In this document: piece by piece, positions 1 through 64,000 of the stretch
How positions within the stretch are numbered: position 1 is the first letter of the stretch
Layout: each line of letters opens with the position of its first letter
Assembly: GCA_902780535.1 (NCBI GenBank)
Contig: CACZFT010000017.1
Coordinates: 1 to 64,000, forward strand
Origin: an uncultured Selenomonas sp.
GTDB taxonomy: Bacteria > Bacillota > Negativicutes > Selenomonadales > Selenomonadaceae
Length of the DNA: 64,000 bases
Direction: 5' to 3'
Made by a program: the position numbers and the translations under genes
The notes under the pieces: model-generated
Databases searched by the model: none
What the model saw: the letters and a program-made list of their open reading frames with translations, nothing else
Told to the model about the DNA's origin: nothing

Positions 1-396
1 GTCGAGACGGGCGTCATCAAGATGCTCGCAGCCGAAGCCATCAAGATCACGAATGGCAGCGTCAATGCGACGGCCATGCTGATTCTCTGGATGAGCGCGA
101 TTGCGTCGGCGTTCATCGACAACATCCCGTTCGTCGCGACGCTGATTCCGCTCATCAAGGACATGGGCCAGATGGGTCTCACGAACCTCGACCCGATGTG
201 GTGGAGCCTTGCGCTTGGTGCCTGCCTCGGCGGCAACGGCACGCTGATCGGCGCGAGCGCCAACGTCGTCGTCGCCTCGATGGCGGCGCGCCGCGGCAAG
301 GCCATCTCGTTCATCGAGTTCATGAAAGTCGCGTTCCCAATCATGATTCTGACGATCATCATTTCGAGCGCCTATGTCTGGCTGCGGTATCTCTGA
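1..396 (+). CDS. ArsB/NhaD-family permease, 3' fragment
   Basis: The frame is open from the first base, so the gene begins outside the window; 131 residues are visible. The fragment is very hydrophobic, with about three membrane segments, and has the family-like stretch [15 protein letters not shown] followed by a glycine-rich [17 protein letters not shown] segment. These are typical of the C-terminal half of ArsB/NhaD-type ion transporters (arsenite, Na+/H+ or dicarboxylate carriers). The substrate cannot be told from this part. A hairpin with a T-run follows the stop codon, so the transcription unit ends here before recA. Confidence 0.75.
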
Positions 397-413
397 TGTG
401 AACATTTCCCGAA

Positions 414-439
414 GCGGACGGCTTGCCGCCCGCTTTTTT
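414..439 (+). terminator. Intrinsic terminator after permease
   Basis: GC-rich stem GCGGACGGC / GCCGCCCGC with a very short loop, followed by six T. It separates the permease gene from recA. Confidence 0.7.
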
Positions 440-475
440 CTGACAGAAAGCTCAATAAGCAAGAAAGGAACCTTC

Positions 476-1582
476 ATGGATCAGAATGAAAGAAAAGAAG
501 CCCTTGACAAAGCGCTCAAGGGCATAGAGAAAGATTTCGGCAAGGGCGCCATCATGCGCCTCGGCGATGCGAAGGCGAACATGAACGTCGAGGTCATCCC
601 GACGGGCATCCTGCCGCTCGACATCGCGCTCGGCGTCGGCGGCATCCCGCGCGGACGCATCATTGAAATCTACGGCCCTGAGTCGTCGGGCAAGACGACG
701 GTCACGCTGCATATGATTGCCGAGGCGCAGAAGAACGGCGGCATCGCGGCATTCATCGATGCCGAGCATGCGCTCGACCCTGTCTATGCGCAGCACCTCG
801 GCGTCGACATCGACAACCTGCTGATTTCGCAGCCGGACAGCGGCGAGCAGGCGCTCGACATCGTCGAGGCGCTCGTCCGCAGCGGTGCCATCGACCTCAT
901 CGTCGTGGACTCCGTCGCAGCGCTCGTGCCGAAAGCCGAAATCGAGGGCGAGATGGGCGACAGCAACGTCGGCCTGCATGCCCGCCTCATGAGCAAGGCC
1001 ATGCGCAAGCTCACGGGCATCATGAGCAAGATGCGGACGGCCGTCGTCTTCATCAACCAGATTCGCGAAAAAGTCGGCGTCATGTTCGGCAACCCTGAGA
1101 CGACGACGGGCGGCCGCGCGCTGAAGTTCTATGCGTCTGTGCGCCTCGACGTGCGCCGCGTCGAGAGCATCAAGCAAGGGCAGGAGTTCATCGGCAACCG
1201 TACGCGCATCAAGGTCGTCAAGAACAAGGTCGCGCCGCCGTTCAAGCAGGCGGAGTTCGACATCATGTACGGCGAGGGCGTCTCGAAGCTTTCGTGCGTC
1301 CTCGACATGGCCGTCGACCTCGACATCGTCGACAAGAGCGGTGCGTGGTTCTCCTATGGCGGCACGCGCCTCGGCCAGGGCAAGGAAAATGCGAAAAAGA
1401 CCATCGCCGAGACGCCGGGCATGCAGGAAGAGCTCGAACAGAAAGTCCGCGACAAGCTCATGAACAGCGAGGACGCGGATGACAAGGACAAGGCTGACGC
1501 CAAGGACGCCAAAAGCAAGGGCGCGAAGGACGCTGCGGCAAATCACGCCGCTGCCGAAGCTCCCGCGGGCGCTGACGCATGA
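476..1582 (+). CDS. recA: Recombinase RecA
   Basis: 368 residues. ATP-dependent DNA strand-exchange protein for homologous recombination and the SOS response, acting in the cytoplasm on ssDNA. Visible motifs: Walker [10 protein letters not shown] near residue 65, the IDAEHALDP stretch, Walker [13 protein letters not shown], the L2-loop region [22 protein letters not shown] and the C-terminal [15 protein letters not shown] core. The last 45 or so residues are a low-complexity Lys/Asp/Ala tail, as in many RecA proteins. The ATG at 476 matches the usual RecA N-terminus and is preceded by AAGAAAGGAA. The gene overlaps recX by 4 nt (ATGA), implying coupled translation. No clear LexA box was recognised upstream. 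Confidence 0.98.
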
Positions 1583-2118
1583 CGCAGCGCATGGAACTGC
1601 CGTCCGAAGATGAGGTCGGCGGGAAGAAGAAGGCGAAAGGGCCGAAGACGGCATTGATGTATGCCGTCGACCTGCTCGCACGGCAGGAGCAGAGCAGCGC
1701 GAAGCTTCGCGAAAAGCTCAAGCGTAAAGGCTATGAAGAAGAAGAAATCGAAGCTGCGCTCCAGCGCCTCATGGAACTGCATTATCTCGATGATATTGGC
1801 GCCTGCCAGCGGCAGTTCGACTTTCTCTACGAGGAGAGCCGCAGCTCCGTGCGGCAGATCGTGGCAAAGCTCCTGCAGCGCGGTTTTGAGAGCTCGATGA
1901 TCCGTGACTGCATCCCGTCCGATACGTATGAGCGCGAAAAAGACGCGGCCCTCCGCGTGCTCGCGCTCAAATACCGGAAACCTGCCGATCCACGCAAGAT
2001 GATGGCGAACCTTTATCAGAAAGGCTTCGCCGTGGACGCCGCACGGGCGGCCGTCGAAACGTTTGCCGCGCAGATGGCGGAGCGCCAGGATGGCGCAGAG
2101 GATGAAGGAAGGAGATAA
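1579..2118 (+). CDS. recX: Regulatory protein RecX
   Basis: 179 residues, usual size for RecX, which binds RecA filaments and modulates their activity. The charged N-terminus ([19 protein letters not shown]) leads into the RecX three-helix repeats: [20 protein letters not shown], then [17 protein letters not shown], then [14 protein letters not shown]. The start ATG overlaps the recA stop in an ATGA, the standard recA-recX arrangement. Identification rests on position and on the repeated helix pattern. Confidence 0.93.
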
Positions 2119-2123
2119 CGACT

Positions 2124-2594
2124 ATGGGAAATTTCAGTTTTGACAAGGAGAGTCTGCGGCAGAACTTCTTCACGACAGAAGGACGCCTGAACCGCAAAGC
2201 GTTCATCAAGCGCTTCTTCGGCGTCTCCATCTCGCTCGGCGTCTTTGCCTTCATCGTCTACGCGGCGCTCTACAACGGCACGGGCAGCAAGGACATCGCC
2301 GACAGCATCGCCATCTCGATTTCCGTCGTCGAAGCCTTCATCGTCTACACGCTGATTGCGCGCCGTCTCCATGACCTCGGCTACGGCAAGGCGCTCGCCA
2401 TCGTCTACCTCGTCTACGGCCTCACGCAGACGATCGTCATGAACTACCTGACGGACAACTTCGAGCCCGGCAGCATGCCCATCTACGCCTACCAGATCCT
2501 CTCGACCTGCGTCATCATCTTCCTCGTCTGCCTCATGTTCATGAAAGGCGTCAAGGGAGAGAACCGCTTCGGCAAAGATCCGCTTGGCGAGTAA
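2124..2594 (+). CDS. DUF805 family membrane protein
   Basis: 156 residues beginning only 5 nt after recX, probably co-transcribed with recA-recX. The sequence shows the DUF805 signature: TTEGRLNRKAFIKRFF at the N-terminus, the conserved ARRLHDLGYGK loop in the middle and a C-terminal KGENRFGKDPLGE tail. About four membrane segments are visible. The family has no established function; members are small inner-membrane proteins. A bidirectional terminator follows. Confidence 0.85.
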   Translation: MGNFSFDKESLRQNFFTTEGRLNRKAFIKRFFGVSISLGVFAFIVYAALYNGTGSKDIADSIAISISVVEAFIVYTLIARRLHDLGYGKALAIVYLVYGLTQTIVMNYLTDNFEPGSMPIYAYQILSTCVIIFLVCLMFMKGVKGENRFGKDPLGE

Positions 2595-2610
2595 AAGTAA
2601 AAGAACATAT

Positions 2611-2655
2611 AAAAATAGCGGCTGCGCACAAGATGATGCGCAACCGCTATTTTTC
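2611..2655. terminator. Bidirectional terminator between DUF805 gene and trpD
   Basis: Long inverted repeat with arms AAAAATAGCGGCTGCGCA and TGCGCAACCGCTATTTTT around an 8-nt loop. A-runs and T-runs at both ends let it stop the plus-strand recX/DUF805 transcript and the converging minus-strand trpD transcript. Confidence 0.9.
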
Positions 2656-2661
2656 TGCCGA

Positions 2662-3675
2662 TTACTGCGACAGCTTTGCGAATTCGTCGACTTTCTGGAG
2701 TGCCGCGCCACTCTTGATGAGGGCGCGGGCGCTCTCGATGCCTTCTGCGATGCTCGCTGCTTTGCCGCCGAGGTAGATGGCGGCGCCGGCGTTGAGGAGG
2801 ACGATGTCGGTCTTCGGGCCCTGTGCGCCCGAGAGGATGTCGCGCGTAATCTTGGCATTCTCGGCCGGCGTGCCGCCGACGATGTCTGCTTTCTCGCAGC
2901 GCGTGAAGCCGAAGTCCTCCGGCTTCACCGTGTAGCGCTTGAACCAGCCGTCCTTGAACTCGCAGACGCTCGTCGGGGCGCTCATGGAGAGCTCGTCGAG
3001 GCAGTCCTGTCCATAGATGACCATGCCGCGCGTGACGCCGAGGTCGATGAGGACGTTGGCGAGCGGCTCGAGCAGCGCTTCGTCGTAGACGCCCAGGAGC
3101 ATCGTCTTCGGGCGTGCCGGATTTGTCAGCGGGCCGAGGATGTTGAAGACCGTGCGGATGCCGAGTTCCTTGCGGATGGCGCCGACGTATTTCATCGATG
3201 CATGATATTTCTGCGCGAACATGAAGCAGATGTTGATTTTCTCGAGCAGTTCGACGCATTTTTCCGGCGCGAGGTCGAGGTTGACGCCGAGTGCTTCGAG
3301 GCAGTCGGCCGCGCCGCTCTTTGACGAGGCCGCACGGTTGCCGTGCTTTGCAACCTTGATGCCGGCGGCTGCGATGATGAAGGCGGCCGTCGTCGAGATG
3401 TTGATGCTGCCCGCGTGGTCGCCGCCCGTGCCGACGATTTCGAGGACATCGAATGGCGCATCGACCGTGAGCGAATGGTCGCGCATGGCGGCCGCCGAGC
3501 CCGAAATCTCGGCGATGGTCTCGGCCTTCGTGCTCTTCGTCGAGAGCGCGGCGAGATAGGCCGCGTTCTGCACCTGGCTCGTCTTGCCGCTCATGATTTC
3601 GTTCATGACGGCGTAGGCTTCGTCGTACGTGAGGTCTTCCTTGCTGACAACTTTCTTGATGGCTTCTTCAATCAT
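2662..3675 (-). CDS. trpD: Anthranilate phosphoribosyltransferase
   Basis: 337 residues. Transfers phosphoribose from PRPP to anthranilate, second step of tryptophan synthesis from chorismate. Motifs in order: [16 protein letters not shown] (PRPP/Mg site), [21 protein letters not shown] (anthranilate/PRPP loop; most TrpD have KHGNR-xx-SSxSG), and [11 protein letters not shown]. The gene stands alone on the minus strand, with no other trp gene in the window. Its start lies 28 nt after an intrinsic-terminator hairpin in its own leader and overlaps the stop of a possible 31-codon upstream reading frame, so expression is probably attenuated. Confidence 0.96.
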
Positions 3676-3767
3676 GCAGATCTCTCCTTTTGCCAGGGGG
3701 CATCAAAAATCCCCGGCAGTCTCAGAAACTGCCGGGGACGAAACTGCCGCTTGGTCGCAAATGACAT
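3672..3767 (-). other. Possible leader peptide ORF of trpD
   Basis: Open frame of 31 codons (MSFATKRQF... to ...KERSA) starting about 10 nt after the predicted transcript start and ending in the ATGA that overlaps the trpD start. It runs through the terminator hairpin and has one Trp codon (APWQ) just after the T-run. No Shine-Dalgarno is seen before it, so translation is uncertain. The overlap suggests either translational coupling or chance. Confidence 0.35.
3701..3737 (-). terminator. Attenuator-like terminator in the trpD leader
   Basis: Read on the minus strand: a near-perfect stem CCCCGGCAGT / ACTGCCGGGG followed by ATTTTT. A second copy of the 5' arm (CGGCAGTTTC) lies just upstream on the same strand and could pair with the 3' arm instead, giving a competing antiterminator. 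It sits between the promoter and trpD, so it can only act as a conditional stop. Confidence 0.65.
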
Positions 3768-3783
3768 ATGTGTTCTGCTGATA

Positions 3784-3812
3784 AGGATAGCACGGAGGGC
3801 GGAACTTGTCAA
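3784..3812 (-). promoter_or_regulatory. Sigma-A-type promoter of trpD
   Basis: On the minus strand, TTGACA, a 17-nt spacer and TATCCT. Near-consensus -35 with good spacing. The predicted start lies about 100 nt upstream of trpD and gives a leader long enough for the attenuator. Confidence 0.75.
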
Positions 3813-3884
3813 GATGACAGCAGGCCACCTGTCCCTTAAGGTTGAATATGTCAACGATATAGGACTTTCAAACGTATGGATGTC

Positions 3885-3916
3885 AAAATAGGCAGGAAAA
3901 TTTTCCTGCCTATTTT
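3885..3916. other. Perfect 32-nt palindrome, orphan terminator-like
   Basis: AAAATAGGCAGGAAAA joined directly to its reverse complement, with a further T-run on the plus side. It lies between divergent trpD and porin genes, where no annotated transcript should end. It could terminate a short unannotated plus-strand RNA, or be a protein-binding palindrome. Confidence 0.5.
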
Positions 3917-3938
3917 TTAAAAGAAAACATGTTTCCAG

Positions 3939-3968
3939 TTGAATTTCAGGAGGAAGTGTGTGTATAAT
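3939..3968 (+). promoter_or_regulatory. Promoter of porin-phytase unit
   Basis: TTGAAT, an 18-nt spacer and a consensus TATAAT. It lies about 90 nt before the porin start codon; phytase has no separate promoter-like sequence and probably depends on this one. Confidence 0.75.
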
Positions 3969-4061
3969 ATTCTCAGTGGGAAGACATAAACAGAAAGCCA
4001 TGCAAAATATATTATAAGAGTTATGCTATAAGAGTTATAGAAATTGAAAGAGACGAATCGC

Positions 4062-5306
4062 ATGAAGGAATGGAAGAAACAGGCAGCGGCGGCACTGGCC
4101 GTCTCGCTGGCCGCAGCGATGCCGGGCACGGCACTGGCAGCCGAAGCAGCCGAAGCACCAGAAACGGAAGACCAGGCGGCGGAAGTCGCGTAGATGAAGG
4201 AAGAAATCGCGGCCCTGACCGCGCGCCTCAATGCACTCGAGAAGCAGCTCGACGAAGCACAGAAAGCTGGCAAGGCAGACGACAAGAACAAGGAAGAGAA
4301 GAAGAAGGGCGCTTCGGAGCTCCAGTGGTCGGGCTCGACAAAGATGGGCTACATGTACAATCAGGACAAGAAGGGCTCGGTGAAGGGCGAGATCCGCCTG
4401 AAGGCGAAGACGAAGGTCGATGACACCTACGATGTCGCGTTCGGCCTGAAATTCAAATCGACCTCGGAGGAGCCGGTGCCCGCGACCGTTGATCCGAACG
4501 ACCCGAAACACGTCCGTGACGGCCGTGCTTCGGAGAAGAACAAGGTCAAGCTCGACGAGGCATCCATCGGCCGTGCGTTCGGCCCGGTCTACCTCAAGGC
4601 CGGCGTCCAGTCGGCGACGGTCGGCGAAGGCCTCTGGATTGGCAAGAGCAGCCTGAACATCTTCTCGGGCAAGTATGACATGACGCCGCGCGATTCGCTG
4701 TTCGTCGGCTATGGCCGCGACTCGCAGGATTATCTCGCCGAGAACGAAAAGACGCAGTCGCGCCTCTTGAAGTTCGTCGATTACCAGCACCATTTTGGGA
4801 GCGATGCGATGGCGGGCATCTACCTCGGCGCGCAGCAGCCGGACCGCTATATCGGCGTGTATGGCGAGACGCCGCTCATCGGCAAGCTCAGCCTTGCGGG
4901 CGAGTTCGTCCACAACACGAACACGGACAAGCCGGACGAAAATCACAACCATTATGGATATGTGTATCGCGGCTCGAAATCCGACACGGACGGCTATTTC
5001 CTGAGCCTTGCTTACGGCCAGGCAAAGAAGAAGGGCGACTTCCGCGCAGCCGTCAACTATTTCAATGTCGATCAGAACCTCTTCATGGATGACGGCTATA
5101 CCGCATTTGATGACTATGTGACGAATGACGGCCTGCTCGGCTTCGGCCTCGTGCTCGACTACATGACGAGCAACCATACGAAGCTTTCGCTCGAACGCTA
5201 CTGGGCACATACGAAGCCCGTGGCTGGCAACGTCGACCGTGACGGCAACGAGCTTCCCGAGTCGCCGTATTACACGACGTACGTGAAGTTCACGTCGAAA
5301 TTCTGA
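4062..5306 (+). pseudogene. Porin-like outer-membrane protein, interrupted by in-frame amber codon
   Basis: The reading frame runs from ATG 4062 to 5306 (414 codons) but has TAG at 4191-4193, codon 44. Before it lies a Sec signal peptide (positive MKEWKKQ, Ala-rich core, ALAAEAAEA cleavage region). After it come a short coiled coil (MKEEIAALTARLNALEKQL), a Lys-rich linker and a beta-barrel-like domain with alternating aromatic residues ending in FTSKF with terminal Phe. This layout fits a Negativicute outer-membrane porin; the transported solute is unknown. The ATG right after the TAG would give a protein without a signal peptide, so the TAG is either a real null mutation, a sequence error or a suppressed codon. 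The phytase gene follows by 34 nt. Confidence 0.8.
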
Positions 5307-5340
5307 TGGAGGATTTGTCGTTTTTGAGAGAAGGATGATC

Positions 5341-6369
5341 ATGGGGAATCGTTCGAAGAAAGTTGTATGCGGCGCTGCCTTGCTGGCAGCAGGTCTCTGG
5401 ATGGCGCAGGGAAATGCGCCGACAGCGCTGGCGGCGGAAGCAGCGGCGCAGCCAGGGCACCTCGTGGAGCAGGAACAGCCGGAGAACTTCGAAGGCTTTG
5501 TCTGGCGCATCGACAGCGAGGGCAAGGAGCTGCCGCGCAATTTCCGCACGTCGGAAGGCGCGTTCCAGGCGCCGGATGAGAAATATCAGCTCGATGCTTC
5601 GTACCAGCCGTCGCGGAAAGGCCTCGACACGCTTCGCGCCTCGGGCAGCGCGCAGTGCTCGCCTGATGAGATGAAGGCGCTTTATACAGAGCTCCGCAAG
5701 CATACGGACGGCCCGATCTATGACATGGACCTGCGGCAGGAGTCGCATGGCTATCTCGATGGCACGGCCGTGAGCTGGTATGGCGAGCGCGATTGGGCGA
5801 ACCTCGGCAAGAGCCAGCATGCTGCGCTTCGCGACGAGGCAAAGCGTCTCGAAGCGGCTGTCGGCAAGACGGTCTACATGGCAGAGCTCGGCAAGGACAA
5901 GCTGCCGGTCGGCGGCAAGGTCGTGCGCGTGCATCAGGCGGAAAGCGAGCAGCAGGTCGCCGAGGCGGCGGGCTTCCGTTATTTCCGCATCGCGGCGACC
6001 GATCATGTCTGGCCGAGCGAGGAAAACATCGACCGCTTCATCGCTTTCTACCGCACGCTGCCGAAGGGTGCCTGGCTGCATTTCCACTGCGAAGCCGGTG
6101 TCGGCCGCACGACGGCGTATCTCGACATGTACGACATGATGCGCAATCCGGATGTGTCGTTCAAGGACATCACATATCGCCAGCACGAGCTCGGCGGGTT
6201 CTACTATGGCCCGTACAACGTGAAGCCGAAGGAAGGCAAGGACAACTGGAAGCGGCCGTACTATTTCGACAAGGCGGCCATGATGCAGAAATTCTATGAA
6301 TACGTGCAGGCGAACCATGCAACGGGCTACGAGACTAGCTGGTCTTCATGGCTGAAAACGCAGAAATGA
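5341..6369 (+). CDS. Cysteine (PTP-like) phytase, secreted
   Basis: 342 residues. Myo-inositol hexakisphosphate phosphohydrolase of the protein-tyrosine-phosphatase fold, releasing phosphate from phytate outside the cytoplasm. The P-loop signature [10 protein letters not shown] has the nucleophile Cys near residue 250 and Arg near 256. Upstream, [15 protein letters not shown] carries the general-acid Asp, and the conserved [16 protein letters not shown] and [10 protein letters not shown] stretches of the Selenomonas/Mitsuokella enzymes are present. Residues 1 to about 33 form a signal peptide. ATG 5341 is preferred over ATG 5335 because AGAAGG then has a 6-nt spacing. It lies just downstream of the porin, suggesting joint expression. 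Confidence 0.95.
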
Positions 6370-6401
6370 AGAAATAAATCGGAAAGGCAGGAGAACATCA
6401 A

Positions 6402-8120
6402 ATGAAATGGTTTGACGATATGCGGGTCTCCCTGAAAATCCTGGCACTAGCGGTCATCGCGGCCATCGCGCTTTTTTCCGTCGGCTATACGGGCTACAGC
6501 ATGCTGGATGCTTCGAACTACCGCATGAGCAAGATGTACAACCAGAAGCTCAAGAACGTGCAGATGCTCGGCGAGCTCAAATATTTCATGCGCGACATGC
6601 AGGTGCATGAGCTGAACCTCGCCGACAGCACGGAAACGGCTGTGCAGGACAAGAACCGCAAGACCATCGAGAGCATCAACGACCGCTTCCATCAGACGAT
6701 GGACGCTTACAAGCAGAATACGACGGGACTCGATGGCGTCGAGGAGCGCGTGCAGGACATCGAGGCGAACTGGGAGAAGCTCTACCAGACGGGCAAGAAG
6801 ATTGATGCACTGGTAAAGGCTGGCAAGACGGACGAGGCGCGTGCGCTCTATTATGACGAAGGCCAGAAGAACAGCGCGGCTGTTGGCAATCCTGTCAAGG
6901 AACTCCTCGAGATGACGAACACGAATGCGGAGGACGTCTACAACCGCAACCTCAAGAAGGCGGGCGAGGCGACGCGCAACATGATGATTGAGGGTATCGT
7001 CGCGCTCATCATCCTCGTCGTGATGTCGCAGCTCATCGGCAAGGGCATCACGACGCCGCTCTATGAGATGAAGCGTGCCTGCGAGCGCCTGCGCGATGGC
7101 GATTTCCGCGAGAGCGAACGCCGCATCGTGCGCGGCGACGAGTTCGGCGACATGGCTGCGACCGTCGCCGAGATGCGCACGAGCATCAACAAGCTCATGC
7201 GCAGCACGAACGACTCGGCGCAGCAGATTGCGGCGGCGAGCGAGGAGCTTACGGCGAGCTCGTCGCAATCGGCGGAGGCGTCCGACCAGGTGGCACAGTC
7301 CGTGCAGCGCGCGGCTGGCGCTGTGACGCAGCAGGAACAGGAAGTGCAGAAATCGTCGGATGCCGTCGCCGATGTCAGCACGGCCGTCGACAAGATGCAC
7401 GCGCAGGCCGTCCGCGTGGCCGAGCATGCATCGGAAGCACATGACCGCGCATCTTCGGGTGGCAAAGCTATCGAGAGTTCGGTCGGACGCATCCAGGGCG
7501 CTGCGACGACCGTGCAGCAGTCGGCACAGATTGTCGACAAGCTCGGCGAGAATTCGAAGGAAATCGGCAAGATTGTCGAGACCATCAGTAACATCGCCGA
7601 ACAGACGAACCTTCTCGCGCTCAATGCGGCCATCGAGGCAGCGCGCGCAGGCGAGGCTGGCCGCGGCTTCTCCGTCGTCGCCGACGAAGTGCGCAAGCTC
7701 GCTGAGGAATCAGCCGAGGCGGCCCAGCGCATCGCGGCGCTGATTGAGACCATCCAGAAGGATACGGCCGAGGCTGTCACGTCGATGAAGGAAGGCAGTG
7801 AGGCCGTGGCTGGCGGCGCATCGTCCGTCGAGCAGCTCCGCGAGGTCTTTGATGAGATCCGCGTCTTCGTCGATGGCGTTTCGAAAGAGGCCAGCAATAT
7901 GGCGCACGAGATCCAGAGCGTCAACGAGCAGGCGGGGGCCATCTCGGGCCAGGTGCAGCAGGTCGAGGCGCAGGGCCGCACGGTTTCGGACGAGATGGAG
8001 AACGTCTCGGCCGCGACGGAAGAGCAGTCGGCATCGGCGAGCGAGATTGCGAAGGCAAGCGATTCGCTTTCGAAGCTCGCGCAGGGACTGCAGGATTCTC
8101 TCGCAAAATTCGAATATTGA
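6402..8120 (+). CDS. Methyl-accepting chemotaxis protein
   Basis: 572 residues. Membrane chemoreceptor that signals to CheA/CheW. Architecture: TM1 at about residues 11-33 ([19 protein letters not shown]), a four-helix-bundle periplasmic sensor domain at about 35-185, TM2 at about 190-212, a HAMP domain ([20 protein letters not shown]), then a long coiled-coil signalling domain with the hairpin tip ([20 protein letters not shown]) conserved in all MCPs. No obvious C-terminal CheR-binding pentapeptide; the end is LAKFEY. It lies 32 nt after the phytase, so it may be part of the same transcript; its ligand cannot be deduced. Confidence 0.95.
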
Positions 8121-8134
8121 TATACTGATGGCAG

Positions 8135-8170
8135 GGCAGGCACATCTTTGCGGATGCGCCTGCCTTTTTT
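8135..8170 (+). terminator. Intrinsic terminator after chemoreceptor gene
   Basis: Stem GGCAGGCACATC / GATGCGCCTGCC with one mismatch and a 6-nt loop, followed by six T. It ends the porin-phytase-MCP unit. Confidence 0.85.
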
Positions 8171-8195
8171 CATTCCCTTTTCTTTTGCGGTGTGC

Positions 8196-8201
8196 TATAA
8201 T
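8196..8201 (+). promoter_or_regulatory. -10 element of guaA promoter
   Basis: TATAAT 43 nt before the guaA start codon. No good -35 hexamer is seen at 17 nt (TTCCCT), so only the -10 is marked. No purine riboswitch fold was recognised in the short leader. Confidence 0.45.
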
Positions 8202-8243
8202 TTTTCGTAGATTCACTGTCGTTTTGAGGGAGGAACAAAACCA

Positions 8244-9797
8244 TTGAGCAAGCCTGCAAACGAACTCATCCTGGTGCTGGATTTCGGCGGCCAGTACAAC
8301 CAGCTCATCGCGCGCCGCGTGCGTGAGGATCACGTCTACTGCGAGGTGCATCCGAATACGATGTCGCTCGAGAAGATCCGCGCGATGGCGCCGAAGGGCA
8401 TCATCCTGACGGGCGGCCCGAACAGCGTGTATAAGGAAGACTCCGCGACGTGCAGCCCCGAGCTCTTCCGCCTCGGCATCCCCGTGCTCGGCATCTGCTA
8501 TGGCTCGCAGCTCATGGCGCACCTCCTCGGCGGCAAAGTCGAGACGGCGCCGACGAGCGAGTACGGCAAGACAGAGGTCACGATTACGGGCAAAACGTCG
8601 AAGCTGTTCCAGAATGTCAGCGAGAAGACCATCTGCTGGATGAGCCATACGGACTACATCGCGAAAGCCCCTGAGGGCTTCACGGTCACGGCCGAGACGC
8701 CGGTCTGCCCCGTCGCCGCGATGGAGAATGCAGCCGAGAAGCTCTATGCGACGCAGTTCCATCCCGAAGTCATGCATACGGCCGAAGGCAAGACGATGCT
8801 CAAGAACTTCGTCTATGATGTCTGCGGCTGCAAGGGCGACTGGAAGATGGATTCGTTCGTCAAGACGACGGTCGCCGAGCTCAAGGAGAAAATCGGCACG
8901 GGCCGTGCGCTCTGCGCGCTCTCGGGCGGCGTCGATTCGTCCGTCGCGGCCGTGCTGCTCTCAAAAGCCATCGGCAAGCAGCTGACGTGCGTCTTCGTCG
9001 ACCACGGCCTGCTGCGCAAGAACGAAGGCGACGAAGTCGAGGCGGTCTTCGGCCCCGATGGCCCGTATGATGTCAACTTCATCCGCGTCAATGCAAAAGA
9101 CCGCTTCTATGCAAAGCTCAAGGGCGTCACGGAGCCTGAGAAGAAGCGCAAGATCATCGGCGAGGAATTCATCCGCGTCTTCGAGGAAGAGGCGAAGAAG
9201 ATCGGCGCTGTCGACTATCTTGTGCAGGGCACGATTTATCCGGATGTCATCGAGAGCGGCCTCGGCAAGTCGGCCGTCATCAAGAGCCATCACAATGTCG
9301 GCGGCCTGCCGGATTATGTCGATTTCAAGGAAATCGTCGAGCCGCTGCGCCTGCTGTTCAAAGACGAGGTGCGTGCGGTCGGCCGCGAGCTGGGCATCCC
9401 CGAATATCTCGTGAACCGCCAGCCGTTCCCGGGGCCAGGCCTCGGCATCCGCATCATCGGCGAGGTCACGGAGGAAAAGGTCAAAATCGTGCAGGAAGCC
9501 GATGCCATTTACCGCGAGGAAGTCGCGAAGGCGGGTGCGGACAAGGGACTCGGCCAGTATTTTGCCGCGCTCACGAACATGCGTTCCGTCGGTGTCATGG
9601 GCGACGGCCGCACGTATGACTATGCGATTGCACTGCGCGCCGTCGAGACGAGCGACTTCATGACGGCCGAGAGCGCGAAGCTGCCGTGGGAGGTTCTCTC
9701 CACGGTCACGAGCCGCATCGTCAACGAGGTCAAGGGCGTCAACCGCGTGCTCTACGATTGCACGGGCAAGCCGCCTGCGACGATTGAATTCGAATAA
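8244..9797 (+). CDS. guaA: GMP synthase (glutamine-hydrolysing)
   Basis: 517 residues. Converts XMP to GMP using ATP and glutamine-derived ammonia. The N-terminal class I amidotransferase domain shows [18 protein letters not shown], the nucleophile motif GICYGSQ, and the His/Glu pair in TQFHPEV. The ATP-pyrophosphatase P-loop [12 protein letters not shown] follows, then the C-terminal dimerisation domain ending KPPATIEFE. The start is TTG at 8244, supported by GAGGGAGGA about 8 nt upstream and by alignment with the family N-terminus. Monocistronic between two terminators. Confidence 0.98.
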
Positions 9798-9818
9798 ACA
9801 ATCCTATTATATAGAGAG

Positions 9819-9845
9819 AATGGAGCGTCACGCTCCATTTTTTCT
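9819..9845 (+). terminator. Intrinsic terminator after guaA
   Basis: AATGGAGCG / CGCTCCATT stem with a 3-nt loop and a T-run. Confidence 0.88.
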
Positions 9846-9881
9846 ATAGCAGGAAAGCGCGTGAAATATGGAGGGAACTGT

Positions 9882-10448
9882 ATGGAAACCATCATCCTCG
9901 CTTCGGCTTCGCCACGCCGGCAGGAGCTCTTGCAGCAGATCGGCGTGCCGTATGAAGTCGTGAAGAGCGATGCGGAGGAAGTGCTCGATGCCGTGGAAGG
10001 CCCGCGGGCACTAGCCGTCGAGAATGCGCGCCGCAAGGCAATGGCCGTCGCAAAGCGTTATCCCGGCCGCATCGTGCTCGGTGCGGACACCGTCGTCTTT
10101 CAGGACGGCGCGGTCTATGGCAAGCCGAAGGACGCAGAGGATGCGCGAAACATGCTCAGGAGCTTTGCCGGGCGCCGCCATGATGTCGTGACGGGCGTCG
10201 CCATTGTTGCAAAAGATGGTGTTTGTTACACGGATGCGACGGAGACGAAAGTCTTTTTCGCCGACCTGACGGATGACGAAATCGCGGCTTACATCGCGAC
10301 GGGCGAGCCGATGGACAAGGCGGGCGCCTATGCCGTGCAGGGACGCGCGGCAGCGTTCATCCCGCGCATCGAGGGCTCGTTCTCGAATGTCGTCGGCCTG
10401 CCGCTCGCCGAAGTTGCCTCCCTGCTCAAAGAAGCCGGGGTGAGGTGA
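9882..10448 (+). CDS. maf: Maf-family nucleotide pyrophosphatase
   Basis: 188 residues. Maf proteins hydrolyse non-canonical or modified NTPs (dTTP/UTP or m7GTP subfamilies) and are linked to septum control. Motifs: ILASASPRRQELL near the N-terminus, VLGADTVVF with the catalytic Asp, YGKPKDAEDA, and DKAGAYAVQG in the C-terminal half. ATG 9882 is chosen over the upstream ATG at 9861 because GGAGGG lies 6-7 nt before it and METIILAS matches the family start. It leads directly into radC with a one-base gap. Confidence 0.95.
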   Translation: METIILASASPRRQELLQQIGVPYEVVKSDAEEVLDAVEGPRALAVENARRKAMAVAKRYPGRIVLGADTVVFQDGAVYGKPKDAEDARNMLRSFAGRRHDVVTGVAIVAKDGVCYTDATETKVFFADLTDDEIAAYIATGEPMDKAGAYAVQGRAAAFIPRIEGSFSNVVGLPLAEVASLLKEAGVR

Positions 10449-10449
10449 C

Positions 10450-11139
10450 ATGACGATCATGGTGCGCGACCTGCCGATGGACGAGCGGCCGCGCGAAAAA
10501 CTCGTGAAGTACGGCCCGTCGTATCTCAGCAACGCCGAGCTCCTGGCCATCCTCTTGCGCACGGGCACAAAGGAATCCTCTGTCCTCCATGTCGCCGAGG
10601 AAGTGCTGTCGCATTTCGAGGGGCAGGGGCTTTCGGGGCTCGTCCACATGTCACCGGACGAGATTGCGCAGGTGAACGGCGTCGGCCCGGCGAAAGCCGC
10701 GACGATCCTCGCGGCCGTCGAGCTCGGCCGCCGTCTCGCCGTGCAGGCGGCGGAAAACATCAGCACGATCGGTGGCCCCGAGGACGCGGCGCACTATGCG
10801 ATGCCGCGCTACCGTCATGAGCTTCAGGAGCATTTCGCACTCATGACGCTCGACACGAAGAACCATGTCACAGGCTTTTTCGACCTGACGACGGGCACGC
10901 TCTCGGCCTCGCTCGTCCATCCGCGCGAGGTCTACCGCAAGGCCATCCAGCAGTCGGCGGCGTCCATCATCGTCTTTCACAACCATCCGAGCGGCGACCC
11001 GTCCCCGAGCCGCGAGGACATCGCCGTGACGGAACGCCTCGTGAAGAGCGGAAAAGTCCTCGGCATCGACCTTCTCGACCATATCATCCTCGGCAAAGAG
11101 AATTTTCTGAGCATGAAAGAAGAAGGTATGGTACAATGA
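10450..11139 (+). CDS. radC: RadC/JAB-domain DNA repair-associated protein
   Basis: 229 residues. N-terminal helix-hairpin-helix region (LSNAELLAILLRTGT... VNGVGPAKAATILAAVELG) followed by the MPN/JAB metalloprotein core with VFHNHPSGDPSPSREDIAVT, whose His residues and Asp coordinate a metal. The molecular function of RadC is not established despite its historical DNA-repair name. The gene sits between maf and mreB, a common Firmicute order, and is probably co-transcribed with maf. Confidence 0.95.
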   Translation: MTIMVRDLPMDERPREKLVKYGPSYLSNAELLAILLRTGTKESSVLHVAEEVLSHFEGQGLSGLVHMSPDEIAQVNGVGPAKAATILAAVELGRRLAVQAAENISTIGGPEDAAHYAMPRYRHELQEHFALMTLDTKNHVTGFFDLTTGTLSASLVHPREVYRKAIQQSAASIIVFHNHPSGDPSPSREDIAVTERLVKSGKVLGIDLLDHIILGKENFLSMKEEGMVQ

Positions 11140-11209
11140 AGGGACTTGTGGTAAAATAACTACGTTGCAAATTCGTTGATTTATTCCTTGAAGGGAGTTT
11201 TTGGATAAC

Positions 11210-12250
11210 ATGTGGAGTCTTTTTGGTGGTTTGTCGCATGATATGGGCATCGACCTCGGCACGGCGAATACGCTCGTGCACGTCAAGGGGCGTGGCATCG
11301 TGCTGCGCGAGCCGTCGGTCGTTGCCATCAAGAGCGACACGGGCGATGTGCTCGCGGTCGGCGAGGAAGCAAAGCAGATGATCGGCCGCACGCCGGGCAA
11401 CATCGTCGCGATCCGCCCGATGAAGGACGGCGTCATCGCCGATTTCGACGTGACGCAGGCCATGCTCAAATATTTCATCCGCAAGGCCATGAATACGAAA
11501 TCGTTCGTGCGCCCGCGCGTCGTCGTCGGCGTGCCGTCGGGCGTCACGGAAGTCGAGAAGCGCGCCGTCATCGACGCGGCCCAGCAGGCTGGTGCGCGCG
11601 AGGCATACCTCATCGAGGAGCCGATGGCAGCGGCCATCGGTGCCGGCCTCCCCGTCGAAGAAGCGACGGGTTCCATGGTCGTCGACATCGGCGGCGGCAC
11701 GACGGAAATCGCTGTCATCTCGCTCGGCGGCATCGTCACGAGCCGTTCCATCCGCATCGGCGGCGACGAGATGGATTCCGCCATCGTGCAGTACATCAAG
11801 CGCATGTACAACCTCATGATCGGCGAGCGCACGGCTGAGGAAATCAAGATCAGCATCGGCACGGCCATCGTGACGCCGGAAACGGACAAGACGATGGAGA
11901 TTCGCGGCCGTGACCTCGTCTCCGGCCTGCCGAAGACGCTGACGATCGAGGCGAAGGAGATTCGCGAAGCGCTCGACGAGCCAATTTTCAAGATCATCGA
12001 CGCCGTCAAGTCCACGCTCGAGAAGACGCCGCCAGAGCTCGCAGCCGATGTCATGGATCATGGCATCATGATGACGGGCGGCGGAGCCCTGCTGACGAAC
12101 CTCGACAAGCTTCTCTCGAAGGAGACGGGCATGCCGGTGCTCGTGGCCGAGGATGCTCTTTCGTGCGTCGGCGAGGGCACGGGCAAGTCTCTTGAAAATA
12201 TCGAGCTCCTGAAGCGCGTCGTCATGACATCGAAGAAGTTGAGACAGTAA
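11210..12250 (+). CDS. mreB: Rod shape-determining protein MreB
   Basis: 346 residues. Bacterial actin homologue that guides lateral wall synthesis together with MreC, MreD, PBP2 and RodA. The actin-fold nucleotide motifs are present: [18 protein letters not shown] (phosphate 1), [18 protein letters not shown] (phosphate 2) and [18 protein letters not shown] (adenosine). The start is ambiguous: ATG 11210 or TTG 11201 (then MDNMWSLF...); AAGGGAG is 12 or 3 nt away respectively. The gene ends in TAATG, overlapping the mreC start by one base. Confidence 0.97.
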
Positions 12251-13275
12251 TGGGAACAAGACTCCGCAGGGACAAGAATGACAACCGGCGGACATGGGCA
12301 CTCGTGTTCGTCTTTCTCAGCGTGTTCTGCATCATCTTTTTCGCGGCGCAGGGACGTTTCCAGACGCCGGTGCTCGGCAAGACGGCCTCGACGATTGCTG
12401 CGCCGTTCCAGAAAGCTGTCTCGTGGGTCGGCGACCAGCTGAACTTCGTCACGAGCAACATCTGGGAAATCGTCACGATGCACCAGCAGAACAAGATGCT
12501 GCGGAACGAAGTCGACCAGCTGCGCATCCAGAACCTTCAGGCGAGCGAGTACGCGGCGGAAAATGCGCGCCTGCGGGCGCTCTTGGGGTACAAGCAGGCA
12601 GCGTCGCAGTTCGACCTCGTCGCGGCCCGTGTCATCGGGCGCGAGGCGGACAGTTGGTCGCACATGATCACGATCGACCGCGGCACGGCCGATGGCGTGC
12701 ATGAGAACATGGCCGTCGTGACGGAAAAAGGCCTCGTCGGCCATGTCGTTGAGGCTGGCCCGAACTACGCGAAAGTCCAGTTGATCCTCGACCCGCGCTC
12801 ATCGGTCGGCACGCTCGTGCAGCGCGCCGAGTCGCGCGTCGTCGGCATCGTCGAGGGTGACCCGGCGAATCCGACCATGCCGCGCATGGTCAATGTGCCG
12901 AAGAACGCCGACATCCAGGAAGGCGACATCATCGTGACGTCGGGCTTCGGCGGCATGTACCCGAAAGGGCTCGTCGTCGGCCTCGTCTCGTCGCTCGAAA
13001 ACGATGAAGCGGGTCTGCTGAAGATTGCACTTTTGGAACCCGCTGTTGATTTCCAGAAGCTCGAGGACGTCGAGGTCATCGTAGCGTCGCGCGAAGCGCC
13101 GCCCGAGCCGCTCAAGACGCCGCCGCAGACGCCGGGCACGGAGACGGATCCGGCTGCCGAGGCGAAAGCGCAGCAGGAAGCGGCAGCTGGCACAGCAGAT
13201 GGTGATGCAGGCGCAGCTCCGGCAGCGCCTGCCGCGCCGGCTCCGGCGGGCGCACAGGCAGGTGGCGCACAGTGA
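12250..13275 (+). CDS. mreC: Rod shape-determining protein MreC
   Basis: 341 residues. Single-pass membrane protein with a periplasmic domain that organises the elongasome. One TM helix at about residues 16-33 (ALVFVFLSVFCIIFFAA), then a coiled coil (NKMLRNEVDQLRIQNLQASE), then the MreC beta domains (ITIDRGTADGVHENMAVVTE; LILDPRSSVGTLVQR; DIIVTSGFGGMYPKGLVVG). The last 60 residues are a Pro/Ala/Gly-rich low-complexity tail not needed by the family core. It overlaps mreB by 1 nt and mreD by 4 nt. Confidence 0.95.
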   Translation: MGTRLRRDKNDNRRTWALVFVFLSVFCIIFFAAQGRFQTPVLGKTASTIAAPFQKAVSWVGDQLNFVTSNIWEIVTMHQQNKMLRNEVDQLRIQNLQASEYAAENARLRALLGYKQAASQFDLVAARVIGREADSWSHMITIDRGTADGVHENMAVVTEKGLVGHVVEAGPNYAKVQLILDPRSSVGTLVQRAESRVVGIVEGDPANPTMPRMVNVPKNADIQEGDIIVTSGFGGMYPKGLVVGLVSSLENDEAGLLKIALLEPAVDFQKLEDVEVIVASREAPPEPLKTPPQTPGTETDPAAEAKAQQEAAAGTADGDAGAAPAAPAAPAPAGAQAGGAQ

Positions 13276-13766
13276 AGAACATCCTCAAATGGGCGGCGCT
13301 CGTCCTCGGCCTCTACGTGCTGCAGTCAGCGCTGATGCCGCGGCTCGCGTTCCACGGCGCGTCAGCAGATTTCCTGCTGCTCTTTGCCGTGTCGTTCGGC
13401 TTCATCCGCGGCATGCGGCTCGGCGTGCTCATGGGCTTCCTCGTGGGGCTCCTGCAGGACCTCCTGACGGGAACGTTCTTCGGCATGAACATCCTTACGA
13501 AGATGCTCGCGGGCTTCATCGCAGGCCTGCTTTCCGACCGCGTCTTCAAGGAGCAGATGTTCCTGCCCGTCGTTTCGTCGGTCGTGGCAGCGGTCGCAAG
13601 CTATTTCATTTTAGCGCTGCTTATGCTATTATTAGGGTATCGCTTCAACCTGATCGAGAATGCGCAGTACATGCTCGTGCCGTTCATCCTCTATCAGCTG
13701 GTTTTTTCCTATCCCGTGCACGCGATTACGCGCCGGGTCAACGAATGGACGAGGGAAAAACAATAA
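13272..13766 (+). CDS. mreD: Rod shape-determining protein MreD
   Basis: 164 residues with about five hydrophobic helices and few charged positions, typical of MreD. It starts with GTG at 13272 inside the mreC stop (GTGA overlap). Characteristic features are the small N-terminal helix, FLLLFAVSFGFIRGMRLGVLMGF and GLLQDLLTGTFFGMN. It works with MreC in the inner membrane to couple MreB to PBP2/RodA. The annotation is supported mainly by synteny with mreBC and mrdA. Confidence 0.92.
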   Translation: MKNILKWAALVLGLYVLQSALMPRLAFHGASADFLLLFAVSFGFIRGMRLGVLMGFLVGLLQDLLTGTFFGMNILTKMLAGFIAGLLSDRVFKEQMFLPVVSSVVAAVASYFILALLMLLLGYRFNLIENAQYMLVPFILYQLVFSYPVHAITRRVNEWTREKQ

Positions 13767-13777
13767 ATTGCTTTTGC

Positions 13778-13813
13778 AGGCACCTCGCGCCTTTGTTGGG
13801 GTGCCTTGCTTTT
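13778..13813 (+). terminator. Weak terminator-like hairpin between mreD and mrdA
   Basis: AGGCACC / GGTGCCT stem with a 15-nt loop, followed by TGCTTTTT. The weak stem suggests partial termination or none, with read-through into mrdA. Confidence 0.4.
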
Positions 13814-13826
13814 TGGGAGAGATATT

Positions 13827-15624
13827 TTGGAAAATGAAGGATACGACGGCTACCAGAGCCGTCTCCGCATCCTCGGCGTCTGCATGGTGCTCGTCATCGC
13901 CATCCTGATCGGGCGTGCGGGGTACCTGCAGATTTATGAGGGCGATTACTACGCAGGGCTTGCGGATGGCAACCGCATCCGCATCATCCCGTCGATGGCG
14001 CCGCGCGGCACGTTCTACGACCGCAACGGCCAGCTCCTCGTGACGAACCGCCCGGGCTTCACGGTCTCTCTCCTGCCGCTGACGTCGCCGATCAAGGACG
14101 ACGTGATCGAGCGCCTCTCGAAGCTCGTCAACGTGCCGGTCGAGGACATCAAGGACAAGATTGCGGCGCACAGCGGTTTCAATCCCATCCGCATCAAGAC
14201 GGATGTCACGCCGGACATCGTCTCGATCATCGAGGAGCAGAAAGACCTCTATCCGGGTGTCATGATCGAGAACCAGCCGATCCGCGACTACGTGCTGAAG
14301 CAGGAGGGCGCGCATACGTTCGGCTACGTCAGCGAGATCAATGACCAGGAGCTCGAGGACAAGAAGGATCAGGGCTACAAGTCCGGCGACATCATCGGCA
14401 AGTTCGGTCTCGAAAAAGTCTACGACCAGTATGTGCGCGGCCAGGACGGCGGCGACCAGGTCGAGGTCGATGTCTCCGGCCGGCCCGTCAAGCGCCTCGG
14501 GCGCAAGGTGCCCGTGCCGGGCAACGACCTCGTGCTGACGATTGACAAAGACCTGCAGACGGCGGCCGAGAAAGCGGTCGACAGCCGCCTCGCGGCCATC
14601 AATGCTTCGGCGGCGGCCGCTGTCGTCATGAACCCGCAGACGGGCGAAGTGCTGGCCCTCGTCTCGCGACCGGCGTTCGACCCGAACCTCTTCGCGCATG
14701 GCATCTCGTCGAAGGACTGGGCTGTGCTCAACAACAACCCGTTCCACCCGATGGACGACAAGGCCATCACGGGCGAGTATCCGCCGGGCTCGACGTTCAA
14801 GATTTCTCGATACGGGCCATCACTGGATCATCCCGAAAGGCAACTCCGAGGGCGAGGCGCTCGGCTGGATCAACTTCAAGGAAGCGCTCGCACATTCCGA
14901 CAACGTCTATTTCTATGAGATGGGCAACCGCCTCGGCATCGACAACCTCGAGAAGTATGCGCGCATGTTCGGCCTCGGCGCGCGCACGGGCATCGACCTG
15001 CCGTATGAGGCCGACGGCCTCGTCGCGAACCGCCGCTACAAGGAGAAGAACTTCGAGGATGGTGAGTGGTATCTTTCCGAGACGTTCGACGCCGCCATCG
15101 GCCAGGGCTTCAACCTCGTGACGCCGCTGCAGGCGGCGATGGTCATGGGCGAGATTGCGGCGGATGGCAAGCGCTATAAGCCGCATGTCGTGAGCCGCAT
15201 CCAGACGCAGAACGGCGAAGTTGTCAAGGACTTCCAGCCGGAACTGCTTTCGACGCTCGAAGTGCCGGAAAGCGTCATCAAGCTCGTGCAGGAAGGTCTG
15301 CACGACGTCACGAAGTTCGGCACGGCGGCTTCGACGTTCCGCGGGTTCCCCGTGGACATCGCGGGCAAGACGGGCACGGCCGAGAACTCGCAGGGCCGCG
15401 ACCACGGCTGGTTCGTCGCTTATGGGCCGTTTGACAATCCGAACATCGTCGTCGCCGTCATCGTCGAGCAGGGCGGTTTCGGTGCGCAGTCGGCCGTGCC
15501 AATCGGGCGCGAAATCCTCGAGGCGGCGTTCCACGTCGGCCGCTATGCGCCCGAGGCGCAGGCGGCAGCGGCTGCTGAGGCGGCGAAGAAAGCCGCCTCA
15601 GGCCAGCAGCAGAAGAAGCAGTAA
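13827..15624 (+). pseudogene. mrdA: Penicillin-binding protein 2 (mrdA), frame broken by small deletion
   Basis: Elongasome transpeptidase. TTG 13827 (GGGAGA 6 nt upstream) gives MENEGYDGYQ, one TM helix, then the dimerisation domain (PSMAPRGTFYDRNGQLLVTNR) and the transpeptidase with SxxK as STFK near residue 322. Immediately after this motif, at about 14803-14812, the frame is lost. The rest continues in the next frame (LDTGHHWIIPKGN...; SxN as SDN; KTG as AGKTGTAEN) to 15624. The conserved segment between STFK and the DTGHH region appears missing, by my estimate some twenty codons, with a length not divisible by three. Everything else looks well conserved, so a sequencing/assembly deletion is at least as likely as a real null allele in a normally essential gene. 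Confidence 0.88.
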
Positions 15625-15670
15625 AATAGTACGTAGTACGGGATTTGTGGTACGAAAGGAAACGCGAACC

Positions 15671-16414
15671 ATGAGTGACGAAATCGTAAGGATCAAGGGG
15701 ACGAAGTCGGGCCTGCAGCTGCTCTTTGCTGCAGGCGCAACGTATGCGGCCATCGAGAAGGAGATCCGCGCGAAGCTCAGGGCGGGCTCGGGATTCTTCT
15801 GTCGCGGCACGGTCATGCATGCGATGGAGGGCTCGCTCTCGAAAGACGAAATGGAAAAGCTCAAGAGGCTCTTCCATGAGTCCGGCGTCATCTTCAGCGT
15901 CACGCGCAGCCGCATCCCGGGAGCAACGGAATGGCCTGTGGAAAGGCCGCGCCGCAAGTCTGCAAGAGCGCAGAAGCGTCCGGCGGAAGCAGCAGTACAG
16001 GCGGAGGCGGCTGTGCCTGCAGAAAACGCGCCGGCAGAGCCCGCAGCTGTGCAGGCGTCATCAGCGGACGACGAAGCCGTGCAGATGGTCGTCGTGAACA
16101 AGACGCTGCGCGGCGGGCAGGAAGTCCGCACGAAGAGTTCCGTGCTCGTCTGCGGCAACGTGAATCCCGGCGCGCAGATCATCGCGGGCGGCAGCATCGA
16201 CATCCGCGGCACGTGCCGCGGCCTCGTGCATGCAGGCGCGTTCGGCAACCAGAAAGCATTTGTCGTCGCCGACCACCTGATCCCGACGCAGATCCGCATC
16301 GCAGACCTCATCGCGCGTTCGCCCGATGACCCGCAGCAGATCGAGAAGACGGCGCGCCCCGAGCGCGCTTCCATCAAGGACGGCCAGATCGTCATCGAAC
16401 CGATTGAAAGGTAA
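15671..16414 (+). CDS. minC: Septum site-determining protein MinC
   Basis: 247 residues. Inhibitor of FtsZ ring assembly at the poles, recruited by MinD. The N-terminal domain (IVRIKGTKSGLQLLF... GFFCRGTVMHAMEGSLS) is joined by an Ala/Pro/Glu-rich linker (about residues 95-135) to the C-terminal beta-helix domain with LRGGQEVRTKSSVLVCGNVN, GGSIDIRGTCRGLVHAG and FVVADHLIPTQIRIADLIAR. ATG 15671 follows AAAGGAAACGCG. It is first of a minC-minD-minE-rodA unit. Confidence 0.95.
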   Translation: MSDEIVRIKGTKSGLQLLFAAGATYAAIEKEIRAKLRAGSGFFCRGTVMHAMEGSLSKDEMEKLKRLFHESGVIFSVTRSRIPGATEWPVERPRRKSARAQKRPAEAAVQAEAAVPAENAPAEPAAVQASSADDEAVQMVVVNKTLRGGQEVRTKSSVLVCGNVNPGAQIIAGGSIDIRGTCRGLVHAGAFGNQKAFVVADHLIPTQIRIADLIARSPDDPQQIEKTARPERASIKDGQIVIEPIER

Positions 16415-16437
16415 CCGTAGAAAGGCAGGAAACATAG

Positions 16438-17226
16438 ATGAGTGAAGTTATCGTAATCACGTCCGGCAAGGGCGGGGTCGGCAAGACGACGACCACGGCG
16501 AACCTCGGCATGGGGCTCGCGATGCGCGGCAAGAATGTCGTGCTCGTCGATACGGACACGGGGCTCCGCAACCTCGACCTTTTGCTCGGCCTCGAAAACC
16601 GCATCATGTACGACCTCATCGACGTGACGCAGGGCCGCGTGCCCTATAAAAAGGCGCTCGTGCGCCACAAGAAGGTCGAAAACCTCTTCCTGCTGCCGAC
16701 GTCGCAGGTCAAGGACAAGTCGGCCGTGAATCCTGAAGAACTTGTGAAGCTCTGCGAGGAACTGCGCAAGGAGTTTGACTACATCCTGATCGACTGCCCG
16801 GCCGGCATCGAGCAGGGCTTCCAGACGGCCATCGCGGCCGCCGATGTCGCCATCGTCGTGACGATGCCCGAGATTTCGGCTGTGCGCGACGCCGACAAGA
16901 TCATCGGCGAGCTCGGCCGCGCGGACAAGGAGAACATCAAGCTTATCGTCAACCGCATCCGCCCGCAGATGGTGGAGTCCGGCGACATGCTCGACATGGA
17001 CGACATCAACGACATCCTTTCCATCGACTGCATCGGCCAGGTGCCCGATGACAAGATGGTCATCACGAGCACGAACCGCGGCGAGCCCTGCATCACGATG
17101 GACAAGTCGACGGCGGGCCAGGCATACCGCAACATCGTTGGCCGCCTGCTCGGCGAGAAAGTCCCGTTCATGACGTTCCCGAAAGAGGGATTCTTCTCCC
17201 GTCTGAAGCACGTCTTCGGCATGTGA
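16438..17226 (+). CDS. minD: Septum site-determining ATPase MinD
   Basis: 262 residues. Deviant-Walker ATPase that binds the membrane and activates MinC. Motifs: VITSGKGGVGKTTTTANLG (deviant Walker A), LVDTDTGLRNLDLLLGLENR, YILIDCPAGIEQGF (Walker B region), and a C-terminal amphipathic helix (GFFSRLKHVFGM) serving as membrane-targeting sequence. It lies 23 nt after minC. Confidence 0.97.
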   Translation: MSEVIVITSGKGGVGKTTTTANLGMGLAMRGKNVVLVDTDTGLRNLDLLLGLENRIMYDLIDVTQGRVPYKKALVRHKKVENLFLLPTSQVKDKSAVNPEELVKLCEELRKEFDYILIDCPAGIEQGFQTAIAAADVAIVVTMPEISAVRDADKIIGELGRADKENIKLIVNRIRPQMVESGDMLDMDDINDILSIDCIGQVPDDKMVITSTNRGEPCITMDKSTAGQAYRNIVGRLLGEKVPFMTFPKEGFFSRLKHVFGM

Positions 17227-17239
17227 GGAGGGAAGAAGG

Positions 17240-17509
17240 ATGCTGAATGCACTCATGAAGATTTTTGGAAAGAAAGAGCCTTCGGGCAAGGTCGCGCGCG
17301 ACCGCCTCAAGGTCGTGCTGATTCATGACCGTGCGAGCGTTTCGCCCGAGGTCATGGATCACCTCCGGCGCGACATCCTCGATGTCGTCGGCCGGTACCT
17401 CGACATCAATCCCGAGGAAATGGACATCTCCCTCGCAAATGACGAGGATTCCGTCGCGCTCGTCGCGAACATCCCCGTCACGAATCTCAGGCACGGTGGA
17501 AAGCGTTGA
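17240..17509 (+). CDS. minE: Cell division topological specificity factor MinE
   Basis: 89 residues. Stimulates MinD ATPase and restricts MinCD to the poles. The N-terminal amphipathic segment (MLNALMKIFGKKEPSGKVAR) precedes the family core DRLKVVLIHDRASVSPEVMD and YLDINPEEMDISLANDEDSV. It starts 13 nt after minD and overlaps rodA by 4 nt in a TTGA. Confidence 0.95.
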   Translation: MLNALMKIFGKKEPSGKVARDRLKVVLIHDRASVSPEVMDHLRRDILDVVGRYLDINPEEMDISLANDEDSVALVANIPVTNLRHGGKR

Positions 17510-18609
17510 ACAAGAAAATCTTCAAGCGGCTCGACATGCCGCTCGTCATCGCGACGGCGGGCATCATCGTCATGAGCCTCGTCATCATCGGCAGTGCGAC
17601 ACACATCAATACGCCGAGCGAGGAACGCTACTGGTTCGTCCAGAGGCAAGGCCTGTTTGCCATCATGAACATCGCGCTCGCGGCGTTCCTTATGAATTTT
17701 GACTACAAGATGCTCGCCGGCTTCCGGAAGAAGCTCTACATCTTCAACCTCATCATGCTGATCGCCGTCATGGTCGTCGGCCAGTCGGCACTCGGCGCGC
17801 AGCGCTGGATCGTCATCGGCCCGATCAGCCTCCAGCCATCAGAGTTCTCGAAGCTCATCATGATCGTCTGCCTCGCGGGCATGATGGAGGAACGCGTCGG
17901 CCATCTCAATACGCTGCATGACCTGCTGCCGATTGCAGCCTACGTCGGCGTGCCGTTCCTGCTCGTTCTGAAGCAGCCGGATCTCGGCACCTCGCTCGTC
18001 TTCATGGCGATTTTCTTCGGCATGATTTTCGTTTCGGGAATCCGATTGCGGCTGCTCGGAGGAATCTTTGCGGCCGGACTTGCCGCCATGCCGGTGCTCT
18101 GGCATTTTCTCAAAGATTATCAGAAAATGCGCATCATGGTCTTCATGGATCCGAATGTCGATCCTCTGGGCTCCGGCTACCACATCATCCAGTCGAAAAT
18201 CGCCATCGGGTCGGGTATGCTCTTTGGCAAAGGGCTCTTCCACGGAACGCAGAGCCAGCTGAACTTTTTGCCGGAGAACCACACGGACTTCATCTTCGCC
18301 GTCGTCGGCGAAGAGCTCGGCTTCATCGGAGCGGCGTTCCTGCTGCTTCTCTATCTCGTCGTGCTCTGGCGCGGCATCCAGATTGCGCGCGACGCCGCCG
18401 ACACGTTCGGCCGCCTGCTCGCCGTCGGCATCACGTCGATGATTGCGTTCCATGTGCTCGTCAACGTCGGCATGACGATGGGCATCATGCCGGTCACGGG
18501 CATCCCGCTGCCGCTCATGAGCTACGGCGTCAGCTCGCTGACGACGAACATCTTGTCGATTGCGATTTTATTGAACATCCACCAGAGAAAGCAAAAGCTG
18601 TTATTCTAG
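17506..18609 (+). CDS. rodA: Rod shape-determining glycosyltransferase RodA (SEDS family)
   Basis: 367 residues, about ten TM helices. SEDS peptidoglycan polymerase that works with PBP2. Motifs: GAQRWIVIGPISLQPSEFSK (first conserved loop), LVLKQPDLGTSL, FGKGLFHGTQSQLNFLPENHTDFIFAVVGEELGF with the Asp and Glu-rich catalytic loop, and GIPLPLMSYGVSSL near the C-terminus. It starts at TTG 17506 overlapping the minE stop. It ends in TAG, showing that amber is a normal stop codon in this genome. Association with minCDE rather than mreBCD separates it from its partner mrdA by three genes. Confidence 0.96.
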   Translation: MNKKIFKRLDMPLVIATAGIIVMSLVIIGSATHINTPSEERYWFVQRQGLFAIMNIALAAFLMNFDYKMLAGFRKKLYIFNLIMLIAVMVVGQSALGAQRWIVIGPISLQPSEFSKLIMIVCLAGMMEERVGHLNTLHDLLPIAAYVGVPFLLVLKQPDLGTSLVFMAIFFGMIFVSGIRLRLLGGIFAAGLAAMPVLWHFLKDYQKMRIMVFMDPNVDPLGSGYHIIQSKIAIGSGMLFGKGLFHGTQSQLNFLPENHTDFIFAVVGEELGFIGAAFLLLLYLVVLWRGIQIARDAADTFGRLLAVGITSMIAFHVLVNVGMTMGIMPVTGIPLPLMSYGVSSLTTNILSIAILLNIHQRKQKLLF

Positions 18610-18613
18610 ACGC

Positions 18614-18640
18614 AAAAGGGGCGGCTTTGCCGCCCTTTTT
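18614..18640 (+). terminator. Intrinsic terminator after rodA
   Basis: GGGCGGC / GCCGCCC stem with TTT loop and five T, preceded by an A-run. Confidence 0.9.
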
Positions 18641-18663
18641 CCATAAGGAGAGAACTGAACGAA

Positions 18664-21285
18664 ATGGTAACCCTCGACCCCAGCGTGCTGCAGAGTGTCG
18701 AAAAGCCCGCACGCTATACGGGCAGTGAATGGAATGTCGTCATCAAGAATCATGCAGATGTCAAATGCACGTTCGCGCTCGCACTGCCGGACGTCTACGA
18801 GGTCGGCATGAGCAACCTCGGCCTCGCCATCCTCTACGAAATCCTGAACAGCCGCCCCGACATCGCGGCCGAACGCGTCTATGCGCCTTGGACGGACATG
18901 GAAGATATCATGCGGTCGCAGGGCATCCCGCTCTATTCGCTCGAAACGAAGACGGAAATCAAGAACTTCTCGTTCCTTGGCTTCTCGCTGCAGTACGAGA
19001 TGATTTATTCGAACGTGCTCAACATGCTCGACCTCGCTGGCATCCCACTCCATGCGGCTGACCGCACGATGGACGACCCGTTCGTCGTCGGCGGCGGGCC
19101 GTGCGTTTACAACGTCGAGCCGGTCGCGCCGTTCTTCGATTTCTTCGTCATCGGCGAGGGCGAAGAGGTCATCACGGAAATCTGCGACGTCTACGAGGCG
19201 TGGAAAGCAGACGGCTGCCCGGACGGGCGCCGCGGGTATCTCCGCCGCCTGCTCGATGTCGATGGCATCTACGTGCCGTCGTTCTACGAAGACCGCTATG
19301 ATGATGACGGCCATTTCTCCGCGCTCGCACCGCTCGACGCTGCCGCGAAGCCCGTCATTTACAAGCGCGTCGTCAAAGACATGGATAACGTCAAATCCGT
19401 CGAGCATCCCGTCGTGCCGTACATGAACATCGTGCACAACCGCATCATGCTCGAGCTTTTCCGCGGCTGTTCGCGCGGCTGCCGCTTCTGTCAGGCCGGC
19501 ATCTGCTACCGTCCGGCGCGCGAGCGCACGGAAGAACACCTGAAAGAGATGGCGCGCGGCCTCGTCGATGTCTCCGGCTATGACGAGATGAGCCTGACAT
19601 CGCTTTCGTCGGCTGATTACTCGTGTCTCGGCCGTCTCGTCGACGATCTCATGGACGAGTTCCGCCACGAAAAAGTCAGCTTCTCGCTGCCATCGCTGCG
19701 CATTGACAGTTTCAGCATCGACCTCGCGCACAAGATGCAGCAGGTGCGCAAATCCGGCCTGACATTCGCGCCCGAGGCCGGCACGCAGCGCCTGCGCGAC
19801 GTCATCAACAAGGGCGTCACGGAGGAAGATCTGCTGACGGCCTGCGGCGCGGCGTTCCGCCAGGGCTGGAAGCAGGTCAAGCTCTATTTCATGATGGGCC
19901 TGCCGACCGAGACGGACGAAGACGTCATCGGCATCGCTGACCTCGCGAAGAAAGTCGTCGACCTCTATACAGAAATCAAGGGAAAGCGCGGCGTCAAGGT
20001 CACGATTTCCGTTGCCTGCTTCGTGCCGAAGCCCTACACGCCGTTCCAGTGGTTCGGCCAGGTGCCGCTTGCGGAGTTCGAGCGCCGCCAGCAGCTCCTC
20101 AAGGAGCACATCACCGACCGCGCGATCACGTTCAACTATCACGACGCGCGGCTCTCCGTCATCGAAGGCGCATTCGCGCGCGGCGACCGCCGCCTCGCGC
20201 GCGTGCTCGAGCAGGCATGGCATGACGGCGCGAAGTTCGATGGCTGGAGCGACCTCTTCCACGATGAAATCTGGCACGAGGCATTCCATAAATGCGGCCT
20301 CGACATCAAAGACTATGCTGAGCGCACACGGAGCTTCGATGAGCCGCTGCCCTGGGAAATCACGTCGCCGGGCGCGAGCAAGGATTTCTTCCTGCGCGAA
20401 TGGAAGAAGGCGATGGCGGCCGAACTCACGGAAGACTGCCGCCGCGGCAAGTGCAGTGCTTGCGGCATCTGCCCGACGCTCGGCGTCCATGTCATCGACT
20501 ACAAGAAGCAGGAAGAGGCGAGGGGCGAGTTCCAGGAGAAATTCGTGCCCCAGCCTGTGCGCCCCGAAGACAACGGCAAGAAACAGCAGCCGCCCGTTTT
20601 CTGGTACCGCGCCCGCGTCACGAAGGATGCTGACGTGCGGTTTCTCTCGCATCTTGAGTACGCCGATGCCTTCCTGCGCGCGTTCGACCGCGCGAAGCTG
20701 CCGATGGCATATTCCGAAGGCTTCAATCCGCACATGAAGGTCGCGTTCGGCTCGGCGCTCGCCGTCGGCGTTTCGAGCGAGGCCGAGTACATGGACTTCG
20801 CCTTGCGCAAAGAGCTCGCGCAGCCCGAGGTCTTCGACCGCCTGCGCGCGCAGCTGCCGCCCGGCATCCGCGTGCTGAAACTCACAGAAATCAAGGGCAG
20901 GCATATCGCGCTGATGAACCTCGCTGACGAGGCGCGCTATCACGTCCGCGTGCCGCTTCATGGCGATACGGAAAAAGCCGCCAGGGCTGCGCAGGAAGCC
21001 ATCGCGAAATTCAATGCGGCGACGGAAGTCATCTACACGCGCGTCACGCCGAAGAAGACCCGCACGAAGGACATCAAGAAATTCCTCGGCGCCCCGCTCA
21101 CGGCGTCCATCGAAGGCGGTACTCTCGCGATGGACATCGCGACAAAAATCCTCGGCACGACCGGCAGCGTCAAGCCCGGCGAAATCCTCGAGACGCTCGC
21201 AAAAGAGTTCGCCCTGCCCATCACCGTCGCCGAAGCCGACATCCATCGTATCGCACTCCTTGGGAAAGGAAAGGACCTGATATGA
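18664..21285 (+). CDS. Radical SAM protein fused to DUF2344 domain
   Basis: 873 residues. The N-terminal part has a B12-binding-like fold (LALPDVYEVGMSNLGLAILY; FVVGGGPCVYNVEPVAPFFD) and a radical SAM core with the 4Fe-4S motif CSRGCRFC near residue 270 (the spacing is the standard CxxxCxxC). A second cysteine group (RRGKCSACGICPT) lies near residue 595. The C-terminal ~230 residues (VRFLSHLEYADAFLRAF; MAYSEGFNPHMKVAFG) match the DUF2344 type. The protein is widespread upstream of rng in Firmicutes but its substrate is not established; a tRNA/rRNA modification role is only a guess from context. It overlaps rng by 4 nt (ATGA). Confidence 0.9.
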   Translation: MVTLDPSVLQSVEKPARYTGSEWNVVIKNHADVKCTFALALPDVYEVGMSNLGLAILYEILNSRPDIAAERVYAPWTDMEDIMRSQGIPLYSLETKTEIKNFSFLGFSLQYEMIYSNVLNMLDLAGIPLHAADRTMDDPFVVGGGPCVYNVEPVAPFFDFFVIGEGEEVITEICDVYEAWKADGCPDGRRGYLRRLLDVDGIYVPSFYEDRYDDDGHFSALAPLDAAAKPVIYKRVVKDMDNVKSVEHPVVPYMNIVHNRIMLELFRGCSRGCRFCQAGICYRPARERTEEHLKEMARGLVDVSGYDEMSLTSLSSADYSCLGRLVDDLMDEFRHEKVSFSLPSLRIDSFSIDLAHKMQQVRKSGLTFAPEAGTQRLRDVINKGVTEEDLLTACGAAFRQGWKQVKLYFMMGLPTETDEDVIGIADLAKKVVDLYTEIKGKRGVKVTISVACFVPKPYTPFQWFGQVPLAEFERRQQLLKEHITDRAITFNYHDARLSVIEGAFARGDRRLARVLEQAWHDGAKFDGWSDLFHDEIWHEAFHKCGLDIKDYAERTRSFDEPLPWEITSPGASKDFFLREWKKAMAAELTEDCRRGKCSACGICPTLGVHVIDYKKQEEARGEFQEKFVPQPVRPEDNGKKQQPPVFWYRARVTKDADVRFLSHLEYADAFLRAFDRAKLPMAYSEGFNPHMKVAFGSALAVGVSSEAEYMDFALRKELAQPEVFDRLRAQLPPGIRVLKLTEIKGRHIALMNLADEARYHVRVPLHGDTEKAARAAQEAIAKFNAATEVIYTRVTPKKTRTKDIKKFLGAPLTASIEGGTLAMDIATKILGTTGSVKPGEILETLAKEFALPITVAEADIHRIALLGKGKDLI

Positions 21286-22730
21286 AGTCCATCCTCCTAA
21301 ACATCGTCCCCGAAGAAACCCGCATGGCCGTCGTCGAGGACGGCGACCTCCTCGCCGTCGAAGTCGAGCGCGCCTCGCATGCCCACCTCGTCGGCAACAT
21401 CTACAAGGGCCGCGTGCAGAACGTCCTGCCGGGCATGCAGGCCGCCTTCGTCGACATCGGGCAGGAGAAGAATGCCTTTCTCTATGTCGGCGACGGTGCG
21501 CCGCACGACATCCCGAAAGGCGTTGCCAAAGACGCGAAGCCCCAGAAAATCCACGTCGGCCAGAACCTGCCCGTCGGCATCATCAAGGACGCCGTCGGTA
21601 CGAAGGGGCCGCGCGCGACGCTCCATCTCTCCCTGCCGGGCCGCAACCTTGTGCTCATGCCAACGGCCGCCTACACGGGCCTCTCGCGGCGCATCGAGGA
21701 CGAGCAGGAGCGTAGCCGCCTCCATGCGCTCGCCGAAAAATACGCGCCCGAAGGCATGGGCCTCATCGTGCGCACGGCGGCCGAAGGCATTTCGGAAGAA
21801 GCGTTCGCCGAGGACGCGCATTATCTCGAAAACCTCTGGGCGTCGATCGCGCGCAAGTTCAAGCTCAGCCATGCGCCAGCGCTCCTTTACCGCGATGCCG
21901 ACCTCCTGGTGCGCATCGTGCGCGACCGCTTCGGCGCCGATGTCGACGAGCTCATCGTCGATGACCGCGAGGCCTATGAGCGCGTGCGCGAACTCGTCGG
22001 ATTCCTCTCGCCCGACCTCGCCGCGCGCGTTAAGCTCTACGACGGCCGCGAGCCGCTGTTCCAGCGGTATCATATCGAGCAGGAAATCGAAAACGTCGGC
22101 GCGCGGCAGGTCGAGCTCAAGTCGGGCGGCTTCCTCGTCATCGACAAGACGGAGGCGCTGACGGTCATCGACGTCAACACCGGCAAATACGTCGGCAAGA
22201 CGAATCTCGGCGACACCGTCTATCAGGCGAACCTCGAAGCGGCGGCCGAAATCCTCAAGCAGATTCGTCTGCGAGACATCGGCGGCATCATCATCGTCGA
22301 CTTCATCGATATGGAGACGGACGAGCAGAAAGCCGCGCTTCTGGATTTCCTGCGCGATGGCGCACGGAATGATCGTGCGAAGACGAACATCATCGATATC
22401 ACATCGCTCGGTCTCGTCGAAATCACGCGCAGGAAGTCGCGCTCGAACTTCGAGAGCGTCGTCTACAGCGAGTGTCCCGTCTGCCACGGCCGCGGCCGCA
22501 TCGAGTCGCCCGAGACCGTCTCCATCCGCATCAGCCGCGACATTCGCCGCATGGAGCACAAGAATCATGCAAAGAACGGCTATGAAATCGAAGTCCACGA
22601 AACCGTGGCCGAAGAGCTGCGCCAGAACCAGCTCATGATGAACCTCGCAGCGGAATTCGGCACCGACATCAAAGTCGTCACCCGCCCCGGCATCCATCCG
22701 GAGACATATACGATTCTGCAGCAAAGCTGA
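21282..22730 (+). CDS. rng: Ribonuclease G (Rne/Rng family)
   Basis: 482 residues. Endoribonuclease for rRNA processing and mRNA turnover. The N-terminal S1 domain (NIYKGRVQNVLPGMQAAFVDIGQEKNAF read as separate blocks) is followed by the RNase H-like/DNase I-like core, catalytic Asp in TVIDVNTGKYVG and IIIVDFIDMETDEQK, and the Zn-link CPVCHGRGRIESPE. No long RNase E-type C-terminal scaffold, so this is the short RNase G form. It is coupled to the radical SAM gene; the usual following genes rplU-rpmA are absent and a palindromic repeat element lies downstream instead. Confidence 0.95.
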   Translation: MKSILLNIVPEETRMAVVEDGDLLAVEVERASHAHLVGNIYKGRVQNVLPGMQAAFVDIGQEKNAFLYVGDGAPHDIPKGVAKDAKPQKIHVGQNLPVGIIKDAVGTKGPRATLHLSLPGRNLVLMPTAAYTGLSRRIEDEQERSRLHALAEKYAPEGMGLIVRTAAEGISEEAFAEDAHYLENLWASIARKFKLSHAPALLYRDADLLVRIVRDRFGADVDELIVDDREAYERVRELVGFLSPDLAARVKLYDGREPLFQRYHIEQEIENVGARQVELKSGGFLVIDKTEALTVIDVNTGKYVGKTNLGDTVYQANLEAAAEILKQIRLRDIGGIIIVDFIDMETDEQKAALLDFLRDGARNDRAKTNIIDITSLGLVEITRRKSRSNFESVVYSECPVCHGRGRIESPETVSIRISRDIRRMEHKNHAKNGYEIEVHETVAEELRQNQLMMNLAAEFGTDIKVVTRPGIHPETYTILQQS

Positions 22731-22741
22731 ACGGTATATTA

Positions 22742-22918
22742 GCCTCCCTCTAGAGGGAGGGGGACCGCGAAGCGGTGGAAGGAGTAGTAAGATGCTGAAG
22801 CCGAACGAGTATGCTGTCGTTGCCAAAGTCCTTTAGCAACATGACGCATGCTTGTTTGACTCCAGCACCCAACTCTCCCCCAGTCAGCTTCGCTGACAGC
22901 CCCCTCAGAGAGGGGGCC
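22742..22918. repeat. Palindromic MITE/REP-like element, copy R1 (full length)
   Basis: About 177 nt forming one long imperfect palindrome. Left end: CCTCCCTCTAGAGGGAGG hairpin, then ACCGC-GAA-GCGGT. Centre: GTTGC...GCAAC hairpin. Right end: GTCAGC-TTC-GCTGAC, then CCCCTC...GAGGGG. Left and right halves are inverted counterparts. It is closely similar to R3 along the whole length. No ORF is seen inside, so it must move or spread in trans, if at all. Confidence 0.88.
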
Positions 22919-22951
22919 AGAGGATTGTCGATATGTTGCGCGTTAGAACTC

Positions 22952-22980
22952 TTGTGTATTTCTATCAGAAATGCTAGGAT
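22952..22980 (+). promoter_or_regulatory. Promoter of L,D-transpeptidase gene
   Basis: TTGTGT, 17-nt spacer, TAGGAT with an upstream TGC (extended -10). Lies about 60 nt before the start codon. Confidence 0.55.
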
Positions 22981-23039
22981 AACAAAGGATTCATTCATTT
23001 TCATCATTTCAACTTCTACAGAGAAAAGAGTCTTTCACC

Positions 23040-24278
23040 ATGAACAAACACCATCTCACCGCGGCCATCCTGAGCGCCGCTCTCATCACCACGCCGTTCT
23101 CGGCTGCTTTCGCTGCTGAGCAGGCTGCTCCGGCCACGACGGCTGCCACCACGAGCACGACGACGGCCGCAACGCCAACCGCCGCTCCGGCTGCCACGAC
23201 GCCCGCTGCGACGACGCAGACCACGACGGCAACGACGACGACGACCACCACCACGACCCAGTCCACGACGGCCGAGACGCCGACGGATGATGAGGCCGTG
23301 ATTGACAGCCGCAAGATCAGCATCAACCTCGCAGCCCGCTCGCTCGCCGTCTACGAAGGCCAGAAGCGCATCCGCCTCTATCCCATCGGCCCGGGCAAGG
23401 CTTCGACGCCGACGCCGGTCGGCTATTTCAAAGTCGAGTCGAAAGACCTCAACCCGACGTGGACGGATCCGACGGATCCCGAGTATTCCATCCCGTCGGG
23501 CGACTCGAATCCGCTCGGCTATCGCTGGATGGAAGTCCAGGGCAATTACGGCATCCACGGCACGAACAAACCGGAGTCCATCGGCCACTATGTCTCGAAT
23601 GGCTGCATCCGCATGAATGAGAAGGACGTCGAGGACGTCTTCGACCTCGTCAAAGTCGGCACGCCCATCGAGATTACGTACAACCGCATCGTCGTCGAGA
23701 AAACGCCGGACGACCGTATTGCGTTCTACGTCTATCCAGACGGCTACGGCCGCCAGCCGCTCGATGTCGAAGAAGCGACGAAATGGCTCAAGGGCTATGG
23801 CGTGCAGAACTTCATCAGCGACGAAGACATCGAGAAGAAAATCGAGGCATCGGACGGTGAGCCGACGTACATCGGCAAGGTCTACAACATCACGGTCGAT
23901 GGCAAGAAGCTCCAGAACAAGGCCGTCGATCAGGATGGCATCACGTATCTGCCGGCCATCGACCTCGCAGATGCCGCGGGCGTGAACCTCGGCTGGGACG
24001 AGAAGTCCGAAGTCCTCTTCAGCACGGTCGGCAAGGCTACGGGCTACAACAAGAAGGACGTGCTCTACTGCAACGCCGATGACGTGCAGACGCTGTTCCA
24101 CCTCGACGGCGGCCTTTCGGGCAAGCAGTATGTCTATCATAAAATGACGACGGCTCCGGCAGCGGCCACGACGACGACGGCAGCAACGACGACGACGGAA
24201 ACGCCGGCAGCTGCGACGACGGCCACGGCTGCTCCCGCAACGACGGCTGCGGCAACGTCTGCACCTGCCACGAAATAA
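23040..24278 (+). CDS. L,D-transpeptidase (YkuD domain), secreted
   Basis: 412 residues. Signal peptide at residues 1-25 (AALITTPFSAAFAAEQ). Then a Thr/Ala-rich low-complexity stretch at about 30-80, including an eight-threonine run. The YkuD domain follows (about 88-225) with the catalytic HGTN and SNGCIRM motifs, the Cys being the nucleophile. A domain resembling a copper-amine-oxidase-type repeat (YNITVDGKKLQNKAV; GITYLPAIDLADAAG) follows at about 280-350, and a second Thr/Ala-rich tail ends the protein. The enzyme makes 3-3 cross-links in peptidoglycan or attaches proteins to it. The flanking ACG/GCG-rich DNA tracts are simple-sequence and could expand or contract. Confidence 0.93.
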   Translation: MNKHHLTAAILSAALITTPFSAAFAAEQAAPATTAATTSTTTAATPTAAPAATTPAATTQTTTATTTTTTTTTQSTTAETPTDDEAVIDSRKISINLAARSLAVYEGQKRIRLYPIGPGKASTPTPVGYFKVESKDLNPTWTDPTDPEYSIPSGDSNPLGYRWMEVQGNYGIHGTNKPESIGHYVSNGCIRMNEKDVEDVFDLVKVGTPIEITYNRIVVEKTPDDRIAFYVYPDGYGRQPLDVEEATKWLKGYGVQNFISDEDIEKKIEASDGEPTYIGKVYNITVDGKKLQNKAVDQDGITYLPAIDLADAAGVNLGWDEKSEVLFSTVGKATGYNKKDVLYCNADDVQTLFHLDGGLSGKQYVYHKMTTAPAAATTTTAATTTTETPAAATTATAAPATTAAATSAPATK

Positions 24279-24312
24279 TCTGTAACCATTTGGAAAAGCA
24301 GGAGGGAATCCC

Positions 24313-26864
24313 TTGAAAAAGCGTTTCGTCATCCTCGACGGCAGCAGTCTCTTCTTCCGGGCATTCTTCGCCCTGCCGCCGCTCACGTCTCCGACGGGCG
24401 AATACACGAATGCCATCTTCGGCTTCGCGAACATGTTCCTGAAGCTCTGGGAAGAGCTGAAGCCGGACGAGCTCGTCATCGCATTTGACAAGAGCCGCCA
24501 TACGTTCCGTACGGAGCTTTATCCCGAGTACAAAGGCACGCGCGACAAGACGCCGGACGAGCTCAAGAGCCAGATCCCTCTGCTGGAGGAATTTTCTGCG
24601 ACGCTCGGTGTGACATTTCTCGAAAAGGACAACTACGAAGCCGACGACATCATCGGCACGCTTGCGACGCAGGCGGCAGCCGCAGGCTATGACGCGAGCG
24701 TCGTCACGGGTGACCGCGATGCGCTCCAGCTCGTGCGGCCAGGTCTTCGCGTGCTCATGACGAAGAAGGGCATTTCCGACCTCAAGGAATACGACGAGGC
24801 GGCGTTCACGGAAGAATACCAGATGGAGCCCATAAAGCTCATCGACCTCAAGGGTCTCATGGGCGACACGGCCGACAACATCCCGGGCGTCCCGGGCGTT
24901 GGGCCGAAGACGGCGACGAAGCTTCTTCTGGAATACGGCACGCTCGAAAACGTCCTCGACCACGCGGGCGAGGTCAAAGGCAAGAAGCTTCAGGAGCGCC
25001 TGACGACGTTTGCCGAGCAGGCAAGGCTCTCAAAGACGCTGGCCACCATCAACTGCAGCGTGCCAGACCTCGATGCGCCGGGCGCTTACGGCGTCCACCC
25101 CGACACCGCGAAATTCACGACATTCTGCCAGCGCTACAACCTCAAAGCCGTGCTGACGCGCGGCAAGAAATTGCTGGCAAAGCTGGCAGCTGCGGAAAAA
25201 GGCGGTGCGCTGACGCTTTCTGCCGATGGCGGGACGAAAACCACGCCTGCAAAAACAGGCAAGGGCACGAAGAAAGCCGCATCCGATGCGCCAGCGATGC
25301 CCGACCTTTCCAAAATCGATGTCGTCACGCCGGACGGCCATATCGTTTTCGACTGGAAAGCCTGCCTCCATGCAGGTCTGTCCTTCGATGATGGCAAGCA
25401 TGTCGATGACCTCAAGCTCATGGCATACCTGCTGCATCCCGAGGCGACGGAATACACGATTCCTGCGCTTCTCGCGGAATTCTTCCCCGAAGAAGTACAG
25501 CCAGAAACCGGTCTTCTGCCTCCCTCTCTGGGGGATAAGCAGACGCAAGGCGCTTCAGCGCCTATGCGGTCGCTTATGCCTTGGCAGGGGGACCGCGAAG
25601 CGGTGGTGGGTGCCGTTCGCGCTGCCTACGAGCGCCTTCAGCCGCTGATGCGCTCGCAGCTTGACGCGCTCGGCCTCACGAAGCTCTACGAGGACATCGA
25701 GCTGCCGCTCGTGCCCGTGCTTTTCGAGATGGAGCAGACCGGCGTCTTTGTGAACCGCGACCACCTCGCGGAAAAAGCCGAGGTCATCGGCGACCGCATC
25801 AAGGGGCTCGAAGACGACATCTACACGCTTGCGGGCAAGACGTTCAAAATCAATTCGCCGAAACAGCTCGGCGCTGTGCTGTTTGAAGACCTCGGCCTGC
25901 CGCCCGTCAAGAAAACGAAGACGGGCTACTCGACGAATGCCGAAGTCCTCGAGACGCTCCGATATCAGCACCCGATTATCGAGTGCATCCTGTCGTACCG
26001 TCTCTGGACGAAGCTCAAATCGACGTATCTCGACGGCATCGCGGCGCTCATTCATCCCGAGACGGGCCGCGTCCACACGAGCTTCAACCAGACCGTCACG
26101 GCGACGGGCCGCCTCTCAAGCTCCGACCCGAATCTCCAGAACATCCCCGTGCGCACGGAGCAGGGCAAGGAAATCCGCGCTCTGTTCGAGCCGGGAGAGG
26201 GCTACGACGCCATGCTCTCGGCTGACTACTCGCAGATTGAGCTGCGCCTGCTCGCGCACATGTCGCAGGATGAAAATTTCATCGAGGCATTTCGCGAGGG
26301 GCAGGACATCCACGCGCGCACGGCCGCCGAAGTCTTCCACGTCCCCATTGACGAGGTCACGAGCGAGGAACGCCGCCGCGCGAAAGCCGTGAATTTCGGT
26401 ATCGTCTACGGCATCAGCGACTACGGCCTTTCGCGCGACCTTCACATCTCGCGCAAGGAAGCGGCAGGCTACATCGACGAATACTTCGCTCGCTATCCGG
26501 GCGTCAAATCGTTCATGGATAAGGTTGTTGAGGAAGCGCATCAGACAGGCGCCGTCACGACGATGTACGGCCGCCGCCGCGAGCTCCCCGCCATCCATAG
26601 CAAGAACTTCAACCAACGCTCGCTCGCCGAGCGCATGGCGTCATCAAAATTGCCATGATCCGCGCATCGCGCATGCTCAAGGAAGCAAACGTCAAGAGCC
26701 GCATCCTGCTTCAGGTTCACGACGAACTCGTGCTCGAAGTGGTGAACGAAGAAATCCCGAAAGTCACGGAGATTCTCAAAGAAGCGATGGAGCACGCAGC
26801 AGAATTGTCCGTCCCGCTCGTGATTGACGTCAATGTAGGGAAGAACTGGGCGGAGGCGAAATAG
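24313..26864 (+). pseudogene. polA: DNA polymerase I (polA), frame broken near C-terminus; carries in-frame repeat
   Basis: TTG start at 24313 after AGGAGGGA. The 5'-3' exonuclease domain (FVILDGSSLFFRAFFALPPL; TGDRDALQL; GVPGVGPKTATKLL) spans residues 1 to about 260. The middle domain is short and lacks a recognisable proofreading DxE motif. A 93-nt palindromic repeat is read in frame at about residues 403-433. The polymerase domain has SADYSQIELRLLAH (motif A) and RRRAKAVNFGIVYG (motif B). At 26638-26641 the frame is lost: after LAERMA the expected MNTPIQGSAAD-type block is missing, by estimate 34 nt. The C-terminal part with motif C (LLQVHDELVLEV) continues in another frame to 26864. Otherwise the gene looks functional, so an assembly artefact is possible. 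Confidence 0.9.
25518..25610. repeat. Palindromic element copy R2, in frame inside polA
   Basis: 93 nt, exactly 31 codons. It carries the left-end hairpins of the family (CCTCCCTCTCTGGGGG; ACCGC-GAA-GCGGT) but a different core, GATAAGCAGACGCAAGGCGC and its inverted partner, which is shared with R5. Translation gives PPSLGDKQTQGASAPMRSLM and PWQGDREAVVG, joined without interrupting the polA frame. It lies in the middle domain, before the LYEDIELPLVPVL helix. Confidence 0.85.
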
Positions 26865-26890
26865 GTCGCGAAGATCGGCTGCAAACTCCA

Positions 26891-27067
26891 GCCTCCCTCT
26901 AGAGGGAGGGGGACCGCGAAGCGGTGGTGGGAGTAGTAGGATGCAGTAGCCGAACGAGCATACTGTCGTTGCTAAAGTCCTTTCGCAACGTTCGGGATGC
27001 TTGTTTGTCTCCAGCATCCAACTACTCCCCCAGTCAGCTTCGCTGACAGCCCCCTCTAGAGGGGGCC
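26891..27067. repeat. Palindromic MITE/REP-like element, copy R3 (full length)
   Basis: 177 nt, same length and layout as R1: CCTCCCTCTAGAGGGAGG, ACCGC-GAA-GCGGT, central GTTGC...GCAAC, GTCAGC-TTC-GCTGAC, CCCCCTCTAGAGGGGG. Differences from R1 are scattered single bases. It fills most of the polA-coaE gap; the rest of that gap shows only the coaE ribosome-binding region. Confidence 0.88.
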
Positions 27068-27153
27068 TGCCTATTAACTTCATGACATTGAGAGTGTGTC
27101 GGAGGTAGGAACTTGGCAATTTTATCGAACGCAATCTGCGAAGGGGATAGCGT

Positions 27154-27831
27154 ATGAAAATCATCGGCCTCACCGGCGGCATCGCCTGCGGCAAATCCAC
27201 CGTTTCCAATATCTTCAAATCCCTCGGCGCGAAAATCCTCGACGCCGACGCTATGGCGCATGAGCTCATGCAGCCGAAGCAGCCGCTCTGGAACCTCTAT
27301 GTCTCTCATTGGGGCGAAAGCATCCTGAAGCAGCCGGGCGGCACGCTCGACCGCCGCGCCATCGGGGCGATTGTTTTCAATGACCTCGCTGAGCGCCAGT
27401 GGCTCGACAGCGCCGCCCATCCCGTCCTCCTCGCCGAGGCGCAGCGCCGTCTCGCGGCTCTTGAAAAGCGGCATACAGAAGTTGCGGTACTTGATGTACC
27501 GCTTCTTTTTGAGTCTGGATGGGATCGCCTCGCCGATGAAATCTGGGTCACCTCCGTCTCCGAGGACGTCCAGCTGCAGCGCCTCATGGCGCGCAACGGC
27601 TGGACAGAGTCCGAAGCCCGTGCCCGCATCGCCGCCCAGATGCCCCTCGCCGAAAAGCGCGCCCGCGCCGACGTCATCATCGACAACAGCGGCCCGCTCG
27701 ACAACCTCCGCCAGCAGGTTTTGCAGGCGTATCAAAACTTGAAGCAGGACATATCCATCGGAACGGAGCCCCAGAGTCTGCAGCCCCCCTCATTGAGGGG
27801 GGACGGGCCGCGTGAGCGGCGGGGGGAGTAG
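27154..27831 (+). CDS. coaE: Dephospho-CoA kinase
   Basis: 225 residues. Last step of coenzyme A synthesis, phosphorylating the 3'-OH of dephospho-CoA. The P-loop IGLTGGIACGKSTVSN is at the N-terminus, then LDADAMAHELM, and VLDVPLLFESGWD of the substrate lid. The canonical protein ends near residue 205 (VLQAYQNLKQD). The last ~18 residues (QPPSLRGDGPRERRGE) and the TAG stop are encoded by palindromic repeat R4, so the original C-terminus was replaced or extended by the element. Start ATG 27154 follows GAAGGGGATAGC. Confidence 0.95.
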   Translation: MKIIGLTGGIACGKSTVSNIFKSLGAKILDADAMAHELMQPKQPLWNLYVSHWGESILKQPGGTLDRRAIGAIVFNDLAERQWLDSAAHPVLLAEAQRRLAALEKRHTEVAVLDVPLLFESGWDRLADEIWVTSVSEDVQLQRLMARNGWTESEARARIAAQMPLAEKRARADVIIDNSGPLDNLRQQVLQAYQNLKQDISIGTEPQSLQPPSLRGDGPRERRGE

Positions 27832-27835
27832 TAGG
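27781..27835. repeat. Palindromic element, half copy R4, overlapping coaE 3' end
   Basis: Left-half element only: CCCCCCTCATTGAGGGGGG hairpin, then GCCGC-GTGA-GCGGC, then GGGGGGAGTAGTAGG. It encodes the end and stop codon of coaE and may also form the transcript's 3' structure. Confidence 0.8.
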
Positions 27836-27877
27836 GAGCACGTATGAACGAATTTGTACAACCTGTCAGCGGAAAAG

Positions 27878-27901
27878 AGGATTTTCGTCCATGATGTCGA
27901 A
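27878..27901 (+). promoter_or_regulatory. Conserved leader motif, copy A (upstream of pnp)
   Basis: AGGATTTTCGTCC-ATG-ATGTCGAA about 55 nt before pnp. An almost identical block lies at 44261-44285 before another gene. I recognise no named riboswitch or operator in it. Confidence 0.4.
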
Positions 27902-27955
27902 TGAAATCAAAGGAAAATAAACGATAATAGAGCGAATAAATTGGAGGAACCCATC

Positions 27956-30025
27956 ATGGAAACCTTTGAAATGGAAGTGGGCGGACGAAAGCTCATCATC
28001 GAGCACGGCAAGATGGCGAAGCAGGCGAACGGCGCCGTGCTCGTGCGTTATGGCGATACGGTCGTGCTCGTGACGGCCACGGCATCGAAGGAACCGCGCG
28101 AAGGCGTCGATTTCTTTCCGCTGACCGTCGATTACGAGGAAAAGATGTATGCGGCGGGCAAGATTCCGGGCGGCTTCATCAAGCGCGAGGGACGCCCATC
28201 GAGCGACGCGACGCTCTGCGCGCGCCTCATCGACCGACCGATCCGTCCGCTGTTTCCGAAAGGGTTCCGCAACGACGTGCAGATCGTCGCGACCGTGCTT
28301 TCTGTCGAGCAGGACAACGCGCCGGAAATCGCGGCCATGATTGGCGCGAGCACGGCGCTCTCCGTTTCCGACATCCCGTTCGAGGGGCCGATTGCAGGCG
28401 TGCGTGTCGGCCGCGTCGATGATGAATTCGTCGTCAACCCGACGGAGGCGCAGCGCGCCGTTTCTACGCTGAATCTCACGGTCGCGGGCTCACACGATGC
28501 CGTCATGATGGTCGAGGCCGGCGCGAACGAGCTCCCCGAGGACGTCATCCTCGACGCCATCCTCTTCGGCCACAAGGAAATCCAGCGCATCGTCGAGTTT
28601 GAAGAGGAAATCCAGCGCGCCTGCGGCAAGGAGAAGATGGAAGCTCATCTCTTCACCGTGCCTGACGACCTCGCGGCCGCTATCGATGATTATGCGCGCG
28701 AGCGCCTTGACCAGGCGACGCGTAATCCCGACAAGCTCGACCGCGACGCGCATATCGGCGCGATTGCAGCCGATGTGACCGAGCATTTCCTGCCGGACTA
28801 TCCCGACATGGAAAAGGAAATCGCCATGGCGTTCCACGACCTCGAGAAAGCCGTTGTCCGCCACATGATCACGCATGAAAAAATCCGCCCGGACGGCCGC
28901 GGCGTCGAGGAAGTCCGCCCGATTTCCTGCGAGGTGGGGCTCTTGCCGCGCACGCATGGCTCGGCGCTCTTCACGCGCGGCCAGACGCAGGTGCTGACCG
29001 TCACGACGCTCGGCCCGCTCGGTGACGAGCAGGTCATTGACGGCCTTGGCCCCGAGACGACGAAGCATTACATCCATCACTACAACTTCCCTGGCTACTG
29101 CGTCGGCGAGGCGCGCCCGATGCGCAGCCCTGGCCGCCGCGAAATCGGCCACGGCGCTCTCGCCGAGCGCGCGCTCGTGCCGGTCGTGCCGTCCATCGAA
29201 GAATTTCCGTACACCGTGCGCCTCGTTTCCGAAGTCCTCGAATCGAATGGTTCGAGCTCGCAGGCGTCCGTCTGCGGCAGCACGCTCTCGCTCATGAATG
29301 CAGGCGTGCCAATCAAGCGCCCGGTTTCCGGCGTCGCGATGGGCCTCGTCAAAGAAGGGGACAAGTACACGATTCTCACAGACATCCAGGGGATGGAGGA
29401 CGCGCTTGGCGACATGGACTTCAAGGTCGCAGGCACGAGCGAGGGCATCACGGCGATCCAGATGGACATCAAGGTCGACGGCCTCTCGCGTGACATCCTC
29501 TCGTCGGCACTCCAGCAGGCGAAGCGCGGCCGCGCGTTCATCCTCGGCAAGATGCTCGAATGCATCTCCGAGCCTGCAAAGGAGCTTTCGCCCTACGCGC
29601 CGCGCGTCGAGACCGTCACGATCAAGACGGACAAGATTCGCGACGTCATCGGTACGGGCGGCAAGGTCGTGCGCGGCATCATCGATGCGACGGGCGTCGA
29701 CATCGACATCCACGAGGACGGCAACATCTTCATCACCTCGAACGATGCCGAGGGCATGGCGAAAGCGAAGCAGATGATCAACGACATCGTCCGCGAGGTC
29801 GAGGTCGGCGAAGTCTTCACAGGCACGGTTACGCGCATCCTCAAGTTCGGTGCGTTCGTCCAGATCCTGCCGAACAAGGAAGGCCTCTGCCACATCTCGC
29901 AGCTCGCGAAGCACCGCGTCGAGAAAGTCGAGGACGTCGTGAAAGTCGGCGACCAGCTGACGGTCAAAGTCGTCGAAATCGACGACAAAGGACGCATCAA
30001 CCTTTCGCATAAGGCGACGCTCTGA
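27956..30025 (+). CDS. pnp: Polyribonucleotide nucleotidyltransferase (PNPase)
   Basis: 689 residues. Phosphorolytic 3'-5' exoribonuclease of mRNA turnover. Two RNase PH-like domains ([40 protein letters not shown]) flank a helical linker. The second carries the catalytic [19 protein letters not shown] block. C-terminal KH domain ([18 protein letters not shown]) and S1 domain ([20 protein letters not shown]) are complete. Start is ATG 27956, eight nt after GGAGG, rather than the TTG at 27941. rpsO, the usual upstream neighbour, is not present; coaE and a repeat precede it. Confidence 0.98.
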
Positions 30026-30054
30026 CAGAGGAAAGCGGAAAGAGGCGCAGCAGC

Positions 30055-30597
30055 ATGATGACGTTTCTCGGATTGATTGCAGCCCTTGTCGTCATCGGGG
30101 CCGTGCTTGCCATCGGCCATCATCCGACGCAGGAGCGGCCCGCCGCGCCCGAGCCTGCGGTGCCATCCATTTCGAAAGCGCGGCAGGCCGCGCAGGCGGC
30201 TGGGGCGCCGCAGACAGCGGCCGAACGGGCATCGATCGCCGAGACGCAGCGCCAGCTCGCCGAGCAGCGCAGTCATGATACGAAGATGGCGGCGGCCGCC
30301 GGTGTTGCCGGCGTCGTGGCAGGAGCTGCGCTCATGCATCATCACGACGCGTCTGCGACGCAGGTGCATATCGACGCCACGAACGCCGCGCAGCAGAATA
30401 CCTTCGTGCGGAACGTCAGCTACGGCGATGATTTTGCCGATGACGCCTATGACGATGGTTATAACGACGGCTATAACGATGGTTATGACGATGCCATGGA
30501 AGATGCTGACGATGACGGCTACGACGATGGCTATGATGATTATGATGACAACGGATTTGACGACGGCGGCGATGATTTCGACGATTTCGACGTCTGA
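30055..30597 (+). CDS. Small membrane-anchored protein with Asp/Tyr-rich tail
   Basis: 180 residues, family not recognised. N-terminal hydrophobic segment (FLGLIAALVVIGAVLAIG) is a TM anchor or signal. Next come a Pro/Ala-rich region, a Gln-rich helix (AETQRQLAEQR), then a short hydrophobic segment (AAAAGVAGVVAGAALM) and MHHHDA. The last ~55 residues are extremely acidic: repeats of DDGYNDGYNDGYDD type ending in DDFDDFDV. Such a tail could bind cations such as Ca2+ or be intrinsically disordered. It lies 29 nt after pnp. The repeat-bearing DNA could slip. Confidence 0.7.
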   Translation: MMTFLGLIAALVVIGAVLAIGHHPTQERPAAPEPAVPSISKARQAAQAAGAPQTAAERASIAETQRQLAEQRSHDTKMAAAAGVAGVVAGAALMHHHDASATQVHIDATNAAQQNTFVRNVSYGDDFADDAYDDGYNDGYNDGYDDAMEDADDDGYDDGYDDYDDNGFDDGGDDFDDFDV

Positions 30598-30625
30598 GTC
30601 CGATTGATTTTTAGGAGGTTCTATT

Positions 30626-31177
30626 TTGGCAGATCGGTATTATCGTTTGAAAGTAGCTGGCGTGACGCGCGAGCTGCCCATCCTCAATGTGACAGATACG
30701 CTCGCGATTGCGGGCTTCGTCATGCTCGGCGACGTCGAGCTCGTCGAGAATTGCGCGAAAGAGATTGCAAAGAAAGTGCCGCGCGAGACCGAGATCATCC
30801 TGACGGCCGAGACGAAGGGCATTCCCTTCGCTGCCGCGCTCGCGCAGGTGCTCGGCCAGAAGCGCTACGTCGTCGCGCGCAAGTCCGTCAAAGCGTATAT
30901 GGAGCACCCCATCTGGGTCAAAGACGTCTCCATCACGACGGAAGGCGAGCAGAAGCTCTGCCTCGACGGCCCTGACATCGAGCGCATCAAGGGACACAAC
31001 GTCCTGCTGCTCGACGACGTCATCAGCACGGGCGGCTCCATCGCCGCCCTCCGCGCCCTCTGCGAACAGGCCGGCGGCCGTGTCATCGGCCAGGCAGCCG
31101 CCCTCGCCGAAGGCGGCGCAGCGGAACGCGAAGACATCATCTACCTCGAAAAGCTGCCGCTTTTTGACGCGCAGTGA
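30626..31177 (+). CDS. Purine phosphoribosyltransferase (APRT/XPRT-like)
   Basis: 183 residues. Transfers phosphoribose from PRPP to a purine base in salvage. The PRPP-binding motif HNVLLLDDVISTGGSIAAL is near residue 125, with the LTAETKGIPFAAALAQVLG and YVVARKSVKAYM stretches usual in adenine or xanthine phosphoribosyltransferases. The exact base is undecided. Start is TTG 30626, after AGGAGG. It may share a transcript with pnp and the acidic protein. Confidence 0.9.
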   Translation: MADRYYRLKVAGVTRELPILNVTDTLAIAGFVMLGDVELVENCAKEIAKKVPRETEIILTAETKGIPFAAALAQVLGQKRYVVARKSVKAYMEHPIWVKDVSITTEGEQKLCLDGPDIERIKGHNVLLLDDVISTGGSIAALRALCEQAGGRVIGQAAALAEGGAAEREDIIYLEKLPLFDAQ

Positions 31178-31194
31178 GATCGGGGCACATATGC

Positions 31195-31223
31195 TTGCGA
31201 GGAGAACCCCTTCATGATATTAT
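31195..31223 (+). promoter_or_regulatory. Promoter of the glycan operon
   Basis: TTGCGA, 17-nt spacer, TATTAT (with TATAAG overlapping). Located about 32 nt before the first glycosyltransferase start; from here on genes overlap or lie very close until 41574, fitting one long operon. Confidence 0.6.
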
Positions 31224-31254
31224 AAGAGAAAGTATCAGCAGATGGGGGATTCTC

Positions 31255-32826
31255 ATGGAAAAAATCGCAATCATCTATACAGAAGCGCAGGGCGTGTCAG
31301 AGAACCTGCGCTCTCTTTCTATCCTGCAGGGGATGGAGGCGCAGTACATCCCCCTTCCAGCAAAAGAAAGCGGCCATCTCCTCGCGGCGTATCAGTCCGC
31401 GATGACATCGTCGGATGCACGTTACAAGATTTATGTGAATGGCAGCGTCCGCATCCTCGATTCCGAAATCCTGGGCAGGATCGTCCGGGTCTTCCAGTCA
31501 CATCCGGACATCGGCATTCTCGGCCTTTCTGGTGCACGCGAGCTCTCGACGAGCGGCGTGAGCTATCTGTCGCAAAAGCGCGCGGGACGCCTCGTCAAGC
31601 CAGATGGGAAGGAACTCGTCTTTTCAAAACAGGAAACAAGTGCCCCCCCGTACGAGACAGTCGAGGCACTTGACGGCTGCTTCCTTGCAACGCAGCATGA
31701 CGTCCCCTGGCGCAGCGACCTGCTGCACGGCCCGCTCTACCTCGGCGCTTCTGCGAGCTGCGAGCATCGCCGTGCTGGCTTTGAAGCAGCTGTGCTCGCG
31801 CAAGAGAAAGCGGCCTGTCAGCTCGTCGACAACCATTTTTCGAGCGACGATGACGATAAAGATGCCTTCCTCGATGAATATTCGGGGGAGCTCTATCCGC
31901 TTGTCAGCATCTGTATCCCAACCTATCAGCGGCCAGAGTATTTCCGTCAGGCGCTCGAGAGCGTGCTGCATCAGACGTATCGGAACCTCGATATCTTCAT
32001 CACGGACGACAGCCCCGATGATGAGACGGAGCGGCTGATGGAGAACTATACGTCAGATTTGCGCATCGCATACCATCATCATCCGGAGTATGGGAAAAAA
32101 GAGAATTGGAGAGATATCTTCGCCTATAACAATCCCAAGGCGGAGTATGTCGGATGGCTGATGGATGACGATTTGTTCTTACCAGAAAAGATTGCGACCA
32201 TGGTTGAAACGTATCGAAACCACCCGAATGTTTCTCTGGTCACATCGTATCGTCATCTGATTGACAAAGACGGGAAGCAGCTGCCGGATTATGAAATCAC
32301 GAAGCAGATAGTACAGGAAAATACTATCTTTCCTGGTGCGTATATTGGCAAGATGATGCTCAGGGGGCTTGGTAATTAGATCGGCGAGCCGTCGACGACG
32401 CTGATGTGCAAGAAGTATATCAAGAATCAGCAGTACCGCTGGACAGATATCGATTTTGCATACGATATCGTCGACGTCCCTATCTGGTTGAACCTGCTGT
32501 CGCAGGGAGACTTGTATTACTGTGCGGAGCCGCTGAGCTGCTTCCGCGTGCATGGAGGAAGCGATCAGGCGCAGTTTTCCACATTGGTCGGCGGCACGAT
32601 CTGCTGGGCGACGATGGTCGAGAAAGCATGGCGGGAGAAGTGCTTCCTCGAAACGGAAGAAGATTATGAGGAAGCGCTTCGGAGCATTCTGCGCATGGGG
32701 CTGCCATTCTTTCAGCGGGAGGAATATCCGACCATCTCCTGGAAGGAACGCGGCGATTTCGAAGACGTCATGGGCCGGGCGTTCCTTGGCTTATCAAAAA
32801 TTTCAGCGAAGAAAGACGAGGCATGA
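31255..32826 (+). pseudogene. Two-domain glycosyltransferase GT-a, interrupted by in-frame amber codon
   Basis: 524-codon frame, the same length as the paralogue at 36653. N-terminal ~200 residues (KIAIIYTEAQGVSENLRSL; EALDGCFLATQHDVPWRSDLL) resemble the StrF-like 'Glyco_tranf_2_5' domain. The C-terminal part is a GT2 glycosyltransferase (LVSICIPTYQRPEYFRQALE; FITDDSPDD; GWLMDDDLF with the DxD-like acidic motif). TAG at 32377-32379 (codon 375) replaces the tyrosine in the NYIGEPS motif kept in the paralogues. The frame continues unchanged after it, so the lesion is one base. A C7 run lies at 31643-31649. First gene of the glycan operon; acceptor sugar unknown. Confidence 0.85.
31643..31649 (+). 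repeat. C7 homopolymer in glycosyltransferase GT-a
   Basis: Seven consecutive C inside the coding sequence (Ala-Pro-Pro), possible slippage site. Confidence 0.6.
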
Positions 32827-32832
32827 TTCTTC

Positions 32833-33774
32833 ATGGCAACAGAACCATTGGTTAGCATTTGCATCCCGACATACCAGCGACCAGAGTTTTTCCGACAGGC
32901 GCTTGAGAGCGTCTTGCATCAGACATATCAGAACCTCGATATCTTTGTGACGGATGACAGTGCGGACGATCGGACGGAGCAGCTCATCCAGCCGTATCTT
33001 GCAGACGGACGCATCACGTATGAACATCATCCGGAGTACACGTCGGCAGACAACTGGGAGCGTCTTCGCGTGTATGATAACCCGGAGGCAGAGTACGTAT
33101 GCTGGCTCATGGATGATGATCTCTTTCTGCCAGACAAGATTCGCTCCATGGTGGAAGCGTTCCGCGAGCATCCCGATGTTTCGCTCGTGACTTCTTACCG
33201 CCCGGTCATGGATGGAAATGGCAACCTTCTGCCGGCTGAACGTCAGCCGCCCAGGATCATCCCAGAGAATATGGTTCTTGATGGACAGTCGGCGGGCTGT
33301 CTCGCCTTGGTCTGGGTGATGAATTATATCGGAGAACCTTCCACGACATTGATGCGGAAGAGCTTCATCGAAAATCATCGCTACGAATGGATTGATATCA
33401 AGCCCGCGTATGATTTTCATGATGTCCCGATGTGGCTGAACCTTCTGCAGAAGGGCAATCTCTATTATTTCGCCAAGCCGTTGAGTTATTTCCGCATGCA
33501 TGGAAACAATGAGCAGATGGATCATGGGAAGAGGGCAGGTTCTGTAATCTGCTGGGCGCAGCTCATTGAGCATGCTTGGGAGACGCATCAGTTTCTGCGG
33601 TCTGAAAACGATCTCGCGAAGTCTCTGCGGCGTTTGATAGGCACATATCTTCATATCTGCCAGGAAGACTGGTTTGTTGATCTTCCAGAAGAGATGCGGA
33701 GAGATTATGAAGCTGTCATCGGAACGGCATTTCTTGCGATTTCGAAACTTCCAGAGGAGGAGACTCCGACATGA
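32833..33774 (+). CDS. Family 2 glycosyltransferase, single-domain (GT-b)
   Basis: 313 residues. This paralogue lacks the N-terminal StrF-like domain and starts directly at the GT2 core: PLVSICIPTYQRPEFFRQAL, VTDDSADDRTEQLIQPYLAD, CWLMDDDLFLPDKIRSMVEA, then NYIGEPSTTLMRKSF and a C-terminal helical region. DNA for the first ~45 codons is nearly the same as in the genes at 33771 and 36653, a sign of recent duplication or gene conversion. It probably adds one sugar to the surface polysaccharide. It overlaps the next gene by 4 nt. Confidence 0.88.
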   Translation: MATEPLVSICIPTYQRPEFFRQALESVLHQTYQNLDIFVTDDSADDRTEQLIQPYLADGRITYEHHPEYTSADNWERLRVYDNPEAEYVCWLMDDDLFLPDKIRSMVEAFREHPDVSLVTSYRPVMDGNGNLLPAERQPPRIIPENMVLDGQSAGCLALVWVMNYIGEPSTTLMRKSFIENHRYEWIDIKPAYDFHDVPMWLNLLQKGNLYYFAKPLSYFRMHGNNEQMDHGKRAGSVICWAQLIEHAWETHQFLRSENDLAKSLRRLIGTYLHICQEDWFVDLPEEMRRDYEAVIGTAFLAISKLPEEETPT

Positions 33775-35324
33775 AAGTCGCTTTGATTTACCCAAGGCTG
33801 CCAGATCTTGTAAAAAATCTGCGCATGCTTTTTACGCCAGAGGGAATCGAACGTGAGGAAATCGTTGTGCCGGTTGATGGAAATCGTGTGGCCGCCTATC
33901 AGGCAGCGATGGTATCATCCGATGCGGACTATAAGATTTATATCGATGAAACCATCCGCATCCTCGATCGCGATATCATCGGCCATGTCATCCAGGCATT
34001 TCAGGCGCATCCAGAAATCAGCATCCTCGGGTTGTCTGGGACGAAACAGCTTTCGACAAGCGGTCTCTGCATCCAGTCGGCGAATCGTATCGGAGGACTG
34101 CAGGGGCCGGATGGGAGGGAGCTGCTTTCTGTGGGAGATGCTCCGCATGTCGAAGCGGTCGAAGCTTTCGACAGCTGGTTCCTCGCGACACAAAATGATG
34201 TTCCATGGCGCAGCGACCTCTTGCATGGAACGGCGTTCCTCGGTGCTTCGGCATGTTGCGAACATCGTCGTTTGCACCGTGGCGGAGCAGCTGTTCTTGT
34301 TCAAGAGAAAACGGCCTGTCGGCTGGTGAAAACGGATTTTTTCTTTGACAAAAGCGATCAAGAGGCATTTCTCGATACATATTCTCGCGAGCTCTATCCG
34401 CTCGTCAGCGTCTGCATCCTGACGTATCAGCGACCTGCGTATTTCCAGCAGGCACTTGAGAGCGTGCTGCATCAGACGTATCGAAACATTGATATTTTCG
34501 TGTCGGATGACAGTCACGACGAACGAACGAAAACGCTCATCGAGCCGTATCTTGCTGACCGTCGGATCACATACGAGCACCATCCAGAATTTACGGCATA
34601 TGACAATTGGGCGAACATCCAGCAGTACGACAATCCGCGCGCGGAATATGTCGGCTTTCTCATGGATGATGATCTGTACTTGCCGGACAAGCTTACATGT
34701 ATGGTCGAGGCGTATCGCAGTCATCCGAACGTCTCGCTTGTGACATCGCATCGCCGCCTGATTGACGGCGCGGGGAATATTTTGCCGGATCAAGAATTTT
34801 CTGAGCGCATCAGCGAGAAGGACGTCGTGATTCGTGGCGAGGAGGCTGGCCGCTATTTGTTGCGCCATTGCTGGAATTATATCGGCGAGCCTTCCATTAC
34901 GCTCATGAAAAAATCGTTCATTGAGAACCATGAATACAAGTGGGTGCATGACGTGCGCGGCTATGACTTCGGCGACGTACCAATCTGGCTGAATCTGCTG
35001 ACGAAAGGCGACCTCTTTTACTTTGCACGAGACTTGAGCTGTTTCCGTCTGCATGATGGCAATACAGGTTTGCCAGATGTCATCGTCGGCACTCCAACGT
35101 TCTGGGCGGAGCTTGTTCAGAAGGCGTGGCAGGAACATCGGTTCTTGCATACGACGGCGGAATATGCGGCGACGCTGAAGCTGCTCTTGCGCGCGAGCAT
35201 GGAACGTTTTCTGTGGCCAGGTGGCAAGGAGGCTTCCGAACATCTGCGGAGAGAGAATGAAGCAGTCATCGGAGAGATGTTCCTAGCATTATCGAAAATC
35301 TCGGATGAGGAGATGGGAAAATGA
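33771..35324 (+). CDS. Two-domain glycosyltransferase GT-c
   Basis: 517 residues, intact. N-terminal domain: KVALIYPRLPDLVKNLRML, YKIYIDETIRILDRDIIGHV, EAFDSWFLATQNDVPWRSDL, with a cysteine/arginine cluster ACCEHRRLHRGG. C-terminal GT2: LVSVCILTYQRPAYFQQAL, VSDDSHDERTKTLIEP, GFLMDDDLYLPDKL, WNYIGEPSITLMKKSF. The fusion may let one protein carry two glycosyl transfer activities, or the N-domain may be regulatory. It overlaps both neighbours by ATGA, so translation is coupled. Confidence 0.88.
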   Translation: MKVALIYPRLPDLVKNLRMLFTPEGIEREEIVVPVDGNRVAAYQAAMVSSDADYKIYIDETIRILDRDIIGHVIQAFQAHPEISILGLSGTKQLSTSGLCIQSANRIGGLQGPDGRELLSVGDAPHVEAVEAFDSWFLATQNDVPWRSDLLHGTAFLGASACCEHRRLHRGGAAVLVQEKTACRLVKTDFFFDKSDQEAFLDTYSRELYPLVSVCILTYQRPAYFQQALESVLHQTYRNIDIFVSDDSHDERTKTLIEPYLADRRITYEHHPEFTAYDNWANIQQYDNPRAEYVGFLMDDDLYLPDKLTCMVEAYRSHPNVSLVTSHRRLIDGAGNILPDQEFSERISEKDVVIRGEEAGRYLLRHCWNYIGEPSITLMKKSFIENHEYKWVHDVRGYDFGDVPIWLNLLTKGDLFYFARDLSCFRLHDGNTGLPDVIVGTPTFWAELVQKAWQEHRFLHTTAEYAATLKLLLRASMERFLWPGGKEASEHLRRENEAVIGEMFLALSKISDEEMGK

Positions 35325-36097
35325 AAGTGGTCTTGCTCGCCGGCGGCCTCGGCACGCGGATTTCGGAGGAATCGGAATACCGTCCGAAGCCGATGGTCGA
35401 GATTGGCGGCATGCCGATTCTCTGGCATATCATGAAAGAGTATTCGTATTATGGGTTTCAGGACTTCATCATCTGCGCGGGTTACAAGCAGCACATGATC
35501 AAGGAATGGTTTGCTGACTATTTCCTCCGCACATCGGATGTCACGTTTGATTTCACGCAGGGCGACAAGATCATCCTGCATAACAAGCATACGGAACCGT
35601 GGTGCGTGACGGTTGTCGATACGGGGCTCAAGACGATGACAGGCGGCCGTATCAAGCGTGTGCAATCGTATGTCGGTGATGAAACGTTTCTCATGACATA
35701 TGGTGATGGCGTCTGCGATGTCAATATCGCGAAGCTTGTCGCATTTCATGAGAAGCATGGGAAGCTTGCGACGCTGACGGCTGTCCAGCAGAAGCAGCAG
35801 AAAGGCGTGCTCGATATTAACTGGGATAACAGCGTGCGTGGCTTCCGCGAGAAGAACATCGATGACGGCGTGCCCATCAATGCGGGCTATATGGTTCTTG
35901 AACCGAAGGTCTTTGATTTCATTGAAGGCGATGAGACGGTGTTCGAGAAGGCGACGATGGACCGCCTCGTGGCTGACGGGCAGCTTATGAGCTACCAGCA
36001 CAAGGGGTTCTGGCAGTGCATGGATACGCAGTACGAGCACCAGCTGCTTGAGGAAATGTGGGAGCAGGGCCGGGCACCTTGGAAGGTTTGGGATTGA
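35321..36097 (+). CDS. rfbF: Glucose-1-phosphate cytidylyltransferase
   Basis: 258 residues. Makes CDP-glucose from CTP and glucose-1-phosphate, first step of CDP-3,6-dideoxyhexose synthesis. Signature LLAGGLGTRISEESEYRPKP then MVEIGGMPILWHIMKEYSYYG is that of RfbF rather than dTTP-using RmlA. FLMTYGDGVCDVNI and GVPINAGYMVLEPKVF follow. The start overlaps the upstream glycosyltransferase by 4 nt. The product feeds the rfbG enzyme at the end of the operon. Confidence 0.95.
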   Translation: MKVVLLAGGLGTRISEESEYRPKPMVEIGGMPILWHIMKEYSYYGFQDFIICAGYKQHMIKEWFADYFLRTSDVTFDFTQGDKIILHNKHTEPWCVTVVDTGLKTMTGGRIKRVQSYVGDETFLMTYGDGVCDVNIAKLVAFHEKHGKLATLTAVQQKQQKGVLDINWDNSVRGFREKNIDDGVPINAGYMVLEPKVFDFIEGDETVFEKATMDRLVADGQLMSYQHKGFWQCMDTQYEHQLLEEMWEQGRAPWKVWD

Positions 36098-36125
36098 GTT
36101 TTTTAGAACAGCGGAGGGATGGCAT

Positions 36126-36656
36126 ATGAAATTTTCAGAGACAAAGCTGCCAGGCGTTTTCTTGATTTCCATCGAGCCGCATGAAGATGAGCGTGGATTC
36201 TTTGCGCGGGCATTCTGCAAGAAGGAATTCGGCGATATGGGGCTCTGCACGGATTTCGTCCAATGCGATCTTTCTTTCAACAGGAAGCGCGGAACGCTTC
36301 GCGGCATGCATTTTCAGAAACATCCGTATGAAGAAGTCAAGGTCGTTTCCTGCATGAAGGGCGCTATTTATGATGTCGTGCTCGACATTCGGAAAGATTC
36401 TGCCACGTATGGTGAATGGGTCGCGGCTGAGCTGACAGAGGAAAATCATCAGATGTTCTACATCCCAAAGGGATTGGCACACGGATTTCAAGCGTTGACA
36501 GATGACAGCCTCGTTTATTATCAGATGGGACAGTTCTACACTCCGAGCTCCGGCAGCGGCGTCCGGTATGATGATCCACGTTTTGAGATCCGCTGGCCTG
36601 TGGAACAGAAGATCGTGTCGGAGAAAGATCAGAACTGGGGAGCTTGGCAGGCATGA
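36126..36656 (+). CDS. RmlC-like sugar-nucleotide 5(3)-epimerase
   Basis: 176 residues, the usual cupin length. Motifs: LISIEPHEDERGFFARAFCK, CDLSFNRKRGTLRGMHFQKH with the catalytic His, VVSCMKGAIYDVVLDIRKDS, and FYIPKGLAHGFQALTDDS. The family is dTDP-4-dehydrorhamnose 3,5-epimerase. In a CDP-3,6-dideoxyhexose operon the expected role is epimerisation of a CDP-4-keto sugar, as AscE does in the ascarylose pathway of Yersinia (established for that organism; inferred here). It overlaps the next gene by 4 nt. Confidence 0.88.
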   Translation: MKFSETKLPGVFLISIEPHEDERGFFARAFCKKEFGDMGLCTDFVQCDLSFNRKRGTLRGMHFQKHPYEEVKVVSCMKGAIYDVVLDIRKDSATYGEWVAAELTEENHQMFYIPKGLAHGFQALTDDSLVYYQMGQFYTPSSGSGVRYDDPRFEIRWPVEQKIVSEKDQNWGAWQA

Positions 36657-38224
36657 AGAAACAGGAAAAAGTTGCCATCATCTATCCGGATGTTCCGAAT
36701 CTTGCAGAAAATATACAAGCTTTGTTGACACCAGACGAATTTGAGCGCGTGGATATCGTCGTTCCTGCTGCGGGGAACCGCGCAGCTGCGTATCAGAAGG
36801 CGATGGAATCATCAGATGCGCCATACAAGATTTATATCGATGAAACCATCCGCATCCTCGATCGTGACATCATTGGAAAAGTCCTTCATGCACTTCAGAC
36901 ACACCCTGAGATCAGCATCCTCGGTCTTTCTGGTGCTGCTGAACTTTCGACGCATGGCTTGAGCGCGTTTTCTGCAAAGCGAACCGGATGCCTGCAAAGG
37001 CCGGACGGACAGGAACTGCTTTCTACAGGAGCTGCTCCGCATGTGGAAGAGGTCGAAGCCATCGACAGCTGGTTCCTCGCGACACAGAGGGATGTTCCCT
37101 GGCGCAGCGATCTCCTGCACGGCACGGCATTTCTCGGCGCTTCGGCAAGCTGCGAACATCGCCGAGTACACAGGGGGGGGACTGCTGTATTTGTACAAGG
37201 GAAGGCCGCCTGCCAGCTTGCAACAGCAGATTTTTCATTTGAGAAAAGCGATCAGAATGCGTTCCTCGACGAATACTCCCGCGAGCTCTATCCGCTCGTC
37301 ACCATCTGCATCCCGACGTACCAGCGGCCGGAGTATTTCCGTCAGGCGCTTGAGAGCGTGCTGCATCAGACGTATCGCAATCTTGACATCTTCGTGACGG
37401 ATGACAGTGCCGATGATCGGACGGAGCAACTGATCCAGCCGTATCTCGCGGATGGGCGGATCACATACGAGCATCATCCGGAATTTACATATCAGGATAA
37501 CTGGGAGCGTCTTCGTACGTATGATAACCCGGATGCGGAATATGTGGGATGGCTCATGGATGATGATTTCTATCTGCCGGAGAAGACGAGCCGCATGGTG
37601 GAAGCCTATCGGACACACCCGGAAGTTTCGCTTGTGACGTCGTACCGTGTCTTTGTTGATGAACAGGGGAAACCTTTGCCCAAGGAACGGCAGCCAGAAG
37701 TCTTTGCACAAGAGAATATGGTCTACACGGGACAGTCCATCGGCCGCATTACGTTGATGGGCATAGTGAATGTCGTCGGGGAGCCTTCCACCACCTTGAT
37801 GAAGAAGAGCTTGATCGATAATCACCGGTATAATTGGATTGAGCTCGAACCTGCTTATGATTGTGGCGATATCCCCAAGTGGCTGTACTTCTTGCAGAAG
37901 GGTGATCTTTTTTATTTCGCGGAACCGCTGACGTATTTCCGGATGCATGGGGACAATGAAGAAAACAAGCCTGAATTCTTTGTTGGTATGGCTGTTGGCT
38001 GGGAGCAGATGATCCGGCATGCCTGGCAGACGCATGCGTATCTGCAATCCGAGCAGGATCTTGTTCAGGCTTTGCACAGCTATCTGGATTTCGCGGGCGT
38101 CTATGCTCAGGATTGGTACCCGTCGCTTCCAGCGAAGATGCGGAGAGATTTCGAAGCTGCCATGGGCAGAGTGTTTCTTCAGTTGTCGAGCCTTTCAAAT
38201 GCAGGGCCTGGGCAAATGAAGTGA
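36653..38224 (+). CDS. Two-domain glycosyltransferase GT-d, with G8 tract
   Basis: 523 residues, intact in this sequence. N-terminal StrF-like domain: KVAIIYPDVPNLAENIQAL, YKIYIDETIRILDRDIIGK (shared almost exactly with GT-c), EAIDSWFLATQRDVPWRSDL. The G8 tract at 37173-37180 encodes the Arg-Gly-Gly of HRRVHRGGTAV; gain or loss of one G would truncate the protein in its first half. GT2 core: LVTICIPTYQRPEYFRQAL, VTDDSADDRTEQLIQPYLAD, GWLMDDDFYLPEKT, NVVGEPSTTLMKKSL. It likely transfers a dideoxyhexose or backbone sugar; specificity is unknown. Confidence 0.88.
   Translation: MKKQEKVAIIYPDVPNLAENIQALLTPDEFERVDIVVPAAGNRAAAYQKAMESSDAPYKIYIDETIRILDRDIIGKVLHALQTHPEISILGLSGAAELSTHGLSAFSAKRTGCLQRPDGQELLSTGAAPHVEEVEAIDSWFLATQRDVPWRSDLLHGTAFLGASASCEHRRVHRGGTAVFVQGKAACQLATADFSFEKSDQNAFLDEYSRELYPLVTICIPTYQRPEYFRQALESVLHQTYRNLDIFVTDDSADDRTEQLIQPYLADGRITYEHHPEFTYQDNWERLRTYDNPDAEYVGWLMDDDFYLPEKTSRMVEAYRTHPEVSLVTSYRVFVDEQGKPLPKERQPEVFAQENMVYTGQSIGRITLMGIVNVVGEPSTTLMKKSLIDNHRYNWIELEPAYDCGDIPKWLYFLQKGDLFYFAEPLTYFRMHGDNEENKPEFFVGMAVGWEQMIRHAWQTHAYLQSEQDLVQALHSYLDFAGVYAQDWYPSLPAKMRRDFEAAMGRVFLQLSSLSNAGPGQMK
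37173..37180 (+). repeat. G8 homopolymer in glycosyltransferase GT-d
   Basis: Eight consecutive G within the open reading frame at codons for Arg-Gly-Gly. The paralogue at 33771 encodes the same residues with mixed codons (CGTGGCGGA), so the run is not required by the protein. Confidence 0.75.
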
Positions 38225-38245
38225 TGGTTTTGGAGAGATGAAGAA

Positions 38246-39577
38246 ATGAATCAACAAGAATTGCATGACAAGATCCTCGACTTGGTTCGAGAGTATGCTG
38301 AAACGTATCATCAGCCGGCACCCTATCACAAGGGCGACCGCATTCCGTATGCGTCGCGTGTCTATGATGCGGAAGAGATGACGAATCTTGTCGCTTCGGC
38401 TCTGGAGTTCTGGCTGACTTCGGGACGGTATACGCAGCAGTTCGAGAAGGGGCTGGCAGAATATCTCGGCGTCCGGCATTGTGTTGTCGTGAACTCTGGT
38501 TCCTCTGCCAACCTTCTGGCGTTCATGACGCTGACATCGCCATTGCTCGGTGACCGACGGATTCATCGTGGTGATGAGATCATCACAGTGGCGGCTGGCT
38601 TCCCGACGACGGTCTCGCCCATCGTGAATTATGGCGCGGTTCCTGTTTTTGTCGATGTCACGATTCCGCAGTACAACATCGATGTGACGAAGCTCGAGGC
38701 AGCGCTTTCGGAAAAGACGAAGGCGGTCATGCTTGCACATACGCTCGGCAATCCGTTTGATATTCAGGCGGTCAAATCTTTTTGTGATGCGCATGACCTC
38801 TGGCTGGTCGAGGATAACTGCGATGCTCTGGGGTCTCGTTATACGCTCGATGGAGAAGAGCGGTTCACGGGGACGTTTGGCGATATCGGCACGTCGAGCT
38901 TCTATCCGCCGCATCATATGACGATGGGCGAGGGTGGTGCTGTCTATACGGATAACGACTTGTTGGCAAAGATTGTCCGTTCCATGCGGGACTGGGGACG
39001 CGACTGTATCTGCCCGCCGGGAAGGGATAATTTTTGCGGCCATCGTTTTGACCGGAAGTTCGGAGAGCTTCCGCTCGGATACGATCATAAGTATGTGTAT
39101 TCTCATTTCGGATATAACTTGAAGGTCACGGATATGCAGGCGGCAATCGGCTGTGCGCAGCTCAAGAAGCTCCCGTCGTTTACGGAGCGGCGCCGTCATA
39201 ATTTCGAGCGTCTGCATGACTTGCTGGCAGATCTTGGTGATGCATTCATCTTGCCAGAGCCGTGTGAAAACTCCAAACCGAGCTGGTTCGGTTTCCTGAT
39301 GACTTGCCGTGAAGGCGTGGATTGCGTGAAGGTCGTGCGTGCCATCGAAGAGAAGGGCGTGCAGACGCGCCGACTGTTCGCAGGCAATCTGACGCTGCAT
39401 CCCTGCTTTGACGTGTTGCGACAGGAGGGATGCGGCTATCGTATCGTCGGCGGACTGGAGAACACAGACCGCATCTTGAAGGATACGTTCTGGATTGGCG
39501 TGTATCCCGGCATGACGGATGAAAAACTGGACGACATGGCAGAAGTTGTGCATGAAGCCGTGAAAATGACAGTTTGA
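38246..39577 (+). CDS. rfbH: CDP-4-keto-6-deoxyglucose 3-dehydrase (E1)
   Basis: 443 residues. PMP- and [2Fe-2S]-dependent enzyme that removes the C3 hydroxyl. The aminotransferase-fold active-site Lys is replaced by His (SSFYPPHHMTMGEGGAVYT), the hallmark of E1/RfbH. Cysteines of the Fe-S cluster are seen in GRDCICPPGRDNFCGHRF. Also VVNSGSSANLLAF and ITVAAGFPTTVSPIV (cofactor phosphate binding). The partner reductase (E3) is not in the window. Separate RBS 21 nt after GT-d. Confidence 0.96.
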   Translation: MNQQELHDKILDLVREYAETYHQPAPYHKGDRIPYASRVYDAEEMTNLVASALEFWLTSGRYTQQFEKGLAEYLGVRHCVVVNSGSSANLLAFMTLTSPLLGDRRIHRGDEIITVAAGFPTTVSPIVNYGAVPVFVDVTIPQYNIDVTKLEAALSEKTKAVMLAHTLGNPFDIQAVKSFCDAHDLWLVEDNCDALGSRYTLDGEERFTGTFGDIGTSSFYPPHHMTMGEGGAVYTDNDLLAKIVRSMRDWGRDCICPPGRDNFCGHRFDRKFGELPLGYDHKYVYSHFGYNLKVTDMQAAIGCAQLKKLPSFTERRRHNFERLHDLLADLGDAFILPEPCENSKPSWFGFLMTCREGVDCVKVVRAIEEKGVQTRRLFAGNLTLHPCFDVLRQEGCGYRIVGGLENTDRILKDTFWIGVYPGMTDEKLDDMAEVVHEAVKMTV

Positions 39578-39604
39578 ATGGAATGAGAACGATGAGGTGA
39601 CAGC

Positions 39605-40492
39605 ATGAAGGTTCTTTTGACAGGGGCGACGGGATTCATTGGGAGGAATCTCCTGCGTCGTGTACCTGAGGATTGTCATTGCTATGTGCTCGTGCGTCCG
39701 ACGACGGATTGTTCGCGGATCGTATGCGATGGCATCCATGTTTTTGATGGCGATATCGATGCATTGGCGGCATTCTTGCGCGAGAAGAAAATCACGGGCA
39801 TCTTGCATCTGGCTTCGTGTTATCTGCCAAGCCATAAGAGTTCGGACATCGAACGGCTCGTTTCCTCGAATGTTGCGTTTGGAACGTCCGTGCTCGAGGC
39901 AGCGTCGAAAAGCGATGTGCAGTGGTTCTTGAATACCGGCTCTACTTGGCAGAACTATGAAGCGGAAGGGATGGAGTATCATCCTGTCAATCTCTATGCT
40001 GCGACAAAAGAGGCTTTTGTTGCGATTGCCCAATACTATGTTGAGGTGTGCGGCCTGCGGTTCTGCACGTTGAAATTTACAGATACATATGGCCCGAACG
40101 ATTTGCGGCGCAAGATTTTTGCTTTGTTTGCGCAGATTGCCAAGAGTGGTGAAAAGCTTGCGATGTCGCCGGGCGAGCAGCAGATGGATGTTCTTTATAT
40201 CGATGATGTTGTACGAGGATTCTGGCATCTGGCCGCTATGCTGGAAGCAGGAAGGGAGCTTGCGAAAGAGTATCGTCTGAGTTCCTGCCAGCTCCATAGT
40301 CTGCGGGAACTCGCACAAATTTTTTCGGAGACGGTCGGCAAGCCGCTTTCCATCGAATGGGGCGGGCGGCCGTATCGAGTACGCGAGGTCATGCATCCGT
40401 GGCAGGGCGGCGAAATCCTGCCAGGCTGGCAGCCGGAGGTATCGCTGCAGGACGGAATCCGGCGGATGATGAAAGAAAGCGTGAAATCATGA
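39605..40492 (+). CDS. NAD(P)-dependent SDR reductase/epimerase of CDP-3,6-dideoxyhexose
   Basis: 295 residues. Extended short-chain dehydrogenase with the Rossmann motif GATGFIGRNLL, the serine-region NTGSTWQN, and catalytic YAATKEAF (YxxxK). It sits between rfbH and rfbG, where the C4-ketoreductase that finishes CDP-abequose, -paratose or -ascarylose is found in other genomes (RfbJ/RfbS/AscF type). Which sugar is made cannot be settled from sequence alone. It overlaps rfbG by ATGA. Confidence 0.85.
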   Translation: MKVLLTGATGFIGRNLLRRVPEDCHCYVLVRPTTDCSRIVCDGIHVFDGDIDALAAFLREKKITGILHLASCYLPSHKSSDIERLVSSNVAFGTSVLEAASKSDVQWFLNTGSTWQNYEAEGMEYHPVNLYAATKEAFVAIAQYYVEVCGLRFCTLKFTDTYGPNDLRRKIFALFAQIAKSGEKLAMSPGEQQMDVLYIDDVVRGFWHLAAMLEAGRELAKEYRLSSCQLHSLRELAQIFSETVGKPLSIEWGGRPYRVREVMHPWQGGEILPGWQPEVSLQDGIRRMMKESVKS

Positions 40493-41574
40493 AGGACATG
40501 ACATTGCAGGAACTTTCGTCGTTTTATCGCGGCAAGCGCGTGTTTGTCACGGGGCATACGGGCTTCAAGGGCATGTGGCTGTCGAAGGTGCTTGAGATGG
40601 CGGGGGCCGAGGTGACGGGGTATGCGCTCGATGCACCGACGGAGGAGGGCATGGCAGCGCTCGTGTATTCGCATGTGCTCGAGGATATGCATACGTCGCA
40701 TGGCGATGTGCGCGACCTCGTGACGATGAAGCGGGCGTTCGCCTCTGCAAGGCCGGAAATCGTGCTGCATCTCGCGGCACAGCCCATCGTACGGCTGAGT
40801 TACCAGCATCCGGTCGAAACGTATGAGACGAACGTGCTCGGCACGGTGAACCTGCTCGAATGCGTGCGGCAGTCGGATACGGTGCGCTCCGTCGTCAACG
40901 TGACGACGGACAAGGTGTATGAGAACCGCGAGTGGTGCTGGGGATACCGCGAGACGGAGCCGCTCGATGGATACGATCCCTACAGCAACAGCAAGTCGTG
41001 TTCGGAGCTCGTGACGCATAGCTATGACAAGAGCTTCCTGCGAGAGAGGGGCGTGGCGGTCTCGACGGCGCGCGCGGGCAATGTGATCGGCGGCGGCGAT
41101 TTCGCGCCGGACCGCATCGTGCCGGATGCCGTGCGGGCGGCGCGGCAGGGGGCGCCCGTGCAGGTGCGCAATCCGTATTCGACGCGGCCGTACCAGCATG
41201 TGCTCGAACCGGTCACGACGTACCTCCTGCTCGCGATGCGGCAATATGAGGACGCGGGGCTTGCGAGCAGCTGGAATGTCGGCCCCGATGACGAGGACTG
41301 CGTGACGACGGGCGAGCTCATGAACATCTTCTGTGCGGCCTGGGGCGAGGGCGCACGCTGGGAGCATCCCGAAATGGATGGCGATGCCCCGCACGAGGCG
41401 TCGTTCCTGAAGCTTGACTGCAGCAAGCTCAAGACGCGCCTTGGCTGGCGTCCACGCTGGCACATCCGCGAGGCCGTCCGTCGGTCGGTTGAATGGTACC
41501 AGGCCTGGGGTCAGGATCGGGAAAGCATCGCGTCCTGCATGGAGCAGCAGATCGGGGCGTTCTTGCAGGCGTGA
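40489..41574 (+). CDS. rfbG: CDP-glucose 4,6-dehydratase
   Basis: 361 residues. Converts CDP-glucose to CDP-4-keto-6-deoxyglucose with bound NAD+. VFVTGHTGFKGMWLSKVLEM is the RfbG variant of the Rossmann motif, LHLAAQPIVRLSYQHPVETY and DPYSNSKSCSELV (YxxxK as YSNSK) follow, with the family TARAGNVIGGGDFAPDRIVP. It has strongly GC-rich codons like the flanking chromosome, unlike the earlier operon genes. ATG 40489 overlaps the previous stop. Last gene of the glycan operon. Confidence 0.95.
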   Translation: MKDMTLQELSSFYRGKRVFVTGHTGFKGMWLSKVLEMAGAEVTGYALDAPTEEGMAALVYSHVLEDMHTSHGDVRDLVTMKRAFASARPEIVLHLAAQPIVRLSYQHPVETYETNVLGTVNLLECVRQSDTVRSVVNVTTDKVYENREWCWGYRETEPLDGYDPYSNSKSCSELVTHSYDKSFLRERGVAVSTARAGNVIGGGDFAPDRIVPDAVRAARQGAPVQVRNPYSTRPYQHVLEPVTTYLLLAMRQYEDAGLASSWNVGPDDEDCVTTGELMNIFCAAWGEGARWEHPEMDGDAPHEASFLKLDCSKLKTRLGWRPRWHIREAVRRSVEWYQAWGQDRESIASCMEQQIGAFLQA

Positions 41575-41604
41575 CAACGCGCGTGATTTTTTCGCGAAAA
41601 AGGC

Positions 41605-41633
41605 TTGCATCTTTCCACGTTTTATGATAGCAT
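41605..41633 (+). promoter_or_regulatory. Promoter of the leuA T-box transcript
   Basis: TTGCAT, 17-nt spacer, TAGCAT, about 24 nt before the start of T-box stem I. Confidence 0.55.
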
Positions 41634-41656
41634 AGCAACCAATGAAACAAATTTAC

Positions 41657-41940
41657 ATCAAAAATGCGTTGCAGAGGAATAGTAGGCCGCGTGGAGTGGA
41701 TAGAGAGCATTCGGTTGGTGAAAGAATGCGATGAAGCGCTGGCAGAACTCGCCTCGAAGCAGCCCGTTGAAAGGCTCCTGATTTTTGGAGCGGTGTAGGC
41801 GGCGCCGGAGAGCTCCCCGTTAGCGAAGAGCAGGATATGACAGTATCCGAGTGAGGTGCCTCTTGTGAGAGCGGCACGAAATGGAGTGGTAACACGAAGG
41901 CAGAGCCTTTCGTCTCTTTAAAGAGACGAAAGGCTTTTTA
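41657..41940 (+). promoter_or_regulatory. T-box riboswitch (leucine-type) of leuA
   Basis: Leader with stem I features (AGAGGAATAGTAGG, GGTTGGTGAAAG), a candidate specifier CTC in AGAACTCGCC (leucine), the T-box sequence TGGAGTGGTAACACG at about 41882, and an intrinsic terminator GCCTTTCGTCTC / GAGACGAAAGGC at 41905-41934 with a T-run. Uncharged tRNA-Leu should stabilise the antiterminator and turn on leuA. Specifier assignment is by position and the downstream gene, so it is tentative; the T-box class is well supported. Confidence 0.85.
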
Positions 41941-41986
41941 TTTTGGATGCTATTTGCCTGACGGCAAATGTGAGGGAGGATTTTAC

Positions 41987-43657
41987 ATGAAGAACTATCA
42001 GAAGTACAGCAAGGGCTATTTCATGCCGCCGACGATTGACACGGAGTGGATGAAGAAGGATGCGCCGGATCATGCACCGATCTGGTGCAGCGTCGATATG
42101 CGCGATGGCAACCAGGCGCTCGTCATCCCGATGAGCCTCGACCAGAAGCTCGAGTTCTACAAGATGCTCCTGAAGGTCGGGTTCAAGGAAATCGAGGTCG
42201 GCTTCCCCGCGGCTTCTGACACGGAGTATGAATTCCTGCGCCGTCTCGTCGAGGACGATCTGATTCCCGATGACGTGACGGTGCAGGTGCTGACGCAGGC
42301 GCGCGAGCACATCATCCGCAAGACGTTCGAGGCGCTGAAGGGCGTCAAGAATGCCATCGTCCATGTCTATAATTCGACGTCGGTCGCGCAGCGCGAGCAG
42401 GTTTTCCGCAAGTCGAAAGAGGAAATCAAGCAGATGGCCGTCGATGGCGCGAAGCTTTTGAAAGAGCTCACGGAAGAGTCGGGTGCGAACTACCGCTTCG
42501 AGTATTCGCCGGAGAGCTTCACGGGCACGGAGCCGGAGTACGCGCTCGAGGTCTGCAACGCCGTGCTCGATGTCTGGCAGCCGACGCCTGACCATAAGGC
42601 CATCATCAACCTGCCCGCGACGGTCGAGATGAGCATGCCGCATGTTTTCGGCATGCAGATTGCCTACATGAACCAGAACCTCAAGTACCGTGACGGCGTC
42701 GTGCTGTCGCTCCATCCGCACAATGACCGCGGCTGTGGCGTGGCCGATACGGAGATGGGCCTGCTCGCGGGCGCCGACCGCGTCGAGGGCACGCTGTTCG
42801 GCAACGGCGAGCGCACGGGCAATGTCGATCTCGTGACGGTCGGCATGAACATGTTCGCGCTCGGCATCGATCCGCAGCTCGATTTCTCGAACATGCCGGA
42901 GCTCGTCGAGACGTATGAGACGCTGACGGGCATGGAGGTCGGCCCGCGCCAGCCGTATGCCGGCCAGCTCGTCTTCGCAGCGTTCTCGGGCTCGCATCAG
43001 GATGCCATCGCGAAAGGCATGAAGTGGAAGGACGAGAAGAATCCCGATAAGTGGACGCTGCCGTACCTCTACATCGATCCGAAGGATGTCGGCCGCGAGT
43101 ACGACGGCGACGTCATCCGCATCAACAGCCAGTCCGGCAAGGGCGGCGTCGGCTTCATCATGGAGAAGAAGTATGGCATCGATATGCCGAAGAAGATGCG
43201 CGAGGATTTCGGCTACTGCGTCAAGGGCGTGTCCGACCACAAGCACAAGGAGCTCATGCCGGACGAAATCTACAAGATTTTCCAGGACGAGTACGTCAAC
43301 ATCGAGACGCCGTACAAGCTCATCGACTTCCTGCTCAAAAAGGAGCCGGATGGCACGCGCAGCGGCACGGTCGAAGTCGAAATCGATGGCAAGCATGAGA
43401 CGTTTGACGCACGCGGCAACGGCCGTCTCGACGCGGTCTCGAATGCCATCCAGAGGGAGCTCGGCGTCACGTACAAGGACCTCACGTACAGCGAGCATGC
43501 GCTCGAGCTCGGCCAGTCGAGCCGCGCGATGGCCTACATCGGCATCACGGGCAAGGACGGCAAGGTCACATGGGGCGCTGGCATGGACACCGACATCATC
43601 ACGGCATCCATCCAGGCGCTGTTCAGCGTGGTCAACCGCATGAAGGCGGGCAAGTAA
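41987..43657 (+). CDS. leuA: 2-isopropylmalate synthase (long, LeuA2 type)
   Basis: 556 residues. Condenses 2-ketoisovalerate with acetyl-CoA, the first step of leucine synthesis. It is the long form of about 550-560 residues: CSVDMRDGNQALVIPMSLDQ at the active site, KEIEVGFPAASDTEYEF, VLSLHPHNDRGCGVADTEMG with the metal His pair, and a C-terminal regulatory domain (SGTVEVEIDGKHETFDARGN) giving leucine feedback. ATG 41987 follows GAGGGAGGA. It is controlled by the upstream T-box. The stop overlaps the dtd start (TAATG). Confidence 0.97.
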   Translation: MKNYQKYSKGYFMPPTIDTEWMKKDAPDHAPIWCSVDMRDGNQALVIPMSLDQKLEFYKMLLKVGFKEIEVGFPAASDTEYEFLRRLVEDDLIPDDVTVQVLTQAREHIIRKTFEALKGVKNAIVHVYNSTSVAQREQVFRKSKEEIKQMAVDGAKLLKELTEESGANYRFEYSPESFTGTEPEYALEVCNAVLDVWQPTPDHKAIINLPATVEMSMPHVFGMQIAYMNQNLKYRDGVVLSLHPHNDRGCGVADTEMGLLAGADRVEGTLFGNGERTGNVDLVTVGMNMFALGIDPQLDFSNMPELVETYETLTGMEVGPRQPYAGQLVFAAFSGSHQDAIAKGMKWKDEKNPDKWTLPYLYIDPKDVGREYDGDVIRINSQSGKGGVGFIMEKKYGIDMPKKMREDFGYCVKGVSDHKHKELMPDEIYKIFQDEYVNIETPYKLIDFLLKKEPDGTRSGTVEVEIDGKHETFDARGNGRLDAVSNAIQRELGVTYKDLTYSEHALELGQSSRAMAYIGITGKDGKVTWGAGMDTDIITASIQALFSVVNRMKAGK

Positions 43658-44103
43658 TGCGCGCGGTCGTCACGCGCGTCAAGAGCGCATCTGTCACGAT
43701 CGGAGGGAAAGTGAACGGAGAAATCGGGCAGGGCTATCTCGTGCTGCTCGGTGTGGGGCCGAATGATACGGAGGCCGTCGCTGAAAAGCTCGCGGAAAAA
43801 ATCGTGCACCTGCGCGTCTTCGAGGACGAGCAGGGACGCATGAACCGCGACATCGCAGCGGTCGGCGGACGCATCCTCGTCGTCTCGCAGTTCACGCTCT
43901 ATGCCGACCTTTCGAGCCGTCGTCCGGGTTTTTCCCATGCGGCGAAGCCAGAGCTCGCAAAGCCGCTCTACGAGTATTTCCTTGCCTGCCTCGGTGACCT
44001 CGGCTTCCCGCCGGAGCACGGCGAGTTCGGTGCCGACATGCAGGTCGCGTCCGTCAATGACGGGCCGGTGACGCTGCTCTACGAATTGAATCCCGAATCC
44101 TAA
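43657..44103 (+). CDS. dtd: D-aminoacyl-tRNA deacylase
   Basis: 148 residues. Hydrolyses D-amino acids wrongly attached to tRNA. Motifs: RAVVTRVKSASVTIGGKVNG, the catalytic VVSQFTLYADLSSRRPGF, and the C-terminal NDGPVTLLYEL cross-subunit motif. It overlaps leuA by one base and shares its transcript. In many Firmicutes dtd follows relA rather than leuA, so the pairing here is unusual and not obviously functional. Confidence 0.96.
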   Translation: MRAVVTRVKSASVTIGGKVNGEIGQGYLVLLGVGPNDTEAVAEKLAEKIVHLRVFEDEQGRMNRDIAAVGGRILVVSQFTLYADLSSRRPGFSHAAKPELAKPLYEYFLACLGDLGFPPEHGEFGADMQVASVNDGPVTLLYELNPES

Positions 44104-44128
44104 TATCCCATGCTTTGACAGAATCATG

Positions 44129-44165
44129 CAGCGGGCCATCCAAGGAGGATGGTCCGCTGTTTCTT
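44129..44165 (+). terminator. Intrinsic terminator after leuA-dtd
   Basis: CAGCGGGCCATCC / GGATGGTCCGCTG stem with a 5-nt loop and a short T-rich tail. Confidence 0.75.
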
Positions 44166-44260
44166 TACAGAGTTACAACTAAATCTTCACGGAATTTTGG
44201 CAACAAAACGAAACAGGTGCAAAGACAGAAAAATTTTTTCAAGAAAAAGAGAAATCATGT

Positions 44261-44285
44261 AGGATTTTTGCCCAAGCATGTCGAA
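44261..44285 (+). promoter_or_regulatory. Conserved leader motif, copy B
   Basis: AGGATTTTTGCCCAAGC followed by ATGTCGAA, about 95 nt before the start at 44380. It matches the block before pnp base for base at most positions. The surrounding 44166-44379 stretch is AT-rich and shows no ORF with a ribosome-binding site. Confidence 0.4.
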
Positions 44286-44379
44286 ACTATCGGTAAAAGA
44301 ACGAGAGAGATGCGGCACATATCATGCAGTAAAAGCATCCAGACAATACCTTTTGAGTAGAGAAAAGTGAGGGAGTATC

Positions 44380-44872
44380 ATGGATCGTGGGAAAATTCCG
44401 CTAGCAAGGCTCTATCGCCGTCTGTTTTCGAGGTTCTGGCCCGAAAGGCTCAAAGCCTACGATATGATTGCGGACGACCTCGAGCAGCGCGGATGCCGTC
44501 TCTTCAAGATCAAGCAGCTCATGCCGCATGAAATCGACGCGAAGCTCCTGACCGGCCAGATTCGTCGCCGAACTTGAGAAGCTTTACGCCTTCCTGCTGC
44601 AGCCGCTCCGTTGCGAAAAGAGTCGCGGCCACCGGCTCGTCAAGAGGCTCCTGCTCGGCATCTATGACGAGGATGACACGGCGGCGCGGCAGCAGATCGA
44701 AGCGTTCTTCCAGAAGAAGCCGCGCGCGGAGCTTTCTGTCCTCGAGAACATGTTCCGCTGCTATGGCGCGGCGATGTGGGAAGTGCGCGAGCGTGCTGTC
44801 CGCGTGCGGGGCACGGATGTCGCGGACGAACCCGAGGAAGAACAAGCGGCCGAAGCGCATGGCATCGCTTGA
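44380..44872 (+). pseudogene. Hypothetical protein, frameshifted
   Basis: ATG 44380, preceded by GTGAGGGAG, opens a frame (MDRGKIPLARLYRRLFSRFW; LKAYDMIADDLEQRGCRLFK) that stops at 44577. From about 44561 the next frame continues as FVAELEKLYAFLLQPLRCEK and then LLLGIYDEDDTAARQQIEAF to 44872, ending in an acidic tail. Codon use is alike in both parts, so this was one gene of about 165 codons with a small indel near 44556-44563. It is alpha-helical and charged, without a signal peptide or membrane segment. I do not recognise the family. Confidence 0.65.
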
Positions 44873-44914
44873 AAACCATCCTGTCACCATGTAACATGAC
44901 TTTTCTGGATTCTG

Positions 44915-44943
44915 TATACAAAACGCGAAATGTGTTGTATGAT
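44915..44943 (+). promoter_or_regulatory. Promoter before small gene at 45005
   Basis: TATACA, 17-nt spacer, TATGAT. Moderate match to consensus. Confidence 0.45.
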
Positions 44944-45004
44944 AAGGACAACAAAGGGAGCGCTGATGGGCAGTGCCCCAGAAAGAAGAAGGAGGACGAG
45001 CAAG

Positions 45005-45322
45005 ATGTTTGCATGGGTAGAGGTGACGCGCGAGGAGCGCGGAAAGAAAGAGATCAGTTACAGCCTGGGTCATGACCTGGCACTCGACGGGAAGATCACG
45101 TACGACAGCCGCACGGGCAAGATCGAGCTCGTCAAGCTTTCGGACGGCGCGAGCCCGCAGGCAACGCGCGACTTCATGGACGCGCTGAAAGAGCGCCTCG
45201 CGAATGAGCCTTGGGGCTCGGGCCAGGCCATCTGCGTGTCGTACGAGCGCGCAGGCGAAGACAAGAGCCTGTTCCATCGCTGGCAGATGGACAAGCAGGG
45301 CTCGTTCATGCGCTTCGGCTGA
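45005..45322 (+). CDS. Small conserved-looking hypothetical protein
   Basis: 105 residues. Start ATG 45005 has AAGGAGG nine nt upstream, a strong ribosome-binding site, and a strong terminator follows, so it is a real monocistronic gene. Sequence: FAWVEVTREERGKKEISYSL, then GKITYDSRTGKIELVKLSDG, a helix (ATRDFMDALKERLANEPWG) and a C-terminal strand region (AICVSYERAGEDKSLFHRWQ). No signal peptide, cysteine pair or membrane span. Family not recognised; a small alpha/beta cytoplasmic protein. Confidence 0.75.
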   Translation: MFAWVEVTREERGKKEISYSLGHDLALDGKITYDSRTGKIELVKLSDGASPQATRDFMDALKERLANEPWGSGQAICVSYERAGEDKSLFHRWQMDKQGSFMRFG

Positions 45323-45336
45323 TCCGGAACATCGGC

Positions 45337-45373
45337 GAGAGGTGCCGCACTTCGGTGCGGCACCTCTCTTTTT
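45337..45373 (+). terminator. Strong intrinsic terminator
   Basis: Perfect 14-bp stem GAGAGGTGCCGCAC / GTGCGGCACCTCTC with a TTCG tetraloop and T-run. Confidence 0.95.
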
Positions 45374-45417
45374 CTTTGTCACAATAGCTTTCTTTTATAC
45401 CTCATGTTTATTAATAA

Positions 45418-45447
45418 TTGGAATTTATCTGAAAAATGCGATACAAT
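45418..45447 (+). promoter_or_regulatory. Promoter of NADH dehydrogenase gene
   Basis: TTGGAA, 18-nt spacer, TACAAT, in an AT-rich stretch about 50 nt before the start codon. Confidence 0.65.
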
Positions 45448-45499
45448 AACCATGTGAAGAAAAGAACGTAACGAAATGAGTTCTGAGGGGGACATTTCG

Positions 45500-46753
45500 A
45501 TGGAAAAGAAGAATGCAGAAATCGTCATTGTCGGTGCCGGCATCGGCGGCGTGCGTGCCGCGCAGGAGCTCGCGGGAAAGAAAGGCGTTCATGTGACGCT
45601 GATTGACCGCAACAACTATCAGCTGTTCCCGCCGCTTCTTTACCAGGTCTCGACGGCAACGCTCGCGACGGGCGAGATTGCATATCCCGTGCGCGACTTC
45701 TTCCGCCATGTGGACAATGTTGATTTCCGCCTCGGCGATGTCACGGGCTTTGATACGGAAAACAAGGTCGTACAGACAAATCATGGCGATGTCGCCTATG
45801 ACGAACTCGTCATCGCGACGGGCTCGACGACGAACTTCTTCGGCAACGCGAATGTCGCGAAGCATGCATTCCCGATGAAGACGATGCAGGAGGCGCTCGA
45901 CATCCGCAATCAGCTCATCAGCTGCCTCGAACTCGCGGATCAGGAGCAAGACCCCGCGCGCCGCAAGGAACTGCTGACGTTCGTCTGCGTTGGCGGCGGC
46001 CCGACGGGCGTCGAGGAAGCCGGTGCCATCTCGGAGCTCATCTACAAGTCGATGCGCAGCGGCTACCATCATCTCGATTTCTCGGAAGTGGACATCAAGC
46101 TGCTTGAAGGCACGCCGCGCCTGCTCGCGATGATGCCGGAGAAGCTCAGCGCGGAGACGGCTGACCTGCTGCGCAAGAAAAAGGTCGATGTGCGCCTCGA
46201 GACGATGGTCACGGACTACGACGGCCATACGCTGACGCTGAAGGGCGGCGAGACCATCCAGACGGCGACGGTCATCTGGGCGGCAGGCGTCAAGGCATCG
46301 CCGGTGACGGCGGCACTCGGCGCGGACTATGACCGCGGCGGCCGCATCATTGTGAACAAAGACCTTACGGTCAAAGGCCTGCCGCATGTCTACGCTATCG
46401 GCGACAGCGCGAGCTTCACGGAGCAGCCGGGCGCACGCCCGCTCGCAACGGTCGCGCCCGTCGCGATGAAGGAAGGCATCACCTGCGCACAGAACATCCT
46501 CGCACGCCTCGCGGGCCGCGACGCGGAAATCTTCCATTATAAGGACATGGGTGCGATGGCGACGATCGGCCGCAGCTCGGCCGTGCTCTCGGTCGGCAAA
46601 ATCCAGGCCAAGGGCTTCTTCGCCTGGTCGGCATGGCTCTGGGTGCATCTCATCCGCCTCGCCGGCACGTACGCCAACGTCTCGGTTGCGCTCAAATGGG
46701 TGCTGAACTACTTCAACAACGCCCGCCTCGGCCGCATCATCGTCGAGCACTGA
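45500..46753 (+). CDS. Type II NADH:quinone oxidoreductase (NDH-2)
   Basis: 417 residues. Single-subunit FAD enzyme passing electrons from NADH to quinone without proton pumping. FAD motif EIVIVGAGIGGVRAAQEL at the N-terminus, NYQLFPPLLYQVSTATLATG (quinone-site region), second dinucleotide motif FVCVGGGPTGVEEAGAISEL, and the FAD-binding HVYAIGDSASF. The C-terminal amphipathic segment (FFAWSAWLWVHLIRLAGTYA) is the typical membrane anchor. ATG 45500 follows GAGGGGGAC. Monocistronic between terminators. Confidence 0.95.
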   Translation: MEKKNAEIVIVGAGIGGVRAAQELAGKKGVHVTLIDRNNYQLFPPLLYQVSTATLATGEIAYPVRDFFRHVDNVDFRLGDVTGFDTENKVVQTNHGDVAYDELVIATGSTTNFFGNANVAKHAFPMKTMQEALDIRNQLISCLELADQEQDPARRKELLTFVCVGGGPTGVEEAGAISELIYKSMRSGYHHLDFSEVDIKLLEGTPRLLAMMPEKLSAETADLLRKKKVDVRLETMVTDYDGHTLTLKGGETIQTATVIWAAGVKASPVTAALGADYDRGGRIIVNKDLTVKGLPHVYAIGDSASFTEQPGARPLATVAPVAMKEGITCAQNILARLAGRDAEIFHYKDMGAMATIGRSSAVLSVGKIQAKGFFAWSAWLWVHLIRLAGTYANVSVALKWVLNYFNNARLGRIIVEH

Positions 46754-46775
46754 ACAAGATCATTTTGCCCTCCCC

Positions 46776-46817
46776 ACACGGGGCTGCTCTCACACACAGG
46801 CAGCTCCGTGTTTTTTT
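46776..46817 (+). terminator. Intrinsic terminator after NDH-2 gene
   Basis: ACACGGGGCTG / CAGCTCCGTGT stem with a long loop and seven T. Confidence 0.85.
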
Positions 46818-46828
46818 GCCTTTGAGAG

Positions 46829-46882
46829 ATAACACATTTTTTACATGCACGTAACAGGCAGGCGCCCACCTTGTGCTAAGGT
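46829..46882 (+). promoter_or_regulatory. PHO-box-like promoter of metallophosphoesterase gene
   Basis: Three boxes ATAACA, TTTACA and GTAACA start at 46829, 46840 and 46851, exactly 11 nt apart. Seventeen nt later comes an extended -10, TGC-TAAGGT (46874-46882). The spacing is the same as at 52326-52379. Direct repeats one helical turn apart overlapping the -35 position are the pattern of PhoB/PhoP-type activators. Confidence 0.65.
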
Positions 46883-46934
46883 GAATATAAATGATGTTCA
46901 TCTCGTAGGAATCGGACAGGAGGGCTTCTATATC

Positions 46935-48482
46935 ATGCAGTTTTGCAAGAATAAGAAACGTTTGACCGCGTACATCCTCGCAGCACTTTGTGCCGCTTCG
47001 ACGGCGTATGCCGCGACAGAGCATTGGAGCGATGCGTCGCTGACGCCGGATGCCGTCGTGGCGACGCAGGCCGGTGACGAGAATTGGAGCCAGTGGAAGA
47101 CGAGCTGGGAAACCATCAAGACGGATTATGAGCAGGTCTCGATGGCACCGGGCAAGAATGCGTCGCAGATGAATTTCGCCTGGTACTCGAAAGAGCAGCC
47201 GACGCATGCCGAAGTCCGCATTTCGGAAAATGCGGACATGACGGGTGCCGCGGACTGGAAGGGCACATCGAAGGAAGGCAGCGTCGTGGACGGCGTGCAG
47301 TTCTTCACGAACAAGGTCACGGTCCGCAGCCTGAAGCCGGAGACGACGTACTATTATCAGGTGAAGGTTGATGGCGCTTGGAAGGATGTGCAGTCTTTCA
47401 AGACAGGCAATCCGGACGACTTCTCGTTCATGTATGTCGGCGACCCGCAGATTGGCGCATCGAAGGGGCAGACGTCTTCCGAAGGCAACAAGCAGGACGG
47501 CGAGCTCGCAGCTCGCAACGATGCCTACAACTGGAACAAGACGCTGAACAGTGCGCTCGCGCAGCATCCGGAAATCAATTTCCTCGTTTCCCCGGGCGAC
47601 CAGATCAACGAGCCGGCCGAAGACCAGTCGGCGGGCAAGATTCAGTTGCAGGAGATGCAGTATGCAGGCTATCTGTCGGCCAAAGCGCTCAGGAGCCTGC
47701 CGGAAGCGACGAGCATCGGCAACCATGACAGCATGACGGCGGGCTACCAGAACCATTTCAACGTGCCGAATCCGTTCACGGAGGAAGCGACGCCGACGAC
47801 GGCCGGCCACGGCTATTTTTACACGTATGGCAACGCGCTCTTCATCATGATCAATGCGAACAACTACAATGCGGCCGACCATGAGGCGCTGATCAAGAAA
47901 GCCATCAAGGCGCATCCGGACACGAAGTGGCGCATCGTCGTCATGCATCAGGACATCTACGGCAGCGGCAAGGATCACTCCGATTCTGACGGCATCCTGC
48001 TCCGCACGCAGCTCACGCCGATTTATGACGCGAACAAGATCGACGTTGTCCTGCAGGGCCATGACCACACGTATGCGCGCACGTACCAGCTTTCTGGCGA
48101 TGGCAAGCAGCATGCAGATTTCGCCGAGTACAAGGTCGCGGGCCAGCAGGGCCAGCATCACAACCTCATCGATGCGGCGATGAAAGACAATGACAAGAAG
48201 TCCATCTATGAAAGCCAGAATCTCTGCTACACGATTGCCGACATGAAGCAGGGCACGCTCCGCAACCCGAAAGGCGTGTTCTACATGTCGTCGAACTCTG
48301 CGACGGGTTCGAAGTTCTACGAGCTCATCCCGCAGCAGCAGGACTACATCGCGGCGCGCAATCAGGACTGGCGCCCGACGTACTCCGTCATCCACATCAC
48401 GAAAAACTCCTTCACGATTGATACGTACGATGTGGAAACCGGCAAGCCGATTGATGAATCGTACAGCATTGTCAAAGACTGA
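46935..48482 (+). CDS. Secreted metallophosphoesterase (purple acid phosphatase-like)
   Basis: 515 residues. Signal peptide 1-26 (KKRLTAYILAALCAASTAYA). An N-terminal fibronectin-like domain (EVRISENADM; VTVRSLKPETTYYYQVKVDG) precedes the calcineurin-type core with all metal motifs: YVGDPQIGA, SPGDQINEP, SIGNHDS, VMHQDIY and LQGHDHTYAR. It should release phosphate from organic phosphoesters in the periplasm or outside. ATG 46935 has AGGAGGG ten nt upstream. The PHO-box-like promoter suggests induction by phosphate shortage. Confidence 0.92.
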   Translation: MQFCKNKKRLTAYILAALCAASTAYAATEHWSDASLTPDAVVATQAGDENWSQWKTSWETIKTDYEQVSMAPGKNASQMNFAWYSKEQPTHAEVRISENADMTGAADWKGTSKEGSVVDGVQFFTNKVTVRSLKPETTYYYQVKVDGAWKDVQSFKTGNPDDFSFMYVGDPQIGASKGQTSSEGNKQDGELAARNDAYNWNKTLNSALAQHPEINFLVSPGDQINEPAEDQSAGKIQLQEMQYAGYLSAKALRSLPEATSIGNHDSMTAGYQNHFNVPNPFTEEATPTTAGHGYFYTYGNALFIMINANNYNAADHEALIKKAIKAHPDTKWRIVVMHQDIYGSGKDHSDSDGILLRTQLTPIYDANKIDVVLQGHDHTYARTYQLSGDGKQHADFAEYKVAGQQGQHHNLIDAAMKDNDKKSIYESQNLCYTIADMKQGTLRNPKGVFYMSSNSATGSKFYELIPQQQDYIAARNQDWRPTYSVIHITKNSFTIDTYDVETGKPIDESYSIVKD

Positions 48483-48515
48483 CACGAGGGCTGACGATAT
48501 CATTGGATCAACAGG

Positions 48516-48550
48516 CTGCCTCCCTTCTTTTCGAGGGGAGGCAGTTTTTT
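48516..48550 (+). terminator. Intrinsic terminator after metallophosphoesterase gene
   Basis: CTGCCTCCC / GGGAGGCAG stem and six T. Confidence 0.85.
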
Positions 48551-48568
48551 GCGAGGAGCGTTTTCTAG

Positions 48569-49621
48569 ATGAAACATCCATTTTTCAAACGTCTGCTTTT
48601 TGTCTTTGCGATGCTGGCTCTCGTGGCGTTCTGTGTCCAGCTCAATGACGTCGCAAAGCCGCAGCTCGTCAATACGCAGGGGCGCACGTTCGAGCGGGCG
48701 ACGGTCACGGAAATCGTGCGCGACAACTTGCAGGAGAATGGCAGCCGCATCGGCGACCAGATTGTACAGCTCCGGCTCGAGGACGGCACGACAGTCGAGG
48801 CGAACTGTCCGAATGGCCTTCTTTTCGGTACGGTCTGCGAGCCCGGCATGCAGGTCATCGTCATGGCGAGCCGCGCGGGCGAGCTCACGTCCTGCACGGT
48901 CTACAGCTATGACCGCTCGAAAGCCGTCTTCGGCTTCATCCTGTTCTTCTGCCTCCTGCTGGCCGTCGTCGGCGGGCGGAAGGGCTTTCCACTGCTGCTG
49001 CACGGCGTTGCGCCGATTGTTGCTGCTGTCGTGACGGCCTGCCTCGTGCTTTCGATGACGGTCTGGCTCATCTGCGGCACGACGCGGAAAGCGCTGGCCG
49101 CAGGGCTCGCCTCGCTCGGCGGCGTCGTGGCGGCCGGGCTGTCGGCCGAGCTCTTCGGGCAGGCTGCGCATCTCTCGGGCTACAATGTCACGAACATCGA
49201 ATCACTGCTCTTTGTCGCGCAGAACACGAAGATTGATGTCGGCGGGCTGCTGTTCGCGGGCATCCTCTTTGCGAGTCTCGGCGCGGTGCTCGACATCGCG
49301 ATGGATGTTTCGGCGGCCGTGACAGAGCTCCATGCGGCCAATCCACAGAAAGACCGGAAGGCGCTTTTCATGAGCGGCATGCATGTCGGGCAGGATGTCA
49401 TGGGCACGATGGCCGCAACGCTGATTCTCGCGGTCTTCGGCGGCTCGCTCGGCGCGTGGGTCATCGACTACGTCTACGACCTGCCGCTCCTTCAGCTTTT
49501 GAATTCCAACGGCCTCGACATCGTGCTCATGCAGGGCCTTTCGGGCGGCATCGGCGTCATCCTGACCGTCCCGTTCGCGGCATCTGCCTCGTCGTGGCTG
49601 CTGCTGCGGAAAGGCGCGTAA
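48569..49621 (+). CDS. YibE/F-like multi-pass membrane protein
   Basis: 350 residues. N-terminal TM helix, then a short extracytoplasmic OB-like domain (FERATVTEIVRDNLQENGSR; QIVQLRLEDGTTVEANCPNG), then six or more TM helices with the family stretch GGLLFAGILFASLGAVLDIA and MDVSAAVTELHAANPQKDRK, MHVGQDVMGTMAATLILAVF. YibE/F proteins are widespread in Firmicutes; their transport or signalling function is not established. The two-component genes follow 60 nt later and may be co-transcribed. Confidence 0.9.
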   Translation: MKHPFFKRLLFVFAMLALVAFCVQLNDVAKPQLVNTQGRTFERATVTEIVRDNLQENGSRIGDQIVQLRLEDGTTVEANCPNGLLFGTVCEPGMQVIVMASRAGELTSCTVYSYDRSKAVFGFILFFCLLLAVVGGRKGFPLLLHGVAPIVAAVVTACLVLSMTVWLICGTTRKALAAGLASLGGVVAAGLSAELFGQAAHLSGYNVTNIESLLFVAQNTKIDVGGLLFAGILFASLGAVLDIAMDVSAAVTELHAANPQKDRKALFMSGMHVGQDVMGTMAATLILAVFGGSLGAWVIDYVYDLPLLQLLNSNGLDIVLMQGLSGGIGVILTVPFAASASSWLLLRKGA

Positions 49622-49681
49622 GAAGCCCGTTCGCAGAGCCGTTTATCCAATCGTTATCCTTTCGCGGTAGGATGGAGGAAA

Positions 49682-51253
49682 ATGAGGAGAGGAGAGGTGC
49701 GGATGCATCTTCATCACTTTCGGAATGTGCCGCTCGGCAAGCGGCTCATTGCGATGGCATTCGTGCTGACGTTTCTGCCGATGCTCGTGCTCACGACGCT
49801 CGGCGGGCTGATTTTTGCGAGTATCAATTATCTGGGTTCTGGCTGGGAAAGCTGGGCCATGCAGCTCTGGCCGAAGACATCGCCGATTGCCGTCCATTTC
49901 GCGCTCGGGCGCATCCGCGATGTCGCCGACCGGCCTGTGTTTAACTTTCACGAAATGCAGGAACAGTGCTGGCTGCTCGAAGGGAGCGGCATCTCCGTGT
50001 TCGTGCGGCAGGACGGTCAGGACATCTATTGCTCGGACGGTGCCGAGCCTGCCGTCATCGAGGCGGCGACACTCGGCAAGACGGGCGCGGGTCATTCTGC
50101 GCTCGTCTGGGATGACAGCGGCTTTGCCTATACGTATCGCACGAACCGGATGGAAGGAAGCAGCGTCGAAGTCTATGCGGCAGGCGATGTGCCCATCAAG
50201 CAGTCGCCGCTGACAGAAGCGCAGCGCGAAGTCCAGCGCCAGGGGCGCTTCCTGCTCTATGCCATCTTTGGCGCGGGCCTGCTCGCGGCGCTGCTGCTCG
50301 GCGTGGCATTTGCGCGCATCCTGACGCATCAGGTCTTGCGGCCGCTCGCTGCCATGCGGCGGAGCGCGGCGGCCATCGAGCATGGCAACTACGATGTGCC
50401 AGCCGTTCCAGAGGGCACGCAGGCGCAGGACGATGAAATCGGCGAGACGTGCCGGAGCTTTGACGACATGCGGCGCGGCCTGCGGGCGGCGCGCGAGGAA
50501 CGCGAGCGCTACGAGCGCAACCGCAAGGAGCTGCTCGCGGGCATCTCGCACGACCTGCGCACGCCGCTCACGGCACTGCGTGGCTATGCGAGCGGCATCC
50601 TTGACGGCATCGCGCGGACGGAGGAAAAGCGCACGCACTATGTGACGCAGATTTATCGGTCGTCCGAAATCCTGCAGCATCTCGTGGAAAATCTCTTTCT
50701 GTTCTCGAAGCTCGATCTCGGCCGCGTAGAATTCGATCAGGCGACCGTCGACCTGCGCGCGTATTTCGCAGATTTTATTGCCGAGCGCGCACCGTGGTAT
50801 GCGGATCAGGGACTCGCGCTGCATCTGGAGCCATCCGATGACACGGAGCCGCTGCTCGTCCGCCTCGATCCGCAGGAGTTCCAGCGCGTCGTGGAGAATA
50901 TCTTGGGCAACAGCCGCAAGTATGGCGGCGAGCAGCCGTCCGTCGATATTTCCATCGGAGAAACCGAGGAAACAGAGGGCGCGGGCGGCAGGACGGCCGT
51001 CGTGCGCTTTGCCGACCACGGCCCCGGCGTGCCGGAAGCGGAGCTCGGCAAACTCTTCGAGAGCTTTTACCGCACGGACAAGGCGCGCAGCCAGACGGCG
51101 AAGGGAAGCGGCCTCGGCCTCGCCATCGCGCGCGGCATCGTCGAAGGCATGGGCGGCAGGATTCACGCTGAGATGACGGCGGGCGGCGGCCTGACAGTCG
51201 TCCTGTCGTTCCCCGTTTTGCAGGCAGAAGAAGGAAAGGAAGATGTCGAATGA
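49682..51253 (+). CDS. Membrane sensor histidine kinase
   Basis: 523 residues. TM1 at about 20-45 and TM2 at about 197-218 enclose a ~150-residue extracytoplasmic sensor of unknown ligand. HAMP (THQVLRPLAAMRRSAAAIEH) follows, then the dimerisation/phosphoacceptor motif AGISHDLRTPLTALRGY with the phosphorylated His, and a HATPase domain with N-box NILGNSRKY, G1 DHGPGVPE and G2 GSGLGLAI. The start is ambiguous: ATG 49682 (GGAGG 3 nt away) or ATG 49703 (MHLHHFRN, GAGAGG 4 nt away). It overlaps the response regulator by 4 nt. Confidence 0.95.
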   Translation: MRRGEVRMHLHHFRNVPLGKRLIAMAFVLTFLPMLVLTTLGGLIFASINYLGSGWESWAMQLWPKTSPIAVHFALGRIRDVADRPVFNFHEMQEQCWLLEGSGISVFVRQDGQDIYCSDGAEPAVIEAATLGKTGAGHSALVWDDSGFAYTYRTNRMEGSSVEVYAAGDVPIKQSPLTEAQREVQRQGRFLLYAIFGAGLLAALLLGVAFARILTHQVLRPLAAMRRSAAAIEHGNYDVPAVPEGTQAQDDEIGETCRSFDDMRRGLRAAREERERYERNRKELLAGISHDLRTPLTALRGYASGILDGIARTEEKRTHYVTQIYRSSEILQHLVENLFLFSKLDLGRVEFDQATVDLRAYFADFIAERAPWYADQGLALHLEPSDDTEPLLVRLDPQEFQRVVENILGNSRKYGGEQPSVDISIGETEETEGAGGRTAVVRFADHGPGVPEAELGKLFESFYRTDKARSQTAKGSGLGLAIARGIVEGMGGRIHAEMTAGGGLTVVLSFPVLQAEEGKEDVE

Positions 51254-51939
51254 AGCGAATCCTGATCGTCGAAGACGACAGCGCCATCCGCGAGCTCGAA
51301 CAGGACTATCTTGAGGCGGCGGATTTTTCCGTCGATACGGCGGGCGAAGGGCGTAAGGGGCGTCAGATGGCGCTCGAGGGCGACTACGACCTCATCGTGC
51401 TCGACATCATGCTGCCATTCGTCGATGGCTTTACGATCTGCCAGGCCGTGCGCGCACAGAAAGAAATCCCCATCCTCTTCGTCACGGCGAAACAGGAGGA
51501 TGGGGACAAGATCCGGGGACTCGGCTATGGTGCGGATGACTACATCGTCAAGCCATTCAGCCCGACGGAATTCGTTGCGCGGGTCAAGGCGCATCTCGCG
51601 CGCTACGAGCGCCTGACGGGCGAAAAGGAAAAGCAGCATCGCTCGCTTGTCTTCGGCCTGCTTGAAATTTTGCCCGAGGAGCACCGCGTCTTCCGCGGCG
51701 GCGAGGAGATTTTGCTGACGCATCGCGAGTTCGAGCTTCTGCTGTTTCTCGCGGAGAACGCGGGCCTCGTCTTTTCGATGGACGCGATTTTCGAAAAAGT
51801 CTGGGGCCTCGACGCCATCGGCGACACGGCCACCGTCCGCGTCCACATCAACCGCTTGCGCGAGAAGATCGAGCCGCATCCGCAGAAGCCCATCTATATC
51901 GAGACGGTCTGGGGCGCGGGATACCGGTTCAAAGGGTGA
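51250..51939 (+). CDS. OmpR/PhoB-family response regulator
   Basis: 229 residues. Receiver domain with acidic pocket EDDS, phosphoacceptor Asp in LIVLDIMLPFVDGF, conserved Thr (FVTAKQ) and Lys (YIVKPFSP). The winged-helix DNA-binding domain (LTHREFELLLFLAENAGLVF; TVRVHINRLREKIEPHP; TVWGAGYRF) follows. This family binds direct repeats about 11 nt apart. Its gene lies between two genes with such repeats, so it is a candidate for their regulator, but a PhoP elsewhere is equally possible. Confidence 0.95.
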   Translation: MKRILIVEDDSAIRELEQDYLEAADFSVDTAGEGRKGRQMALEGDYDLIVLDIMLPFVDGFTICQAVRAQKEIPILFVTAKQEDGDKIRGLGYGADDYIVKPFSPTEFVARVKAHLARYERLTGEKEKQHRSLVFGLLEILPEEHRVFRGGEEILLTHREFELLLFLAENAGLVFSMDAIFEKVWGLDAIGDTATVRVHINRLREKIEPHPQKPIYIETVWGAGYRFKG

Positions 51940-51964
51940 AGGAACAGAATTTCATAACAGCAGT

Positions 51965-52273
51965 TCAGCGCTCGGCGCGCGTGGCATCGTCATGCAGCTG
52001 GGCGCATTTTTCTACGATGAGGCGCACGACCCACGAGGCCGGACGCGAGGGACGGGCGTAATACCATTGTTCGACCGTGCGCGCCGGGGCGCCGAGCAGT
52101 TTTTCGAGCTCGCGCGGGCCGATGCCCCAGAGGTCGCGCATGACTTTCATGGGCTCGTCGGCGCAGGCGATGCGGTCGAGTTCGGCAGCTTTCTTGAGCT
52201 CGGCGATGTCGACGTCGAACCCGGTCTTCTTCTGGAACCAGTTCGGGATGTCTTCGCGTGTGACTTTCGGCAT
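51965..52273 (-). CDS. Small HTH-domain protein
   Basis: 102 residues on the minus strand, converging with the response regulator. N-terminal helix region (VTREDIPNWFQKKTGFDVDI) and C-terminal helix-turn-helix-like segment (LEKLLGAPARTVEQWYYARP) followed by SRPASWVVRLIVEKCAQL. It resembles short XRE-like or antitoxin-like regulators, with no adjacent toxin. Start ATG 52273 has AAGGAGGGCGTC upstream. Its promoter overlaps the PHO-box-like repeats of the divergent gene. Confidence 0.75.
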   Translation of the reverse strand: MPKVTREDIPNWFQKKTGFDVDIAELKKAAELDRIACADEPMKVMRDLWGIGPRELEKLLGAPARTVEQWYYARPSRPASWVVRLIVEKCAQLHDDATRAER

Positions 52274-52304
52274 GAGACGCCCTCCTTTGAAAATGGTTGC
52301 CTTT

Positions 52305-52332
52305 ATTCTATCACAGTTCTATGGATTTACAA
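52305..52332 (-). promoter_or_regulatory. Promoter of small HTH gene
   Basis: On the minus strand TTGTAA, 16-nt spacer, TAGAAT. The -35 hexamer overlaps the first PHO-like repeat at 52326-52331, so a factor bound there would interfere with this promoter. Confidence 0.5.
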
Positions 52333-52379
52333 CTTCTTTACGTTTTGGTAACACGACAGCCGCTCTCCCTTGCTAACAT
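52326..52379 (+). promoter_or_regulatory. PHO-box-like promoter of HD-domain gene
   Basis: Boxes TTTACA, TTTACG and GTAACA start at 52326, 52337 and 52348 (11-nt steps), then 17 nt, then extended -10 TGC-TAACAT (52371-52379). Same length and spacing as at 46829-46882. Confidence 0.65.
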
Positions 52380-52430
52380 AAAAAAGTAGACGTGTTTTTG
52401 CATCCGTTTCATGCGACAGGGGGCATTTTT

Positions 52431-53540
52431 ATGGCACAGGGTTCTTTGAGCCGTCGTTCGTTTCTCAAGCTTTCGGCGGGCGCACTGGCTGGCATGGCGT
52501 TGTGGAAGTTCGACCATCCGGTCCATGCGTCTGCGGCGGAAGTCTCGCAGGTTTCTGTTTCGGAGCTGCCGCTCCGGGCGGAGGAGGCAGCGCAGAAGTC
52601 AGCGCTGATTGCGGAGAATTGGGAACGCTTGGAAGATGACGTGGCGAGTTTGCATGACGGCGCTTTGCAGAGGAAAGTGCAGGGGGTCTTCGACAATCCG
52701 GCACCGACATTTCTCAGGCAGTATGGCGCGGGCGATGCGGCGCGGGTCTATGAAGAGCTGCAGGCGAAAGGCCTCGTCGACCCTGCGAAGACGGATGCGG
52801 CACATCTTCTGCCGCCCATCGAGGATGCGGGCAAGACGCCGCAGCCGTTCCGTACGGCGCCGGGCAGCGGCTATGGCAGCCATCATCCATATCCGGGCGG
52901 CCTCGTGACGCATACGGCGGCGAATGTAGAAATCCTGAAGGGCATTGATCAGGCGTATCAGACGGTCTTCGGCTATGACTGCGACTATGACGTGGCCGTG
53001 GCGGCCGAGCTCCTGCACGACCTCGCGAAGCCGTATGTCTTCCAGTGGCAGGAGGATGGCAGCTCGCTCAAGGAATACACGATTGCGGGCACGGGCGCGC
53101 ATCATATCTTCAGCATCGCCGAATCCATCCAGCGCGGCCTGCCGAAAGAGGTCGTCATCGCGCAGGCCTGTGCGCACAATCATCCGGGCTCTGCCAGCGA
53201 TGCGAAACAGGTCGAGGACTGGCTGGCGGCTGCGAGTATTCTTGCAGGCAAAGACCCGGTCGCGCTCGGCCTGCTGACGCAGGACGGCAAGCTTACGGAA
53301 CCCGTCGGCGAGGAAGGCTTCCTCGTCCATCTCGGCGACCATGACTGGGTGCTCAGCGGTTTCGCGGCGAAGAAATGCGTGGACTATCTCAAGGACTATG
53401 CGACGCAGAAGCTCGGCGTGGCGACAAGCGACACGAAACGCATCAACGCCGTGCGCAACTACGCAGGCAGCCAGCTCAGCTACATGCGCCTCTATCAGGC
53501 GCTCACGCAGGGGACGCGGCAGGCGGATGCGCTGATGTAA
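52431..53540 (+). CDS. Tat-exported HD-domain metal-dependent hydrolase
   Basis: 369 residues. N-terminal twin-arginine signal SRRSFLKLSAGALAGMALW implies folding in the cytoplasm before export, as for metal enzymes. HD-domain motifs: HHPYPGGLVTHTAANVEIL with the first His, AAELLHDLAKPYVFQW (HD), AHHIFSIAESIQRG and AQACAHNHPGSASD. HD proteins are usually phosphohydrolases of nucleotides or similar; periplasmic members are less common. The substrate is unknown. ATG 52431 follows ACAGGGGGC. The upstream PHO-box-like promoter supports a role in phosphate scavenging. Confidence 0.88.
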   Translation: MAQGSLSRRSFLKLSAGALAGMALWKFDHPVHASAAEVSQVSVSELPLRAEEAAQKSALIAENWERLEDDVASLHDGALQRKVQGVFDNPAPTFLRQYGAGDAARVYEELQAKGLVDPAKTDAAHLLPPIEDAGKTPQPFRTAPGSGYGSHHPYPGGLVTHTAANVEILKGIDQAYQTVFGYDCDYDVAVAAELLHDLAKPYVFQWQEDGSSLKEYTIAGTGAHHIFSIAESIQRGLPKEVVIAQACAHNHPGSASDAKQVEDWLAAASILAGKDPVALGLLTQDGKLTEPVGEEGFLVHLGDHDWVLSGFAAKKCVDYLKDYATQKLGVATSDTKRINAVRNYAGSQLSYMRLYQALTQGTRQADALM

Positions 53541-53556
53541 TCGTGCATCACATCCG

Positions 53557-53669
53557 TCATGCTTGTGAGACAGCCTTGCGGCATAAGCGAACGCATAGGC
53601 GTTGGAACGCCTTGCGCCTGCTTATCCTTCAGTCAGCTTCGCTGACAGCTCCCTCTGAGAGGGAGCCTT
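53557..53669. repeat. Palindromic element copy R5
   Basis: Starts with the arm ATGCTTGTGAGACAG, then the core GCATAAGCGAACGCATAGGC with inverted partner GCGCCTGCTTAT, which is shared with R2. It ends with GTCAGC-TTC-GCTGAC and the CTCCCTCTGAGAGGGAG hairpin. No ORF. Confidence 0.82.
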
Positions 53670-53672
53670 TTT
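53648..53672 (+). terminator. Terminator formed by the right end of repeat R5
   Basis: GCTCCCTC / GAGGGAGC hairpin followed by six T, downstream of the HD-domain gene. Confidence 0.7.
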
Positions 53673-53770
53673 TATGGCTTCCTGCAAATTTTTGTTTGCT
53701 GATGGCGAGGCGCTTCGAATCGTGTATAATAAAAAGGAGACTTTGAAATGAGGTGATTCCCATTCCGGAT

Positions 53771-56700
53771 ATGGAAGAAACGGCAGCGGCGGAGCCCGCG
53801 AAAGCGGCCATCCCGTTCGCCCATCTGCATGTGCATACGGAGTTCAGCCTGCTGGACGGCGCGAGCCGCATCCCCGACCTCATCGCGGCGGCGAAGGCGG
53901 AGGGGATGGAGGCCATCGCGATCACGGATCACGGCGCGATGTATGGCGTCATCGATTTTTATAAAGAAGCGAAGAAACAGGGCATAAAACCGATCATCGG
54001 CTGCGAGGCCTACGTCGCGCCCGGCGACCGCCACGAGCGCGCCGAGGTGAACGGCGTCAAATACTACCATCTGATTCTGCTCGCGGAAAATCAGACAGGC
54101 TACCGCAATCTCGTGAAGCTCGTTTCATACGCGAATATCGAGGGCTTCTACTACAAGCCGCGCGTCGATCACGAGCTCTTGCGAAAATATCATGAGGGCA
54201 TCATCTGCCTGTCCGCCTGCGTCGCGGGCGAGGTGCCGCGCGCGCTGATTGCGGACAATCCCGACCGCGCCGACGCGCTCGTGCGCGAATACATCGACAT
54301 CTTCGGCAAGGAGAATTATTTCCTTGAAATCCAGAACCACGGGCTGGAGGAGGAACGGAAGTCGAACGCGGGCCTCATCGCGCTCGCGAAGAAGTACGGC
54401 CTCGGCCTTGTCGCGACGAACGACAGCCATTATGTGCGCCGCGAGGACAGCGAGTTCCACGACATCCTGCTCTGCATCCAGATGGCAAAGACCGTCGATG
54501 ATCCCGACCGCATGCGGTTCAACAGCGACGACTACTATCTGAAGACGCCGGAGGAAATGGCGGCACTTTTCCCCGACTGTCCCGAGGCCATCGAGAACAC
54601 GATGAAGATTGCGGAGCGCTGCAACGTGGACTTTGAGTTCGGCCACTTGCAGCTGCCGTATTATCCGATTCCTGCGCCGCACAAGGATGACCAGGCATAT
54701 CTGCGCTTCCTTTGCGAGCAGGCGCTGCCCGAGCGTTATCCTGATGCCGCGCCGGCCATCCGCGACCGCCTCGAATACGAGCTCGGCATCATCCATCGCA
54801 TGGGCTATGACAGCTATTTCCTGATTGTCTGGGACTTCATCAACTACTCGCGCGAGCACGGCATCGGCGTCGGGCCGGGGCGCGGCTCGGCGGCTGGTTC
54901 GATTGTTGCATATCTTCTCGGCATCACGAACCTCGATCCGATGAAGTATGATCTGCTCTTCGAGCGCTTCCTGAATCCAGAGCGCGTGTCGATGCCGGAT
55001 ATTGATGTCGATTTCGACTACATCCAGCGCAGCAAGGTCATCGAGTATGTCAAAGAGCGCTATGGCTACGACCATGTCGCGCAGATCGTCACGTTCGGCA
55101 CGATGGCGGCGAAGGGCGCGATCCGCGACGTCGGCCGTGCGCTCAACATGCCGTACGCGCAAGTTTCAGACATCGCGAAGCTCGTGCCGAATGAGCTCAA
55201 GATGACGCTCGACAAGGCGATGAAGGAGTCGGCCGATTTCCGCAAGGCATATGAGGAAAGCGACGACGTCCGCCGTCTCATCGACCTCGCGAAAAAAATC
55301 GAGGGCCTGCCGCGCCACAGTTCGACGCATGCGGCGGGCGTCGTAATCGCGCGCCATCCGCTGACGGACTACGTGCCCGTCTCGATGTCGGACGGCACGC
55401 TCGTCACGGAGTACGACAAGGATCACGTCGAGGAACTCGGCCTTTTGAAGATGGACTTCCTCGGCCTGCGCACGCTGACCGTCATCTCGGACGCCGTCAA
55501 GAACGTCGAGAAGAACCGCGGCGAGATTGTCGATATTGAAAAGATTCCGCTCAAGGACGAGCTCACGTCGAAGATGCTCTGCGATGGCAAGACGGGCGCT
55601 GTGTTCCAGATGGAATCGAGCGGCATGACGCAGCTCGTCAAAGACCTCGCGCCGCGCGGCTTCACGGATCTGATTCCGACGGTCGCACTCTATCGTCCGG
55701 GGCCGCTGGGCTCCGGCATGGTCGAGGACTTCATCGCGGGACTTCATGGCGAAAAAGAAGTCACGTACATGCATCCGCTGCTCGAGCCCATCCTCAAAGA
55801 GACGTTTGGCGTCGTGCTCTATCAGGAGCAGGTCATGCAGATCGTGCAGGTGCTCGCGGGCTTTACGCTCGGTCAGGCCGACCTGCTGCGCCGCGCGATG
55901 GGCAAGAAAAAGGCCAAGATCCTGATGGATCAGAAGCAGAACTTCCTCGACGGCTGCAAGCGAAATGGCATCGAGATGGGACTTGCCAATACGATTTTCG
56001 ACCTGCTGACGCATTTCGCCGATTATGGCTTCAACAAGTCGCACAGCGCGGCTTACGCGCTCGTTGCGTGGCAGACGGCGTATCTCAAGGCGCATTATCC
56101 GCAGGAATTCATGGCGGCCATGCTCACGAGCGTCATGGACACGGACAAGGTCACGGTCTACATCGAGCAGTGCCGCCGCATGGGCATCCCGATTCTGCCG
56201 CCGGACATCAATGCGAGCGAGATTTCCTTCACAGTCGACGGCCCGGCCATCCGCTTCGGCCTCGCCGCCGTGCGCAATGTTGGCGAGAATGCGCTCAAAG
56301 GCGTCATCGCCGAGCGTGTGGCAAACGGGCCATTCACGTCGCTCGTCGATTTCTGTTCGCGCATCGATGCGCAGAAATTTTCCAAGCGCCCGGTCGAAAG
56401 CCTGATTCGCTGCGGCGCGTTCGATTCGCTCGGCGCGCGCCGCAGCCAGCTCTTGGCCGTGCTCGACAAGGCCATGGGCGAGGCGCAGCGCAAGCAGCGC
56501 GACGAAGCGAGCGGACAGCTCGGCCTTTTCAGCGCAGACGTGCTCGACGAGGCGGCCGAGCTCGAACTGCCTGACATCCCCGAGGCGAGCAGGGAAGAGA
56601 TTCTTGCATGGGAAAAGGAAGCGACGGGCTTCTACATCACGGGCCATCCGCTCGAAAAGTACAAAGACATCATCGACAACCTCGTCTCCATCCGCTCGAT

Positions 56701-57193
56701 GAAGGAAGGCGGCGTGCGCGACAAGCAGGTCGTGCGCATCGCGGGCCTCTTCACGGAGGTCAAGCGGATCACGACGAAGAAGGGCGAGACGATGTGTTTT
56801 GCGACGCTTGAAGACTTCACGGACAGCCTCGAAACCATCATCTTCCCGCGCGTCTTCTACGAGCACGTCAACCAGTGCGTCGTCGATGAAGCCGTCGTGC
56901 TGCAGGGGCATGTCGATGTGCAGGACGATGCCGTGAAGCTGCTCGTCGACAATATCTGGGAGCTTGCGGACTACCAGCCGGAATACTACATCAAAGTGCC
57001 GGACAATCTCGACGAAGAGAAGAAGCAGGCGCTTCACGAGGCGTTCCAGACGTATCACGGCGATCAGATTGTCTTTTTGCAGATTGGCGGCCGCTGGAAG
57101 AAGACGGGCACGAACTACTGGCTCAAAAGCGGGGGAGACGTGCGCGAGGCGCTCGCCGCCATCCTCGGCGAGGATGCCGTCCATATCCGCTGA
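53771..57193 (+). CDS. dnaE: DNA polymerase III alpha subunit (DnaE)
   Basis: 1140 residues. Replicative polymerase subunit. PHP domain at the N-terminus (HLHVHTEFSLLDGASRI), then the C-family polymerase core: GVGPGRGSAAGSIVAYLLG, the catalytic PDIDVDFDY, FNKSHSAAYALVAWQTAYLK, then helix-hairpin-helix (NVGENALKGVIAERV) and a C-terminal OB fold (VVRIAGLFTEVKRITTKKGE). ATG 53771 is taken; GTG 53753 in frame would add six residues and neither has an ideal ribosome-binding site. A TATAAT lies at 53725 without a clear -35. Confidence 0.97.
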   Translation: MEETAAAEPAKAAIPFAHLHVHTEFSLLDGASRIPDLIAAAKAEGMEAIAITDHGAMYGVIDFYKEAKKQGIKPIIGCEAYVAPGDRHERAEVNGVKYYHLILLAENQTGYRNLVKLVSYANIEGFYYKPRVDHELLRKYHEGIICLSACVAGEVPRALIADNPDRADALVREYIDIFGKENYFLEIQNHGLEEERKSNAGLIALAKKYGLGLVATNDSHYVRREDSEFHDILLCIQMAKTVDDPDRMRFNSDDYYLKTPEEMAALFPDCPEAIENTMKIAERCNVDFEFGHLQLPYYPIPAPHKDDQAYLRFLCEQALPERYPDAAPAIRDRLEYELGIIHRMGYDSYFLIVWDFINYSREHGIGVGPGRGSAAGSIVAYLLGITNLDPMKYDLLFERFLNPERVSMPDIDVDFDYIQRSKVIEYVKERYGYDHVAQIVTFGTMAAKGAIRDVGRALNMPYAQVSDIAKLVPNELKMTLDKAMKESADFRKAYEESDDVRRLIDLAKKIEGLPRHSSTHAAGVVIARHPLTDYVPVSMSDGTLVTEYDKDHVEELGLLKMDFLGLRTLTVISDAVKNVEKNRGEIVDIEKIPLKDELTSKMLCDGKTGAVFQMESSGMTQLVKDLAPRGFTDLIPTVALYRPGPLGSGMVEDFIAGLHGEKEVTYMHPLLEPILKETFGVVLYQEQVMQIVQVLAGFTLGQADLLRRAMGKKKAKILMDQKQNFLDGCKRNGIEMGLANTIFDLLTHFADYGFNKSHSAAYALVAWQTAYLKAHYPQEFMAAMLTSVMDTDKVTVYIEQCRRMGIPILPPDINASEISFTVDGPAIRFGLAAVRNVGENALKGVIAERVANGPFTSLVDFCSRIDAQKFSKRPVESLIRCGAFDSLGARRSQLLAVLDKAMGEAQRKQRDEASGQLGLFSADVLDEAAELELPDIPEASREEILAWEKEATGFYITGHPLEKYKDIIDNLVSIRSMKEGGVRDKQVVRIAGLFTEVKRITTKKGETMCFATLEDFTDSLETIIFPRVFYEHVNQCVVDEAVVLQGHVDVQDDAVKLLVDNIWELADYQPEYYIKVPDNLDEEKKQALHEAFQTYHGDQIVFLQIGGRWKKTGTNYWLKSGGDVREALAAILGEDAVHIR

Positions 57194-57201
57194 GGGGGCG
57201 T

Positions 57202-57762
57202 TCATATCTGCACGAGTTCTCGTGAGCATTTGCCGACGCAGCCTTCCATCCAGTCCTCTTCGAAATCTTTCGTCGGGGTGAAGGTCCTGAGGACGTCGTG
57301 CCCGATGGTGATGAAGATGTCTTCAGAGAACCAGACTGGCTTTTCGAAAGAGATTTCAAGCCTCCAGAAGTCGAGCAGGATGCCGCGCGTGACGTAGACG
57401 TCGTAAATCTGCTCGCCGTTTTCAAACAGTTCCTGATGCTCTTGCACGAGATGGATGTCCTGGATGGTGCGGTTCACGGGGATGGTCTGCAGATGGCCAT
57501 AGGAGTCGACCGCCGTTTCGCGCGTCGTCGAGAGCGTCATACGGGCTACGTCGTCGACGTAGCCATAATAGTCCAGAGGCTCTGTGAAATTGTAGAGATA
57601 ATAGGTCTGATCTTCGATTTGGAGGATGGCGGCTGGATAGGCCGTGAGATTTAGATGTGAATAGCCCTTTTTTTCACACTGGAGCAACACGAGCCGCTTT
57701 TCTCTCCAGTTGCGGAGCAGTGCCATTTCCCGTTCGGTAAAGCGCAAGTCCTGACGAATCAT
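57202..57762 (-). CDS. Hypothetical protein, minus strand
   Basis: 186 residues, family not recognised. ATG 57762 is selected since AGGAGGG lies 6 nt upstream; a longer frame upstream has no such site. The protein is cytoplasmic-looking, rich in aromatic residues and beta strands: LVLLQCEKKGYSHLNLTAYP, ILQIEDQTYYLYNFTEPLDY, FRAMES such as GILLDFWRLEISFEKPVWFS, and a C-terminal FEEDWMEGCVGKCSRELVQI with two Cys. It converges on dnaE with 8 nt between stops, and shares a divergent promoter region with the carboxypeptidase gene. Confidence 0.75.
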   Translation of the reverse strand: MIRQDLRFTEREMALLRNWREKRLVLLQCEKKGYSHLNLTAYPAAILQIEDQTYYLYNFTEPLDYYGYVDDVARMTLSTTRETAVDSYGHLQTIPVNRTIQDIHLVQEHQELFENGEQIYDVYVTRGILLDFWRLEISFEKPVWFSEDIFITIGHDVLRTFTPTKDFEEDWMEGCVGKCSRELVQI

Positions 57763-57788
57763 AGCGTTCCCTCCTCGTTTTTTTCTCC

Positions 57789-57817
57789 AGTATAAAGGAC
57801 GGCAAAAGGGAAGGCAA
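57789..57817 (-). promoter_or_regulatory. Promoter of minus-strand hypothetical gene
   Basis: Minus-strand TTGCCT, 17-nt spacer, TATACT. It lies back to back with the promoter at 57825, only 7 nt away. Confidence 0.65.
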
Positions 57818-57824
57818 TCCAAGA

Positions 57825-57853
57825 TTGCAAATGCACGACTTGGATGATAGAAT
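57825..57853 (+). promoter_or_regulatory. Promoter of D-Ala-D-Ala carboxypeptidase gene
   Basis: TTGCAA, 17-nt spacer, TAGAAT, about 44 nt before the TTG start. Confidence 0.7.
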
Positions 57854-57896
57854 AAAAAGCATGTAATTATTCGAAGGGGAAGGTTGGATCAGTCCA

Positions 57897-59132
57897 TTGT
57901 TTTCGCTGCGTTCATTGGGTTCATTGGTTTTATTGAAAGAGAGAAGAGCATGGGCGGCGGCCATCAGCTGTGCGGTCGTGCTGACGCTGGGGACAGGCGA
58001 GGTCTCGGCCGCGCTCGCAGATGACATCATCAAGAAAGCGCCGCAGGAGACGCCGAAGGTTGACGGGCTCGTGCTGTCGCCGGATGATGCGCTGCCGCGC
58101 GTAACGGCGCGAAGTGCGGTCGTTATGGAAGCAAAGACAAGGCGCGTGCTCTATGAGCGGAACATGGACAACCGCCAGTTCCCTGCAAGCACGACGAAGA
58201 TCATGACGCTGATCATCGCACTCGAAAAGGGCAATCTCGATGACGTCGTGAAAGTCGGCCCGCATGCGGCTGGCACGGAGGGCTCGACGCTCTGGCTCGA
58301 AGAGGGCGACGAGGTCACGCTGCGTGAGCTGCTCTACGGCATGATGCTTCATTCGGGCAATGATGCGACGGTGGCCGTCGCCGAGCACATCGCGGGTTCC
58401 GTCGATGCGTTTGCCCGCCTTATGACGGACAAGGCGCATGAAATCGGCGCGAAAGATACGAACTTCGTCAATGCGAACGGCCTGCCCGACGATGCGCACT
58501 ATACGACAGCGCACGACCTCGCGCTGATTGCCTCGTATGGCTACACGCTGCCAGAGTTCGAGGAAATCGTGAGCACGAAGGAAATCACGTTCCCGTGGGT
58601 CAAGGATGAAACGCACCTGCTGCGCAACGAGAACCAGATGCTCTGGCTCTACGAAGGCGGCAACGGCGTCAAGACGGGCTACACGGATGCGGCGGGACGC
58701 TGCCTCGTCTCGGCGGCGAAGCGCGACGGCATCCAGCTCGTGGCCGTCGTGCTCGACAGCAATTGGATGTGGAACGACTCGATTCTCCTGCTCGATTATG
58801 GCTTTTCGAAAATCGACCGCACGACCGTTGTTAGGAAGCATGCACAGGTCGGCACGGTCGCTGTCACGGGCAGTTGTGCGCGGCGCCTCGGCGTGCAGAC
58901 GAAAGACGAGATCGTGCTGCCGGTCGTCGATGGCGCGGCAGGCTACGAGCAGACGATCGACCTGCCGCATGCAGTCAAGGCGCCGGTCAAAAAAGGCGAC
59001 ACCATCGGCACGCTCCGCGTCACATATCAGGGCAGGGAAGTCGCAAAGACCGACCTCGTCGCGATGCAGGACGCCGAGCGGAAGTCGTTCTTCCTGACAG
59101 TCTGGAAGAGCTTGCAGTCGCTGTTCTTCTAA
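57897..59132 (+). CDS. D-alanyl-D-alanine carboxypeptidase (DacF-like, PBP5 family)
   Basis: 411 residues. Low-molecular-weight penicillin-binding protein that trims the terminal D-Ala of peptidoglycan stem peptides. N-terminal signal peptide (AWAAAISCAVVLTLGTGEVS). Active-site motifs: SxxK as STTK near residue 98, SxN as HSGNDATVAVAEHIAG, and KTG as VKTGYTDAAGR. A C-terminal beta domain (VTGSCARRLGVQTKDEIVLP) and a terminal amphipathic helix (SFFLTVWKSLQSLFF) anchor it to the membrane. TTG 57897 is the best start by frame, though the ribosome-binding site is distant. Confidence 0.93.
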   Translation: MFSLRSLGSLVLLKERRAWAAAISCAVVLTLGTGEVSAALADDIIKKAPQETPKVDGLVLSPDDALPRVTARSAVVMEAKTRRVLYERNMDNRQFPASTTKIMTLIIALEKGNLDDVVKVGPHAAGTEGSTLWLEEGDEVTLRELLYGMMLHSGNDATVAVAEHIAGSVDAFARLMTDKAHEIGAKDTNFVNANGLPDDAHYTTAHDLALIASYGYTLPEFEEIVSTKEITFPWVKDETHLLRNENQMLWLYEGGNGVKTGYTDAAGRCLVSAAKRDGIQLVAVVLDSNWMWNDSILLLDYGFSKIDRTTVVRKHAQVGTVAVTGSCARRLGVQTKDEIVLPVVDGAAGYEQTIDLPHAVKAPVKKGDTIGTLRVTYQGREVAKTDLVAMQDAERKSFFLTVWKSLQSLFF

Positions 59133-59137
59133 TGAAA

Positions 59138-59220
59138 GCCCCCCTCATTGAGGGGGAGGGCCACGAAGTGGCAGGGGGAGTAGTCGGGTGCTGGATACAG
59201 ACAAGCATGCCATCGTTATG
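59138..59220. repeat. Palindromic element, half copy R6
   Basis: CCCCCCTCATTGAGGGGG, then GCCAC-GAA-GTGGC, then GGGGGAGTAGTCGGGTGCTG and an ACAAGCATGCCATCG arm matching the core arm of R1/R3. The right half is missing. It sits directly after the carboxypeptidase stop codon and may terminate its transcript. Confidence 0.78.
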
Positions 59221-59243
59221 TAGTATCACGGGAGGCTATTTTA

Positions 59244-59996
59244 TTGAAGGAACGTTTGCAGAAAATCCTCGCGCAGGCGGGCGTGGCGTCGCGGCGCAAT
59301 GCGGAAAAGCTCATCGCGGCGGGGCGCGTGGCCGTCGATGGCACGATCGTGACGGAGCTCGGCGCGAAAGTCGAGGCCGCGGACGTGCGCATTACGGTCG
59401 ATGGCAAGCCGCTTCCCGCGCAGGAATCGCATGTCTACTTCCTGCTGAACAAGCCGAAGGGCTGCATTACGACGGCGCATGACGACCGCGGGCGGCGCAC
59501 GGTGCTCGACCTGCTGCCAGAGGTGAAGGAGCGCATCTATCCCGTCGGACGCCTCGACAACAATACGGAGGGGCTGCTGCTCCTCACGAACGACGGCGCA
59601 TTGACGAACGGCCTGCTGCATCCGAAGCAGGAAGTCGACAAGACGTATGTCGCGCGCGTCCAGCCCGCGCCGACGGAACAGGCACTCGTCCGCCTGACGG
59701 AGGGCGTGAAGCTCGAGGACGGCATGACAGCGCCGGCGCTCGTGCGCGTGCTTTCGTCGGACGGCGCCGAGGCGCGCGTCGAAATCACGATTCACGAGGG
59801 GCGCAACCGGCAGGTGCGCCGCATGTTCGCAGCGGTCGGCTGCGATGTGAAAGCGCTGAAGCGCAAGACGTTTGCAGGGCTCACGCTCGCAGGCGTGCCG
59901 CGCGGCACGCATCGCCCGCTGACGCAGGCAGAGCTCACGCATCTGCGGGAGCTCGCGGGCCTTGTACAGGGCCGACCAAAGAGGAAATCCGAATGA
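59244..59996 (+). CDS. Pseudouridine synthase RluB/RsuA family
   Basis: 250 residues. Isomerises a uridine of 23S (or 16S) rRNA. S4 RNA-binding domain at the N-terminus (RLQKILAQAGVASRRNAEKL) and the catalytic motif YPVGRLDNNTEGLLLLTNDG with the active Asp. Also VYFLLNKPKGCITTAHDDRG and RNRQVRRMFAAVGCDVKALK as in RluB. Start is TTG 59244, eight nt after GGGAGG. It overlaps the flavoprotein gene by 4 nt. Confidence 0.93.
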   Translation: MKERLQKILAQAGVASRRNAEKLIAAGRVAVDGTIVTELGAKVEAADVRITVDGKPLPAQESHVYFLLNKPKGCITTAHDDRGRRTVLDLLPEVKERIYPVGRLDNNTEGLLLLTNDGALTNGLLHPKQEVDKTYVARVQPAPTEQALVRLTEGVKLEDGMTAPALVRVLSSDGAEARVEITIHEGRNRQVRRMFAAVGCDVKALKRKTFAGLTLAGVPRGTHRPLTQAELTHLRELAGLVQGRPKRKSE

Positions 59997-61234
59997 AGAA
60001 AGTAATTGTCGCCGGGGCAGGCCCGGCGGGCATGATGGCCGCAATTACGGCGGCAGAGAATGGCGCGGAGGTCACGCTGCTCGAAAAGATGAAGCGGCCG
60101 GGCCGCAAGATGATGATTACGGGCAAAGGCCGCTGCAACGTCACGAATGCGGCCGATGTGCCCGAGATCATCCGCCAGTTCAAGGGGAATGGCGCATTTC
60201 TGCACAGCGCGTTTGCGGCGTTTGACAATCAGGACGTCATGCGTTTCTTTGAAGACCAGGGCGTGCCGCTCAAAGTCGAGCGCGGAAACCGTGTGTTCCC
60301 GCAGAGCGACCATGCGCTCGACTGCGTCGATGCGATGGTCGCAAGGCTTCATGAGCTCGGAGTGACGATTGAGACAGAGGCAGCGGTGCGCGACGTGCTG
60401 CTCACGGACGGCCATGCAGCAGGCGTGCGGACGGTGACGGGCGCGATCTACAGAGCCGATGCCGTCATCCTCGCGCTCGGCGGTGCGTCGTACCCCGGCA
60501 CGGGCTCGTCAGGCGATGGCTACGAGATGGCGAAAAAGCTCGGCCATACCGTCACGCCCATCCTGCCATCGCTCGTGCCGCTGGAAACGGAAGAGATGTG
60601 GCCGAAGGACGTGCAGGGGCTGTCGCTTCGAAACGTGCGCGTGAAACTCCTCGTCGATGGCGAGGAACGGCAGAATCTTTTCGGTGAGATGATGTTCACG
60701 CATTTCGGTGTGACCGGGCCGATCATCCTGTCGCTTTCGCGCGAGACGGCGCGGGCGCTCTACGAAAAGCATTTCGTCGAACTCGAACTCGACCTCAAAC
60801 CTGCGCTGACGCTTGAGAAGCTCGATGCGCGCATCTTGCGCGATTTTGAGAAATACCAGCGCAAAGAGGTCAAGAACGCGCTCGTCGACCTCTTGCCGCA
60901 GCGGCTGATTCCGATTGTCATCGACGCGGCCTATCTCGCCCCTGAAAAGCCGATTCACCAGGTCACGGCCGAAGAACGCGGGCGGCTGGGCGATGCACTG
61001 AAGCATCTCGTGCTGACGGTGACGAAGACGCGCCCGATTGCCGAGGCCATCGTGACGGCGGGCGGCGTCAGTGTGAAGGAGATCGACCCGAAGACGATGG
61101 AGTCGAAGCTCGTGCCCGGCCTTTATTTCGCGGGCGAGCTTGTCGATGTCGATGCCTTTACGGGCGGCTATAACCTGCAGGCGGCGTTCTCGATGGGCGT
61201 CGCGGCGGGCAGCTACAGCGTCTGGAACGATTGA
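59993..61234 (+). CDS. HI0933-like NAD(P)/FAD-dependent oxidoreductase
   Basis: 413 residues. FAD-binding fold VIVAGAGPAGMMAAITAAEN and the HI0933 signature LLEKMKRPGRKMMITGKGRC followed by NVTN. GGASYPGTGSSGDGYEMAKK and FFAGELVDVDAFTGGYNLQA-like C-terminal motif (YFAGELVDVDAFTGGYNLQ) are typical. The family is common next to rRNA pseudouridine synthase genes; its reaction is not established. Overlaps the rluB-like gene (ATGA). Confidence 0.92.
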   Translation: MKKVIVAGAGPAGMMAAITAAENGAEVTLLEKMKRPGRKMMITGKGRCNVTNAADVPEIIRQFKGNGAFLHSAFAAFDNQDVMRFFEDQGVPLKVERGNRVFPQSDHALDCVDAMVARLHELGVTIETEAAVRDVLLTDGHAAGVRTVTGAIYRADAVILALGGASYPGTGSSGDGYEMAKKLGHTVTPILPSLVPLETEEMWPKDVQGLSLRNVRVKLLVDGEERQNLFGEMMFTHFGVTGPIILSLSRETARALYEKHFVELELDLKPALTLEKLDARILRDFEKYQRKEVKNALVDLLPQRLIPIVIDAAYLAPEKPIHQVTAEERGRLGDALKHLVLTVTKTRPIAEAIVTAGGVSVKEIDPKTMESKLVPGLYFAGELVDVDAFTGGYNLQAAFSMGVAAGSYSVWND

Positions 61235-61258
61235 TTGTATTCTGCGAAGGAGAAACTC

Positions 61259-62566
61259 ATGGATACAGAAAAGCACATCACCCCGCTCACGCGCGGGCTG
61301 ACGGGACGCCTGCGCATCCCTGGAGACAAGTCCGTCTCGCACCGCAGCGTCATGTTTTCGGCCCTCGGCCGGACGCCTGTGCGCATCACGAACTTCCTCC
61401 ATGCGGCCGACTGCCTCTCAACGGTCGCCTGCATGAAAGCGCTCGGCGCCGAGGTCGAAATGGTTTCGGACACCGAGCTCGTCGTGACAGGCCACGGCCT
61501 GCATGGCCTTCAGGAGCCAGCAGGCATCCTCGATGCAGGAAATTCCGGCACGACGCTGCGCCTGCTCATGGGCCTCTTGGCACCGCAGCCGTTCAACGCC
61601 GTTTTTACGGGAGATGCTTCGCTTTCACGCCGCCCGATGGGCCGCGTGATCAAGCCTCTTTCCCAAATGGGCGCAAAAATCGTCGGCCGCAAGGGGAACA
61701 CGCTGCTGCCCATCACAGTCTGCGACCCAGAGGCGAAGATCCACGGCATGACGTATGAGAGCCCTGTCGCGAGTGCGCAGGTGAAATCCGCCATCTTGCT
61801 CGCTGGCATGTTTGCCGATGGCCCGACGACCGTTGCCGAGCCTGTGACGTCGCGCGACCATACGGAAAAGATGCTCGCGGCATTCGGTGTCGCGGTAGAG
61901 AAGCAGGGGACAGCCGTCACGATCCATCCCGTGGCGGATGACGAATACGTCGCACCAGCCGCCATCGAGGTGCCGGGCGACATCAGCTCGGCGGCCTACT
62001 GGCTCGTGCTGGCCTCGCTCGTGCCGGGCAGCCGTCTCGTGCTCGAAAATGTCGGCACGAACGAGACGCGCACCGGCATTCTCGACGTGCTCGAAGCGAT
62101 GGGCGCGGACATCCAGCGCGAGAACGTGCGGACGAGCGGCGGCGAAGAAGCCTGCGACCTCGTCATCACGGCGGCGAAGCTCCATGGTACGAGCTTTGGC
62201 AAGGACATGATGCCGCGCCTGATTGACGAGGTTCCAGCCATCGCCGTGGCGGCGCTCTTTGCCGAAGGCGACACCGTCATCACGGGGGCGGGCGAGCTCC
62301 GCGTCAAGGAGACCGACCGTCTGCAGGCCATCGCCGACGAGTGGAACAAGCTCGCGCCCGGCAGCGTCGAGGCCGGCGAAGACAGTCTCGTCATTCACGG
62401 CGGCACGCCCGTGCAGTGCGCGGAGGTGGCGAGTTATGACGACCATCGCATGGCGATGTCGCTCGCGTGTCTTGGCGCTATTGGCAAGGGTGTCATCATC
62501 GGCCGTCCAGACTGCGTCAACATCTCTTATCCCGAATTTTATCAGACGCTCCAGTCATTCCGCTGA
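61259..62566 (+). CDS. aroA: 3-phosphoshikimate 1-carboxyvinyltransferase (EPSP synthase)
   Basis: 435 residues. Sixth step of the shikimate pathway, joining PEP to shikimate-3-phosphate. Motifs: RIPGDKSVSHRSVMFSALGR (PEP/S3P site), LDAGNSGTTLRLLMGLLAPQ, ASLSRRPMGRVIKPLSQMGA, and LRVKETDRLQAIADEW. The LDAGNSGTTLRL form (rather than GNAGTAMRP) fits the class II-like EPSP synthases of Firmicutes. ATG 61259 has AAGGAG six nt upstream. Chorismate made here also feeds the trpD pathway. Confidence 0.97.
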   Translation: MDTEKHITPLTRGLTGRLRIPGDKSVSHRSVMFSALGRTPVRITNFLHAADCLSTVACMKALGAEVEMVSDTELVVTGHGLHGLQEPAGILDAGNSGTTLRLLMGLLAPQPFNAVFTGDASLSRRPMGRVIKPLSQMGAKIVGRKGNTLLPITVCDPEAKIHGMTYESPVASAQVKSAILLAGMFADGPTTVAEPVTSRDHTEKMLAAFGVAVEKQGTAVTIHPVADDEYVAPAAIEVPGDISSAAYWLVLASLVPGSRLVLENVGTNETRTGILDVLEAMGADIQRENVRTSGGEEACDLVITAAKLHGTSFGKDMMPRLIDEVPAIAVAALFAEGDTVITGAGELRVKETDRLQAIADEWNKLAPGSVEAGEDSLVIHGGTPVQCAEVASYDDHRMAMSLACLGAIGKGVIIGRPDCVNISYPEFYQTLQSFR

Positions 62567-62593
62567 GCGCATATTATAGGAGGAACGTATCGA

Positions 62594-63115
62594 ATGAGTT
62601 CATTAGGCGAGGAAGCAAAAGACTGGATCATCTCCATTGTCGTGGCCGTCGTGCTGGCCTTCCTCATCCGTCAGTTCATCGTGGAGCTCTACATCGTCGA
62701 CGGCCCGTCCATGCGGCCGACACTGCAGTCGCAGGAGCGCCTCGTTGTCAACAAGTTCATCTACAGCATCCGTCATCCGGAGAAGGGCGAAATCCTCGTC
62801 TTCAAATATCCGCGCAACCAGGATCGCGATTTCATCAAGCGCGTCATCGCGACCGAAGGCGATACCATCGAGATCAAGGATGGCCGCGTCTACGTCAACG
62901 ACCAGATGCTGAACGAAGACTACATCCTTGAAAAGACGCGCAGCGAATACCCGAAATCGACGGTTCCCGAAGGTACGGTCTTCGTCATGGGCGACAACCG
63001 TAACAATTCCGAAGACAGCCGCTTCGCCGACGTCGGTTTCGTGCCCTACAGCCTCATCAAAGGCAAAGCCATGCTCGTCTTCTGGCCGTTCAGCCAGTTC
63101 AAGACGCTGCCGTGA
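62594..63115 (+). CDS. lepB: Signal peptidase I
   Basis: 173 residues. Membrane Ser/Lys protease that removes Sec signal peptides. One TM helix (IISIVVAVVLAFLIRQFIV), catalytic Ser39 in VDGPSMRPT, general base Lys82 in RDFIKRVIATEGD, and MGDNRNNSEDSRFADVGFV (box E). Short Firmicute-type form. It lies 27 nt after aroA and ends at a strong terminator. Confidence 0.96.
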   Translation: MSSLGEEAKDWIISIVVAVVLAFLIRQFIVELYIVDGPSMRPTLQSQERLVVNKFIYSIRHPEKGEILVFKYPRNQDRDFIKRVIATEGDTIEIKDGRVYVNDQMLNEDYILEKTRSEYPKSTVPEGTVFVMGDNRNNSEDSRFADVGFVPYSLIKGKAMLVFWPFSQFKTLP

Positions 63116-63127
63116 ACATCATTTCAT

Positions 63128-63168
63128 AAATGCCCGCTTCCATTGCTTCGATGGAAGTGGGCATTTTT
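63128..63168 (+). terminator. Intrinsic terminator after lepB
   Basis: AAATGCCCGCTTCCAT / ATGGAAGTGGGCATTT stem with a 7-nt loop and T-run. Confidence 0.92.
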
Positions 63169-63244
63169 CATCTTGCAGCAAAATCAGTATTAACTTTCGA
63201 GTTTATTTACTTTGGGAAAAGTAGAGGGATTTTTATATTTGTGT

Positions 63245-63250
63245 TATACT
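63245..63250 (+). promoter_or_regulatory. -10 element of the cas operon promoter
   Basis: TATACT 50 nt before the cas3 start in an AT-rich gap (63170-63299); no good -35 seen. Confidence 0.4.
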
Positions 63251-63299
63251 AAGAGACAAGAATATTTCTGATACAAAATCAGTGGCGGGAGATGGTTTC

Positions 63300-64000
63300 A
63301 TGGCATATCTGGCGCATCTGCGTGACGATGGGCATGTACAGCTGCTCCGAGAGCATCTGTTCGGGACGGCGGAGCGCGCGGCTTCTCGGTACGTTCCATG
63401 ATCTTGGAAAGTATTCTGAGGAATTCCAACGCTATCTCAGAGGCGAAGGCGGCGGGAGAGGCTCGGTCGATCATGCTACGTTCGGAGCAAATGAGACTTT
63501 TTCCTGCGGAAACCGGGAGAATGCGGCGCAGGTGATAACGGCTTCGATGTGCATCGCTGGTCATCATGCGGGGCTGGCGGATTTCGGTACGCAGGTGGCC
63601 GACGGGAAGGGCTCGACATTCATGGATCGGATGAAGCGGAAAGACTTGCCAGATGCGCGCGCTTTCCGCACCGATGGATTGCCGGAAATGGAAGTTCCAT
63701 CGCTTTCGGAAACGCCCGTTCTTCAAGAAATCAAGAAATCTGCAGAGGGTCAGACGAAAGATCGATGGAGGTCGGAGTTTTCCGTCATGGCCTACACGCG
63801 CATGCTCTATTCCTGCCTCGTGGATGCGGATTTTCTTGATACCGAAGCCTTCATGCAGGACGACGCTGCGCCGGAACGTGGCGGTTTTCCCTCCCTTCGA
63901 GAGCTTGCAGAAAAGGTGGATGCGTACCTCGCGCGTTTTGGTGCGCCGACGACGGAAATCAACCGCCGCCGCACGGAGATTCTGCGGCAGTGCATCGCAG
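63300..64000 (+). pseudogene. cas3: CRISPR-associated helicase/nuclease Cas3, 5' part, frame broken; runs off the window
   Basis: ATG 63300 opens MAYLAHLRDDGHVQLLREHL, with the first His of a Cas3 HD nuclease domain, but stops at 63401. From 63388 the +1 frame continues as LGTFHDLGKYSEEFQRYL (HD pair), then SVDHATFGAN and CIAGHHAGLADFGTQ, to the end of the window. The stretch normally lying between ERAA and LGTFHDLG seems deleted near 63383-63388, by a length not divisible by three. The arrangement (HD domain first) fits type I, probably I-C, Cas3. The helicase part and further cas genes lie outside. Confidence 0.82.

Follow-up and report, generated by a model that had tools for sequence, protein, structure and literature searches.

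The window, by which we mean the whole stretch of 64,000 nucleotides analysed, contains two palindromic repeats, R1 and R3, together with several REP-like units, two of which lie in the reading frames of polA and coaE (Table 1). R1 and R3 had been described from the sequence alone as equal in length and nearly identical, and this holds: both measure 177 nt and they are 89% identical in an alignment of 178 columns (BLASTN E-value, 1.7e-62). Their palindromic folding is also borne out, as both fold far better than mononucleotide shuffles (z of -7.3 for R1 and -9.5 for R3) and the predicted folds consist of a long inner stem with terminal hairpins. The core is built as an inverted pair of REP-like units, each with two hairpins and a G-rich tail, and the inverted palindrome pairs present are of the A...C and B...C types. 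The end hairpins are of the CCCTC..GAGGG type, and each unit has GGAGTAGTAGG on its inner side, by an unsystematic comparison with the GTAG or CGTC tag at the palindrome foot of REPIN/RAYT systems.

Table 1. Positions of the repeat cores, their hairpins and arms, and the REP-like units in the window.
Feature	Position	Strand	Description
R1 core	22742..22918	+	177 nt; double hairpins of A type (left) and C type (right); no arms
R1 terminal hairpin hp1-A	22742..22760	+	GCCTCCCTCTAGAGGGAGG
R1 hairpin hp2-A	22764..22776	+	ACCGCGAAGCGGT
R1 hairpin hp2-C	22883..22897	+	GTCAGCTTCGCTGAC
R1 terminal hairpin hp1-C	22899..22917	+	predicted fold
A-type REP-like unit, in frame within polA	25517..25610	+	interrupted by a second palindrome (about 25537-25586)
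R3 left arm, possible remnant	26879..26890	+	CTGCAAACTCCA, compared with ATTCAAACTCCA in intact copies; judged by eye
R3 core of the MITE	26891..27067	+	177 nt
R3 right arm	27068..27090	+	ends in terminal inverted repeat TATTAACTTCATGACATTG at 27072-27090, 3 mismatches
B-type REP-like unit	27781..27835	+	in the coaE reading frame, whose C-terminal end it forms
C/D-type REP-like unit	53620..53667	-	split by a second palindrome family
B/C-type REP-like half element	59137..59217	+	partial copy

The four partial copies reported by the sequence-only reading are real, at 25583-25610 and at the last three positions of Table 1, and the high genomic copy number that it proposed is confirmed by a genome-wide search. 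The 2.94-Mb source genome (G000) holds at least 40 near-full copies with 81-100% identity, out of 178 first-look candidates, and the 26-nt pattern of the left hairpin occurs 94 times at up to 3 mismatches (reversed control, 0). The element is found in rumen Selenomonadaceae. The REP-like unit in polA is uninterrupted in genomes G001 and G006 and absent in G003, a relative that also has no repeat at the place of R1 or R3, with a junction that is not clean. G002 has the same copy as R1 at the corresponding position (L135).

The same reading had taken R1 and R3 for full-length MITEs, which is right in kind and in copy number and wrong in the boundaries. When intact, the unit measures about 238-240 nt and consists of a 40-nt left arm, the 177-nt core and a 23-nt right arm, and each arm ends in an 18-bp terminal inverted repeat (TIR), YAATGTCATTAAGTTAAG. 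The genus contains 17 bracketed elements of 190-245 nt, and the right end has 39 matches in the source genome (reversed control, 0). The 177 nt, beyond which many copies run on into these arms, are the conserved core and not the mobile unit. R3 has the TIR at one end only and R1 at neither; R1, having neither arm, is therefore read as a remnant, and it would descend from an armed copy.

The target-site duplications that had been suggested as a check are indeed present. Among 46 bracketed elements from the fetched loci, a 10-bp duplication is exact in 23 and has at most one mismatch in 29, compared with 0.4% and 2.3%, respectively, in a cross-paired control; within the genus alone, it is exact in 16 of 31 (control, 1.0%). 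None of the 46 has an exact repeat of 7, 8, 9, 12 or 13 bp, and the 10-bp repeat at up to one mismatch is missing in 17, two of which have 11-bp repeats. A clean empty site was also found, as the earlier reading had proposed to look for. At the occupied site (G006, L078), a 238-nt MITE is accompanied by two copies of TCTCAGAGGG, and the corresponding site in a sister species (G002, L081) is the uninterrupted hairpin GGCTCCCTCTCAGAGGGAGC, a net difference of minus 10. One further candidate, L033, was rejected: here, two ends whose 10-bp repeats match enclose a gene cassette of 1126 bp, and the exact repeat is probably a coincidence because the enclosed gene, with both flanks, is resident in two relatives (G001 and G006). 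Its reading frame, named by eye, is histidine-phosphatase-like.

The insertion sites themselves tend to be hairpins. Of 31 reconstructed targets, 22 have a stem of at least 5 bp at the duplication and 16 one of at least 7 bp, compared with 8.4% and 1.0% of 5000 random sites; the remaining 9 targets lack a 5-bp stem, and no more than 14 of the 31 beat shuffles at p 0.05 when their folding was tested. Most targets in the genus are REP-like CCCTC..GAGGG hairpins, the same kind that caps the core.

A transposase with matching ends, the last of the proposed checks, was found in another genome of the same genus (RUG102, G001:C50). The insertion sequence (IS; L228/L250) is 1642 bp long with an open reading frame of 522 amino acids, has the same ends as the MITE, and lies inside an A-type REP hairpin, flanked by the 10-bp repeat TCTCAAAGGG. 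The left end of one MITE (L041) and the right end of the IS have 22 nt in common, 4 of them beyond the TIR. Its transposase matches the NCBIfam model transpos_IS4_1 (NF033592) with 149.6 bits (cut-off, 115) and the Pfam model DDE_Tnp_1 with 97.3 bits (cut-off, 23). The YREK motif, YRLRWDVETSFRHLK, is located at residue 400 and follows the pattern Y(2)R(3)E(6)K; D195, D270 and E407 fit the D(60-110)D(100-150)E spacing (both patterns as given in PMC2266710), the D residues being putative catalytic residues. The homologues in G099 and G103 (L253 and L255) differ in their ends, with CAATGGCATTAACTTAAG on one of the sides, and their repeats measure 11 bp, one of them with a single mismatch. The ends follow the pattern -AATR--------WTW---- and the direct repeats fall within 10-13 bp, so that, judged by ends and repeats, the MITE and the L228 IS belong to subgroup IS4 of the IS4 family. 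An L228-type IS would then mobilise the MITE in trans. A transposase with an E-value of at most 1e-30 to that of L228 was not found in G000, G002, G003 or G006 and occurs in only 8 of 189 genomes of the family; draft bins may have dropped the IS.

A RAYT or other Y1 transposase, which had been suspected as the partner, was not borne out. The idea that the repeat is a REPIN moved by such an enzyme draws on the inverted pairing of REP-like palindromes, the high copy number, and the conserved ends around a variable middle. However, no Y1_Tnp domain (PF01797) was detected in G002, G004 or G006, of which G002 (90% complete) and G006 (99%) are full of copies. The sole match in the source genome adjoins a tnpB-like gene, and the ends of our element were not seen around it by eye. 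With the TIRs and DDE-type 10-bp duplications explaining movement, and the IS4-family DDE transposase having the matching ends, we reject a RAYT/IS200-type partner and consider the REPIN explanation very improbable.

Comparison between relatives bears on whether the repeat moves at all. Copies at positions 44500-64000 of the window were compared with the syntenic stretches G001:C97 and part of G006:C5. We made 86 core-versus-genome comparisons with at least 100 nt of both flanks aligned. The site was occupied by a core-sized stretch in 37, had no core in 25 and was of another length in 24, values that are not genome-wide rates because the stretches were chosen for holding copies, with each G000/G002 pair entering once from either side and loosely aligned flanks giving rise to some of the 25. 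Most copies are old and shared (of 29 comparisons between G000 and G002, 26 are occupied), and the outer hairpins and tails are more conserved (0.91-0.99) than the middle (0.84), as might be expected of an immobile intergenic structure (a terminator, mRNA stabiliser or chromosome organiser) whose copies selection or gene conversion keeps similar. Nevertheless, the comparisons without a core count against this, and for armed copies it is contradicted by the target duplications and the empty site. Compensatory changes are almost nil (1 of 41 pairs) and the core has no Rfam match at the gathering score, on which grounds a conserved RNA was rejected. We therefore give immobility hardly any credence, and some copies may have acquired a function later.

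Of 142 cores, 87 full ones remained after filtering by score and flanks and were classified by arm state; 56 of these have neither arm. The bare cores could be explained if the 177-nt core were mobile by itself, like a REPIN, had been captured once between IS4-type ends, and had reached R1-like positions armless. In agreement with this, the armless state, where it occurs, is common to both members of every orthologous pair examined, armless REP-like singlets are common (one of them in frame in polA), and bare cores are present in one relative and absent in another. For example, L185 in G006 has a bare core and L199 in G001 has none, with 500-bp flanks that are 99-100% identical. Arm state agrees in 17 of 17 orthologous pairs, and arm loss was therefore never caught in the act. 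Yet the core-less genome, both in this case and in that of L162/L178 (G000/G006), retains a hybrid of about 20 nt made of both end hairpins, and deletion therefore fits better than insertion. Partial arms also grade into bare copies, and no direct repeat was seen by eye around bare cores. One collapse was caught between intact arms, both of which are kept around GCCTCCCTCTAGAGGGGGCC (L151:7970-8047). Against a descent of bare cores from armed copies, the divergence of bare cores is just slightly greater: median identity to the consensus is 90.4% for bare cores versus 91.5% for both-armed ones (p 0.018; any arm versus none, p 0.079). On balance, we regard independent mobility of the core as unlikely.

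We conclude, with a probability of roughly 0.87, that R1 and R3 represent the core of a non-autonomous, hairpin-targeting MITE of subgroup IS4 that is moved in trans and degrades after insertion. The unit of about 238-240 nt would be cut and pasted by a DDE transposase of IS4 type that is provided in trans, with short DNA hairpins as targets and a 10-bp duplication at the insertion site. The end hairpins of the core would be of the kind preferred by the transposase in the genus, and each insertion would therefore add landing sites, so that later copies would land in older REP units and not in genes; such amplification of landing pads may be a benefit to the element. After insertion, the long palindrome would degrade, its arms being lost or decaying, and deletion between the end hairpins could collapse the core to the hybrid hairpin of about 20 nt.

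How REP-like palindromes arise and spread is usually explained by RAYT transposases. In the present case, IS4-type ends, 10-bp duplications and hairpin targeting are linked to a REP-like family of high copy number, and two of the genomes have no detected Y1 transposase. Hairpin targeting should keep most insertions outside genes, and an element carrying its own target would make its own safe sites. MITEs with these ends occur in at least two genera (the source genus and g3, G204), and their nested double-hairpin interiors differ in sequence; under the proposal that follows, the carried target would therefore be a selected trait. Tentatively, and with more doubt than confidence, we propose that the REP-like populations of Selenomonadaceae were built by DDE transposons and not by RAYTs, with IS4-type MITEs carrying target-mimicking inverted hairpin pairs, multiplying landing pads, and being recycled by collapse to bare hairpins.

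Several known systems share parts of this arrangement. REPINs and BIMEs associated with RAYTs also combine an inverted pair of REP-like palindromes with a high copy number, as far as the cited account goes (PMC3116915), whereas the Selenomonadaceae element has DDE-type TIR ends, 10-bp duplications and no RAYT. The IS4 subgroup is described as having the ends given above, a YREK motif, direct repeats of 10-13 bp and a length of 1400-1650 bp, all of which match the L228 IS, and some members are reported to show strong target-arm specificity (2008, PMC2266710). The L228 IS is not a named element, and the passages of that paper on which we draw make no mention of MITEs that contain REP-like pairs. 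Insertion of IS4 elements into REP palindromes is already known from ISRm22 of Sinorhizobium meliloti, an IS4-family element whose copies lie at the palindrome axis (2006, PMC1525189). However, ISRm22 duplicates 6 bp, compared with 10-11 bp in the Selenomonadaceae elements, and is not described in the relevant part of that report as carrying REPs, whereas the hairpin donors in Selenomonadaceae are MITEs with the same ends. A literature search found no published MITE built around its own target type. The bacterial MITEs RUP, NEMIS, ERIC and MITEAba12 are, from the accounts drawn on here, likewise short, non-coding elements with TIRs that are moved by a TIR-recognising transposase; the Selenomonadaceae core differs in consisting of two copies of its own target type. 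The targets known for other MITEs are short words, whereas the Selenomonadaceae MITE targets a hairpin.

R1 and R3 are cores of an IS4-type, hairpin-targeting MITE family, and their 177 nt are the inner part of a longer element. The sequence-only reading, which had described them as equal in length, nearly the same in sequence and folded as long imperfect palindromes, is borne out: each has 177 nt, they share 89% identity, and self-folding against mononucleotide shuffles gives z values of -7.3 (R1) and -9.5 (R3). The high copy number it had proposed also holds, with at least 40 near-full-length copies (81-100% identity) in the source genome of the window (G000; 2.94 Mb, 223 contigs), a lower bound, since scoring covered 40 of the 178 first-look candidates. 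Some match to the core occurs in 18 of the 60 genomes searched; among the matches listed, full-length copies are confined to G000 and three genomes of the same genus (G001, G002 and G006), and only the end hairpins are matched in other genera. Searching named genomes for an exact 37-nt left end gave 61 stretches, every one from the Selenomonadaceae, Veillonellaceae or Selenomonas MAGs RUG12289, RUG102, RUG371 and SUG490, which, from their isolate names, we take to be of rumen origin.

The full element was defined from the flanks of 30 copies in G000, several of which carry a common left arm of 40 nt and a common right arm of 23 nt around the core. At their outer ends these arms carry an 18-bp inverted repeat, YAATGTCATTAAGTTAAG; G000 contains 39 matches to the right-end pattern and none to its reversed control, and intact units mostly measure 238-240 nt. 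Among 87 filtered cores, 11 retain both arms, 12 the left only, 8 the right only and 56 neither; R3 has the right arm only and R1 is bare. The core consists of two REP-like units in inverted orientation, each with hairpin 1, hairpin 2 and a G-rich tail (GGGAGTAGTAGG on the left). Across 63 distinct cores, the outer parts are conserved at 0.91-0.99 and the middle at 0.84; the pairing arms are nearly invariant, which leaves covariation silent (1 of 41 pairs). MITEs with the same ends in the relative G003 (293-349 nt) and in G204, from another genus (177-263 nt), also fold as nested long palindromes, of different sequence.

Both the target-site duplications and the empty site that the sequence-only reading had named as signs of mobility were found. 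Of 46 elements bracketed by both ends, taken from all loci retrieved, 23 are flanked by identical 10-base sequences and 29 by sequences that differ at one position at most; no element has an exact repeat of 7, 8, 9, 12 or 13 bases, and one has an exact repeat of 11. Pairing left flanks with the right flanks of other elements gives 0.4% exact repeats. Because of the likeness among targets in this genus, the control was also run within it, with 16 of 31 exact against 1.0% when cross-paired. The exact repeat at locus L033 most likely reflects two separate insertions. The clearest single case is L078 (G006), a MITE with TCTCAGAGGG on both sides, whose orthologous site in G002 (L081) carries the hairpin intact, with the second hairpin of a C-type unit after it; the two flanks match at 89% and 87% identity over roughly 410 nt.

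The 31 targets reconstructed from repeats of 10 or 11 bp, one mismatch being allowed, are largely hairpins. A perfect stem of at least 5 bp is centred in the duplication in 22 of them (8.4% of 5000 random sites), and one of at least 7 bp in 16 (1.0%); a plain folding test is weaker, with 14 of 31 beating shuffles at p 0.05. In this genus most targets are of the CCCTC..GAGGG type, and at several (L063, L078, L104, L228, L050, L076) the second hairpin of the REP-like unit is still attached. In other genera, two reconstructed targets resemble intrinsic terminators (L277, L296), and many single ends are, by eye, flanked by A-runs beside GC stems (L233, L240-L243, L247-L249, L254).

REP-like material varies among relatives at the places of R1 and R3 (see table), which marks both intergenic regions as hot spots for repeats; comparison with G001, G002, G003 and G006 at R1 and with G001, G003 and G006 at R3 gave no clean empty site for either core itself. 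Members of the second palindromic family are inserted in REP-like units, often directly after a G-run. In polA, 34 bp present in G006 are missing at window 26639/26640, which shifts the reading frame and is either a genuine mutation or an assembly artefact.

Palindromic features of the window and their occurrence in relatives
Feature	Window coordinates	Occurrence
R1 core	22742-22918	G000 and G002, same place; different REP-like element in G001, G006; none in G003
R3 core	26891-27067	Other REP-like material in G001, G006; none in G003
REP-like unit in frame within polA	25517-25610	G000, G001, G006; G002 contig ends inside unit; absent from G003
REP-like unit giving C-terminal residues of coaE reading frame	27781-27835	
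Second palindromic family, about 50 nt, ATAAGCAG...CGCTTATGCC	25537-25586; about 53571-53630	Also L260, L270, L281

Collapsed elements also occur. At L151:7970-8047 (G000), both arms surround GCCTCCCTCTAGAGGGGGCC, in which the left half of hairpin 1 of the A type is joined to the right half of that of the C type. Hybrid hairpins of this kind recur in two comparisons between genomes: G006 has one where G000 has a full core (L178/L162), and G001 has one where G006 has a core (L199/L185). At L148 (G000) a later MITE, with the repeat CCCTCAATGA, sits within such a scar, in the place of which G001 (L191) still has a core, in opposite orientation. The G006 and G001 flanks at L185:5493-6668 and L199 around 11497-11512 are 99-100% identical, a level above the roughly 90% usual between these two genomes at other sites compared; recent transfer or mixed bins may account for it.

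A transposase with matching ends, which had also been proposed as a check, was found among 12 loci inspected after a PF01609 search of 7 genus genomes. L228 (G001, RUG102) is a 1642-bp element with a 522-aa reading frame, the ends TAATGTCATTAAGTTA on both sides and a 10-bp repeat, TCTCAAAGGG, within an A-type unit. Its protein passes the NCBIfam and Pfam cut-offs for the IS4 family and has the YREK and DDE spacing by the criteria in the available part of PMC2266710. Against 189 family genomes it has matches in 8 with E at most 1e-30; element ends or close variants lie near L250 and L252-L257, and weak ends only near L251. The end pattern, with at most one mismatch, occurs in 37 of the 189 genomes and 12 of 30 genera (reversed control, 1 match). 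No L228-like transposase (E at most 1e-30) was found in G000, G002, G003 or G006. Many G003 and G006 contigs stop some 60-210 bp inward of an end. Multi-copy elements of near-identical sequence would produce such breaks, and the IS may therefore be missing from the bins. Two G001 contig ends (L290, L291) share this end repeat and continue into a different interior (TCTGACCCTGCTTGAATG...), which may belong to another IS or MITE with these ends.

In the available portions of the open-licence literature, we found no earlier description of this family in Selenomonadaceae or of an IS4 MITE carrying its own target type. REPs within genes, including replication and repair genes, are known from the accessible text of PMC3733652, and the in-frame polA unit is reminiscent of Rickettsia palindromic elements as presented there. 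Strong target specificity has been reported for subgroup IS4 (PMC2266710, available part). REP palindromes as sites of IS4 elements are likewise on record for ISRm22 (PMC1525189, available part), whose repeats are 6 bp, whereas those of the elements described here are 10-11 bp.

Follow-up and report, generated by a model that had tools for sequence, protein, structure and literature searches.

How did a palindromic repeat come to be read as part of DNA polymerase I, and is it one repeat or several? In the window, by which we mean the whole 64,000-nucleotide stretch of DNA from an uncultured Selenomonas sp. that was analysed here, the polA frame starts at the TTG at 24313 and runs without a stop across positions 25518-25610. 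The original prediction took these 93 nt for a single palindromic element sitting in frame in the gene. That a repeat lies there in frame was borne out. It is not a single element: the 31 codons consist of an outer unit of 42 nt, belonging to a family that we call A-B after its two hairpins, and of an inner element of 51 nt, called C, nested in it. The parts of the gene are as follows, where L039, L040, L041 and L050 are the polA loci of genomes G001, G006, G003 and the sister G002, and G000 is the window's own genome.

24313-26864, forward strand: polA, DNA polymerase I, with the 5'-3' exonuclease, exonuclease-like and polymerase domains in Pfam (PF02739, PF01367, PF00476)
25518-25534, forward strand: left part of the outer element, the left arm and loop side of hairpin A (GCCTCCCTCTCTGGGGG); present in L039 and L040 without C, absent in L041
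25535-25585, forward strand: inner element C, 51 nt, hairpin ATAAGC..GCTTAT plus GCCTTGGC; present in the window and L050, absent in L039 and L040
25586-25610, forward strand: right part of the outer element, the rest of hairpin A and hairpin B (GGACCGCGAAGCGGTGG), read GDREAVVG

The C element in polA (ATAAGC...CTTGGC) lies inside hairpin A at GGGGG^AGGGGG and its translation is (D)KQTQGASAPMRSLMPWQ. Compared with shuffled sequences, the 93 nt fold with a z of -3.9 and the inner 55 nt with a z of -4.6; none of 200 shuffles did as well. Used as a query against its own genome, the 93-nt segment gave 44 matches at E<=0.001, covering parts of the segment, and 18 close copies of just the inner part are present there. 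Matches to the middle of the segment stop near query position 91 and those to the right end start at 94. Because of these boundaries, the ends and the middle are assigned to different repeat families. Rfam 15 gave no match above the gathering score in window positions 20000-32000.

Five further repeats of the window had been said to share the end hairpins, and all five were recovered:

22741-22918, forward strand: inverted A-B dimer of about 180 bp, intergenic, 89% identical to the copy at 26880-27075
26890-27068, forward strand: inverted A-B dimer of about 180 bp, intergenic, downstream of polA, fold z -10
27782-27835, forward strand: A-B unit forming the C-terminal tail of coaE (CoaE ORF 27154-27831)
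53580-53667, reverse strand: A-B unit with a C element, intergenic
59137-59191, forward strand: A-B unit with a GGGAGTAGTCGG tail, intergenic, a 99-nt insertion relative to G006

The Pfam domain of CoaE stops at residue 182 of 225, and the A-B unit gives the last residues of the protein (..LQPPSLRGDGPRERRGE). Two other features of the window were noted. Low-complexity, Ala/Thr-rich stretches at 23133-23285 and 24150-24245 form both ends of the protein encoded at 23040-24278. Between 31660 and 38197, blocks of up to 300 nt are repeated with about 67-81% identity, many at a spacing of 2894 nt, and from their sequence these are apparently tandem paralogous genes.

The A-B family was surveyed in about 1.19 Mb of the own genome and 1.0 Mb of G006, taken in stretches. 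These 2.2 Mb hold 217 full-length units, 149 of them distinct. Each consists of two adjacent short hairpins spanning 42-49 nt, starting with (A)GCC, (A)GGC or (A)GCT and ending with GGGAGT or similar, after which the tails differ. The stems vary widely (ACCGC/GCGGT, GTCAGC/GCTGAC, GCCCC/GGGGC and others), with both arms changing together. In at least 40 copies, two inverted A-B units surround a core to give an element of about 180 bp. Their ends amount to terminal inverted repeats like those of MITEs, a trait that does not apply to solo A-B units, and the element is about 75% identical to its own reverse complement over its length. The dimer downstream of polA has 84 matches in its own genome, both strands counted. 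The family is patchy in its distribution, being found in 23 of 100 genomes of the class and, at a stricter cut-off, in 7 of 199 across the phylum. Positions 69514-69558 of NZ_AP023416.1, a replicon of a different bacterium (Vescimonas fastidiosa), are a 91% match to an A-B unit, hinting that the family may extend beyond Negativicutes. In one alignment of A-B units (A2), the tail after hairpin B (GAGGGAGT, GGGGGAGT or AGAGGGT) covaries with the right arm of hairpin A. The left arm could thus possibly pair with either the right arm or the tail, as alternative folding or as guide-like pairing.

The C element is non-coding, 51-59 nt long, and consists of one long hairpin and a short GCC..GGC hairpin. 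Its 17 pairs are formed in 98.6% of cells and its covariation score lies above that of all 500 shuffles. A model of C matched 25 times in the own genome and 35 times in G006. An A-B unit of the same orientation can be recognised around nearly every copy listed for the genus, where C follows hairpin B (GG^AG or similar) or occupies the loop of hairpin A. Beyond the genus, C is found in other contexts as well, for example in the genomes at L296-L300, and its presence is again patchy (23 of 150 genomes of the class). Two further matches are of a different kind. At about 1501-1546 of L302 (G116), a C-like hairpin immediately precedes a 16S rRNA gene at its 5' end (TGGAGAGTTTGATCCTGGCTCAG) and looks like an insertion in the rRNA leader. 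In G090 (C1), matches at 20980, 46728, 72476 and 98224 are spaced by exactly 25748 bases, which is a long tandem repeat or an assembly artefact.

The polA genes of relatives, in genomes that within the genus are drafts and several of them metagenome-assembled, exist in three states. In a protein alignment, the congener L041 and the other Selenomonadaceae aligned (L042-L049) have a gap at these residues. The congeners L039 and L040 carry A-B alone, about half of the insert. Only the window genome and the sister L050, whose contig ends inside the element, have A-B together with C. The edges of the outer unit cannot be fixed exactly, L041 having already diverged there. The gap that an insertion should leave in relatives is hence present, the half insert and the full insert mark steps towards the window's state, and the converse case, in which all relatives share the 31 residues as native sequence, is ruled out by the empty and half-filled genes.

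The original prediction also held the frame to be undisturbed. This is correct across the element. Farther downstream, alignment with L039 and L040 revealed a separate 34-bp deletion in the window polA, between 26640 and 26641, which shifts the frame so that it ends at 26658. The codons for MNTPIQGTAAD in L039 and L040 are missing through this deletion and those downstream are intact. The intact codons suggest that the deletion is either an assembly error or a recent event that cost the polymerase its C-terminus. The deletion and the repeat insert are independent of each other. Being frameshifted 3' of the insert, the window copy could belong to a decaying gene; the intact downstream codons and the full-length polA with the outer insert in L039 and L040 count against decay.

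From the open frame, the insert would be translated as 31 residues. In the AlphaFold model, residues 395-426 have a pLDDT below 50 (about 35), for which a shallow alignment may partly account, and form a coil between helices 383-390 and 426-452. The insert would probably form a floppy loop at the surface and affect PolA little or not at all.

Are other proteins of these genomes extended in the same way? A first list of 51 hits inside ORFs was dropped, these being mostly spurious ORFs in GC-rich DNA, and was replaced by a coding-score test together with comparison of orthologues. By coding score, which includes some false calls, 8 of 100 testable clusters in the own genome and 6 of 126 in G006 fall within a continuous coding frame. 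About 93% of the copies tested lie outside genes. Five coding-score hits were left uncounted (L130, L169, L239, L248 and L121); three of them, L130 and L169/L239, run antisense to other genes or lie just beyond them. The search proposed at the outset, for further ORFs with the translated element, succeeded: comparison with orthologues bore it out for mnmE, the gene of a MocR-type regulator, and those of a TPR protein and a U32 peptidase. In mnmE, an outer unit (A-B') is present in G000, G001 and G003 and absent from G002, G006 and the other family genomes compared; G003 has an additional C that G000 and G001 lack. In the MocR-type regulator, the own genome has the outer unit and G006 has the outer unit, a 54-nt C and a further repeat piece. 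The C junction there is GGGGCGG^AGAGGGTAGCGCC, with flanks near-identical between G006 and the own genome. The regulator was named from its GntR domain in Pfam and from a second half that reads as aminotransferase-like.

The TPR-like protein carries several units in a proline/glutamate-rich linker. Its copy 2 has a 54-nt C in G006, with the junction GGGGGG^AGTCCCC, that is absent in G000 and G002. A U32-type peptidase of G006 has 33 extra residues (a 99-nt insert) at DRIL..PTQEEHD and, at a second site, a dimeric element of about 200 bp in translated frame that is shortened in the own genome. In an ABC exporter of G006, a multiply nested repeat lies in the linker between membrane and ATPase parts. 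The TPR, U32 and ABC exporter names come from reading the sequences rather than from a family search, and the TPR-like protein had no match in Pfam. Repeat-derived C-terminal tails were also noticed in an RNase M5-like gene (L150:6183-6833, reverse strand) and a cation transporter (L151:18773-19858). Length differences other than the recognised in-gene cases, 50 in all, divided 19/15/16 with no triplet bias. Since there is none elsewhere, the multiples of three within genes reflect survival. As the in-gene cases were located through open frames, these multiples are partly a matter of ascertainment, and for this reason triplet bias was rejected as proof of selection.

Altogether, there are four loci where C has gone into the outer element in frame, at or near GG^AG. 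The nested cases share one reading phase of C (DKQT...). Of the three forward phases, one meets a TAA at once (GGA TAA); entry at a fixed site, together with the requirement for an open frame, suffices to explain the shared phase. No target duplication of the kind expected of a MITE was seen at the C junctions in MocR, TPR copy 2 and polA, which fits single-strand transposition or recombination between copies. The boundaries of A-B insertions are too diverged for target duplication to be judged.

We consider it highly probable that the polA segment arose through two successive, frame-preserving acquisitions of palindromic repeats, A-B and then C. An A-B unit of the abundant and mostly intergenic family would have entered, in an ancestor of the species group, the loop that links the exonuclease-like region to the long helix after it. 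C, resident in A-B units at or near GG^AG, would then have entered the polA unit in the lineage of the window genome and its sister. Both steps would have added whole codons without a stop, so that the mRNA would be read through and PolA would gain 31 residues. More generally, short hairpin DNA, mobile or formerly so, would land mostly between genes, and genic copies would survive if they bring whole codons and no stop and sit in a loop or linker. The elements may still be moving, and the proteins would seem to tolerate them with no benefit. Tentatively, with somewhat less than an even chance of being right, we propose that C is a strand-specific hairpin element preying on A-B units, which it would enter at or near GG^AG with no duplication of the target, so that genes bearing A-B would be preset for in-frame growth by 17-18 residues in one phase (DKQTxxAxAPxxRL).

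What might move C is a separate matter, and one in which homologous recombination has to be weighed. The polA bases flanking C differ from those of L039 and L040: the left arm is CCTCCCTC where these have CCTCCCCC, and the right is GGTGGGTG where they have GGAGAGGG. The flanking bases of the window resemble those of other copies, for example L261 in G001. As the adjoining bases have also changed, C in polA may have come by gene conversion from another C-bearing copy. It could be supposed that C spreads among A-B copies by gene conversion alone, the polA copy having been overwritten, and the lack of a Y1 transposase (PF01797) in G006, with its 35 C matches, and in G002, genomes that are element-rich or have filled sites, agrees with this. 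However, the flanks in MocR and TPR copy 2 are nearly unchanged up to the junctions, and in other families of the class C is surrounded by outer sequence of quite another kind, which requires that it be able to enter new sites; we think conversion alone unlikely, if well worth keeping in mind. A Y1/RAYT transposase was rejected as the motor: PF01797 occurs once in G000, with no A-B motif or complete C around it, and no transposase tied to the elements was found. The exact C pattern occurs in none of the viral contigs, and a search for plasmid spread gave one weak 42-nt match, in Vescimonas.

Three other readings concern the insert itself. That its 31 residues are native PolA sequence lost in relatives, with a secondary likeness to repeats, has the open frame in its favour and nothing beyond; dozens of repeats in the genome have nearly the same DNA, the residues are missing in the other Selenomonadaceae aligned, and the alignments refute a reading that can scarcely be credited. 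A repeat-caused assembly artefact might be suspected from the sister contig ending in the element and from the odd deletion in the window polA, but the identical 51-nt C with the same junctions in two assemblies, and the outer unit at the same place in two others, make this very improbable. Could the insert have been co-opted and kept for changing PolA, for example by lowering its fidelity or speed, as earlier speculation had it for repair proteins decorated with REPs? Its A-B part is retained in four species, and the presence of REPs in DNA polymerase I and in Uvr and Rec proteins has been argued to be unlikely to be fortuitous (PMC3733652). Yet the insert sequence drifts between species, unrelated proteins are hit (a tRNA modification GTPase, a transporter, a peptidase, a TPR linker), and the polA insert lies in a predicted disordered loop. 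Co-option is accordingly improbable, and we retain the two successive insertions as the preferred account.

The general phenomenon is already reported in other bacteria, including REP insertions in DNA polymerase I (PMC3733652, PMC2229807). Rickettsia palindromic elements (RPEs) and Wolbachia repeats lie in frame in conserved genes, are translated and are presumably tolerated (PMC2229807; PMC10969869). The likeness to RPEs drawn at the outset holds for behaviour and not for membership. As with RPEs, insertion is in frame and the frame is intact on both sides, in polA, mnmE, MocR, TPR and U32 peptidase genes. Whereas RPEs are long stem-loops of 105-146 bp, the units here are 42-51 nt with two hairpins (up to dimers of about 200 bp), and both A-B (42-49 nt) and C (51-59 nt) fall short of that length and shape. 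Nearly half of the RPEs were inside ORFs in the first report, in contrast to the large extragenic share found here, and the in-frame nesting of one family in another is unlike RPEs. By analogy, the elements would work like RPEs, but size and shape set them apart and we do not file them as members.

REPs are mainly extragenic, and DNA polymerase I and repair proteins are among those that they occasionally decorate (PMC3733652, whose main text does not mention Firmicutes). They carry a GTAG/CGTC tag, whereas A-B and C have no such tag (C starts with ATAAGC) and no RAYT tied to them. The pneumococcal BOX, RUP and SPRITE repeats insert into one another and have mostly disrupted genes (PMC3049150), but the nested genic copies here keep the frame at several loci. 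In enterobacteria, ORFs of RU-1 (ERIC), RU-2 and RU-3 are fused in frame to protein genes (PMC2759123); those repeats differ from ours in length, structure and phylum. IS1397, IS621 and others are insertion sequences with a strict preference for short palindromic repeats as targets (PMC1525189), in contrast to the non-coding hairpin C. For other prokaryotes, a 2024 review calls the route of in-frame palindromic insertion conceivable (PMC10969869). The view that such insertion was undescribed for Negativicutes agrees with the literature searched, which gave no report of it, nor any of repeated in-frame nesting, although this does not prove their absence.

In-frame palindromic insertion, best documented in Rickettsia, is now seen in core genes of rumen Negativicutes, where close relatives with empty, half-filled and filled states allow the order of events to be read. 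PolA, MnmE, MocR and the U32 peptidase provide natural protein pairs for neutrality tests. The presence of repeat-derived segments in gene annotations and protein family models of this group is also a warning. If C preys on A-B units, protein expansion would be stepwise and partly predictable. The suggestion that the elements, if the case is general, supply peptide segments to housekeeping proteins is upheld by several such genes in relatives, to whose proteins small mobile repeats apparently keep adding peptide loops.
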